From: Vicingaceae bacterium
GTDB taxonomy: Bacteria > Bacteroidota > Bacteroidia > Flavobacteriales_E > Vicingaceae
Length of the DNA stretch: 45,199 nt
Direction of reading: 5' to 3'
Assembly: GCA_029210015.1 (NCBI GenBank)
Contig: JARGOE010000008.1
Span: forward strand, 1 to 45,199
In this document: in pieces, positions 1 to 45,199 of the stretch
How positions within the stretch are numbered: the first letter of the stretch is position 1
How the letters are laid out: the number at the start of each line of letters is the position of its first letter
Translations under genes and position numbers: made by a program
The notes under the pieces: generated by a model
Told to the model about the DNA's origin: nothing
The model's database searches: none
What the model saw: only the letters and a program-made list of their open reading frames with translations

Positions 1-367
1 TGTTCTTGTCTATCCCATAAACATCTACCAACAATTCCCAAGCCCACTCAATTGCTTCTTTCTTAAAATAATCTCCAAAACTCCAGTTCCCCAACATTTC
101 AAACATAGTATGATGGTAGGTATCAACTCCAACCTCTTCTAAATCGTTATGCTTACCCGAAACTCTTAAACATTTTTGCGAATCTGCTATTCTAGGAAAC
201 TTAATTTCACTATTCCCTAAAAACAAATCTTTAAACTGATTCATACCAGCATTAGTAAACATTAAAGTAGGGTCATTTTTAATAACCATGGGTGCCGAAG
301 CAACTATTTCATGTTGTTTTTTATTAAAAAAATCTAAAAAAGTTTGGCGAATTTCTTGTGAATTCAT
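1..367 (-). CDS. alaS: Alanine--tRNA ligase, N-terminal part (truncated by window edge)
   Basis: Reverse-strand translation from ATG at 367: [52 protein letters not shown]...[46 protein letters not shown], the typical AlaRS N-terminus. Not in the supplied ORF track. Confidence 0.97.
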
Positions 368-371
368 AGCT

Positions 372-407
372 GTTAAAAAGTGTTAAATAAGCGTTAACGA
401 CTGTTAA
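372..407. repeat. Four helically phased GTTAA direct repeats between divergent alaS and the M23 peptidase gene
   Basis: tGTTAAaaagtGTTAAataagcGTTAAcgactGTTAAgca: copies start at 372, 382, 393 and 403 (spacing 10, 11, 10). Confidence 0.7.
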
Positions 408-433
408 GCAATCGTAAATTTTATTTATTTGAT

Positions 434-441
434 TAAATTTG
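434..441 (+). promoter_or_regulatory. Candidate Bacteroidota -7 element TAAATTTG upstream of the M23 peptidase gene
   Basis: TAAATTTG matches TAnnTTTG, 27 nt upstream of the ATG; no clear TTG -33 element. Confidence 0.35.
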
Positions 442-468
442 CATTCAAAATTAGTATAATATCTTTAG

Positions 469-1440
469 ATGGCTAAAGCAAAATACAGATATAATCCACA
501 TACTTTAAGTTACGACAAAATTGAGTTGTCTTTTAGAGATAAAATCTTTAGAGGCTCTATGATATTAGGCGCTAGTTTAATTATTGGTATAGGAATTTAT
601 TTTGTAACAGATGCTTTTGTTGACTCTCCTAAAGAGAAACAATTAAAAAAAGATAATGCTGAATTATTAGCTCGTTATTCCATTTTAGATAAAAAAGCTG
701 AGCAGTTAGCAATTGTTTTAGAGGATATACAACACAGAGATGACAATATTTACCGTGTAATTTTTGAAGCAGAACCAATAGCAAGTGAGATTAGAGAAGC
801 TGGTTTTGGTGGAGTAAATCGATATAAAGAATTAGAAAACTTTACCAATGCAGAGCTTATTGTAAACGCTTCTAAAAAATTAGACAAACTATCTAAACAG
901 CTTTACATTCAATCAAAATCATTTGATGAAGTTTTTGAAATGGCCAAAAAGAAAGAGGAAATGTTAGCTTCACTTCCTGCCATCCAGCCAGTATCTAACG
1001 AAGATTTAACAAGAATGGCAAGTGGGTATGGTTATAGAACTGATCCTGTATATAAAACTACAAAGTTTCATGCTGGCATGGATTTTACCGCTCCTCGTGG
1101 AACTCCAATTTATGCTACAGGTGATGGAAAAGTTATTCAAGCAGATGCAGCTAATAGAGGTTATGGAAATCATGTTCGTATTAAACATGGTTATGGATAT
1201 ATTACCTTATATGCTCACATGAGTAAATTTAATTGTAAGGTTGGTCAAAAAGTAAAAAGAGGAGATGTAATCGGTTATGTTGGAAATACAGGCAAATCCG
1301 TTGGACCACACTGTCATTATGAAGTTAGAAAAAATGGCAACCCAATTAACCCTGTTAACTTCTACTTTAATGATTTAACTCCTGAACAATATGCTAAAAT
1401 GTTGGAGTTAGCAAATGACCCAACACAGTCATTAGATTAG
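469..1440 (+). CDS. M23 family metallopeptidase (murein endopeptidase, N-terminal TM plus coiled coil)
   Basis: SGYGYRTDPVYKTTKFHAGMDFTAPRGTPIYATGDGKV...GNHVRIKHGYGYITLYAHMSKF...GNTGKSVGPHCHYEV, LytM/M23 zinc motifs. Confidence 0.95.
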   Translation: MAKAKYRYNPHTLSYDKIELSFRDKIFRGSMILGASLIIGIGIYFVTDAFVDSPKEKQLKKDNAELLARYSILDKKAEQLAIVLEDIQHRDDNIYRVIFEAEPIASEIREAGFGGVNRYKELENFTNAELIVNASKKLDKLSKQLYIQSKSFDEVFEMAKKKEEMLASLPAIQPVSNEDLTRMASGYGYRTDPVYKTTKFHAGMDFTAPRGTPIYATGDGKVIQADAANRGYGNHVRIKHGYGYITLYAHMSKFNCKVGQKVKRGDVIGYVGNTGKSVGPHCHYEVRKNGNPINPVNFYFNDLTPEQYAKMLELANDPTQSLD

Positions 1441-2201
1441 TTATTGGCACGCCATTCGAATTTTCTACTTTGCTCAATGCCATCCATTACTGTTTGCATT
1501 ATATTTTCTACATGATCATCGTAATCAATTTTTAATGGCTCTTTTACTCTTAAACGCAACGTTGTTCCTTTCTTTTTAAGAAATATTCCCTTCTTATCAA
1601 AAGCCCTTCTAAATCCATCAATAACAATTGGAACTACAATGGGTTGATAATTTTTAATAATATGAGCTGTTCCTTTCCTCCCTTTAGCAAATGGCTTAGT
1701 TGTTCCTTGAGGGAAAGTAATAACCCAACCAGCTTCTAACGCTTGTTTTATATTGTCAGTATCTTTTTTATCTACTTTTCTATTAATCTCTTTTCCAGCT
1801 TCACGCCAAGTTCGTTTAATAGTAATTGCACCTGACAAACCTAATAACTTAGGTAACAATCCAGACTTCATAGTCTCTTCTGCAGCTACATAGTAGATAT
1901 CTGATTTTTTACTTCTTAATAATGATTTTAACCTCATTTCATTTGGAAAACCATCTAAAGCAGTATGAATTACATGTAACATAAAAGCTACATCTGCAAA
2001 ATACGTTTGATGATTAGAGATAAACAATACATTTTTACCAGCTAATTTTGGAATAAGCTCTGCACCTTCAATTTTAGCTACATTTTTTTTTGTAAACCGA
2101 ATAAAAGTTATCCTCCCAAAAAGTCTAAGCATAAGCTTTTTAAGAAAAACATATTGTCCGAAAGTATCTTTTTGTAACAATTTAAAAGAAATTTTGTGCA
2201 A
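1437..2201 (-). CDS. 1-acyl-sn-glycerol-3-phosphate acyltransferase family protein (PlsC-like)
   Basis: ISNHQTYFADV (HxxxxD-like NHQTYFAD) and TFPQGTTKPFAKGRKGTAHI motifs of the PlsC family. Confidence 0.88.
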   Translation of the reverse strand: MHKISFKLLQKDTFGQYVFLKKLMLRLFGRITFIRFTKKNVAKIEGAELIPKLAGKNVLFISNHQTYFADVAFMLHVIHTALDGFPNEMRLKSLLRSKKSDIYYVAAEETMKSGLLPKLLGLSGAITIKRTWREAGKEINRKVDKKDTDNIKQALEAGWVITFPQGTTKPFAKGRKGTAHIIKNYQPIVVPIVIDGFRRAFDKKGIFLKKKGTTLRLRVKEPLKIDYDDHVENIMQTVMDGIEQSRKFEWRANN

Positions 2202-2225
2202 GATAAAAAAGAAACTTTGAAGTAC

Positions 2226-3149
2226 TTATTTTATTTTCTTTTTTAAAGAAATTTTATCTCCTAAATTAGGCTGAGTCCCTATAATTAAATTATTTTTTTT
2301 ATAAAGTTTCTTTAATTTAACACCATACAATTGTGAAATATCACGCATAGTCTCTCCAGCTTTAACTGAATGAAATGCTTCTTTTGACTTATTCTTTTTA
2401 GGCTGTAAATAAATAATATCTCCAACTTTTAAAACATCGGTTTTATTTAAGTCATTGTATTTAAATATTTGCCATAAATTCATGTCAAAATCTTGAGTTA
2501 TTCGATAAAAAGTATCACCTTCTCTAGCTACTATATATTTAATATGATTATGCAACTTAATTGTTCTATTATGCTTTGCAACAGCTAAAGGTCTGGAGGA
2601 TCTATCTTTACTTAATTTCTTAGGTGGAACTTTTCCGTACCTATCATATTCATAAAGTTTATGTTTTTCTATTAGACCTATTAATAACTGAGGGTATTTA
2701 GGATTAGTGGCATACCCGGCTTTTTTTAATCCTTTTGCCCACCCCTTATAGTCAGTAATTTTCAACTCAAACAAAAAAGAATACCTCTCTCTAGAAGTTA
2801 AAAATTCTGAATGGTCTCTATAAGAATCATAAACATCATTATACTTTCTGAAGCACTCATTTTTTTCATCGTCATCTAAATGCATTGTTTTACCAGACCA
2901 TCCTTTATGACATTTTATTCCAAAATGATTTTTACCATAAACAGCTAATGGACTATTTCCATCGCCTGACTCTAAAATCCCCTGAGCCAATGTTATGCTA
3001 GCAGGAATCCCAGACCGGTGCATTTCTCTAATTGCATCATCTTTATAAGTTTCAATATACTCTTCTCTTGTAATACGCTTTTCAGCTGGTTGACCAACTA
3101 AAAGTGTACTAAAAACAAGTAAACATAATATGAAAACAATTTTTTTCAT
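2226..3149 (-). CDS. Glucosaminidase domain protein with two C-terminal LysM repeats
   Basis: Signal peptide; SGIPASITLAQGILESGDGNSPLAVYGKNHFGIKCHKGW (GH73-type); LysM repeats KYIVAREGDTFYRITQDFDM... and HSVKAGETMRDISQLYGV.... Confidence 0.93.
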   Translation of the reverse strand: MKKIVFILCLLVFSTLLVGQPAEKRITREEYIETYKDDAIREMHRSGIPASITLAQGILESGDGNSPLAVYGKNHFGIKCHKGWSGKTMHLDDDEKNECFRKYNDVYDSYRDHSEFLTSRERYSFLFELKITDYKGWAKGLKKAGYATNPKYPQLLIGLIEKHKLYEYDRYGKVPPKKLSKDRSSRPLAVAKHNRTIKLHNHIKYIVAREGDTFYRITQDFDMNLWQIFKYNDLNKTDVLKVGDIIYLQPKKNKSKEAFHSVKAGETMRDISQLYGVKLKKLYKKNNLIIGTQPNLGDKISLKKKIK

Positions 3150-3226
3150 CCTCTAACTACAAAATTAAGATAGTTAGTTTAAAGCAATAGCCATGTCTTC
3201 GTAAGATATCAACATTTAACTATTGA

Positions 3227-4129
3227 TTATAAAACAATGCCTAATCGATCTTCAAAACCTTTATTCCCCTGCAATCCACCAGTATGTATTGCTATTATGG
3301 TTTTACCATCTAATTGATTGGTATTTTGTAACAAATCATAAATACCAAAGAGCATTTTACCTGTATAAATTAAATCTAGAGGAATTTTATGTTTGCCCTT
3401 AAACTGTTTTACAAACTCAATTAATTCTGGTTTCACTTTAGCATAACCACCAAAATGATAATCTGTAGCTAAATCCCATTTTTTATTTTTCCCTTTTACA
3501 CTAAACTGATTAGCATATTCATCTAACAAACTAACAATGTCTTCCTTTAAAAAATTTCCTCCTTTTAAAGCAGGAAAACCTATCACTTGTTTTTCAGTTG
3601 AAGCGATAATTCCTGCTAAAGTTCCTCCTGTTCCACAAGCTGAACAAATTACATCATAATCTACTGTCAATTTTTCGATAATTTCTGTACATCCTTTTAC
3701 AGCAAAAGCATTAGATCCACCCTCAGGAATCACATAACAACCATCATAATTACTAGTGTCTTTAACTCTATAATCTCCACGAGAGATAAAGTTTAACTCC
3801 ATTCCATTGTCTTTTGCCAATTGCAACGTTGAGTTAAGTGGCAAAACTTCCTCACCTCTAATGATTCCTATGGTTTTTAAGTCAAACTCTTTGCCAGCAG
3901 CTGCAGTTGCTGCAATATGATTAGAATAAGCCCCTCCAAATGTTACGAGTGTTTTTTTGTTTAATGACTTAGCTTCTGCAATATTATACTTTAGTTTTCG
4001 CCATTTATTTCCTGATATTTCTGGATGAATTAAATCTTCTCGCAGTATAAAAAGCCGACTATTTTTAGCACGAATACAAGTGTCAAAAACTTCTGTTAGA
4101 GGGATATTATTTTCATTAGTATACTGCAA
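3227..4129 (-). CDS. PLP-dependent 1-aminocyclopropane-1-carboxylate deaminase / D-cysteine desulfhydrase family protein
   Basis: LREDLIHPEISGNKWRKLKYNI..., GGAYSNHIAATAAAG, CGTGGTLAGI; fold type II PLP enzyme motifs. Confidence 0.9.
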   Translation of the reverse strand: MQYTNENNIPLTEVFDTCIRAKNSRLFILREDLIHPEISGNKWRKLKYNIAEAKSLNKKTLVTFGGAYSNHIAATAAAGKEFDLKTIGIIRGEEVLPLNSTLQLAKDNGMELNFISRGDYRVKDTSNYDGCYVIPEGGSNAFAVKGCTEIIEKLTVDYDVICSACGTGGTLAGIIASTEKQVIGFPALKGGNFLKEDIVSLLDEYANQFSVKGKNKKWDLATDYHFGGYAKVKPELIEFVKQFKGKHKIPLDLIYTGKMLFGIYDLLQNTNQLDGKTIIAIHTGGLQGNKGFEDRLGIVL

Positions 4130-4165
4130 TTGATTTTTTATTAATCTTAGTACCTTTACATTTTT

Positions 4166-4342
4166 ATGAATGATTTTTCAAAAATAAACAATCTAGAAGA
4201 AGATGACTTTTATTTTACCCCTGAAGGGTATCGAGTTTTCACTGAAAAATATCTTTTAAAACGAGGTTATTGCTGTCAAAATGGTTGTCGTCATTGCCCG
4301 TATGGATTTGATAAAAGTAAAGGAAGAATTATTAAAAAGTAA
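4166..4342 (+). CDS. Small cysteine-rich protein (58 aa), DUF5522-like
   Basis: Own translation: MNDFSKINNLEEDDFYFTPEGYRVFTEKYLLKRGYCCQNGCRHCPYGFDKSKGRIIKK*; the GYCCxxGCRHCPYG signature is typical of the family. Missing from the supplied ORF track. Confidence 0.85.
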   Translation: MNDFSKINNLEEDDFYFTPEGYRVFTEKYLLKRGYCCQNGCRHCPYGFDKSKGRIIKK

Positions 4343-4375
4343 TGTCTATTAAATTACTATATAAAAATTGTATCT

Positions 4376-4403
4376 CTACAATTAGTTTTAGATCTAATTG
4401 TAG
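4376..4403. repeat. Perfect 10-bp inverted repeat CTACAATTAG-N8-CTAATTGTAG upstream of hutU
   Basis: Direct reading: ctacaattag ttttagat ctaattgtag; no T-run follows. Confidence 0.8.
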
Positions 4404-4462
4404 GTACCCTTAGTTGTTGATTTTATTTAATCAATAATTATTCAACACTAAAATAAAAACAA

Positions 4463-6445
4463 ATGACATTTAAAGAACAAATAAAACAAGGGATTCCAAA
4501 CGAATTACCTGTTAAAAAAGAATATGACTTAACCGTAAGTCATGCTCCTAAAAGAAAAGCAATTTTATCAGCTGAAGAAACTAGGTTAGCTATAAAAAAC
4601 GCTTTACGTTATTTCGATACAAAGCATCATCCTGTTTTAATCTCAGAATTTAAAGGCGAGTTAGAAAAATATGGCCGTATTTACATGTATCGTTTTCGCC
4701 CTGAATACAGAATGTATGCAAGACCAATAGATGAATACCCTGGAAAATCTGTTCAGGCAAAATCTATTATGTTAATGATTCAAAACAATTTAGATTACGC
4801 CATTGCTCAACATCCTCACGAATTAATTACATACGGTGGTAATGGTGGAGTTTTTTCTAATTGGGCTCAATATTTATTGTGCATGCAGTATTTGTCTGAA
4901 ATGACAGATGAACAAACCTTAGTAATGTATTCAGGTCATCCGATGGGATTATTTCCATCACACAAAGAAGCTCCAAGAGTTGTAGTAACAAACGGAATGA
5001 TGATTCCGAACTACTCCAAACCAGATGATTGGGAGAAATTTAATGCATTAGGTGTTACTCAATACGGACAAATGACAGCTGGTTCATATATGTATATAGG
5101 ACCGCAAGGAATTGTTCATGGAACAACGATTACAGTATTAAATGGATGTCGAAAAATAGATGATAAGGGAACTGCAGGAAAGCTATTTGTAACTTCTGGT
5201 TTAGGTGGTATGAGTGGTGCTCAACCAAAAGCTGGCAATATTGCTGGAGTGGTTTCTGTAACTGCTGAAGTTAACCCTGATGCATCTCACAAAAGGCACG
5301 AACAAGGGTGGGTAGATGAAATTATTTCTGACTTAGATGAATTGTGTGCAAGAGTTAAAAAAGCTAAAGAAGACAAAGAAGTAGTTTCTATCGCTTATGA
5401 TGGTAACATTGTTGATGTTTGGGAAAAATTTGATGAAGAAGACATTTATGTTGACTTAGGTTCTGATCAAACATCATTACACAATCCTTGGGCTGGTGGT
5501 TATTATCCTGCTGGAATTACTTTTGAAGAAAGTAATAATATGATGGCAACCAACCCAGAGTTGTTTAAAGAAAAAGTACAAGAAACATTGAGAAGACATG
5601 CTGCTGCAGTAAACAAACACACAGCAAAAGGAACATATTTTTTTGACTATGGAAATGCATTTTTATTAGAAGCAAGTAGAGCTGGGGCAGATATAATGGC
5701 TGAAAATGGAATTAATTTTAAATATCCTTCTTATGTCCAAGATATTATGGGCCCAATGTGTTTCGACTATGGCTTTGGACCTTTTAGATGGGTTTGTACT
5801 TCAGGTAAACCTGAAGATTTAAAAAAGACAGATGATATTGCTTGCAAAGTATTAGAGGAAATCATGAAAGAATCTCCAAAAGAGATCAAACAGCAAATGC
5901 AAGACAACATTACTTGGATAAAAGGAGCTCAAAAAAACAAATTAGTTGTTGGTTCTCAAGCTAGAATTTTATATGCTGATGCTGAAGGGAGAATGAAAAT
6001 TGCCGAAGCATTTAACAATGCTGTTGCTGATGGAACACTTTCTGCTCCTGTTAATTTAGGTAGAGATCATCATGATGTTTCAGGCACAGATTCTCCTTAC
6101 AGAGAAACCTCTAATATATATGACGGGTCTCAATTTACTGCTGATATGGCCATCCAAAATGTTATTGGAGATAGCTTTAGAGGAGCTACCTGGGTATCTA
6201 TTCACAATGGCGGTGGTGTTGGCTGGGGAGAAGTAATTAACGGAGGTTTTGGAATGACTTTAGATGGAACACCCGATGCTGATAGAAGACTTAAATCTAT
6301 GTTGTTTTGGGATGTAAACAATGGAATTGCGAGAAGGAGTTGGGCGAGAAATGATGAAGCAATATTTGCCATCAAAAGAGAAATGAAAAGAAATCCTGAT
6401 TTAAAAGTTACTATACCTAATATAGTTGATGAAAATCTTTTATAA
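4463..6445 (+). CDS. hutU: Urocanate hydratase
   Basis: ITYGGNGGVFSNWAQYLL, YSGHPMGLFPSHKEAPRVVVTNGMMIPNYS, TAGSYMYIGPQGIVHGTTITVLN, SGLGGMSGAQPKA; full-length urocanase signature. Confidence 0.97.
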   Translation: MTFKEQIKQGIPNELPVKKEYDLTVSHAPKRKAILSAEETRLAIKNALRYFDTKHHPVLISEFKGELEKYGRIYMYRFRPEYRMYARPIDEYPGKSVQAKSIMLMIQNNLDYAIAQHPHELITYGGNGGVFSNWAQYLLCMQYLSEMTDEQTLVMYSGHPMGLFPSHKEAPRVVVTNGMMIPNYSKPDDWEKFNALGVTQYGQMTAGSYMYIGPQGIVHGTTITVLNGCRKIDDKGTAGKLFVTSGLGGMSGAQPKAGNIAGVVSVTAEVNPDASHKRHEQGWVDEIISDLDELCARVKKAKEDKEVVSIAYDGNIVDVWEKFDEEDIYVDLGSDQTSLHNPWAGGYYPAGITFEESNNMMATNPELFKEKVQETLRRHAAAVNKHTAKGTYFFDYGNAFLLEASRAGADIMAENGINFKYPSYVQDIMGPMCFDYGFGPFRWVCTSGKPEDLKKTDDIACKVLEEIMKESPKEIKQQMQDNITWIKGAQKNKLVVGSQARILYADAEGRMKIAEAFNNAVADGTLSAPVNLGRDHHDVSGTDSPYRETSNIYDGSQFTADMAIQNVIGDSFRGATWVSIHNGGGVGWGEVINGGFGMTLDGTPDADRRLKSMLFWDVNNGIARRSWARNDEAIFAIKREMKRNPDLKVTIPNIVDENLL

Positions 6446-6460
6446 AAACTAATAGATATA

Positions 6461-6494
6461 AAAAAAGCTCGTTGAATAATCAACGAGCTTTTTT
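6461..6494. terminator. Bidirectional rho-independent terminator between convergent hutU and the T9SS gene
   Basis: AAAAAAGCTCGTTGA ATAA TCAACGAGCTTTTTT: perfect stem flanked by A-run and T-run. Confidence 0.92.
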
Positions 6495-6514
6495 ATTATG
6501 TGTATTCATGAATA

Positions 6515-8308
6515 TTACTTATTCACTACAACATTAAATTTAGAAGTTGTACCATTTTCAAAAGTAATCTTACCAATGTAAGAACCATTTTGAACATTAG
6601 ATACATTTAACTTAATGTTAGAGTTTGCTGCAAAAGTAACATCTCTAGAAATTACTAACTTACCTGCAACATCAAATAACTCAATTAAAGCTGTTCCGTT
6701 AACATTTCCTACAGGAATATTCAACTCATCTTTAACTGGATTAGGAAAAGGAACGATATCCATATCTGTATCAATTTCATCAATTCCAACAAATTCATCT
6801 AAATGAATAGAAGCTGCAAGTTGTACATCTAAACCAAATCCATTCAAGAAATAAGTAGCATCTGTAGATCCTGGAGTACTTGGTTGTAAGTGTGCTCCAT
6901 TAGCTCCCATTGCGTCATCTTGTTGTGTTGTTGAATAATCAATTTGAGTATCATACCCTGCAAATGGCATAACTGTTTGTGAAGGTTGATTTAAACAAAA
7001 TAAATATCTTTGATTATCAACAAGTTGAATTGGTGAATTATGAGATACAAATATGCTTGAATCTTGTAAATCTGAACCATACACATAAAATGCAGCATCT
7101 AATTGATTAAGGTTAGAGATATTTAAGTTTGGATCATTTACATCTGTAAATACATCATTCCATTCATAAACTCTAATTTCAAAGAAAGTACCAGTTAATA
7201 CTTCTGTAGAACTAGTTGTATTAGAAACAGTCATTCCTAAAGAACGCATTCTACTAGCATTAGGGTCTTGAAATGCTAAACATGCTTCCCAATCAGTAGT
7301 AAATGTACCTGCTCTAAATCCACCAGGGCTTAAAGGCTTATATGTTACTGGGTCTAATCTACCATAAGAATATAATGAATCACTAATCATGAAACTTGCA
7401 TCGATAACATTATCACCTGGCTCTTCATCACCAGTTGTTTGATTAGTGATAATAGTATATGTCATTGTATACTCTCCAACTGGATATGTACTTTGAGAAA
7501 AAGTACTTAAAGAAACAAAAGTAGAATCTCCAGTATTAATAGAAGGTACAGCAGCAGAATCTGCATAAATTTGAGTCCCGTTATCAATGATACATTTTAA
7601 CATACCATTAGATTGTGTCTGACTACCAAAGTTGCGTACCCATGCCCCAACAGGAACACTAAATTCAGATGCATTCTGAGATAATGGAGCAAGGTTAGAA
7701 TATCTTCTAGCTCTTAAAACGTCACCAGGATTTGAACCTAAATCATCATTAAAGATTCCTAATTTGTTTCCGATAAAAGCTTGAGTAATATCTCCATTAG
7801 CAATAGCAGCCTGTAACAACTGTCCATCTTGCTCAGAAATCATAATTACAGGAATTGTAACTACTAATCCAGAATCACCACCTGCCATACCAACTGGAGC
7901 GCCAGTATGGTTAATAATAATACATGCAATAGCACCTTGCTTTTCAGCAACACTTGCCTTATGTCCAAATTGACACTGACCTCTGTATACTACAGCAATT
8001 TTCCCTAATAATGAACTAGCAGATGGAGCAGGACTTGTTCCAGAACATGCATCTTGACTTAAAGGGTGTCCATAAGTTGGATCATTTCCTGTGTCACCAT
8101 CATCAATAAACTCTAATGCACCTGTTACAGCATTAGCAGGAATATTTAAATCTGGTGTAGCCCAATCATTTCCACTAGGATCAGCCCATGTTAAAGGATA
8201 CGTACCTTGTAAAGTAGTAGGCGTAGAGTTTTGTACTTGAAAGATTACTTGAGAGAAGCCAAATGCTGCTATCATAGTAAACATCATAAATAACGATAGT
8301 TTTTTCAT
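6515..8308 (-). CDS. Secreted PA (protease-associated) domain protein with T9SS type A sorting domain
   Basis: Signal peptide MKKLSLFMMFTMIAAFGFSQ; PA-like GKIAVVYRGQCQFGHKASVAEKQGAIACIIINHTG...IPVIMISEQDGQLL; C-terminus PFPNPVKDELNIPVGNVNGTALIELFDVAGKLV...GSYIGKITFENGTTSKFNVVVNK. Confidence 0.9.
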   Translation of the reverse strand: MKKLSLFMMFTMIAAFGFSQVIFQVQNSTPTTLQGTYPLTWADPSGNDWATPDLNIPANAVTGALEFIDDGDTGNDPTYGHPLSQDACSGTSPAPSASSLLGKIAVVYRGQCQFGHKASVAEKQGAIACIIINHTGAPVGMAGGDSGLVVTIPVIMISEQDGQLLQAAIANGDITQAFIGNKLGIFNDDLGSNPGDVLRARRYSNLAPLSQNASEFSVPVGAWVRNFGSQTQSNGMLKCIIDNGTQIYADSAAVPSINTGDSTFVSLSTFSQSTYPVGEYTMTYTIITNQTTGDEEPGDNVIDASFMISDSLYSYGRLDPVTYKPLSPGGFRAGTFTTDWEACLAFQDPNASRMRSLGMTVSNTTSSTEVLTGTFFEIRVYEWNDVFTDVNDPNLNISNLNQLDAAFYVYGSDLQDSSIFVSHNSPIQLVDNQRYLFCLNQPSQTVMPFAGYDTQIDYSTTQQDDAMGANGAHLQPSTPGSTDATYFLNGFGLDVQLAASIHLDEFVGIDEIDTDMDIVPFPNPVKDELNIPVGNVNGTALIELFDVAGKLVISRDVTFAANSNIKLNVSNVQNGSYIGKITFENGTTSKFNVVVNK

Positions 8309-8355
8309 TTTTAATAATTTAATTTAATAGTTTAGTTTAGTTTAGTTTGAACCCC

Positions 8356-8363
8356 CAAAAATA
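8356..8363 (-). promoter_or_regulatory. Candidate Bacteroidota -7 element (TATTTTTG, matches TAnnTTTG) for the leftward T9SS gene
   Basis: Plus-strand CAAAAATA; reverse complement TATTTTTG, about 48 nt upstream of the start codon. Confidence 0.4.
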
Positions 8364-8415
8364 TAGATTTAATACCGAATATAAAATTATTGGTCGATAA
8401 TTATAATCTAATTAT

Positions 8416-8423
8416 TATATTTG
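8416..8423 (+). promoter_or_regulatory. Candidate Bacteroidota -7 element (TATATTTG) for the rightward T9SS gene
   Basis: TATATTTG with an upstream TTG at 8390-8392; spacing of 23 nt is slightly long. Confidence 0.4.
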
Positions 8424-8474
8424 TTTTGCATTTATCAAAAATGTTAAATAAGTACTAACTAAAATAAATATACA

Positions 8475-10457
8475 ATGAAAAAAAATTTACTATTAGCTTC
8501 TGCTCTTGGTCTTGTTGTTTCTCTTCATGCCCAAGATAGAAGTAAAGCTGTATCTGTTGATCATTATGGACAAGCTCGAATTGACCAAGAGTCTCAACAA
8601 ATACCATCAAAGCCAATTTCTGCTCCAAATGCAAAAGCTGCTTCAACGGTAACTATTGGAACTTCTTATAATGTATTCTCTATATTAGGAGATAGACAAA
8701 ATCAAGTTGTTTATAACCCAGATATTAATACTGTTGCTTTTGTTCACAGACAAAATAATGGTGCTGCTGGTGGTTCAGGTATTATGTCACTTGATTACTC
8801 TACAGACGGAGGTTCTACATGGACCATCAACCCTTTCCAAACTACTCCAGATTTGGACAATGCTACAAGTAATGGAAATAGATATCCAAACATTGGTATC
8901 TACAACCCTTCTGGAAATACTGATACCGCTAATGCATACATTGTTCAGGCAGGACCTTCTTTACATAATACAGCTGCTAGTAATAATGGTTGGGCTAAAA
9001 CATTTAGAGCTTCAGCTAAGTTAGATGGATCTGACTTAGATGAAACTTACAACTTTTCTTCAACAGTATCGACTACTGGTGACCCGAATGAATGGGGTGC
9101 TGCTGGTTTATATGTAACAGCAAATGGTGAAGCATTTTATGTTTCAACTAACTGGAACAACCAAGGTGCTGCCGGAAGTGAGGATCCAAATTTTGATGTT
9201 CCTTCTTTGTATCATGACTATTATATTAATAGAGGTGTATTTAACTCTTCAACTAATACATTTGACTGGACAGTTGATACTATTACTCCTAACTGGTACC
9301 AAACTAGTGGTGACGGAAGTTTAGGTGGAGTTAGAGCAAATTGTGCTGGATTAGCCAATATGGCATGGGCACCAAATGGAAATATTGGATATGTTGTAAT
9401 TATGGGAGCTGACTCTAATTCAAACCAGAATACAATGTATAGACCATACGTTTTAAAAACTACTGATGGTGGTGATACATGGACTCAATTCGCTGACTAC
9501 GATTTTTCTTCAAATGCGGCAATGACATGTTACATTTGGGGATTAAATACTAACCAAACTATCCAAAGACCATTTTTTAGTTCTTTTGATTGTGTTGTAG
9601 ATAACAATGATGAGTTAAGAATCTTTGCTAAAGTAAACTCAGGTTTTTCTGAGCACCCAGATTCTTTAAATTATTCTTTTGCTGCATATCAAGCAAGTTT
9701 TTTATATGAAGTTGCTACAAATGGAAATAGCTGGGATGTAACTTTTATAGATTCAGTTTACAATGATGACTTTGTATTTGACGCAACAAATAACATGGCT
9801 CACCCTGTTAGACCTCAAGCTGGTAGAAGTCAAGATGGTTCAAAAGTATTCTACACTTGGTTATACGATGATTCAGGATTAAATAGTCTTGGTGAAAGAG
9901 AATTCCCTGATGTATATGCTGTAGGTCATGATGTTGCTTCAGGAAATTGGACTGCTTATACTAACATTAGTGCAGGTACAAATGCTCAATACATTGCTGG
10001 ATACCAAACTTTAGCTGTTGATGCAATTGAAAACGGATCAGAAAAAGCATGGGAATTACCAATAGTTTATGGTACTGATATTTCTGGAGGTACTTTATTT
10101 GATGGTACTGGTCCTGCACAATGGCACTTTTTAAAAGGTGTTGGATTTGATCAAGCAGATTTTACTACTCCAAAAACTCCAAACGCATGTACTGTTAGTA
10201 TTGATGAAGAAGAAGCATTAAACAATTCTACTTCTATCTTCCCTAACCCTACAAACGGAATCTTTGAAATTATGATTGCTAACACTGATAACTTCAGTTA
10301 TTCAGTGATGAACATCTTAGGCAACGTAATTGCTTCTGATAACGTTAGTGGAAACAGAACTTCAGTTAACTTAACAAACCAAGCTAAAGGAGCTTATTTT
10401 GTTCAAGTAACTACTGAAAATGGTGCAATTACTAAAAAAGTAATGGTAACTAAATAA
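8475..10457 (+). CDS. Secreted Asp-box (BNR-like) protein with T9SS type A sorting domain
   Basis: Signal peptide MKKNLLLASALGLVVSLHAQ; Asp-box-like STDGGSTWT and TTDGGDTWT; C-terminus SIFPNPTNGIFEIMIAN...GAYFVQVTTENGAITKKVMVTK. Confidence 0.88.
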   Translation: MKKNLLLASALGLVVSLHAQDRSKAVSVDHYGQARIDQESQQIPSKPISAPNAKAASTVTIGTSYNVFSILGDRQNQVVYNPDINTVAFVHRQNNGAAGGSGIMSLDYSTDGGSTWTINPFQTTPDLDNATSNGNRYPNIGIYNPSGNTDTANAYIVQAGPSLHNTAASNNGWAKTFRASAKLDGSDLDETYNFSSTVSTTGDPNEWGAAGLYVTANGEAFYVSTNWNNQGAAGSEDPNFDVPSLYHDYYINRGVFNSSTNTFDWTVDTITPNWYQTSGDGSLGGVRANCAGLANMAWAPNGNIGYVVIMGADSNSNQNTMYRPYVLKTTDGGDTWTQFADYDFSSNAAMTCYIWGLNTNQTIQRPFFSSFDCVVDNNDELRIFAKVNSGFSEHPDSLNYSFAAYQASFLYEVATNGNSWDVTFIDSVYNDDFVFDATNNMAHPVRPQAGRSQDGSKVFYTWLYDDSGLNSLGEREFPDVYAVGHDVASGNWTAYTNISAGTNAQYIAGYQTLAVDAIENGSEKAWELPIVYGTDISGGTLFDGTGPAQWHFLKGVGFDQADFTTPKTPNACTVSIDEEEALNNSTSIFPNPTNGIFEIMIANTDNFSYSVMNILGNVIASDNVSGNRTSVNLTNQAKGAYFVQVTTENGAITKKVMVTK

Positions 10458-10474
10458 GAAATTCTTATTACAAG

Positions 10475-10505
10475 AAAAGCCGAAGCATATTGCTTCGGCT
10501 TTTTT
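10475..10505. terminator. Rho-independent terminator (works for both convergent genes)
   Basis: AAAAGCCGAAGCA TAT TGCTTCGGCTTTTTT hairpin. Confidence 0.92.
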
Positions 10506-10526
10506 ATTATCCTAAAAAAATTAAGA

Positions 10527-12941
10527 CTATCTTAATTCTGCATTAAGTTCAGTTTTTAAAACAGAAATAATTTTACCCATTACTTTATCTATTTGGCCAT
10601 CAGTAAGTGTTTTATTTTCATCTAAGAAAGTAAAACTAATTCCATAAGACTTTTTACCATTAGGCAAATTCTTTCCTTCATATACATCAAATAAATTAAC
10701 TTCTTTTAAAAGCTTTTTATCTTGCTTAACGGCTAATTCTTTAACCCGCGAGTAAGCAATAGTTTTATCAAGCAACAAGGCCAAATCTCTTCTTACTGAT
10801 GGAAATTTAGCTACTTCTTTAAATACAACTTTATTCTGAGCAACTAATTTCACTAAATTATCATAATTGAAATCAGCATAAAACACTTCTTTATCAATAC
10901 TAAATTGGTTTTGAATAGAAGTCTTTACTTTACCAAACTGAACCAATTCATTTTTGTTTACAGAATATTTTAAACCATAATCCAGTTTGTCACTAGTTGC
11001 ATCTTCAACCTGAAAATGCATTTTATCGAATCCAAATTTTTCTACAATAGAATTGACAATTCCTTTTGTAAAGAAGAAATCTACATTATCAGATGTTGAA
11101 TTCCAACTCTCTAATTCTTCCCTACCTGTAACGAAAATACTTAAATGACTATCTTCTTTAAATTTTGAATCATTTTTCAAATAGGTTTTACCCCACTCAT
11201 ATAATTTCAAATCAGTTGCCTTTCTATTTTGGTTATATACAATAGTTTCTAAACCATTATACAACATCGACTGTCTCAACACATCTAAATCTCTACTTAA
11301 TGGATTTTTCATCCTAACAGATTGATCATCTGTATCAGCATAGTAAGCTGATTTTGACAAAGAGTTAGAAAGCACCTCATTAAACCCATTAGCAATTAAT
11401 TGCTCTGATATTAAATTTGTTATTTTCTCTTTATCAGGTTTCTCTCTATAAGAAAGCGAAGATGTTAAACTATCTGGTAATTCAATATTATTATATCCAT
11501 AAATCCTTAACACCTCTTCAATAACATCAGATTCTCGAGTAACATCAACTTTAAATGGTGGAACTGAAAGTTCTAACCCTTCACTTGTTTCTTTCGAAAT
11601 TTCAATTTCTAATGATTGTAAAATATTTTTGATTAAATTTCTGTCAATAGATTTACCTATTAATCTGTCACAATTACTATATGAAAAATCAATATTAAAA
11701 TTTTGAATCGGACTAGGATATAAATCAACAATTTCTGAGCTAACCTTACCACCTGCTACTTCTTGAATTAAAAGTGCAGCTCTTTTTAAAGCATAAATAG
11801 TAATATTGGGGTCTGCACCTCTTTCAAACCTAAACGATGCATCTGTATTTAAACCATATCTTTTGGCTGATTTACGAACACTAACAGCATTAAAATAGGC
11901 GCTTTCTAAAAAAATACTTGTTGTGTTCGAACTTACACCAGAATCAATCCCTCCAAAAACTCCGGCAATACACATTGGTTTTTCAGAATTACAAATCATT
12001 AAATCTTCATTAGAAAGCTCTCTTTCAACTTCATCTAACGTTATAAATTTAGATTTATCATCTACTGTTTTTACAACAACTTTATTTCCAACGATTTTGG
12101 CAGCATCAAAAGCATGAAGTGGTTGTCCAGTTTCATGCAAAACAAAATTAGTAACATCAACTACATTATTAATTGGTATTAAACCAATACTTAACAATTT
12201 ATTTTTTAGCCAATCAGGAGATTCTTTTACTTCAATATTTTGAATAGTTAATCCAGAATATCTAGGACATAATTCAAAATTATTAACCTCAACAGAAATA
12301 TTTAAACTAGTATTATCTATTTTAAAATCAGCAACTGAAGGCTTTAAAAATTCAAAGTTTTCATTCTGATTTAATACAGCTATTAAATCCCTAGCAACTC
12401 CAAAATGACCAGTAGCATCAGCTCTGTTCGGAGTTAAACCTATTTCAAATACATAGTCATCTTCAATATTAAAATAATCCTTTACAGGTATTCCAACTTT
12501 GGAAGAATTATCCAAAACCATTATTCCTTCATGTGATTTTCCTATCCCAATTTCATCTTCAGCACAAATCATTCCCTCTGATAATGCACCTCTAATTTTA
12601 GACTTTTTAATCTTAAAACTCTCTTCACCACTATATAATGTTGTCCCAATAGGTGCAACAACTACTTTTTGGCCAACAGCAACATTTGGAGCTCCACAAA
12701 CAATTTGCAATGCATTTTCTCCACCAACGTTAACAGTTGTTAGGTTTAATCTATCGGCATCAGGGTGCTTTTCTTTTGTCAATATTTCTCCTATTACCAG
12801 CCCTTCTAGACCTCCTTTAATTGTCTGAATTTTTTCAAAACCCTCTACCTCTAATCCACAATCCGTTAATATTTCTGATACTTTTTCAGCATCAATATTT
12901 ACATTAGCATAGTTTTTAAGCCAGTTATAAGAAACCTTCAT
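10527..12941 (-). CDS. pheT: Phenylalanine--tRNA ligase beta subunit
   Basis: MKVSYNWLKNYANV..., GLEGLVIGEILTKEKHPDADRLNLTTVNVG tRNA-binding domain, GLTPNRADATGHFGVARDL, C-terminal FDX-ACB domain. Confidence 0.97.
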   Translation of the reverse strand: MKVSYNWLKNYANVNIDAEKVSEILTDCGLEVEGFEKIQTIKGGLEGLVIGEILTKEKHPDADRLNLTTVNVGGENALQIVCGAPNVAVGQKVVVAPIGTTLYSGEESFKIKKSKIRGALSEGMICAEDEIGIGKSHEGIMVLDNSSKVGIPVKDYFNIEDDYVFEIGLTPNRADATGHFGVARDLIAVLNQNENFEFLKPSVADFKIDNTSLNISVEVNNFELCPRYSGLTIQNIEVKESPDWLKNKLLSIGLIPINNVVDVTNFVLHETGQPLHAFDAAKIVGNKVVVKTVDDKSKFITLDEVERELSNEDLMICNSEKPMCIAGVFGGIDSGVSSNTTSIFLESAYFNAVSVRKSAKRYGLNTDASFRFERGADPNITIYALKRAALLIQEVAGGKVSSEIVDLYPSPIQNFNIDFSYSNCDRLIGKSIDRNLIKNILQSLEIEISKETSEGLELSVPPFKVDVTRESDVIEEVLRIYGYNNIELPDSLTSSLSYREKPDKEKITNLISEQLIANGFNEVLSNSLSKSAYYADTDDQSVRMKNPLSRDLDVLRQSMLYNGLETIVYNQNRKATDLKLYEWGKTYLKNDSKFKEDSHLSIFVTGREELESWNSTSDNVDFFFTKGIVNSIVEKFGFDKMHFQVEDATSDKLDYGLKYSVNKNELVQFGKVKTSIQNQFSIDKEVFYADFNYDNLVKLVAQNKVVFKEVAKFPSVRRDLALLLDKTIAYSRVKELAVKQDKKLLKEVNLFDVYEGKNLPNGKKSYGISFTFLDENKTLTDGQIDKVMGKIISVLKTELNAELR

Positions 12942-13005
12942 ATCTTAGAATTAGATGAGGAACAAAGTTAATTTTTTTAAAACGATTTTAATAAAGTAAA
13001 AGGCG

Positions 13006-13776
13006 TTACTTTTTAGTAGATTTTCGAGGATCAATGAAAACTCGTTTCCCTTTCTTTTTAGTTACTTTTTTCTTTTTCTCCCTCTTTTCCTCCGGAAAAA
13101 AATATCGTAAATCAAGGGTTAAATAGTTTCCTTTTAAATCAAATCCTATTTTTTCATTTCTATTAAATGCTTTATAAGTAATAATCTCTGTCATTATTTG
13201 TTTAAAAGGACGATGGAAAGAAGCTCCAATATACCAGTAGCCACTTTTTTCAGTCCTATACTCCCAACCAACATTAGCTAACAAACTTGTTTGTAACCAA
13301 TTAGTTCGCCCAATTGCATTTGAATAATTTTCATCTCCTGTAAATAAAGGTGTTGGATACATATCAAAAGAAATACCTCCCGCAACATTCATAAACATAT
13401 TTCTATTTAATTGAACATATACTAAACCTAGTAAAGGAATTTCATAATTTGTAATTCTAAAACTTGAATTACTAGTAAAATTAGAATCTAAATCATTAAT
13501 TGTTAAATCATAATTTCTTCGAAGCATATTAATCCCCGTTTCTAATGACAAAGACTTAGTAAACCCAATTCTTATAACCATTCCAAAGCTTATTCCTAAC
13601 TTAGGATTATTAATATATTCAATATTATTCTTAGATTCAATTTGCTTTCCAGCATCAAGTAGTTGAAGAGGAATAATAGGTTTTAACTGAATACCAAAGG
13701 CATTCATTTTTTCTTGACCAAAACCATTTAAAGATAATGCTGCCAATATTATATATAAACCTAGTCTTTTCAACAT
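13006..13776 (-). CDS. Outer-membrane beta-barrel protein with basic C-terminal tail
   Basis: Signal peptide (MLKRLGLYIILAALSLNGFGQ), amphipathic alternating strands with aromatic girdles, then EEKREKKKKVTKKKGKRVFIDPRKSTKK after the last strand. Confidence 0.7.
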   Translation of the reverse strand: MLKRLGLYIILAALSLNGFGQEKMNAFGIQLKPIIPLQLLDAGKQIESKNNIEYINNPKLGISFGMVIRIGFTKSLSLETGINMLRRNYDLTINDLDSNFTSNSSFRITNYEIPLLGLVYVQLNRNMFMNVAGGISFDMYPTPLFTGDENYSNAIGRTNWLQTSLLANVGWEYRTEKSGYWYIGASFHRPFKQIMTEIITYKAFNRNEKIGFDLKGNYLTLDLRYFFPEEKREKKKKVTKKKGKRVFIDPRKSTKK

Positions 13777-13843
13777 TGCATTACAAAACTAATCTTTTAA
13801 AGGAATATTGCTTATGATTATTTAATGAAAGGGTTTATGGAAT

Positions 13844-13873
13844 AAAAAAGCTTCACTAAATAGTGAAGCTTTT
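13844..13873. terminator. Terminator hairpin immediately downstream of tRNA-Val
   Basis: AAAAAAGCTTCACTA AA TAGTGAAGCTTTT. Confidence 0.85.
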
Positions 13874-13874
13874 G

Positions 13875-13949
13875 TGGGCGATGAGGGATTCGAACCCCCG
13901 ACCCCCTCGGTGTAAACGAGGTGCTCTGAACCAACTGAGCTAATCGCCC
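13875..13949 (-). tRNA. tRNA-Val (anticodon TAC)
   Basis: Reverse complement GGGCGATTAGCTCAGTTGGTTCAGAGCACCTCGTTTACACCGAGGGGGTCGGGGGTTCGAATCCCTCATCGCCCA: acceptor GGGCGAT/ATCGCCC, anticodon loop TTTACAC, T-arm GGTTCGAATCC. Confidence 0.96.
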
Positions 13950-14036
13950 TTTTCCTTAAAGGGACGGCAAATATATACCAATTTTAATAGTTGACAAACT
14001 TTTAATTAAAAAATAATTCAACTTTTTTGTAAGTAT

Positions 14037-15068
14037 TTAATTTGCTGGATTTTCTGATAAATATTGCTCCCATTTCCATGCAGAATCCATCATTTCATCA
14101 ATAGTTGTTTTAGCTTCCCAACCTAAAACTTGTTTAGCTTTTGTATTGTCAGCATAAATTTCACCTACATCTCCATCTCTTCTTTCACCAATATCAAAAT
14201 TCAACTTCTTTTCACTTACTTTTTCGAAAGCATTTATAGCTTCTAATACTGTAACACCATTACCCGTACCTAAATTAATTACATCATAAGCTGGAAATGA
14301 TTTCTCTTCAAACAGTTTTTTTAAAGCAACAACATGCGCATTTGCAATGTCAGAAACATGTATATAGTCTCTAACACAAGTACCATCTCTTGTTGGGTAA
14401 TCAGATCCAAAAACAGTTAATTTATCATGTTTACCAATAGCTGTTTGAGTAATGAATGGAACTAGGTTATTTGGCCTATTAGATGAAAGTTCACCATTGA
14501 GTCCACTAAGGTGAGCACCAACTGGATTAAAATAACGCAAAGCAATTGTTTTAAATAGTGGGTTCGTTTTAGCAAAATCTTGTAACATTACTTCACCTAT
14601 TTGTTTAGTATAAGCATAAGGAGATTCTGCTTTAGCAAGGTGTGAACTTTCTGTAACTGGTAATTCATCTATATTCCCATAAACTGAACAGGATGATGAA
14701 AATATCAAATTAGGAATCTTAAACTTTTCTTGACATTTTAAAACATTAGCTAATGAATTAAGGTTATTATCATAATACATTAAGGGCTCTTCTACAGATT
14801 CTCCTACAGCCTTAAACGCAGCAAAATGTATAATTCCATCAATGCCTATATTTTCAGAAAACACTTTTTCTGTTGCCTCCAAATCTCTTAAATCAACATT
14901 AAAATAAGTAGGCTTTTTACCTGTAATATCTTCTATTCTTTGATATGATAATTCTGAAGAGTTAGAATAATTATCAATAGAAAGAACTTCCCAATCTGTA
15001 TTTTTAAATATTTCAATAATTGTATGAGAACCAATATATCCTGATCCGCCCGTAATTAATATCTTCAT
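14037..15068 (-). CDS. galE: UDP-glucose 4-epimerase
   Basis: MKILITGGSGYIGSHTIIEI, FSSSCSVYGN, YAYTKQIGE, RYFNPVGAHLSGLNGE, RDGTCVRDYIHVSDIANAH. Confidence 0.96.
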   Translation of the reverse strand: MKILITGGSGYIGSHTIIEIFKNTDWEVLSIDNYSNSSELSYQRIEDITGKKPTYFNVDLRDLEATEKVFSENIGIDGIIHFAAFKAVGESVEEPLMYYDNNLNSLANVLKCQEKFKIPNLIFSSSCSVYGNIDELPVTESSHLAKAESPYAYTKQIGEVMLQDFAKTNPLFKTIALRYFNPVGAHLSGLNGELSSNRPNNLVPFITQTAIGKHDKLTVFGSDYPTRDGTCVRDYIHVSDIANAHVVALKKLFEEKSFPAYDVINLGTGNGVTVLEAINAFEKVSEKKLNFDIGERRDGDVGEIYADNTKAKQVLGWEAKTTIDEMMDSAWKWEQYLSENPAN

Positions 15069-15150
15069 AATACAAAGTTATTTTAAGATTGTAAATTTAT
15101 GAATTATAAATAGACTCTCTTTTTTATTAAAATTGCTACCTTCGTACGTT

Positions 15151-16023
15151 ATGAGTAATTCTTTTACTAGATGTTTAATTACAGGAAACGAAGATCTTTA
15201 TCCTTTGAAAGGATATGAAGAGAATTACTTAGTTAAAAGTAAATCGAGTGGATTTATCTTTTGTTCAAAAATTCCAACTGAAGAGGAATTATTTAATTAT
15301 TACTCTAATTATCCTATTGGTTATGGTGCGGATTCTCCATTAAATATTAAACGTATTAAAGAGAGACTAGATGAATTTGAGCAATATCGAAAAAATAATA
15401 AAATACTAGATGTAGGTTGTGGTCCAGGATTATTTTTAATTGAAGCAAAAAAAAGAGGGTGGGAAGTTTATGGTACTGAATTTACTGACAAACAAATTGA
15501 ATACCTAACAAATAAAGGAATTAACACTTTTCAAGGTAAAATTACTGTTTCAAGCTTTGAGAAAGATAATTTTGATGTAATCATCTCTAGTGAAGTTATT
15601 GAACATATAAATAATCCTATCGAAGAAATCTCCAATTTCAATCTATTTCTACGAAAAGGAGGGTTACTATACGTTACAACTCCTAACTTTAACTCTCTAG
15701 AAAGATTTTTACTTAAAGGTAAATATAACATTATTAAGTACCCTGAACATCTATGTTATTTTACTCCTAAAACACTTAATTTACTACTTAGTAATAATGG
15801 CTTTAAAAGAGTTAAAATAAAAACTACAGGCATTAGTATTGCTCGAATTAAAAATAGCAAACCAAACAATAAAAACTTACATAGCACAGAATTAGAAAAT
15901 GATGAATATCTAAGAGAATCATTAGAGTATGGCTACAAAAAACAATTAAAAAATCTAATTAATTGGATATTAAACTTATTAAAAGTAGGAAATTCAATGA
16001 AAGCTTATTATGAGAAAATCTAA
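15151..16023 (+). CDS. Class I SAM-dependent methyltransferase
   Basis: ILDVGCGPGLFLIEAKKRGWEVYGTEF, FDVIISSEVIEHINNPIEEI. The track ORF begins at 15133 (TTG); ATG 15151 (MSNSFTRC) is preferred. Confidence 0.85.
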   Translation: MSNSFTRCLITGNEDLYPLKGYEENYLVKSKSSGFIFCSKIPTEEELFNYYSNYPIGYGADSPLNIKRIKERLDEFEQYRKNNKILDVGCGPGLFLIEAKKRGWEVYGTEFTDKQIEYLTNKGINTFQGKITVSSFEKDNFDVIISSEVIEHINNPIEEISNFNLFLRKGGLLYVTTPNFNSLERFLLKGKYNIIKYPEHLCYFTPKTLNLLLSNNGFKRVKIKTTGISIARIKNSKPNNKNLHSTELENDEYLRESLEYGYKKQLKNLINWILNLLKVGNSMKAYYEKI

Positions 16024-17324
16024 TCTGTTTGAAACAACATTTTAAAGTCAGTTTTCTTCAAAATGAACAAGTCTAAAACTTTAATCTTTTCTTTAACTAA
16101 TAGATTTATAAGTAAAACTATAAATAGTGCCATATAAGATAAACTAGTTGCCCATGCAGCTCCTAAGATTCCATATTGAGGTATTAAAACTAAATCTAAA
16201 ATTACAGTTGCAACCAAACCAACTGTATTTGCGATTAAAGCAACGTTGTTTTTCCCTTTAGAAAACAACATTATACTAAACAACTGACTCATTGCTGTAA
16301 AAATCATTCCTAACAATAGAATTGCAAAAGGTTCTGCAGAAAGAGCAAATTCGTTTCCATAGAGCAACACCAACAAATAATCTCCAATAAAAGCCAAAAC
16401 TAAAACCATGAGTATTACGGAAAGAAAGTTAATTCTTGAATAGATAGTAAAATACTTAACCCTTTGAACATCATTATCTTCTGACAAATAAGGCATCATA
16501 ACCCCTCCAATAATTTTAGAATATAGCAGAATAAATTGTGCAAAATTTACAGCTAAAACATAAAGACCTAACTGCTCATTTCCTTTGAAATAAGATACTA
16601 ACCAAATATCAAATCTATAATTTAAAAAATTAATTATTAAGCTTACAAAAACTGGAAGTATATAAATGAAAAAAGGTGATATATCCTTTTTAAAGGATAG
16701 CTTAAAACTTGGTTTAAAATCAACTTCTTTAAAAAAACTGTACAGCCACATCAATGTGTTTAACCCTAAGATTAATAAACTAACAGTAAAAATAAATTGA
16801 ATATCAATATTTAACACTCGTTGAGTATGGAAATAGAAAAGTGTAGAATAAGTAACCACATTAAAAACACTATTAATTAAACTAATTCTATTAATATATT
16901 TAAATGATTTAGTCGTTTTTAAAAAAGCTGATATCAGCGTATTCAAAACTTGCAAACTAAACATTCCTAACAAAAACAATTTAAAGAACAAGCCATTATA
17001 ATTATTAGGAAAAAGAAATTCTGCATCAAAAGATAGAAGACTTATAAATAAAACAGGTATAAAAATTAATAATATATATATTGCTATTCCTTGAATTTTT
17101 CCAAAATCTATTTTTTTATTTGACCCAAAATAGATAATACCCATATCACACCCCAATACAAATATCATGACCATAATCTCAATATTTGCATAAAAAATTG
17201 CATAAACCCCCTTACCTTCTGCTCCCAACAAACGAGTAAGAAAAATACCAGAAATTATACTAATAATTAAAGACGGAACTTGAGTTGAAAAAGTTCTAAG
17301 AATATTACCTGTAAGCCCTCTCAT
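16020..17324 (-). CDS. Polysaccharide flippase (Wzx/MOP-type)
   Basis: Many TM segments; FLTRLLGAEGKGVYAIFYANI N-terminus and LIPQYGILGAAWATSLSY C-terminal motif typical of MOP exporters. Confidence 0.88.
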   Translation of the reverse strand: MRGLTGNILRTFSTQVPSLIISIISGIFLTRLLGAEGKGVYAIFYANIEIMVMIFVLGCDMGIIYFGSNKKIDFGKIQGIAIYILLIFIPVLFISLLSFDAEFLFPNNYNGLFFKLFLLGMFSLQVLNTLISAFLKTTKSFKYINRISLINSVFNVVTYSTLFYFHTQRVLNIDIQFIFTVSLLILGLNTLMWLYSFFKEVDFKPSFKLSFKKDISPFFIYILPVFVSLIINFLNYRFDIWLVSYFKGNEQLGLYVLAVNFAQFILLYSKIIGGVMMPYLSEDNDVQRVKYFTIYSRINFLSVILMVLVLAFIGDYLLVLLYGNEFALSAEPFAILLLGMIFTAMSQLFSIMLFSKGKNNVALIANTVGLVATVILDLVLIPQYGILGAAWATSLSYMALFIVLLINLLVKEKIKVLDLFILKKTDFKMLFQTD

Positions 17325-17336
17325 TAGATTAATAAA

Positions 17337-18974
17337 CTATAATTTTAGTTTATACTTTACTTTAAACCAAAATTTTCGCCATTTGCTCTTTTTTATCTTT
17401 TCAGCTTGCTGCCAATTTAGATCTCGGTAAATATTATATTCATAAGATTGGTTGTCAAGATTTGTAACTTCTAATGAAACACCTTTAAAATGATATATAT
17501 ATGAATTTGTAACAATTGCTATTGATTTTTTTACCCTCTGACAAAGCTCATGCTCATTACCTACATTTTGGTTTCCTGGATAAAATAATTCATTATCACT
17601 ATACTCATACTCAATAATATCTCGATTTACAGAAAAGAAAAAACCATTAATGTAATCTACTTCTTTTGATTTTTGAGAAACTTGATTTTGGTTTATATAC
17701 TCTTGAACTTTTTCGGTATTTAAATAGTTGTATTCATCAAAAGGTAAATCATAAAAATTCCTTACATCTTGTTTTGGTTGATGCCCTACACCTTTTTTAG
17801 TGCTTAATGGAGAAACTATTATATAATTTTCATTCTGATGTAAAATGGCTTCTAAAGACTTTTTTGGAACAATAATATCACTGTTTGAAAACATCAAAAA
17901 TTTATAATTTTCGCTTTTAAACTTTTTATAAGCCAAATTCCAACTGTGAGTCAATCCTAAAGCTTTTTCTTTAGTTATTATTGGTATATTATTATCCCTA
18001 CACCATTCAATTGTACCGTCAATTGATGCATCATCATAAACTACAACATCAATATAATCAGGTTTGTTTTCAAATATACTTTTTAATCCTTTAATATTAT
18101 ATTCTAACTGATTAGCAGTTGTAAAAGCTAGCAATGTTCGGTTAGAATTATCTGACTTACTCTTATTTACAATAAAAGCTCCTGAAACAAAATTTAAAAA
18201 CTCAATAGATAAATCTTCAAATTCTGATTCCCACATTCTCGTTATCTCTTTCTCTTCATCTCTAATTCCATCATCTAATACTAAAACAGAGTTATTACTC
18301 ATTTTATCATATAATAGCGGAATAACAGGGTATCTTGATAATTCTTGAATATAATGAGGAGGACCATCAACAACAACCATATCAATTAGGCTACTATCTT
18401 TTAAGCAATCAATATCATACCAAATCCACTTTTTATTATTAATAGAGTAATCTTTAAGTGGAGCATGCACAATCTCAACAAATTCTAGAAGGTTATGATC
18501 TGAAATTAACTTTCTGCTTTTCTCAACATAATTAATATCATGTTCTAATGAAACAACTTTTCCTTTTCCTATCTTCTTAAAACAATAACCTATAATAATT
18601 GATGAAACCCCACTAGAAGCCTCAACTATAAATTTTGGCTTTTTTAATAATATTGTTTCAATAATTTTTTTTAGAAAATCAGGATGAGCTGCCCAACCAC
18701 CTGTTTCTGGTAAAGGTTTATTAATATCTAAATAGCTATATATAGATGTTAGTATTTCAAGTTGTTTATATTTTGAAGCTAACTCTTTTTCAGATTCAAT
18801 TCGTAAACGTTTCGTTTTTAAAGTATAGTTAATGTACAATCCAAAACTTACAATTATATAAAGGATAAAATAAGATAAATGTCCTAAATACTGCTCTCCA
18901 TAAGAAATAATTAACGCATAGAGCGCTACAAACATTATTAGAATAAATAGTATATTTTTCTTTCCAATCTTCAT
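17337..18974 (-). CDS. Fusion protein: two N-terminal TM segments, class I methyltransferase-like domain, GT2 glycosyltransferase domain
   Basis: FIVEASSGVSSIIIGYCFKKIGKGKVVSLEHDINYVEKSRKLI...IDMVVVDGPPHYIQ (Rossmann MTase-like), then YIDVVVYDDASIDGTIEWCRDNNIPII...NYKFLMFSNSDIIVPKKSL (GT-A, NSD motif). Confidence 0.75.
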   Translation of the reverse strand: MKIGKKNILFILIMFVALYALIISYGEQYLGHLSYFILYIIVSFGLYINYTLKTKRLRIESEKELASKYKQLEILTSIYSYLDINKPLPETGGWAAHPDFLKKIIETILLKKPKFIVEASSGVSSIIIGYCFKKIGKGKVVSLEHDINYVEKSRKLISDHNLLEFVEIVHAPLKDYSINNKKWIWYDIDCLKDSSLIDMVVVDGPPHYIQELSRYPVIPLLYDKMSNNSVLVLDDGIRDEEKEITRMWESEFEDLSIEFLNFVSGAFIVNKSKSDNSNRTLLAFTTANQLEYNIKGLKSIFENKPDYIDVVVYDDASIDGTIEWCRDNNIPIITKEKALGLTHSWNLAYKKFKSENYKFLMFSNSDIIVPKKSLEAILHQNENYIIVSPLSTKKGVGHQPKQDVRNFYDLPFDEYNYLNTEKVQEYINQNQVSQKSKEVDYINGFFFSVNRDIIEYEYSDNELFYPGNQNVGNEHELCQRVKKSIAIVTNSYIYHFKGVSLEVTNLDNQSYEYNIYRDLNWQQAEKIKKSKWRKFWFKVKYKLKL

Positions 18975-19078
18975 AAACAGCAGGTATCTTAATTTTCAAA
19001 AGTAGTCTAAAATTTTAACTAAATAAACTGTTATTTTTAAAGACTAAAAATGCCTAAATTCGTATACTCTTTTGCAAG

Positions 19079-19978
19079 TTGAATTTATTGAGTTCTAAAA
19101 AACAAAATATACTAAACACATTTCGAAATATCTGGAAGATTCGTTTTTTAGAAAATCTATTAGTTAAAATGACTTCTGGAAAAACTTATGGCACTTTTAT
19201 TACAAAGTTTCCTCCGAATCATTATCAATATAAAAAAGAAACCATTAGACAAGTTAGTAGAAACGGAATAAACTTTTCTTTAGACATATCAGATATAATG
19301 GCTTGGTATATTTATTTTGATTTTAAAGAACCTGCTAAAGAAAAACTATACTCATTAATAAAAAATTCAAACACTGTTATTGATATTGGTGCCAATATTG
19401 GAGAAACAAGTTTAAACTTTGCAAAGTTGGTTGGCGATAAAGGTAAAATATATTCTTTTGAACCAGATCCAATTAATTACAAATCTTTAGAGTACAACTT
19501 AAGTCTTAATAATTTCAAAAACATCTCACTAAACAATTTAGGACTAGGCAATCAAGCTGGCACTTTTAAAATACATACTTACGATAACAATAATAAAGGC
19601 ATGAACAGAATAGTAAGTAATAATAGTGAGGTTGAGAATTATAGAGAAATATCTGTCACCACACTTAATGATTATGTAAAAAAACAAAGCATTAATAAGA
19701 TAGATGTTATTAAAATTGATGTTGAAGGTTTTGAACTTAACGTTTTAAAAGGTGCTAAAGATGTTTTAAAACAATTCTCTCCTGACCTATTTATCGAACT
19801 AGATGAATCTAATCTAATTGAGCAAGGTTCAAGTGCCATAGAACTTATAGCCTTATTATCAGAATTTAATTACAACATTGTAAATGCTGATAATAATAAT
19901 CTTGTAACAATTAATGACAACTTTGACTCTTGCCATTATGATATTATAGCCACAAAAAATAGTTCTAAAAATGTTTAA
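19079..19978 (+). CDS. FkbM family methyltransferase
   Basis: TVIDIGANIGETSLNFAKLVGDKGKIYSFEPDPINYKSLEYNL...NKIDVIKIDVEGFELNVLKGAKDVL. Start is TTG. Confidence 0.88.
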   Translation: MNLLSSKKQNILNTFRNIWKIRFLENLLVKMTSGKTYGTFITKFPPNHYQYKKETIRQVSRNGINFSLDISDIMAWYIYFDFKEPAKEKLYSLIKNSNTVIDIGANIGETSLNFAKLVGDKGKIYSFEPDPINYKSLEYNLSLNNFKNISLNNLGLGNQAGTFKIHTYDNNNKGMNRIVSNNSEVENYREISVTTLNDYVKKQSINKIDVIKIDVEGFELNVLKGAKDVLKQFSPDLFIELDESNLIEQGSSAIELIALLSEFNYNIVNADNNNLVTINDNFDSCHYDIIATKNSSKNV

Positions 19979-21050
19979 ACTAAAAGAACAGGCTATATTA
20001 ATAATTTCAAACGAACCATGGGGAGATATCTGGTATTCCAAACATAATTGGGCTTACGAATTATCAAAATCAAATCAAGTATTTTTTATTAACGCACCAA
20101 AGCGATGGTCTTTTAAAGATTTGTTTTGTAAAAAACTAACCGTAAATGATTACTCTGAGTCGTTAAAAATTATTGACTATAACAATAAAGTGCCTTTTAC
20201 AAGGTTTGAATTTTTATACAATTTAAATGAACGTATTGTTACCAAGTTAATTAACAAATATTTAAAAAGTAAAGGGATTAAAAAGACCGTATTTTGGTCA
20301 TTTGATCCATATAGATTCCCAAATCCAAAGCTTTTAAATGCAGCAAAATCTATCTTTTTTAGAGTTGATAAATTTTTACTTCTAAAAAGAGAAAGGAAAC
20401 TTTTAGAAAATGTAGATGGTTTAGTGGTAACAGCAGAAGTACTTCTTCAAGGTACTTTTTCTAAAAAACATCTAATTTTATCTCATGGCATATCTGAAGA
20501 TGAGTTTAAACCAACAATAAATAATATAAAATATAATGAAGGCTTTTTAATTTACGTTGGCAACATCGACTATAGAATGGATGTTAAATTGTTGAAAAAA
20601 TTACTTATAGCTTTTCCTGAACAAGATTTCTTATTTATTGGGAAACTAGTAGATACAGACAACGAAACATTTCAAGAAATTTTCTTCGAAAAAAAGTACC
20701 CTAATTTAATATTACATGGAATTGAACATTTTAAAAATTTAAAAAATTACATCTATAAATCTAAAGCATGTTTAGCTCCAATGGATATTAGTATTGATGG
20801 AAATGAAATACACCACCACAAATCCCTACAATACTTAGCAATGGGCAAGCCTATTATTTCCCCTATATTTAACGACTCTATTAATAATGATGAAATGATT
20901 TTGGGATATAAAAATAGTGATGAAGCAATTGATAGAATTAAAAACCTAGAATGCACTGAAACCAATGAAAAAGTTAAAAATCGTATAGATTATTCTAAAC
21001 AATTTTTGTATGCTAATTTAATCAAAGAAGTAGAACATTTTTTAAATTAA
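19971..21050 (+). CDS. Glycosyltransferase (GT4-like)
   Basis: FLIYVGNIDYRMDVKLLKKLLIAFPEQDFLFIGKL...CLAPMDISIDGNEIHHHKSLQYLAMGKPIISP; GT-B C-terminal domain pattern. Confidence 0.8.
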   Translation: MFKLKEQAILIISNEPWGDIWYSKHNWAYELSKSNQVFFINAPKRWSFKDLFCKKLTVNDYSESLKIIDYNNKVPFTRFEFLYNLNERIVTKLINKYLKSKGIKKTVFWSFDPYRFPNPKLLNAAKSIFFRVDKFLLLKRERKLLENVDGLVVTAEVLLQGTFSKKHLILSHGISEDEFKPTINNIKYNEGFLIYVGNIDYRMDVKLLKKLLIAFPEQDFLFIGKLVDTDNETFQEIFFEKKYPNLILHGIEHFKNLKNYIYKSKACLAPMDISIDGNEIHHHKSLQYLAMGKPIISPIFNDSINNDEMILGYKNSDEAIDRIKNLECTETNEKVKNRIDYSKQFLYANLIKEVEHFLN

Positions 21051-21058
21051 ATATTGTG

Positions 21059-21952
21059 ATGGATTATAGTTGTAGAATATGTGTAAATAATTCTTTGACA
21101 AAAAGTACTTACCCTGATGCTTTATTTAATGGTAAAACATTCCAATATTTAAAATGTAGTAATTGTTCTTCTTACAATGTTTACCCTAATCCAACTGCTG
21201 AGGATTTTAGCAAAATGTACGGAGAAGAGGATCATTATTATTTAAAAAATGTTAAGAATAAACTAACCTATGATTTCAATTTTTCATTCGGAGATCATCA
21301 AGGTTATCAAATACAATTTTTAAAGCAAATTGAGCATAAATTAAAGGGTAAAACATTATTAGATTATGCCTGTGGAAGTGGTTTTTACATGCAATATGCT
21401 CAAAATTTAGGAGCTAAAGTTGTTGGTGTTGAATTTGATAAAACTTTTGTAAATCTATTAAAAGATAAAACAGAATTTGAGCTTTATACATTGGATGAAT
21501 TAATTGACAAGTACAAAAATCAAACGTTTGATTACATACACTTAGGCCATGTATTAGAACACCTAACCAATCCAATAGAAATAATGGAAACTTTAAAGCA
21601 ATTTACTAACAATGAAACTACTTTTTTAATCGATGGGCCTTTAGATAGAAACCAATGTTTACATAGATGGATTGTTGATTTTGGATCAAAATTAAAAGGC
21701 AAAAAAAATAGAGAAGCAGCACCCCAACACCTTACCCTTACAACTCACAAATCTCAATTATTATTTTTTGATAATCTAGGACTAAAAAAAGAAAAATATA
21801 TTATTACCGAAACCCATTTTCCATTACCATCAAAGCTTGAACCTTCAATAGGAAAGGTTATTAATTTTTTCATTGCTACCACCTCTATTTTGCTTTCTAA
21901 ATTAATCCCTAAATTTGGTAATATTTTTCACTTTAGAGGAAAATTAAAGTGA
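21059..21952 (+). CDS. Class I SAM methyltransferase with N-terminal zinc-binding CxxC...CxxC module
   Basis: MDYSCRICVNN...LKCSNCSSYNVYPNP; TLLDYACGSGFYMQYAQNLGAKVVGVEF; FDYIHLGHVLEHLTNPIEIM. Confidence 0.85.
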   Translation: MDYSCRICVNNSLTKSTYPDALFNGKTFQYLKCSNCSSYNVYPNPTAEDFSKMYGEEDHYYLKNVKNKLTYDFNFSFGDHQGYQIQFLKQIEHKLKGKTLLDYACGSGFYMQYAQNLGAKVVGVEFDKTFVNLLKDKTEFELYTLDELIDKYKNQTFDYIHLGHVLEHLTNPIEIMETLKQFTNNETTFLIDGPLDRNQCLHRWIVDFGSKLKGKKNREAAPQHLTLTTHKSQLLFFDNLGLKKEKYIITETHFPLPSKLEPSIGKVINFFIATTSILLSKLIPKFGNIFHFRGKLK

Positions 21953-21959
21953 CTAAATT

Positions 21960-23084
21960 ATGAGTGATGGAATAACACATATCGTTGAAGTAATGGCTGA
22001 TCCCCATAGCGTTACCTACTTTAATCTTTTTGCTGAATATTCTAAAAAGCATCCAAATATTAAACTATCCTTCATCTCTTTAAACGATACAGAACCTCCT
22101 GTTCTTAAAGATATGAAAGAAAGAGGCTGCGATGCTTATTGGGTAAAATTTGACAATACTAAAAGAGCTAAAAGTTGGGTAAGCGCCTACTTTCAACTAA
22201 AAAAGATTTTTAAAAGAATTAAACCTGATGTAGTACATTCTCATCTTTTTGATGATGGAGTTCCAACTATGATTGCTGCTAAACATGCTGGAGTAAAAAA
22301 AAGAATACACACTAAACAAAGCACTACATTTAACTGGTTTTATGCCCCTAAAGCTGTTAAGCTAGATAGGTTTATAAACCGTTCAGCTACAGATTTAATA
22401 GCTGTATCTAATGAAGCTAAAAACTTTATTATTGAAAAAGAAAAAGCAGACCCATCTAAACTTCATTTAATTCATCATGGGATTTCATTTGATACTATCC
22501 AAAAAGTAGACAAAAAAGAAATAAATGACTTTAAAGCAAAATTTAATCTTGAAGGAAAAAGGATAATTGGTACTGTTAGTCGTTACATTAAGTGGAAGGG
22601 GTATATAGAATTTATTGAAGCTGCTAGCTTAATAAAAGATAAATATCCTGATGTTGTTTTTTTAGGAGTTGGTAGTGGTTCTCAGGAAGATGAACTTAAA
22701 CAATTAATTAAAGATAAAGGGTTGGAGCAACAATTCATACTAACCGGTTGGATTGAAAAAAAATATATTCCAGCAGTATTTCAATCATTCGATATTTACT
22801 TACATGCTGCATATATGGAACCTTTTGGTTTTGTAATACCTGAGGCAATGATAAATAAAGTTCCGATTGTTACAACACCTACAGGATCTGCTGCTGATGG
22901 ACTTACACATATGGAAAGTGCTTACATTGCACCTTACAATAATATTGAAGAACTTGCTAAAGGAATGGAGTATTTTTTAAATAATGATGGAAATTCTTTT
23001 ACAGAGAAAGCATACCAATCTGCTATAGATAATTTTAGTATTGAACGTATGTGGAATGATCACCTAACCTTGTATCTAAAATAA
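21960..23084 (+). CDS. Glycosyltransferase family 4
   Basis: KPDVVHSHLFDDGVPTMIAAKHAGVKKRIHTKQ; IIGTVSRYIKWKGYIEFIEAA; FDIYLHAAYMEPFGFVIPEAMINKVPIVTTPTGSAADG. Confidence 0.93.
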   Translation: MSDGITHIVEVMADPHSVTYFNLFAEYSKKHPNIKLSFISLNDTEPPVLKDMKERGCDAYWVKFDNTKRAKSWVSAYFQLKKIFKRIKPDVVHSHLFDDGVPTMIAAKHAGVKKRIHTKQSTTFNWFYAPKAVKLDRFINRSATDLIAVSNEAKNFIIEKEKADPSKLHLIHHGISFDTIQKVDKKEINDFKAKFNLEGKRIIGTVSRYIKWKGYIEFIEAASLIKDKYPDVVFLGVGSGSQEDELKQLIKDKGLEQQFILTGWIEKKYIPAVFQSFDIYLHAAYMEPFGFVIPEAMINKVPIVTTPTGSAADGLTHMESAYIAPYNNIEELAKGMEYFLNNDGNSFTEKAYQSAIDNFSIERMWNDHLTLYLK

Positions 23085-23085
23085 C

Positions 23086-23706
23086 ATGTTAAAGAATATA
23101 GTAATTATTGATTATGGTGCTGGCAATCACTTTTCTGTTCATAAAAAATTGAATCGTCTAGGATATAACGTTACAACCTCTAATGATTTTGAAACTATAA
23201 AAAATGCTGATAAGCTTGTTATGCCGGGTGTTGGACATTTTGGAAAAGCCATGGGAAATTTAAAACAGTTAAATTTAATCGATGTTTTAAATGAAGAAGT
23301 ACTTGAGAAAAAGAAACCTATTTTAGGTATATGTTTAGGCATGCAAATAATGGCAAACTCAAGCGAAGAAGGTAATGTAAAGGGATTAAATTGGTTTGAT
23401 GCAACAGTTGAAAAATTTAAAATCAATAATCAACTACTACATAAGGTACCACACACTGGTTGGAATCAAATTAATATAAATAAGGAATCTAAGCTTTTAA
23501 ATAACGTCCCAAACAATTCTGAATTTTATTTTGTCCATTCTTATTACTTTAAATGCAATAATCAATCAGATATATTGTGTGAAACACAATATGAATCTAA
23601 ATTTGTATCAGCAATTGAGAAAAACAATATATATGGCACTCAATTTCACCCAGAAAAAAGCCATAATATTGGTATGCAATTATTAAAGAATTTTATTGAA
23701 CTATAA
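23086..23706 (+). CDS. HisH-type glutamine amidotransferase subunit (acetamidino-modification paralog)
   Basis: VIIDYGAGNHFSVHKKL, KLVMPGVGHFGKAM, ILGICLGMQIMA (nucleophile Cys), YGTQFHPEKSH (His/Glu). Confidence 0.92.
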   Translation: MLKNIVIIDYGAGNHFSVHKKLNRLGYNVTTSNDFETIKNADKLVMPGVGHFGKAMGNLKQLNLIDVLNEEVLEKKKPILGICLGMQIMANSSEEGNVKGLNWFDATVEKFKINNQLLHKVPHTGWNQININKESKLLNNVPNNSEFYFVHSYYFKCNNQSDILCETQYESKFVSAIEKNNIYGTQFHPEKSHNIGMQLLKNFIEL

Positions 23707-24458
23707 TGTATCGTCCAAGAGTCATACCTGTATTATTATTGCAAAATAATGGATTGGTTAAATCTGTTAAATTTAAAAACAACACGTACATTGGTGACCC
23801 ACTTAACGCTGTTCGAATTTATAATGATTTAAAAGTTGATGAAATTGTATTACTTGATATTGATGCTACTAGAGAGAATAGAACTATTTCTATAGATTTA
23901 GTGAGAGAAATTGGTGAAGAAGCAAACATGCCTTTTTCTGTGGGAGGTGGTATTAAGGATATAGAAACAATCCAAAAAATAACTAGTGCTGGTGCTGAAA
24001 GGGTTATATTAAATAGTTTTGCTATAGAAAACCCCAGTTTTGTTAAACAAGCTGCTGAGAATTTTGGTTCATCTACCATATGTGTTTGTATAGATTATAA
24101 AAAAAAGTGGGGAAAAGAGAAGGTTTATATAAACGCAAGTAAAAAAAACACTGGAAAAGATGTTATTTCAACAGCATTAGAAATGCAGAACGCAGGTGCA
24201 GGAGAAGTCATCATTCAATCTATAGATAGAGATGGCTCTATGACTGGTTATGATTTAGAAATGATAAAAAAGGCTTCTGAAGCATTAACAATTCCTGTTG
24301 TTGCTTTAGGTGGGGCTGGCACTAAAGAAGATATTGAAAACGTATATAAATTTGGTTATGCAAACGGATTAGCTGCTGGCAGTTTTTTTGTTTTTAAAGG
24401 CACTCACAGAGGAGTTTTAATACAATACCCAGAAATAAAAAACTATAATTTTAGCTAA
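23706..24458 (+). CDS. HisF2/WbuZ-type protein (acetamidino sugar modification)
   Basis: MYRPRVIPVLLLQNNGLVKSVKFKN..., FSVGGGIKDIETIQKITSAGAERVILN, IIQSIDRDGSMTGYDLEMIKKAS, VVALGGAG. Start overlaps the hisH stop (TAATG). Confidence 0.92.
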   Translation: MYRPRVIPVLLLQNNGLVKSVKFKNNTYIGDPLNAVRIYNDLKVDEIVLLDIDATRENRTISIDLVREIGEEANMPFSVGGGIKDIETIQKITSAGAERVILNSFAIENPSFVKQAAENFGSSTICVCIDYKKKWGKEKVYINASKKNTGKDVISTALEMQNAGAGEVIIQSIDRDGSMTGYDLEMIKKASEALTIPVVALGGAGTKEDIENVYKFGYANGLAAGSFFVFKGTHRGVLIQYPEIKNYNFS

Positions 24459-25585
24459 TGACTGACAAAACTTATCAAATATGTAATCGTTGTGTTATGG
24501 ATACTTCAGATCCTGACATTTTGTTTGATGATAAGGGTAACTGTAATCATTGTGAAGATTTTTTAACTAGAATTAATTTACAAACATATATTCCAGGCAA
24601 ATCAGAAAAGCAGTTTGAACACATTGTTAACATAATTAAAGAAAAAGGTAAAAATCAAGCTTACGATTGTATTGTTGGTATTAGTGGAGGTGTAGATAGT
24701 TGTTATACAGCCCACCTTTGTAAAGAACATGGCCTTAGACCTTTACTTATTCATATGGATAATGGGTGGAACACTGAAATATCCGTAAAGAATGTAAAAA
24801 CGATGGTTGAGAAACTTGGCTTTGACTACGTAAGTTACGTACTAGATTGGCAAGAATTTAGGGAAATACAACTTGCATTTTTAAAATCATCAATTGTTGA
24901 TTTAGAAATGCCAACTGACATTGCTATTCCTGCATCTATTTACAAAACTGCAGTTAAACATAACATTAAATATATTTTGCCAGGAGGCAATTATACTGCC
25001 GAAGGTATTTTACCTTTACAAATGGGCTATCATGTTTATAAAGACATGAAATTGTACAGACATATCGTAAAAAAATATTCATCAGTAAAACTTAAAACAG
25101 TTCCTACTTTTGGGCTATTAAAAGAAATTTATTACAAATTTGGTAAAGGAATAAAAAAGGCATACCCCTTAAATTACATACCTTTTGATAAAGATAAAGC
25201 TCGTGAATTTTTGATACAAAACTATGGCTGGGAAAATTACGGTGGCAAACATCATGAATCAAAAATAACTGCATTTTGGCAATCTTATGTAATGCCTACC
25301 AAATTCAATATGGATTATCGTAGAACTACTTTTGCATCACAAATATGCTCAAAACAAATTAGTAGAGAAGAAGCAATAAAAGAACTGAAAAAATGCCCTT
25401 ACGATAAATCTAAAATTGATGATGATAAAAAATATATTGCTAAAAAATTTGGAATCTCATTAGATGAATTAGAAAAATATCTTGCCTTACCACCTAAAAC
25501 TTACGTTGATTTTCCTAACAACAAAAGTTTAATTAGCTTTGTTTACAAGACGTATAACAAACTGTTCCCCAACAAGAGGATTTAA
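24458..25585 (+). CDS. N-acetyl sugar amidotransferase (WbpG-like, PP-loop ATP pyrophosphatase)
   Basis: ICNRCVMDTSDPDILFDDKGNCNHC, YDCIVGISGGVDSCYTAHLCKEHGLRPLLIHMDNGWN. Confidence 0.93.
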   Translation: MTDKTYQICNRCVMDTSDPDILFDDKGNCNHCEDFLTRINLQTYIPGKSEKQFEHIVNIIKEKGKNQAYDCIVGISGGVDSCYTAHLCKEHGLRPLLIHMDNGWNTEISVKNVKTMVEKLGFDYVSYVLDWQEFREIQLAFLKSSIVDLEMPTDIAIPASIYKTAVKHNIKYILPGGNYTAEGILPLQMGYHVYKDMKLYRHIVKKYSSVKLKTVPTFGLLKEIYYKFGKGIKKAYPLNYIPFDKDKAREFLIQNYGWENYGGKHHESKITAFWQSYVMPTKFNMDYRRTTFASQICSKQISREEAIKELKKCPYDKSKIDDDKKYIAKKFGISLDELEKYLALPPKTYVDFPNNKSLISFVYKTYNKLFPNKRI

Positions 25586-26455
25586 ATGAAAAACACCAAC
25601 CTAGTTTCTGTAATTATTCCAGTATATAATGCTGAAAATTATATTGAAGAAACTGTGTTGTCTGTATTAAATCAAACGCATGAGGAAATCGAACTAATTA
25701 TTGTTAATGATGGTAGTAAAGACAATACTCTTGCAAAGTTAAATCAGCTTAAAGAAAAAAAATCTAGAATAACCATAATTGACAAACCAAACTCTGGAGT
25801 TTGTGATTCTAGAAATATGGGAACAGAAAATGCAACGGGAAAGTTTATCACTTTTTTAGATGCTGATGATGTATGGGAGCCAACATTTATAGAGGATTGT
25901 TTAAATGTATTTAATACTGATTTAAGTATAAAAGCTGTTTATTGTAGAGTTCAATTAATCAATGAAAAATCTGATAAACTTGAAGAATTTATTGAAGCTA
26001 AAACCATCGAATCTGCAACAGATGTATTAGAGTGGAAAAGAGATTATGTAGCATCTATGGGCTGTACAATTTATTATACAGAAGTTGCGAAAAAAGCTGG
26101 AAAATTTGACCCTAGATTGAGTACAGCTGCAGATCAAGACTTTCATTTAAGAGTAGCCTCAATTACTCCTATCGTTGGCCTTGATAGAGTATTATTTTAT
26201 TATAGAATTCATGAAAACAATATGCATTCTAACATTAGTGTAATGGAGAAAGATCATATTCTTGTTTTTAAAAAAGCAGAGAAAATGAACTTGTACCCTT
26301 CATTTTGGTTTAAGCAAAAGTGCTTTTCCAAATTATATTTAACTCTTGCAGGTAGTTGGTGGAAAAATGGTAATAATAAAGCTAGAGGACTTTATTTTAT
26401 CTTAAGATCATTTTTTTGTTATCCACCAACAATTCTTAAAAGAATAGTTAAATGA
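25586..26455 (+). CDS. Glycosyltransferase family 2
   Basis: VSVIIPVYNAENYIEETVLSVLNQTHEEIELIIVNDGSKDNTL...GKFITFLDADDVWEPTFIE. Confidence 0.96.
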   Translation: MKNTNLVSVIIPVYNAENYIEETVLSVLNQTHEEIELIIVNDGSKDNTLAKLNQLKEKKSRITIIDKPNSGVCDSRNMGTENATGKFITFLDADDVWEPTFIEDCLNVFNTDLSIKAVYCRVQLINEKSDKLEEFIEAKTIESATDVLEWKRDYVASMGCTIYYTEVAKKAGKFDPRLSTAADQDFHLRVASITPIVGLDRVLFYYRIHENNMHSNISVMEKDHILVFKKAEKMNLYPSFWFKQKCFSKLYLTLAGSWWKNGNNKARGLYFILRSFFCYPPTILKRIVK

Positions 26456-27657
26456 ATGTTATAGTAGTTACATATTGGAGCTACAAAGATGCGTTAATCC
26501 AAACCTATACTTTACCTTATGTAAAGATTATTCAGAACAACATAAATTCTGGAAGAGTATATTTAGTAACAATAGAAAACCCATTTCATCAAATGAATGA
26601 TACTGAATGGGAAAATGAATGCAAAAAACTTCAAAACGAAAATATTGAGTTAATAAGGTTTAAGTATGATCATTTTGGTATAAAGATGATTTTTAGGTTT
26701 TTTAGCATTATTCTTAATCTAATCAAATTGATTAAAAAAGAAAAAATATCAGTTATACACTGTTGGTGCTTAACTGCAGGAGCCTTAGGTTATTTATTAT
26801 CAATTTTCACTAAAAAACCATTAATAATAGATAGCTACGAACCACACGCAGAAGCAATGGTTGAAAATGGAACTTGGAAAAAATCTAGCTTAAAATTTAA
26901 ACTATTATTTTGGTTAGAAAAAAAGCAAAGTAAACGAGCCAAAACTGTTATTGCTTTAACTGAAGGAATGGCTAATTATGCCATAGAAAAATACAACACG
27001 ACCTTTAAAAATTACTATATAAAACCTGCCTTAGTTAACCTCACCAAATTTGATAGTAATCAAAAGTTATATGAAGCCAAACGAAAAGAAAAAGGAATTT
27101 CAAGCGAAATAGTTGGTTTATATGCTGGGAAATTTGGAGGAATTTATTTAAAGGAAGAAATATTTGATTTAATAAAAGTAGCTTCTGAGTATTGGAAAGG
27201 CAATTTCAAATTCTATATTCTTTCGAATATAGATAAAAAATTAGTTAATTCTTATTTACAGAAAAAGCAAATAGACAAAAGCTATATTGAAGTTATTTTT
27301 GTTGATTATCATGAAATTGAAAATTATTTCCATTTAGCAGATTTTGCTATTAACCCTGTAAAACCTGTTACTACAAAAAAATATTGCACATCAATTAAAG
27401 ATGGTGAATATTGGGCAGCTGGCTTGCCTGTAATTATTACAAAAAACATTTCTGATGACTCTGAAATAATTAATAATAACAATATCGGATATGTTTTAAA
27501 TGATCTATCAAGTGAAGAATATTTAGAGGCTTGTAAAAAAATAGATTCTTTAATTAGCAAGAATAAAGATGAATTAAGAAATAAAATCAAATCAATAGCT
27601 GAAAAATATAGAAGTTTTACTATTGCGGAGAATATTTATAAAGAAGTATATTCGTAA
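26452..27657 (+). CDS. Glycosyltransferase (GT-B fold, GT4-like)
   Basis: VIHCWCLTAGALGYLLSIF, LIIDSYEPHAEAMVENGTW, YFHLADFAINPVKPVTTKKYCTSIKDGEYWAAGLPVIIT. Confidence 0.82.
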   Translation: MNVIVVTYWSYKDALIQTYTLPYVKIIQNNINSGRVYLVTIENPFHQMNDTEWENECKKLQNENIELIRFKYDHFGIKMIFRFFSIILNLIKLIKKEKISVIHCWCLTAGALGYLLSIFTKKPLIIDSYEPHAEAMVENGTWKKSSLKFKLLFWLEKKQSKRAKTVIALTEGMANYAIEKYNTTFKNYYIKPALVNLTKFDSNQKLYEAKRKEKGISSEIVGLYAGKFGGIYLKEEIFDLIKVASEYWKGNFKFYILSNIDKKLVNSYLQKKQIDKSYIEVIFVDYHEIENYFHLADFAINPVKPVTTKKYCTSIKDGEYWAAGLPVIITKNISDDSEIINNNNIGYVLNDLSSEEYLEACKKIDSLISKNKDELRNKIKSIAEKYRSFTIAENIYKEVYS

Positions 27658-27683
27658 TCTGAATAATTATTAAATCAAAAAAT

Positions 27684-28673
27684 ATGGTTTCATTAGTTAC
27701 AGGAGGAGCAGGTTTTATTGGTGCACATGTTACCAATGAACTAATAAAATTAGGGCATAAAGTAGTAGTAGTTGATGACTTGAGCGGTGGTTTTGAAGAT
27801 CATGTTAATGAAAAAGCAATATTTATTAAAGGTTCTGTAACCGACAATAAGTTGGTGAAAGAATTATTTAAAGAGTATAAGTTTAATTACGTTTACCATT
27901 TAGCTGCATATGCAGCTGAAGGTCTGAGTCATTTTATTCGTAGGTTTAATTATGATAATAATTTAATTGGAAGTATAAACCTTATAAACGAATCAATTAA
28001 ACATAAAATTGACCGTTTTGTTTTTACCTCTTCAATTGCGGTATATGGAGCACTTGAGCCTCCAATGAGAGAAGATATGCACCCACAACCTGAAGACCCT
28101 TATGGTGTAGCAAAATATGCTGTTGAACTTGATTTAAAAACTGCTCATGAAATGTTTGGTTTAAACTATACTATTTTTCGACCTCACAATGTTTATGGGG
28201 AGTACCAAAACATTGGGGATAAATATAGAAACGTGGTAGGAATATTTATGAATCAATTAATGCAAGGTAAATCTCTCTCAGTATTTGGAGACGGGCAGCA
28301 AACTAGAGCTTTTAGCTATATTGGAGATGTAGCTCCATACATTGCAAATTGTGTTAATATACCTGAAAGTAAAAATGAAATATTTAATATAGGAGCAGAT
28401 CAAGAATATACTGTTTTAGAATTAGCTGAAACCATACAAGAGTCGATGAGTATGAATCAAGAAATCATGTATTTAGATGCTAGAAATGAAGTACTTCACG
28501 CTCATGCTGATCATCAAAAAGCAAAAAATATTTTTAACATATCTGAGTTTACTTCATTAGAAGAAGGAATTATAAAAATGGCTAATTGGGCTGAAAAAGT
28601 TGGTTCAAGAAAAAGTTCTAAATTTGAGAACATAGAAATTACAGAGAAACTACCACCTTTTTGGTCAGAATAA
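27684..28673 (+). CDS. NAD-dependent epimerase/dehydratase (UDP-glucose 4-epimerase-like)
   Basis: VSLVTGGAGFIGAHVTNELIKLGHKVVVVDDLSGG, FTSSIAVYGA, DPYGVAKYAVELD (YxxxK), FRPHNVYGEYQNIGD. Confidence 0.92.
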   Translation: MVSLVTGGAGFIGAHVTNELIKLGHKVVVVDDLSGGFEDHVNEKAIFIKGSVTDNKLVKELFKEYKFNYVYHLAAYAAEGLSHFIRRFNYDNNLIGSINLINESIKHKIDRFVFTSSIAVYGALEPPMREDMHPQPEDPYGVAKYAVELDLKTAHEMFGLNYTIFRPHNVYGEYQNIGDKYRNVVGIFMNQLMQGKSLSVFGDGQQTRAFSYIGDVAPYIANCVNIPESKNEIFNIGADQEYTVLELAETIQESMSMNQEIMYLDARNEVLHAHADHQKAKNIFNISEFTSLEEGIIKMANWAEKVGSRKSSKFENIEITEKLPPFWSE

Positions 28674-28676
28674 TTT

Positions 28677-29756
28677 ATGCCAAAGATATTATTTATAGCT
28701 ACTCATCGTCCAAACCGATCTCCTAGTCAGAGGTTTAGATTTGAGCAATATTTAGATTTTTTAAAAAGTGAGAATTGGCAATACGATTTTTCTTATTTAA
28801 TATCTGAAAAAGCAGATAAAGTTTTTTATAAAAAAGGACATTTTTTTCAAAAAATATTTATCATAATTAATGGTTTTTTTAAACGATTAAAAGATGTAAA
28901 TAGAGCATCAGAATATGATATTGTATTTGTTCAGCGTGAAGCTTTTATAACAGGTACAACTTATTTTGAAAAAAGATTTGCAAAAACTAGAGCTAAATTA
29001 GTATTTGATTTTGATGATGCCATTTGGTTGTCTAATGTTTCAGACGCAAATAAAAAATGGAATTGGCTGAAAAACCCTAGTAAAACGAGAAAAATCATAA
29101 CTATTGCTGACATGGTTTTTGCAGGGAACGAGTATTTAGCAAACTATGCAAAAGAAACTAATCATAATGTTAAAATTATCCCAACAACTATTAATACTAA
29201 CCGTCATGTTAAAAAGAATACGAAAAATGGAGATGAAAGAATATGTATTGGTTGGACTGGAAGTATAACAACGATTCAACACTTTGAATATGCTATTCCT
29301 TTTTTAACCAAAATCAAACGTAAATATAAAGACCTAATAGAAATAAAAGTGATAGGAGATAGTAGCTATACAAATCTTGAACTTGATATCCATGGAATAG
29401 CATGGAGTAAAGACACAGAAATAAATGAGCTATCTTCATTTGATATAGGCATAATGCCTTTACCAAATGACGAATGGTCGAACGGAAAGTGTGGTTTAAA
29501 AGGACTGCAATATATGGCTATCGGAATTCCTACAATTATGTCGCCTGTTGGTGTAAACACCGAAATTATTAATGATGGAGAAAATGGTTTCTTAGCCAAC
29601 TCTAATGATGAATGGATTATAAAAATTGAGGCATTAATTGAATCAAAAGAATTAAGAGCTAGTTTAGGTGAAAAAGGGAGAGAAACTGTTATAAAAAAGT
29701 ACTCAGTAGAAGCTAACAAGAATAAATACTTAACACATTTTAATGAACTCATTTAA
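28677..29756 (+). CDS. Glycosyltransferase (GT4-like)
   Basis: FDFDDAIWLSNV, ICIGWTGSITTIQHFEYAIPFL, CGLKGLQYMAIGIPTIMSPVGVNTEIINDGENGFLA. Confidence 0.9.
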   Translation: MPKILFIATHRPNRSPSQRFRFEQYLDFLKSENWQYDFSYLISEKADKVFYKKGHFFQKIFIIINGFFKRLKDVNRASEYDIVFVQREAFITGTTYFEKRFAKTRAKLVFDFDDAIWLSNVSDANKKWNWLKNPSKTRKIITIADMVFAGNEYLANYAKETNHNVKIIPTTINTNRHVKKNTKNGDERICIGWTGSITTIQHFEYAIPFLTKIKRKYKDLIEIKVIGDSSYTNLELDIHGIAWSKDTEINELSSFDIGIMPLPNDEWSNGKCGLKGLQYMAIGIPTIMSPVGVNTEIINDGENGFLANSNDEWIIKIEALIESKELRASLGEKGRETVIKKYSVEANKNKYLTHFNELI

Positions 29757-30436
29757 TGTTTTACTTATTCATATCAATACTTATAATTTGCACAATCCTT
29801 ACCGTTTACTTTTTATTTAAAGAGTTTCAAGAAGTTTCATATTTAAAAGGTGTTTTAAGTGATATTATTGGGAAAGATACAATATCTGAAGTAAATGATT
29901 TAATTAAGATTAAAAATTTCTTGAATCGAAATATTAAGTATAATGATAAATTAAAATCTCAAAAACGCCCTTTGCTTAGAAATACAGCCTCTCAAACTCT
30001 AAAAACTGGACTTGGGTTTTGTGGCGAAAATGCAAGACTAGCTATTAAGATTCTTATTCTTGGAAGTATTAAGGCTAGAAGAATATATCTTTTTAGAAAA
30101 GTTTGGCAACATGTTTTAGTTGAACATTCCTGGAAAGGATCTTGGTTTATGTTTGACGGGCATTATGACCCAGATACACTTCTAAATGATCATAACGTTA
30201 CCAAAATAAGAAGTGAAAAAATAAATCAATACCCAAATGATTATCCTAACAACCCTTATCTAGACTTTTGTAGAATAAAATTATTTTATATTATACGCCC
30301 ACTTAGGTTCATGTCAAAAATTAAATTACCTATTAGCTTTGTTTATTTAATGGAATCTCCTTTAATTATTAAAAGTTTGATCTGCTTTGTTTTCACTTTA
30401 ACAGCATCCATTACTTTATTGAACTATTGGTTTTAA
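29756..30436 (+). CDS. Membrane-anchored transglutaminase-like (papain-fold) protein
   Basis: N- and C-terminal TM segments flank LKTGLGFCGENARLAIKILI...VWQHVLVEHSWKGSWFMFDGHYDPD: ordered Cys/His/Asp candidates as in transglutaminase-like domains. Confidence 0.6.
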   Translation: MFYLFISILIICTILTVYFLFKEFQEVSYLKGVLSDIIGKDTISEVNDLIKIKNFLNRNIKYNDKLKSQKRPLLRNTASQTLKTGLGFCGENARLAIKILILGSIKARRIYLFRKVWQHVLVEHSWKGSWFMFDGHYDPDTLLNDHNVTKIRSEKINQYPNDYPNNPYLDFCRIKLFYIIRPLRFMSKIKLPISFVYLMESPLIIKSLICFVFTLTASITLLNYWF

Positions 30437-31372
30437 ATCTTTAATCAGTTTAATCGCAAAATTTTGAGTGCCTTTTGCATTTAAATGATTAGAGTTATAA
30501 AAGTATTTCTTATCAAAACATATTGAATCTTTAGAATAATCAATAAATGGAATATTATTGTCTGATGAAATTTTATCTATTAGATCTATAAGCATATTCC
30601 TATCTTTAATAAAATTTTGACCTAAAATATGTTCAGGTGTATAAATAAAAATTAAATCAATATCAGCTTTTTTACATTCGGATATAAACCTCTTAAATAA
30701 TTGAATTGTCGGTTGATGATATTTAATTTCATAATGCTTCATTTTTTTCATAGTTTCCACTAAATCTTTATTCCACTCTTCATCAATGGGCATAAAACCT
30801 TTTAGTCTTCCTTTCTTTTGTTCATCTTTCTTCAAAATCATCTTCAACACTGTATTAATAGCACCTTTTTTACCTATGTAACGAAGACAAGGGATATAGC
30901 AATCATAAGTAGAGTAACCTATATAAGAATTGAGACTATTATTAAAGTTAGTGTTAAATAATAGGTAAGGTAAAAATTGGTCTGAATTATACAAATCTTC
31001 TCTCTTCTGAAAAGTGAAAGGGTCTACAGAAACAATAATAGTTTTTGGTTGATTATTATATTTTAAAAAAGTTTTATGTCTTAAATATTGAAGCCAAAAA
31101 TTATGCCCATCAATACCTAGATTATAAGTTGTTTTACCTAAGCCTTTTTCTATCAAATAGGGATTAATATTAACCCAAGATCTTGAAGATCCATAAATTA
31201 AAATTTCAGAATTTATCTTACCTTCAAAAATGTCATTCCATACAGAATACTCGCCATAAGAATGAGCATTACTCTTTTTAAGGTTTATTGATATTAAAAC
31301 ATCTAAAGGGTAAAGTAAAGCTATTATTGGGATAGAAAATATAACCCAGTTTAAAATAAATCTTTTCATCAT
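30416..31372 (-). CDS. Membrane-anchored SGNH/GDSL-like hydrolase or acyltransferase-type protein
   Basis: N-terminal TM; ILIYGSSRSWVNINPYLIEKGLGKTTYNLGIDG (block I-like GSSR) and FIDYSKDSICFDKKYFYNSNHLNAKGTQNFA (block V-like NHLNAKG). Confidence 0.65.
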   Translation of the reverse strand: MMKRFILNWVIFSIPIIALLYPLDVLISINLKKSNAHSYGEYSVWNDIFEGKINSEILIYGSSRSWVNINPYLIEKGLGKTTYNLGIDGHNFWLQYLRHKTFLKYNNQPKTIIVSVDPFTFQKREDLYNSDQFLPYLLFNTNFNNSLNSYIGYSTYDCYIPCLRYIGKKGAINTVLKMILKKDEQKKGRLKGFMPIDEEWNKDLVETMKKMKHYEIKYHQPTIQLFKRFISECKKADIDLIFIYTPEHILGQNFIKDRNMLIDLIDKISSDNNIPFIDYSKDSICFDKKYFYNSNHLNAKGTQNFAIKLIKDLKPIVQ

Positions 31373-31388
31373 TTAAAATATAGCGAAA

Positions 31389-32735
31389 TCAAAAAATAGA
31401 ATTATTTTCTTTATTGGTCTTATCAACAATTAACACTAAAGCAATCACAAAAAACATCTGAGCAGGGATTTTATATCGAGATAAAGCTCCAAAGTTATAT
31501 GAACTAATTCCAACACTAATGCCAAATAATATTGAAAATAATAGCAAAAAAGTAATGTCTTTGTTTTTTGATATAACCCTGAATAAACTTAATCTATATT
31601 TAAATAATAAATAAATAACAAAAAACATCAAAAGTGTTCCTTCAATAGCACCTAATAATGTTGATGCATTGTATACTTCCCATGGGTATGGCCTAAAAAA
31701 TGTCACCTCAATAGCTGCAGGTATTTTTTTTAATATACCTGTTGCTGTAAAGTCCATATCATCCCCTAAGGTATAACCTGATTGATGCTTCGTTTCAGAA
31801 ACTGTAGTATGCCAAGTTTGAAAACCTTCTAAAGTACCTTCAATCCTATCAAGATTATATTTTCCAGCACTTTGAGATAATTGATCAGTTAAAAAATATG
31901 AACTTACAATTAAAGCTATAGCGACTAAAGGAGCTATCAATCTTCTTAAAAATTGACTTTGAATTAATGCCTTTAAATTTGATTGAACCCAAATAAATAA
32001 GCAAGGATACAGTATATATAAAATATAAGGCTTAACGCTTGCAATCGTAATGGTTGCTATAATTATTAAAACAAAACTAAGCCATCGTTTTCTTTTAAAA
32101 ATAACTATATTCATAAAAGAATAAACCAAAAATCCAACTGAAGCTAATGTAATGGTATCTTTTAATATTCCTGAACCCCACAATATAACCGAAGGAATAA
32201 AAAAGAATGCATAAAATAATTGTTTCCTTAAATGAGGATAGATTTTACAAAACACATAATACATATTCCAGACACCCAAAAATGAAATTACTGAATAAAT
32301 AACGGTGCTAACTACGTAAGATTGAAAACAAACCATATTTACAATAGCTGTAATTTTAACAGTAGTGAAATTAGCTGAAGACTTTAAAAAATCATGGCGG
32401 TTAAAAGCAAACTTATATTTATACCAGTTCATATTTTCAACAGAACTAAAAAACAGTTTATATCGTTCTAATGGGTCCTCTATAATATATGTAAGCATAT
32501 CCCTCCCAGTATTGTAATAAGAATAAGTATCTCCTCCTCCCCAATAATAAACTGTAAGAAACATAAAGCCCAAACCACCAAATATTTTTATATAAAGAGC
32601 TTTCATAAAGTATTCATAATTCGAATCTATTTGAGATTTTTTTCTTTTATAAGCATAAAAAATTATGGATAGTATTACTATATAACAAAATGCAAGAATG
32701 TAGTCGAATGCCCATATATCCGGAACGTAACTCAT
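31389..32735 (-). CDS. Multi-pass membrane protein, possible polysaccharide polymerase or GT-C-like (paralog A)
   Basis: About 10 hydrophobic segments; TVYYWGGGDTYSYYNTG, IPSVILWGSGILKDTI, VTFFRPYPWEVYNASTLLGAIEG, ISSYNFGALSRYKIP; co-linear with 32820..34148. Confidence 0.6.
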   Translation of the reverse strand: MSYVPDIWAFDYILAFCYIVILSIIFYAYKRKKSQIDSNYEYFMKALYIKIFGGLGFMFLTVYYWGGGDTYSYYNTGRDMLTYIIEDPLERYKLFFSSVENMNWYKYKFAFNRHDFLKSSANFTTVKITAIVNMVCFQSYVVSTVIYSVISFLGVWNMYYVFCKIYPHLRKQLFYAFFFIPSVILWGSGILKDTITLASVGFLVYSFMNIVIFKRKRWLSFVLIIIATITIASVKPYILYILYPCLFIWVQSNLKALIQSQFLRRLIAPLVAIALIVSSYFLTDQLSQSAGKYNLDRIEGTLEGFQTWHTTVSETKHQSGYTLGDDMDFTATGILKKIPAAIEVTFFRPYPWEVYNASTLLGAIEGTLLMFFVIYLLFKYRLSLFRVISKNKDITFLLLFSILFGISVGISSYNFGALSRYKIPAQMFFVIALVLIVDKTNKENNSIF

Positions 32736-32819
32736 ATAATTAACTTAGGAAAAAATTGTTTATAATACTCCAAACAAAGTTAGAAGAAAAAATTAGATAG
32801 CTATAACCTGGTTTTTTGT

Positions 32820-34148
32820 TTAGATTTTTTTTGAATTATTAGCCTGAAGAATTATTATCATACCAACCAACAGCAACATTATTGAAGTAATTTTATACCT
32901 TGTTAGTGCTCCAAAATTATAAGAACTTACCCCAACTACTATAGCAAAACAAATAGAGAAAGTTATTAAAAATAAAATAAAATTATCTTTTAAAAGTATT
33001 TTCAATAAATGCTTTCTTGTATTGAATAATATATACACAACAAATAGCAATAGCAAAAAAGATTCGAGTGCACCTAATAACATTGGTAAATTATTTACTT
33101 CCCAAAAGTATGGCCTAAAAAAAGTAACATTAATTGCTGATGGTACTTTATAGAAAATATCTATAGGATTTTCTACTACTCCTCCCAATATATAACTATT
33201 CTGCCCACGAGCAAAAACATCCATTGTATGAAAAGTTTGAAATCCTTTTAAAGTATTAAATAAATTTGAAATTCGATATTTCGAATTAACATCTGTAGTA
33301 AAATTATTCAGTATTATTCCTAAACCAATTAAGACAATAAATATCAAAAAATTAAATAACCTTCTTTTTTGTTTATTACTTATTTTTCTTGTTATAAAGG
33401 GTAATATCCAAATTAAACTAATTGGCAGAAGAACCATAATAATTATGGGTTTTAAATAATAAATTAATACAACTGAAAAGACACAAATTAACCCACTCCA
33501 GAAGATAATCTTTCTTAAGCTAAGAATGTTTATCATAGTAAACAGTAAAAGGCAGACCAAAGAAACGACTATAGTATCTTTCAATATACCTGAACTCCAA
33601 ATTAAAGCTGTTGGTATAAGAAAAAAAGGAACTAACAAATATTTTTGTACTATAGGGTAAATTTTAGTTATAGATATATAAGCCAGCCATAAACCAATAA
33701 AAGAAATTGATGAAAACAATATTGTAGTAGCTAAATAAGAACCCATTCCTAAAATATTAAATAAAAATACTATTCTACTAAAAAACCATGTTGTAGGCCT
33801 TTCATAATAAAAACCATATTGTTCTAAAGGATTATAACCGGAGTTTTTTAATTCGGAATATGAACTAAAAAAAGTAGAAATAGTATTATTAAAATCTTCA
33901 AATAAATTTCCCCTTAAGTTTTCTGCAATTTCAAAATATAAAAAGGTATCACCTCTTTGATAGTAATATATTGAGATTAAAAAAAATACTAACCCTCCCA
34001 CCAATTTTAAAGAAAGTGAAAGAATAAAGTATTGATAACTTTGGTTATTTTGCACCTTGCTTTTATATACTTTAAAAGCAATAAAATATATTACTGCTAA
34101 ATAAAATAAACTAACAAGTATATCAAACCATTCCGTTTTTGGAATCAT
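32820..34148 (-). CDS. Multi-pass membrane protein, possible polysaccharide polymerase or GT-C-like (paralog B)
   Basis: SIYYYQRGDTFLYFEIAENL, IPTALIWSSGILKDTI, VTFFRPYFWEVNNLPMLLGALES, VSSYNFGALTRYKIT; co-linear with 31389..32735. Confidence 0.6.
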   Translation of the reverse strand: MIPKTEWFDILVSLFYLAVIYFIAFKVYKSKVQNNQSYQYFILSLSLKLVGGLVFFLISIYYYQRGDTFLYFEIAENLRGNLFEDFNNTISTFFSSYSELKNSGYNPLEQYGFYYERPTTWFFSRIVFLFNILGMGSYLATTILFSSISFIGLWLAYISITKIYPIVQKYLLVPFFLIPTALIWSSGILKDTIVVSLVCLLLFTMINILSLRKIIFWSGLICVFSVVLIYYLKPIIIMVLLPISLIWILPFITRKISNKQKRRLFNFLIFIVLIGLGIILNNFTTDVNSKYRISNLFNTLKGFQTFHTMDVFARGQNSYILGGVVENPIDIFYKVPSAINVTFFRPYFWEVNNLPMLLGALESFLLLLFVVYILFNTRKHLLKILLKDNFILFLITFSICFAIVVGVSSYNFGALTRYKITSIMLLLVGMIIILQANNSKKI

Positions 34149-34161
34149 AAATTATAAAGTA

Positions 34162-34734
34162 ATGCATCTAGTTTCTGCTACAAATAACGCTAATAAAATT
34201 AAGGAAATAAAGCAATTGCTACCTTCCTCTATTCAGCTATTAAGTTTACAAGAAATAAAATGTTTAAAAGATATTCCTGAAACTTCTCCTACCATTAAGG
34301 GTAATGCAATCCAAAAAGCAGAATATGTTTATAAAAATTATGGCTACAACTGTTTTGCTGATGATACTGGACTGGTAATTAATGCGCTAAATGGAGAGCC
34401 TGGTGTTTATTCAGCACGATATGCAGGAGAACAAAAAAATGCTAACGACAATATGAATTTAGTTTTAGAAAAACTCAAAGGAATTGAAAATAGAGATGCT
34501 AGATTTATAACTGTTATTGCTTTAATTATTGACGGAAAAACAACTTGCTTTGAAGGTATTGTAGAAGGCACTATTACTCTTGAAAAAAGTGGTAGTGAGG
34601 GTTTTGGTTACGACCCTATTTTTAAACCTAATGGATTTGACATCACTTTTTCCGAAATGGATTTAGAACAAAAAAATAAAATTAGCCATAGAGGAAAAGC
34701 TATAAGCCAATTATCAAATTATTTAACTAGCTAA
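34162..34734 (+). CDS. rdgB: XTP/dITP diphosphohydrolase (RdgB/HAM1 family)
   Basis: MHLVSATNNANKIKEI..., CFADDTGLVINALNGEPGVYSARYAGE, GSEGFGYDPIFKPNG, KNKISHRGKA. Confidence 0.96.
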   Translation: MHLVSATNNANKIKEIKQLLPSSIQLLSLQEIKCLKDIPETSPTIKGNAIQKAEYVYKNYGYNCFADDTGLVINALNGEPGVYSARYAGEQKNANDNMNLVLEKLKGIENRDARFITVIALIIDGKTTCFEGIVEGTITLEKSGSEGFGYDPIFKPNGFDITFSEMDLEQKNKISHRGKAISQLSNYLTS

Positions 34735-35676
34735 TTCTATAATTTCACTTAGCATTTGCTTTAACTCTATCCCTTCGTAAGCTGCCATTTGTGGTATTAA
34801 ACTAGCATCGCTCATGCCTGGAACTGTGTTAATTTCTATTAAATAAGGTTCTTCCCCTTGTATAATGTAATCTGCCCTACATACTCCATCTAAATCCAAA
34901 ATTTCATAAATACGTTTAGTCTCAGCTTTTACTTTTTGTTCTATTTCTAATGGTAAATTGGCAGGTGTAATTTCCTCAGACTCTCCTTTGTATTTAGCAT
35001 CAAAATCAAAAAAAGAATTTTTAGTAACTATTTCTGTAATGGGTAAAACTTTAATTCCTTGTTTACCCTTATAAATACCATTGGTAACTTCTCTACCTTG
35101 CATAAAACTTTCAATTATAGCTTGTGTGCCATGCTGTAAAGCCAAAGAAACTGCATTTTTTAATTCATTTTCTTCTACCACTCTAGTTATACCAAAACTA
35201 CTTCCTCCATCTGCAGGTTTTACAAAACAAGGCAAACCAACTTTATCAATAATACTACTAGAATTATAAACTTCATCTTGACGAATTAAAACTGCTTCTG
35301 CTACTTTTACACCAAAGCTTTTTAGGTATTGATTACATACAAACTTATTAAATGTTAAAGTTGTAGCTAAATGACTTGCAGATGAATATGGCATGCCTAA
35401 CATATCAAAATAAGCTTGTAACTTACCATCTTCACCAGGAGTACCATGAATAACGATAAAAGCAAAATCAAACTTTACATCACCAAATGAAAAATCGCTA
35501 CGGTTAATGGCTATTTTTTCTCCCTGATAAAAAGCAAACCATCCTTCTTCATCTATCCTAACTTTTATTGGGTTGTATTTTTCTTTATCAATATTTTGGA
35601 ATACAGTCTCAGCACTTAACAAAGAAATTACTTTTTCGTGACTATAACCACCCTCTAATACAGCTATGTTTTTCAT
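34723..35676 (-). CDS. ddl: D-alanine--D-alanine ligase
   Basis: MKNIAVLEGGYSHEKVISLLSAETV; FIVIHGTPGEDGKLQAYFDMLGMPYSS; PCFVKPADGGSSFGITRV; YLIEINTVPGMSDASLIPQMA. Start moved from 35700 to the internal ATG at 35676. Confidence 0.95.
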   Translation of the reverse strand: MKNIAVLEGGYSHEKVISLLSAETVFQNIDKEKYNPIKVRIDEEGWFAFYQGEKIAINRSDFSFGDVKFDFAFIVIHGTPGEDGKLQAYFDMLGMPYSSASHLATTLTFNKFVCNQYLKSFGVKVAEAVLIRQDEVYNSSSIIDKVGLPCFVKPADGGSSFGITRVVEENELKNAVSLALQHGTQAIIESFMQGREVTNGIYKGKQGIKVLPITEIVTKNSFFDFDAKYKGESEEITPANLPLEIEQKVKAETKRIYEILDLDGVCRADYIIQGEEPYLIEINTVPGMSDASLIPQMAAYEGIELKQMLSEIIELAS

Positions 35677-35782
35677 AGTATCAATACTTATTTCTTTCAA
35701 ATTTATTTCATCGATAGCAAAAACATCATCTTATCTAAAATAAATATGAATAAACTATTGTTTATTACTTTTAGCATCTGGA

Positions 35783-36877
35783 ATGAGTCAACAAAAAATT
35801 ATAGTGTCAGTTACTAACGATTTAACTACCGATCAACGCGTAGCTAAAATTTGTAACACCTTAATCGAGCTTAATTTTGAAGTTGTTTTAGTAGGTAGAA
35901 AATTACCAAATAGCAAACCTTTAAGTAGAATTTATAAAACTATACGGTTTAACCTTTGGTTTAATAAAGGCCCTTTGTTTTATGCAAATTACAATTTACG
36001 CTTATTTTTCTTTTTATTATTTAGCAAAGTTGATATATTATGGAGTAATGATTTAGATACGCTTTTAGCCAATCATACTGCAAGTAAATGGAAAAAGAAG
36101 AAATTGATTTTTGATAGTCATGAGTATTTTACTGAAGTTCCTGAACTGGTTAACCGCCCGTCAGTTCAACGAATATGGAAACGAATGGAACAACGTATTT
36201 TACCTCAATTAAAAAATGTGATAACAGTAAGTCAATCAATAGCTGATTTATACCAAAAAGAATACGGAATTAATGTAAAATTATTACGAAATGTGCCTGA
36301 GCAAAATACTTCAACTTATGAAGTTGAATCTTTAAAAATTGACAACAAAAAAGTAATAATTTACCAAGGAGCAATTAATGTAAACAGAGGAATTGAGTTT
36401 ATGGTTAAGACTATGAATCACCTTGATAATTGTATACTATACATTATTGGAAAAGGAGATATTTCAAATGAGATTTTACAACTCATTAAATCAGAAAACT
36501 TAACGGAAAAAGTAAAAATGTTAGGCGAAGTGCCTTACGAAAAACTCCACAGCTATACCATTCAAGCTGATTTAGGATTAAGTTTAGAAGAAGATAAAGG
36601 ATTGAATTATCGTTTTGCATTACCAAACAAAGTATTTAATTACATACACGCAAACGTCCCTGTATTAGTCAGTAATTTACCAGAAATGACAAACCTAGTG
36701 AATCAATACCAAGTTGGAGAAACTATTTCTACACACGAACCTCAGCAAATTGCTAAACAAATTGAGCAAATGTTAAGCAACGAAACTCAATTAACAATTT
36801 ATAAAGGAAACTGTAAAAAAGCAGCTTTAGATTTAAACTGGGAAAAGGAAAAACAAGTAATTTCAACATTATTTTGA
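35783..36877 (+). CDS. Glycosyltransferase (GT4-like)
   Basis: VSVTNDLTTDQRVAKICNTLIELNFEVVLVGRKLP; LIFDSHEYFTEVPEL; VIIYQGAINVNRGIEFMVKTM; FALPNKVFNYIHANVPVLVSNLPEM. Confidence 0.92.
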   Translation: MSQQKIIVSVTNDLTTDQRVAKICNTLIELNFEVVLVGRKLPNSKPLSRIYKTIRFNLWFNKGPLFYANYNLRLFFFLLFSKVDILWSNDLDTLLANHTASKWKKKKLIFDSHEYFTEVPELVNRPSVQRIWKRMEQRILPQLKNVITVSQSIADLYQKEYGINVKLLRNVPEQNTSTYEVESLKIDNKKVIIYQGAINVNRGIEFMVKTMNHLDNCILYIIGKGDISNEILQLIKSENLTEKVKMLGEVPYEKLHSYTIQADLGLSLEEDKGLNYRFALPNKVFNYIHANVPVLVSNLPEMTNLVNQYQVGETISTHEPQQIAKQIEQMLSNETQLTIYKGNCKKAALDLNWEKEKQVISTLF

Positions 36878-37989
36878 AAGCAATTAATATCATATCCTTT
36901 GATGTTCCCTACCCAGCTAATTATGGTGGAGTAATTGATGTTTTTTATAAGGTAAAGGCTTTTTACGAGCAAGGTATACATGTGCATTTACATTGTTATG
37001 AATATGGTAGAGGCAAACAAAAAGAATTGAATAAGTATTGTGTATCGGTAACCTACTACAAACGTAAAACAGGAGCTACCTCGTTTTTATCTAAACTTCC
37101 TTATATTGTTAAATCTAGAGCAGATAAAGCTTTAAAAGAAAATTTATTAAAAAACGAGTTTCCGATTCTATTTGAAGGTTTACATACTTGTTTTTTATTA
37201 AGTGATGAGACTTTTAAACAGCGTTTTAAAATTGTTAGAAACCATAATGTAGAACATCATTACTATAAAAACTTAGCTAAAGCAGAAAAAAACGATTTAC
37301 GTAAACACTATTTTAAAACTGAAGCCAAACGCCTAAAACAATTTGAGCCTATTTTAAAGTTTGCTGATTTAAGTTTAGCTATTTCTAAAAGTGATTGTGA
37401 TTATTTTAAATCTACTTATCCCAAACTAAACACGATATACACGCCAGCTTTTCATCAACACAATAAAGTTTCTATTGATTTAAACAAAGGAAATTATGTG
37501 CTTTATCATGGTAATTTAAGTGTTACTGAAAATAAAAATGCTGTTAACTTTTTAGTTAAAAAAGTGTTTAACGATTTAAGTGTTTCGTTAATAATTGCTG
37601 GGTTAAAACCTGATAAAGACATTGAAAACTTAATTGCAGACAAACCCAATTTAAGTTTAGTTGAAAACCCAAGTGATGAAAAACTAAATGAATTAATTGC
37701 CAATGCTCAAGTTAATTTACTTTACACAGAGCAAGCTACAGGATTAAAATTAAAACTATTAAATGTTTTATTTAATGGTAAACACTGTATAGCCAATACT
37801 AAGATGTTGGATGGGACTAACTTAAATAATTGTTGCAACATAGCTAATACAAGTAATGAATACAAAACAATTATTAATGAGTTAATGCAGCAAGAGTTTA
37901 CTAAAGAACAAACTGAATTAAGACAAAAAGCGTTGACTCAATTTAATAATGAGACCAATATTAAAGCACTAATTGATAATATTTCATAG
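36874..37989 (+). CDS. Glycosyltransferase (GT-B fold)
   Basis: INIISFDVPYPANYGGVIDVFYKVKAFYEQGIHVHLHCYEYGRG; VRNHNVEHHYYKNLA; YVLYHGNLSVTENKNAVNFL. TTG start overlaps the upstream TGA. Confidence 0.85.
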   Translation: MKAINIISFDVPYPANYGGVIDVFYKVKAFYEQGIHVHLHCYEYGRGKQKELNKYCVSVTYYKRKTGATSFLSKLPYIVKSRADKALKENLLKNEFPILFEGLHTCFLLSDETFKQRFKIVRNHNVEHHYYKNLAKAEKNDLRKHYFKTEAKRLKQFEPILKFADLSLAISKSDCDYFKSTYPKLNTIYTPAFHQHNKVSIDLNKGNYVLYHGNLSVTENKNAVNFLVKKVFNDLSVSLIIAGLKPDKDIENLIADKPNLSLVENPSDEKLNELIANAQVNLLYTEQATGLKLKLLNVLFNGKHCIANTKMLDGTNLNNCCNIANTSNEYKTIINELMQQEFTKEQTELRQKALTQFNNETNIKALIDNIS

Positions 37990-38000
37990 AGTGTTAATTA

Positions 38001-39425
38001 CTATAAGTCCTTCAATTTCTCTTCAGCTTTAGCTTTATAAAAACCATTTTCAGCAACAATTTGTTGTAACAGCTTTTTGGCTTTTTCTGTTTGTTTTAAC
38101 TCAATTAAAGTTAATGCTTTGTACCATTTTGCCTCTTGGTTAAATTCAGTATTTTTATTGCTTAACACCTTATCTAAACTCTTAAGTGCCTCGGTATCTT
38201 TATCTAAATGGTAATAGCTTAAACCTCCATAAAACAAACCATTTACTTCATCTGGGTGTTGTTTTAAAATAACATTAAACTCATCTAATGCCATCACATA
38301 ATTTTTAGCTTTATAGTAACTCATAGCTTTTTCTAAAGTTGCTTTATAAGTTATTTCAACTTTTTCTTCAGCTCGCTCTTTTTCAGCTTTTTTCATGTCC
38401 TCTTCACTTGCATAACCTGCAGATACTGATTCTGTTTTAGTTTCAACTACTTGGTTCATATCAAATTCTCTTTGATACTCTTCAATGTAGTTAACTACTT
38501 TATGATCACTTAATGTTATGGTACTTCTATATTCTTTAGCAGCTTCCACTTCTTCGGTTAATTCAGCATCCATAATTACTGCATTATCAGTATAAGCTGG
38601 AGCACTTGCCTTAGCTCTGCTTTTAAAAGCTCCTTTTTTAGACTTAGACTTAGACTTACGCGCATCTTTAGATTTATCTCGTTTATTAGAATTATCTAAA
38701 TTCTTATTTAAACCATCTTTATCAACCTCTTGTTGTACACTTCCAACAGTAGTTACAGCACTTAACTTTGGACTATTTGAAGCTCCTTGATTATTCTTTT
38801 GCTCTTGAACTCTATTATTACCTGTAGCCTCAAATTCAATTGATTCCTCCTCCATTTCATCAACTGCAATTACAACATCATCCATAAAAGCATCTTCACT
38901 TTCCTCAGCATCTTCAACACTTATTATTTCTGGCTCTGCAGAACCATTTATTGAGTTTCCAAATGTTTCTCCATTTGCAAAGGTATTATCTGTTAACACT
39001 TCTTCTAATTTTTCTTCATTAGGTGCAATAGCATCTATTTCTTTTTCCGCTACTTGTATCTCTTCATTCGTAATTGCTAAGTTCCCTTCAGAATCAACTG
39101 TTTCTTGGAAAAAATCAAACGTAAAATAACTTCCAAAAACTATAATTAATAAAGATGCCGCAACCATTAAATTACGCATTAATGGTGCTTTTGTTTGTCC
39201 TGTTCTTACCCGCTGATCTATCTGATTATCTATAGCAAAAAGCATGGAAGAATTTTCGGCATATTTCATTCCTGCCAAAGCATCGGTACATAATTCGCAA
39301 TCAAGCATATGCTTTTCAACTTCATGTAATTCTTTTACAGAAAGTTGATGATTAATATACCTAAGCATAGTTTCTTTCGAGATGCAAGTCGTGTTTGAAA
39401 ATATGTGGTTATGTAATTCTTTCAT
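38001..39425 (-). CDS. Transmembrane anti-sigma factor with zinc-binding N-terminus and C-terminal TPR region
   Basis: VEKHMLDCELCTDALAG (HxxxCxxC), TM NLMVAASLLIIVFGSYFTFDFF, acidic then KS-rich linker, TPR-like YYKAKNYVMALDEFNVILKQHPDEVNGLFYGGLSYYHL. Confidence 0.85.
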   Translation of the reverse strand: MKELHNHIFSNTTCISKETMLRYINHQLSVKELHEVEKHMLDCELCTDALAGMKYAENSSMLFAIDNQIDQRVRTGQTKAPLMRNLMVAASLLIIVFGSYFTFDFFQETVDSEGNLAITNEEIQVAEKEIDAIAPNEEKLEEVLTDNTFANGETFGNSINGSAEPEIISVEDAEESEDAFMDDVVIAVDEMEEESIEFEATGNNRVQEQKNNQGASNSPKLSAVTTVGSVQQEVDKDGLNKNLDNSNKRDKSKDARKSKSKSKKGAFKSRAKASAPAYTDNAVIMDAELTEEVEAAKEYRSTITLSDHKVVNYIEEYQREFDMNQVVETKTESVSAGYASEEDMKKAEKERAEEKVEITYKATLEKAMSYYKAKNYVMALDEFNVILKQHPDEVNGLFYGGLSYYHLDKDTEALKSLDKVLSNKNTEFNQEAKWYKALTLIELKQTEKAKKLLQQIVAENGFYKAKAEEKLKDL

Positions 39426-39436
39426 TTTAATTTTGT

Positions 39437-40018
39437 TTAAGCCGACATTAAGTTGGCTAAATTCCTTTTCCCATTTTGTATATAACTTTTTACTTTTTTA
39501 ATATCATACCCTGTAATATCCGCTACTTCATTGTAACACTTTTCTTCTATATAAAACAACTCAATACAAATGCGTTGTTCATCTTTTAAATGAGTCATAG
39601 CTTCTTCTAACTTTGTCAACTTCACTTCTTTTTCTTCCTGATCATGAACCTCAAATGGTGCTGCAAAAGTTTCTTCATGCTGATAAGTAGCTTCATATTC
39701 ATTAACCCTTTTTTGTTTAGTTTGCTCTTTTCTTAAAAACATTAAACAATGGTTACGAGCCACACTATGCAACCAACTTTTAAAATTGGCAATGTCATGT
39801 TTCTTTAAATCCTCTAATAGGTTTTCAAAAATCTGTAACACGGCATCTTTAGCTTCTTCTTCATTTTTTAAGTATTTAAGGCAAACACCATAAACCAAGT
39901 GAGAGTATCTTTTGTATAACTCTCCCACCAACTCATTATCACCCTTACTTTTATAAGCAGCGATTAATTCGTTGTCGGTTAATGATTGTATGTTTTTTGC
40001 CTTAAATAATCTCATCAA
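39437..40018 (-). CDS. ECF-type RNA polymerase sigma-70 factor
   Basis: LYKRYSHLVYGVCLKYLKNEEEAKDAVLQIFENLLEDLKKHDIANFKSWLHSVARNHCLMFLRK; region 4 IELFYIEEKCYNEVADITGYDIKKVKSYIQNGKRNL. Confidence 0.95.
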   Translation of the reverse strand: MMRLFKAKNIQSLTDNELIAAYKSKGDNELVGELYKRYSHLVYGVCLKYLKNEEEAKDAVLQIFENLLEDLKKHDIANFKSWLHSVARNHCLMFLRKEQTKQKRVNEYEATYQHEETFAAPFEVHDQEEKEVKLTKLEEAMTHLKDEQRICIELFYIEEKCYNEVADITGYDIKKVKSYIQNGKRNLANLMSA

Positions 40019-40023
40019 TATGC

Positions 40024-40734
40024 TTATTGATATTCTTGTGCTAAATCAAAATAACTTTTAGTTTCAGTAACAATAACTCCACCTGAAAGGTCACCATACC
40101 TAGCAGGCACACCACCAGTATAAACTTTAATACTTCCTATAGCCTGCCCTGGTATTCCGATACCTCCAGTAATTGACTTCATTCCATCAGTAATAAACTG
40201 AGTAGCTTGAGGACGACTACCTCTTACATAAACATCTCTACCATTAGGTGCAACTGTAACTCCTTCAATTTTGTTAAGCATTTCTGTAGGGTTATGTATA
40301 TTCGGATCATTTTTCAACATTTTTGCAGTGAGCATTTTTACATGGGGTTCATCTGGATCAATTAAAGGAATTTCATGAATAACTTCAATAAACACAAACT
40401 CATCAATTTCAGTAGCAGCCGTCTCCATATCAATGTTAACATAACTTATTTTATCTGATGTTACCTGTACATTATGTATTTTCATTGGTGCATAACCTGT
40501 CATTTTTGCAACAATAGTATAAACACCTGAATTTAAAGGTTTAATGGTATATTTACCATCAAAATCAGCTGCATCGCCAACTAAGTTTCCTCCTAATTCA
40601 ATATAAACAGAAACATTCCAAATTGGTTTGCCTGTTTCCTTATCTTTGATAATTCCCTTAACCTCTCCTGTTTGAGCTATTATGCTAGACATAACAAAGG
40701 TTAGAAGGATTAGTGTTGTAGTAAGTTTTTTCAT
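40024..40734 (-). CDS. Carboxypeptidase-regulatory-like domain plus TonB-dependent receptor plug domain, no beta-barrel
   Basis: Signal peptide; GEVKGIIKDKETGKPIWNVSVYIELGGNLVGDAADFDGKYTIKPLNSGVYTIVAKMTGY; plug EMLNKIEGVTVAPNGRDVYVRGSRPQATQFITDGMKSITGGIGIPGQAIGSIKVYTGGVPARYGDLSGGVIVTETKSYFD then stop. Confidence 0.88.
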   Translation of the reverse strand: MKKLTTTLILLTFVMSSIIAQTGEVKGIIKDKETGKPIWNVSVYIELGGNLVGDAADFDGKYTIKPLNSGVYTIVAKMTGYAPMKIHNVQVTSDKISYVNIDMETAATEIDEFVFIEVIHEIPLIDPDEPHVKMLTAKMLKNDPNIHNPTEMLNKIEGVTVAPNGRDVYVRGSRPQATQFITDGMKSITGGIGIPGQAIGSIKVYTGGVPARYGDLSGGVIVTETKSYFDLAQEYQ

Positions 40735-40946
40735 CTTTTCTAAAGTTTTAAATTAAACAAATAATTAGCAATTGCTTTTTAAATTTTAAGAATATTCGTT
40801 AGTTAGATGCAAACAACATTCAAATTCCATAAAAATTTAACTACTTTAATTTATTTATCATAAAATTCAACCGTTTATCATATTATTTATGCCAGTTGAT
40901 TTATTTATTTTTACTTTAGATGTTAAGATAACGTAAATTTCATAAA

Positions 40947-43004
40947 ATGAACATATTAAATAAAACTATACTTGGTTTAACTGCTGCAACAATTACTATT
41001 GCTTGTGGAGGAAATACTGAAGAAACAGTACAAACTGAAGAAACAAAAATAACTACACCCGCTTTTGATTTAAGCCAAATTGATTCAACTATTAATCCGT
41101 GTGAAGATTTTGAGCAATTTGCAGTTGGTAATTGGTTAAAAAACAATCCAGTGCCTGAGTCTGAAAGTAGATGGGGTAGTTTTAGTGTTGTTCATGAAGG
41201 AAATGAAATTAAGTTAAGAGAAATTGTAGAGAATGCAGCTAAAGAAAAAGCTAAAAAAGGTACTCCTCTTCAACAAGTTGGTGATTTCTATACTTCAGCT
41301 TTAGATTCTACTACTGTCAATGAATTAGGTATTAAACCTATTCAGCCAATGCTTGACAAAATTGATGGTGTTACTAACACTCAGGAATTAGTTGAAATGA
41401 TGGCCGAAACAAGAAAGTATGGTTCAGGTTCTATATTTGGATTTTACGTTCACATTGATACCAAAAATAGTACTCAATATGTTACTTACTTATCTCAAGG
41501 AGGTTTAGGATTACCTGGAAAATCATTCTATACTCCTAAAGATGAAAGAGGAGAAAATATATTAATGGAATATGAAAAACATATTGCGACACTTTTCACC
41601 TTAGCAGGCACAGAAGAAAATGAAGCTAATACTATGGCAAAACAAGTTATAGAAATTGAATCTAACTTGGCTGCTAACTCAATGAGCAGAACTGAAAGAA
41701 GAGACCCAAACAAAACATATAACAAAATGAGTCTTGAAGATTTACAAAAATTAAGCTCAACTATTAATTGGGAAGGATTTTTCGCTGCTGCAGAATTAAA
41801 AGGTTTTGATGATGTTGTTGTAAAACAGCCTGATTTCTTAAAGAATTTAGATAACGCTTTTAAAGCATATCCAATTGAAAATTGGAAAACTTATATGAAA
41901 TGGCATTTATTAAATGACATGGCTGGGAACTTAAGTATTGAATTTGAAAAGCAAGCATTTGACTTTTATGCTACTACAATGAGAGGTACTAAAGAAATGA
42001 AGCCAAGGTGGAAAAGAGCTTTGTCTAAATCTAACGGTACAGTTGGTGAACAAATTGGAAAACTATTTGTTGAAAAACACTTTCCTGAATCATCAAAACA
42101 AAAAGTGCTAGATTTAATTAGTAACATTAATAAAGTATTTAAAGAAAGAGTTCAGAAGTTAGAATGGATGGGAGAAGAAACTAAAGCTAAAGCTTTAGAT
42201 AAATTAAGCAAGTTCACTTACAAAATTGGTTATCCTGATAAATGGGAAAATTATAGTTCTGTAGAAATTGATTCTAAAACTTTATGTCAAAATGTAATGA
42301 ACATGAATTATTTTGAATACAAAAAGAATGTGAACAGAATTGGTAAACCAATTGATAAGGATGAATGGGGTATGACACCACAAACTATTAACGCATATTA
42401 CAATCCTACTATGAATGAGATTGTGTTCCCTGCTGCTATTTTACAACCTCCATTCTTTAGCCCAGATGCTGATGATGCTATAAATTATGGCGGAATTGGT
42501 GGTGTTATCGGACATGAATTTTCTCATGGTTTTGATGACCAAGGAAGTAAGTATGATGGTGATGGTAATTTAAATAACTGGTGGACTGAAGATGACAACT
42601 CAAAATTTAAAGAAAGAACTACTAAATTGGTAAACCAGTATGACAATTTTGAAGTTGCAGAAGGAAATCATGTTAATGGTCAAATGACATTAGGTGAAAA
42701 TATTGCAGATATTGCTGGAATTACACTTTCATATTATGCATTAGAGAAAGCAATGGAAGGTAAAAAAGACCCAATGATTGATGGTTATAACTATAAGCAA
42801 AGATTCTTCTTAGGATGGGCTCAAGTATGGCATACTAATGCAACAGAAGAATTTTTAATTAATCAAGTTAAAACAGATTACCATTCTCCTACAAGATTCA
42901 GAACAAATGGACCATTAGTAAACATGACTGAATTTAGAGAAGCTTTTGGTTGTGATCATGGTGCAATGATAGCTCCTGATAGCTTAAGGGTTATGATTTG
43001 GTAG
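40947..43004 (+). CDS. M13 family (neprilysin/PepO-like) zinc metallopeptidase, probable lipoprotein
   Basis: Lipobox-like TIACGG; NPCEDFEQFAVGNWLKNNPVPESESRWGSF; NAYYNPTMNEIVFPAAILQPPFF; GGVIGHEFSHGFDDQGSKYDGDGNLNNWW; GENIADIAGI. Confidence 0.95.
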   Translation: MNILNKTILGLTAATITIACGGNTEETVQTEETKITTPAFDLSQIDSTINPCEDFEQFAVGNWLKNNPVPESESRWGSFSVVHEGNEIKLREIVENAAKEKAKKGTPLQQVGDFYTSALDSTTVNELGIKPIQPMLDKIDGVTNTQELVEMMAETRKYGSGSIFGFYVHIDTKNSTQYVTYLSQGGLGLPGKSFYTPKDERGENILMEYEKHIATLFTLAGTEENEANTMAKQVIEIESNLAANSMSRTERRDPNKTYNKMSLEDLQKLSSTINWEGFFAAAELKGFDDVVVKQPDFLKNLDNAFKAYPIENWKTYMKWHLLNDMAGNLSIEFEKQAFDFYATTMRGTKEMKPRWKRALSKSNGTVGEQIGKLFVEKHFPESSKQKVLDLISNINKVFKERVQKLEWMGEETKAKALDKLSKFTYKIGYPDKWENYSSVEIDSKTLCQNVMNMNYFEYKKNVNRIGKPIDKDEWGMTPQTINAYYNPTMNEIVFPAAILQPPFFSPDADDAINYGGIGGVIGHEFSHGFDDQGSKYDGDGNLNNWWTEDDNSKFKERTTKLVNQYDNFEVAEGNHVNGQMTLGENIADIAGITLSYYALEKAMEGKKDPMIDGYNYKQRFFLGWAQVWHTNATEEFLINQVKTDYHSPTRFRTNGPLVNMTEFREAFGCDHGAMIAPDSLRVMIW

Positions 43005-43005
43005 C

Positions 43006-44085
43006 TTGAATTTAAAAGACGAATATAACAAAGCCTTTGTTGATGATTTAGCATTAAAATTATCAGCAAAGGCTTCTTTTTTTGACAAAAAATCTTTTGT
43101 TAAAAGCATCATTAATGATAAATGGGAGCAACGAGAACTCAAAGATAGAGTGAAGTGTATTTCCCATCAAATCAATAAGCACCTGCAGCTAACCTACAAG
43201 GATCAGATAAAAATTTTATCTGAAGTTGCTTTACATTATAAAGGTTTACCAGCATTTGTATTTCCAGATTTTGTAGAACAATTTGGTTTAAACGATTTTA
43301 CTACATCCATAAATGCAATGGAAATTTTCACACAACAATCTACCGCTGAATTTGCTATTCGCCCTTTTATTGAAAAGCATCCTGACAAATCAATGAAGCA
43401 AATGATTCTTTGGAGTAAAAGTAAAAACCATCACTTAAGAAGGTTATCATCTGAAGGATGTAGACCCAGGCTTCCGTGGGCTTCTCCTTTAAGGGAGTTT
43501 ATTAACGACCCTTCACCTTGTTTACCAATTTTAGAAAATTTAAAAAATGATGACTCTGAATATGTTAGAAAAAGTGTAGCTAATCATTTAAATGATATCT
43601 CCAAAGACCATCCAGAGATCGTCTTAAATTTTGGCAATAATTGGCACGGTAAATCTTCCAACACAAATTGGATAGTTAAGCATGCTTTAAGAACACTATT
43701 GAAAAAAGGAGATAAAAAAGCATTGGCAATATTTGGTTTGAATGATGCTAATGAATTAGAAGTTGAGAATCTTAAACTTTCTCATAAAGAAATAAAAATT
43801 GGTGACTTTCTATTTTTTAATTTTGATGTAGTTAATCAATCTATAAAAGAAAGAGCCACTCGCTTAGAATATAAAGTTGACTATGTAAAAGCTAGTGGAA
43901 TTAGATCAAGTAAAGTTTTTCAAATATCAGAATTCACTATAAAAGCAAATAGCTATAAAACATTTAAACGAAAACAATGGTTTAAGCAACTCTCAACAAG
44001 AGTTCATTATCCGGGAATACATAAAATAACTTTAATAATAAATGGAGAGGAAAAAAGCAGTATCGAATTAGAATTAAAACCCTAG
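43006..44085 (+). CDS. DNA alkylation repair protein, AlkC-like HEAT-repeat glycosylase with C-terminal Ig-like region
   Basis: [73 protein letters not shown]...[16 protein letters not shown]-terminal beta-rich about 100 aa. TTG start. Confidence 0.85.
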
Positions 44086-45071
44086 CTGTTAATTTTTGCC
44101 CAAAGTAAATCTTTCAATTCTACTAAACCTTGTTGCGCAACTGAAGAAATAAATAGACTCTCAACCTCAGGTAATTCTTTTTTAATCTCTTCCTTTAACT
44201 CATCATCAAGCATATCAGATTTTGATATGGCTAAGATTCTTTCTTTATCTAATAATTCTGGGTTATACAACTCAAGCTCATTTAGTAGAGTCATATATTC
44301 TTTCTTAATATCATCACTATCTGCGGGAACCAAAAATAATAAAGCAGCATTTCTTTCAATGTGCCTTAAAAATCTTAAACCTAAACCTTTCCCTTCACTA
44401 GCACCCTCAATAATTCCAGGAATATCAGCCATTACAAACGATCGATGATCACGGTACTCTACAATTCCTAAGTTAGGAACCAATGTAGTAAATGGGTAAT
44501 TTGCAATTTCAGGTTTAGCAGCACTAACTACTGAAAGCAAAGTAGATTTACCTGCATTCGGAAAACCAACTAAACCAACATCAGCTAAAACTTTTAATTC
44601 TAAAATTTTAGACTCTTCAATATAAGGTTCTCCAGACTGCGCATATCTTGGCGTCTGATTAGTTGATGATTTAAAATGATCATTTCCTAATCCTCCTCTT
44701 CCTCCTTTAACCAAGATAAATTCTTCACCCTCTTGAGTTATCTCAAAAAGAACCTCACCAGTTTCTACATCTTTTGCAACTGTTCCTAAAGGCACTTCAA
44801 CATAAACATCTTCTCCATCTTTACCAGAACTTCTAGATGCACCCCCATGACCTCCATGACCTGCCCTAATATGTCTTTTGTATTTTAAATGTAATAAAGT
44901 CCAAAGATTTTTGTTTCCCCTAATAATAACATGGCCACCCCTACCTCCATCGCCTCCATCTGGCCCACCTAAAGCAGTCCAGTTGTCTCTATGCATATGC
45001 GTGGAACCAGAACCTCCATTACCTGAACGACAGTGGATTTTTACGTAATCAATAAAATTACTATTAGACAT
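44082..45071 (-). CDS. obgE: GTPase ObgE/CgtA
   Basis: [111 protein letters not shown]. Confidence 0.98.
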
Positions 45072-45094
45072 TTTATGTTAGTTAGATAAGAATT

Positions 45095-45199
45095 TTACAA
45101 GGAAACCTTATGCACATCAATAGCAGTACAGAGACGATTAAATATTTCATCTATTGAACCAACACCATCAATTTTCTCAAATTTATTTTGAGCGGAATA
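45095..45199 (-). CDS. adk: Probable adenylate kinase, C-terminal fragment (truncated by window edge)
   Basis: Own translation: ...YSAQNKFEKIDGVGSIDEIFNRLCTAIDVHKVSL*; matches the usual Adk C-terminus and lies just upstream of obgE. Confidence 0.65.
   Translation of the reverse strand, partial: YSAQNKFEKIDGVGSIDEIFNRLCTAIDVHKVSL

Follow-up and report, generated by a model that had tools for sequence, protein, structure and literature searches.

A tandem pair of membrane proteins from a Vicingaceae glycan locus represents a probable GT-C-type glycosyltransferase family with distant similarity to EpsG and PMT_2

To our knowledge, many surface-glycan loci of Bacteroidota contain no recognised polymerase, and the locus considered here raises the question of which of its proteins might perform this step. 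The window, meaning the whole stretch of 45,199 nucleotides that was analysed, originates from a Vicingaceae bacterium with a genome of approximately 2.43 Mb that is 82% complete. Of the named relatives among the matches listed from the species collection, the nearest are MAGs with the labels Vicingaceae and Vicingus serpentipes. A preliminary description had pointed to a glycan locus with a flippase but no recognisable Wzy, and in agreement with this view the Pfam models of Wzy, WaaL and EpsG matched none of the predicted window genes that were scanned. The same description proposed that two adjacent genes of this locus, designated A and B (Table 1), encode either a polysaccharide polymerase or a GT-C family not described before.

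Table 1. Genes A and B and the glycan-related genes in their neighbourhood (window positions).
Feature	Position	Strand	Remarks
Flippase-like protein (Polysacc_synt / MurJ-like)	16020-17324	-	
GT4 glycosyltransferase of the glycan locus	21960-23084	+	
HisH-like, HisF-like and WbuX (N-acetyl sugar amidotransferase) genes	23086-25585	+	Modified-sugar set
GT2 (TuaG-like) and GT4 glycosyltransferases	25586-27657	+	
NAD-dependent sugar epimerase/dehydratase	27684-28673	+	
GT4-type glycosyltransferase	28677-29756	+	
318-aa protein	30416-31372	-	16 bp downstream of A, same strand
Gene A	31389-32735	-	448 aa; clade I member of an apparently undescribed GT-C-like membrane protein family; predicted 11 TM, N-out
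Gene B	32820-34148	-	442 aa; tandem paralog of A

The flippase-like protein is the sole further open reading frame of the window, besides A and B, that contains at least three hydrophobic segments. The set of HisH-like, HisF-like and WbuX genes would be expected for an amidino- or amide-modified sugar in the glycan of this locus. Additionally, positions 17337-18974 of the window encode a 545-aa protein in which a methyltransferase-like domain is followed by a GT2 domain, and positions 6515-8308 and 8475-10457 each encode a protein with a C-terminal sorting domain for type IX secretion. The 318-aa protein next to A has no match in Pfam or NCBIfam; its GSSR...NLGIDGH motif may indicate an SGNH-type accessory enzyme.

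Both open reading frames were verified at the positions given in Table 1; they are separated by 84 bp, with B located upstream of A. The full-length similarity that had been noticed by eye was reproduced by BLASTP, which aligned 440 residues with 35% identity and one gap position (E 2e-88), and every sequence block listed in the preliminary description is present in both proteins, namely GDT(Y/F)xY, IPS/TxxxWxSGILKDTI, FQT(W/F)HT, VTFFRPYxWEV, LLGAxE and SSYNFGAL(S/T)RYKI. The aspartate assigned earlier to the first predicted extracytoplasmic loop corresponds to D69 in A and D67 in B, lies immediately past TM helix 2, where a long loop begins, and shows approximately 99% conservation across the family. 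The proteins thus share a trait of GT-C enzymes, being polytopic with an acidic, catalytic-type residue that opens the first long predicted extracytoplasmic loop. The conserved residues of A comprise K50, D69, Y73, W186, S188, K192, D193, K235, R348, E365, N414, R420 and K422. Since B retains every key residue (outer-face residues D67, K190, K233, R345, E362, R417 and K419), this gene apparently represents a working duplicate in the window genome.

Neither A nor B yielded a match above cut-off in Pfam or NCBIfam, and a PDB sequence search gave no match at E 10 for A or for a profile of 59 family members; a confident match of both proteins to an unrelated characterised family was accordingly found in none of these three resources. 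Hits to MerF, ClcA, HpsJ, TgpA_N and others in Pfam and NCBIfam were rejected, as they were far under cut-off or restricted to one or two members. With respect to PMT_2 (PF13231), A and B gave no match, and the Pfam scan of the 59 members returned a single one (3.6e-5); the clade II protein G047:C19 (in locus L073) exceeds the gathering cut-off of this model with 27.8 versus 26.1 bits. The EpsG model (PF14897) matched neither A nor B nor any protein of their own genome, the best of the 59 members reached an E value of 0.63, and a direct HMMER comparison of the family with EpsG found nothing. A description of the family was not found in the literature, and the serotype polymerases of Flavobacterium psychrophilum belong to other Pfam families (PMC5601056). 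Judged from Pfam, NCBIfam, PDB and the literature, the family of A and B thus appears to be undescribed.

Family members were found in 54 of 60 related genomes, most of which carry two of them. A scan of 84,980 species genomes revealed at least 529 relatives, and the best 80 of these are all labelled Bacteroidota or subgroups thereof, except for one 'uncultured bacterium'. In an even draw over the phylum, members occurred in at least 27 of 297 genomes, mostly from one class; this count is a lower bound because scoring was restricted, in most genomes, to the top five candidates. No relative was detected in the viral collection IMG/VR, and the plasmid collection contained no match to the family. 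The family is wider than the two clades described below, since a divergent group of proteins with 375-427 aa reaches 39-104 bits against the family profile. This group (L217-L224) is characterised by the motifs GGDxxxYW, FWTAGxGKD, FRPLFxDAHN and NLGIxxRxK; it keeps the D, K/R, FRP and NLG..R.K landmarks and, as a third group, connects further taxa of the phylum. An apparent fusion protein of 1355 aa (L091) was judged to be no fusion, as the ORF continues across an extended, unrelated open frame of a GC-rich genome.

A maximum-likelihood tree separated the A- and B-like proteins (clade I) from clade II, which is represented in the window's genome by a gene on another contig (C103; G000:C103:6893-8236, locus L056). 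The two clades differ in their surroundings. When non-redundant loci of at least 14 kb were inspected for members of at least one of five glycosyltransferase clusters within approximately 10 kb, such genes were present in 69 of 76 clade I loci and in 0 of 30 clade II loci; the expected association with glycan loci therefore holds for clade I and not for clade II. The commonest immediate clade I neighbour (37/104) belongs to the cluster of the GT4-type glycosyltransferase encoded at positions 28677-29756. Among 110 clade I loci, counted before removal of duplicates, EpsG or Wzy_C proteins were found in none, a PMT_2-like protein in two and a flippase in only 25. In locus L117, genes for a GT4 glycosyltransferase, Wza (Poly_export), Wzc (Wzz/kinase), WecA (Glycos_transf_4) and a family member follow each other on one strand, and the latter precedes the housekeeping genes purH and mreBC-pbp2-rodA. 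In most of the relatives sampled, a clade II gene (L056 and L057-L075) is located beside one for an amidohydrolase, PurL or Nth, where PurL and Nth are names that we presume from reading the sequences, and no glycan genes were observed near them. Since clade II is located outside glycan loci, membership in the family alone does not imply a polymerase.

AlphaFold2 models of A (pLDDT 93.2, pTM 0.92) and B (pLDDT 89.7, pTM 0.90) were used to relate the conserved residues to the membrane. The model helices of A, together with positive-inside loops, fit an N-out topology with 11 TM helices, the basic loops being located at residues 32-40, 163-173, 211-218, 252-264 and 378-393. In this predicted topology nearly all conserved residues, including Asp69, Tyr73, Lys192, Lys235, Arg348, Glu365 and Arg420, are assigned to the outer face, where they fall into the loop 66-139 or into segments near 187-195, 235, 290-356 and 411-423. 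Across the 59 members, G154, P181, W186, K235, P349, G416 and R420 are invariant, and K50, D69, Y73, S188, G189, K192, P339, R348, E365, F400, G409, K422 and P424 are nearly so.

The profile comparison recommended in the preliminary description was carried out by means of hhalign and separated two families from the background. EpsG was matched by three family alignments with probabilities of 92% (A1), 56% (A2) and 88% (all 152 members) and by clade II alone with 95%, and PMT_2 with 84%, 69%, 84% and 69% in the same order, whereas reversed EpsG, PMT_2 and Wzy_C profiles reached at most 6.6%. As the comparisons are one-against-one, the contrast with these controls weighs more than the absolute values. 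Wzy_C remained at background level (0.4-2.4%), and three flippase sets, acyltransferase-3 and WecA gave 1% or less. Nine of ten multi-TM clusters of neighbouring genes that served as a null set scored 0.3% or less; the tenth (cluster 65) reached 75.8% and contains proteins scoring on the PMT_2 profile.

The EpsG match spans the full length of the family. Residues D69, Y73, K192 and K235 align with D53, Y57, R153 and H187 of EpsG, which are conserved in 20-21 of 21 EpsG proteins, and EpsG, like the family, tends to start with two TM helices followed by a GxDxxxY-type motif that opens a long loop. Moreover, the SG-L-(K/R) site and the K/H site both carry a basic residue, and an arginine is located near the C-terminus. 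Deviations are apparent as well: of the invariant D, Y, R, H, R set of EpsG, the family keeps D and Y, replaces Arg153 and His187 by Lys192 and Lys235, and has its last arginine (R420) 3-4 columns off EpsG R314; furthermore, it contains an extra conserved FRPxxWE...E block. In the polymerases of clan GT-C3, an extended loop near the N-terminus is combined with a signature of one Asp, one His and two Arg (PMC10920833). By this described signature, the CAZy GT-C3 families GT122-GT124 resemble the family in the long N-terminal loop, the Asp, the outer-face residues and the occurrence in polysaccharide loci, but differ from it in that the family has Lys at two EpsG-type places. We infer from the matching residues that EpsG may correspond to clan GT-C3, a relation not stated in that publication.

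The PMT_2/ArnT-like enzymes of class GT-C_A (PF13231; GT39, GT83 and others) share with the family the commonest PMT_2 lysine (22/28), which aligns with K235, and GT-C enzymes head the fold search. They differ in that the profile match begins only at residue 147-149 and that the inspected PMT_2 proteins have one hydrophobic segment before the Asp, whereas the family and EpsG tend to have two. The spacing of D69 and Y73 is that of D58 and Y62 in the GT-C_A enzyme PimE, in which Y62 forms a hydrogen bond to the base D58, the phosphate is stabilised by K195 and H322, and the exchanges D58A, Y62A and K195A abolish activity (PMC12041525). Proteins of the Wzy_C/WaaL type (PF04932; GT-C1) are likewise polytopic and act on lipid-linked glycans, as the family would be expected to do, but they show no profile similarity to it.

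The Foldseek search against PDB, also recommended in the preliminary description, agreed with that proposal in the order of the hits and fell short of it in significance. The first four hits of model A were ALG12, ArnT, AglB and DPY19, and the first seven of model B, all of them GT-C enzymes, were DPY19, ArnT, ALG12, OST-A, ArnT, DPY19 and GPI mannosyltransferase I. No match reached E 1e-3 for either model; the GT-C matches had probabilities up to 0.96, E values of 0.36 or higher and TM-scores of 0.24-0.44 on the query. Because E never fell below 0.36 and the TM-scores stayed under 0.5, the modelled fold is suggestive of GT-C and carries weight because both models rank the hits consistently. 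The best viral structural match of model A is A0A514K2W1 from a Nitrosopumilus spindle-shaped virus in BFVD (prob 1.00, TMt 0.62, E 0.044); this uncharacterised membrane protein of an archaeal virus may itself be GT-C-like, as judged from the models.

In summary, profiles, fold ranking and outer-face residues sustain the GT-C part of the original proposal, whereas the polymerase part is drawn from the locus context. We consider it very probable that the family consists of GT-C-type glycosyltransferases, and A and B are likely inner-membrane enzymes with distant kinship to EpsG and PMT_2. With respect to clade I, the best single role is that of a Wzy-type repeat-unit polymerase, an assignment that we hold slightly more probable than its opposite. 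An undecaprenyl-diphosphate-linked oligosaccharide repeat unit, delivered by the Wzx-like flippase, would enter from the outer leaflet. Given the PimE-like spacing of D69 and Y73 and the position of K235 at the PMT_2 lysine, Asp69, held by Tyr73, would be the base that activates the acceptor hydroxyl, and Lys192, Lys235, Arg348 and Arg420 would hold the (di)phosphate leaving group. An inverting transfer would then lengthen the chain, and clade I would provide the missing Wzy of an LPS/EPS-type glycan. On the other side, Wzy_C proteins are encoded elsewhere in the window's genome (contigs C83 and C32) and could be the polymerase, clade II belongs to the same family and lies outside glycan loci, and PMT_2-type decorators fit the fold equally well.

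The latter point leads to the main rival, according to which A and B are GT-C_A enzymes that add a single sugar from undecaprenyl-phosphate onto a finished glycan, like Gtr enzymes, GT136 and ArnT, so that two copies would mean two side-chain sugars. The class indicated by the fold ranking and by the PMT_2 match mostly uses lipid-phosphate monosaccharides, and GT136 systems provide a precedent for GT-C decorators within O-antigen loci (PMC11127046). However, neither a GtrA flippase nor a UbiA-type polyprenyl-phosphate synthase was found among the window genes scanned, the member in L117 completes a Wza-Wzc-WecA operon that has no other polymerase, and the EpsG match includes the two TM helices before the Asp; we therefore regard decoration as rather unlikely. 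Still less probable is that A and B act as ligases or oligosaccharyltransferases, which would transfer a completed lipid-linked glycan to lipid A-core or protein. Oligosaccharyltransferases do occur within GT-C_A, the fold matches include AglB and OST-A, and in most of the relatives sampled the clade II gene stands alone, which would suit a general transferase; against this, clade I goes with glycan assembly genes and the similarity to Wzy_C/WaaL is absent. Transporters or flippases, suggested by the polytopic architecture without a catalytic domain outside the membrane and by weak hits such as ClcA, were rejected as very improbable, since the transporter matches are far under cut-off, the three flippase sets scored 1% or less and the conserved charged residues map to the predicted outer face.

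Returning to the putative polymerase of clade I, the two copies had been thought to provide two linkage specificities or to act as a heterodimer, and the comparative data lend little support to either idea. A and B form separate supported groups within clade I, each with relatives from their own genus, and most relatives have a single copy per locus. Among the loci fetched, the tandem arrangement is confined to the genus; in one genome (G012) two other genes lie between the A and B copies, and in another (G008) the B copy contains in-frame stops while A is intact. An obligate heterodimer of A and B is unlikely, because most genomes have single copies, the tandem arrangement is restricted in this way and one relative has a defective B beside an intact A. 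B would probably be a duplication product with the same chemistry as A, perhaps with another linkage or acceptor.

A more far-reaching reading, which we put forward tentatively and with less than even confidence, is that of a new polymerase-class family bridging GT-C_A monosaccharide transferases and EpsG-type polymerases, with Lys-Lys in place of Arg-His; in many glycan loci of Bacteroidota, clade I would then provide the Wzy, and clade II would be a near-core glycosyltransferase of some pathway in the same bacteria. A large family with a profile link to EpsG and PMT_2, with candidate catalytic residues and with two contrasting clades offers a testable candidate for the missing polymerase step, and it bears on the kinship of GT-C enzymes that use lipid phosphates and those that use lipid diphosphates.
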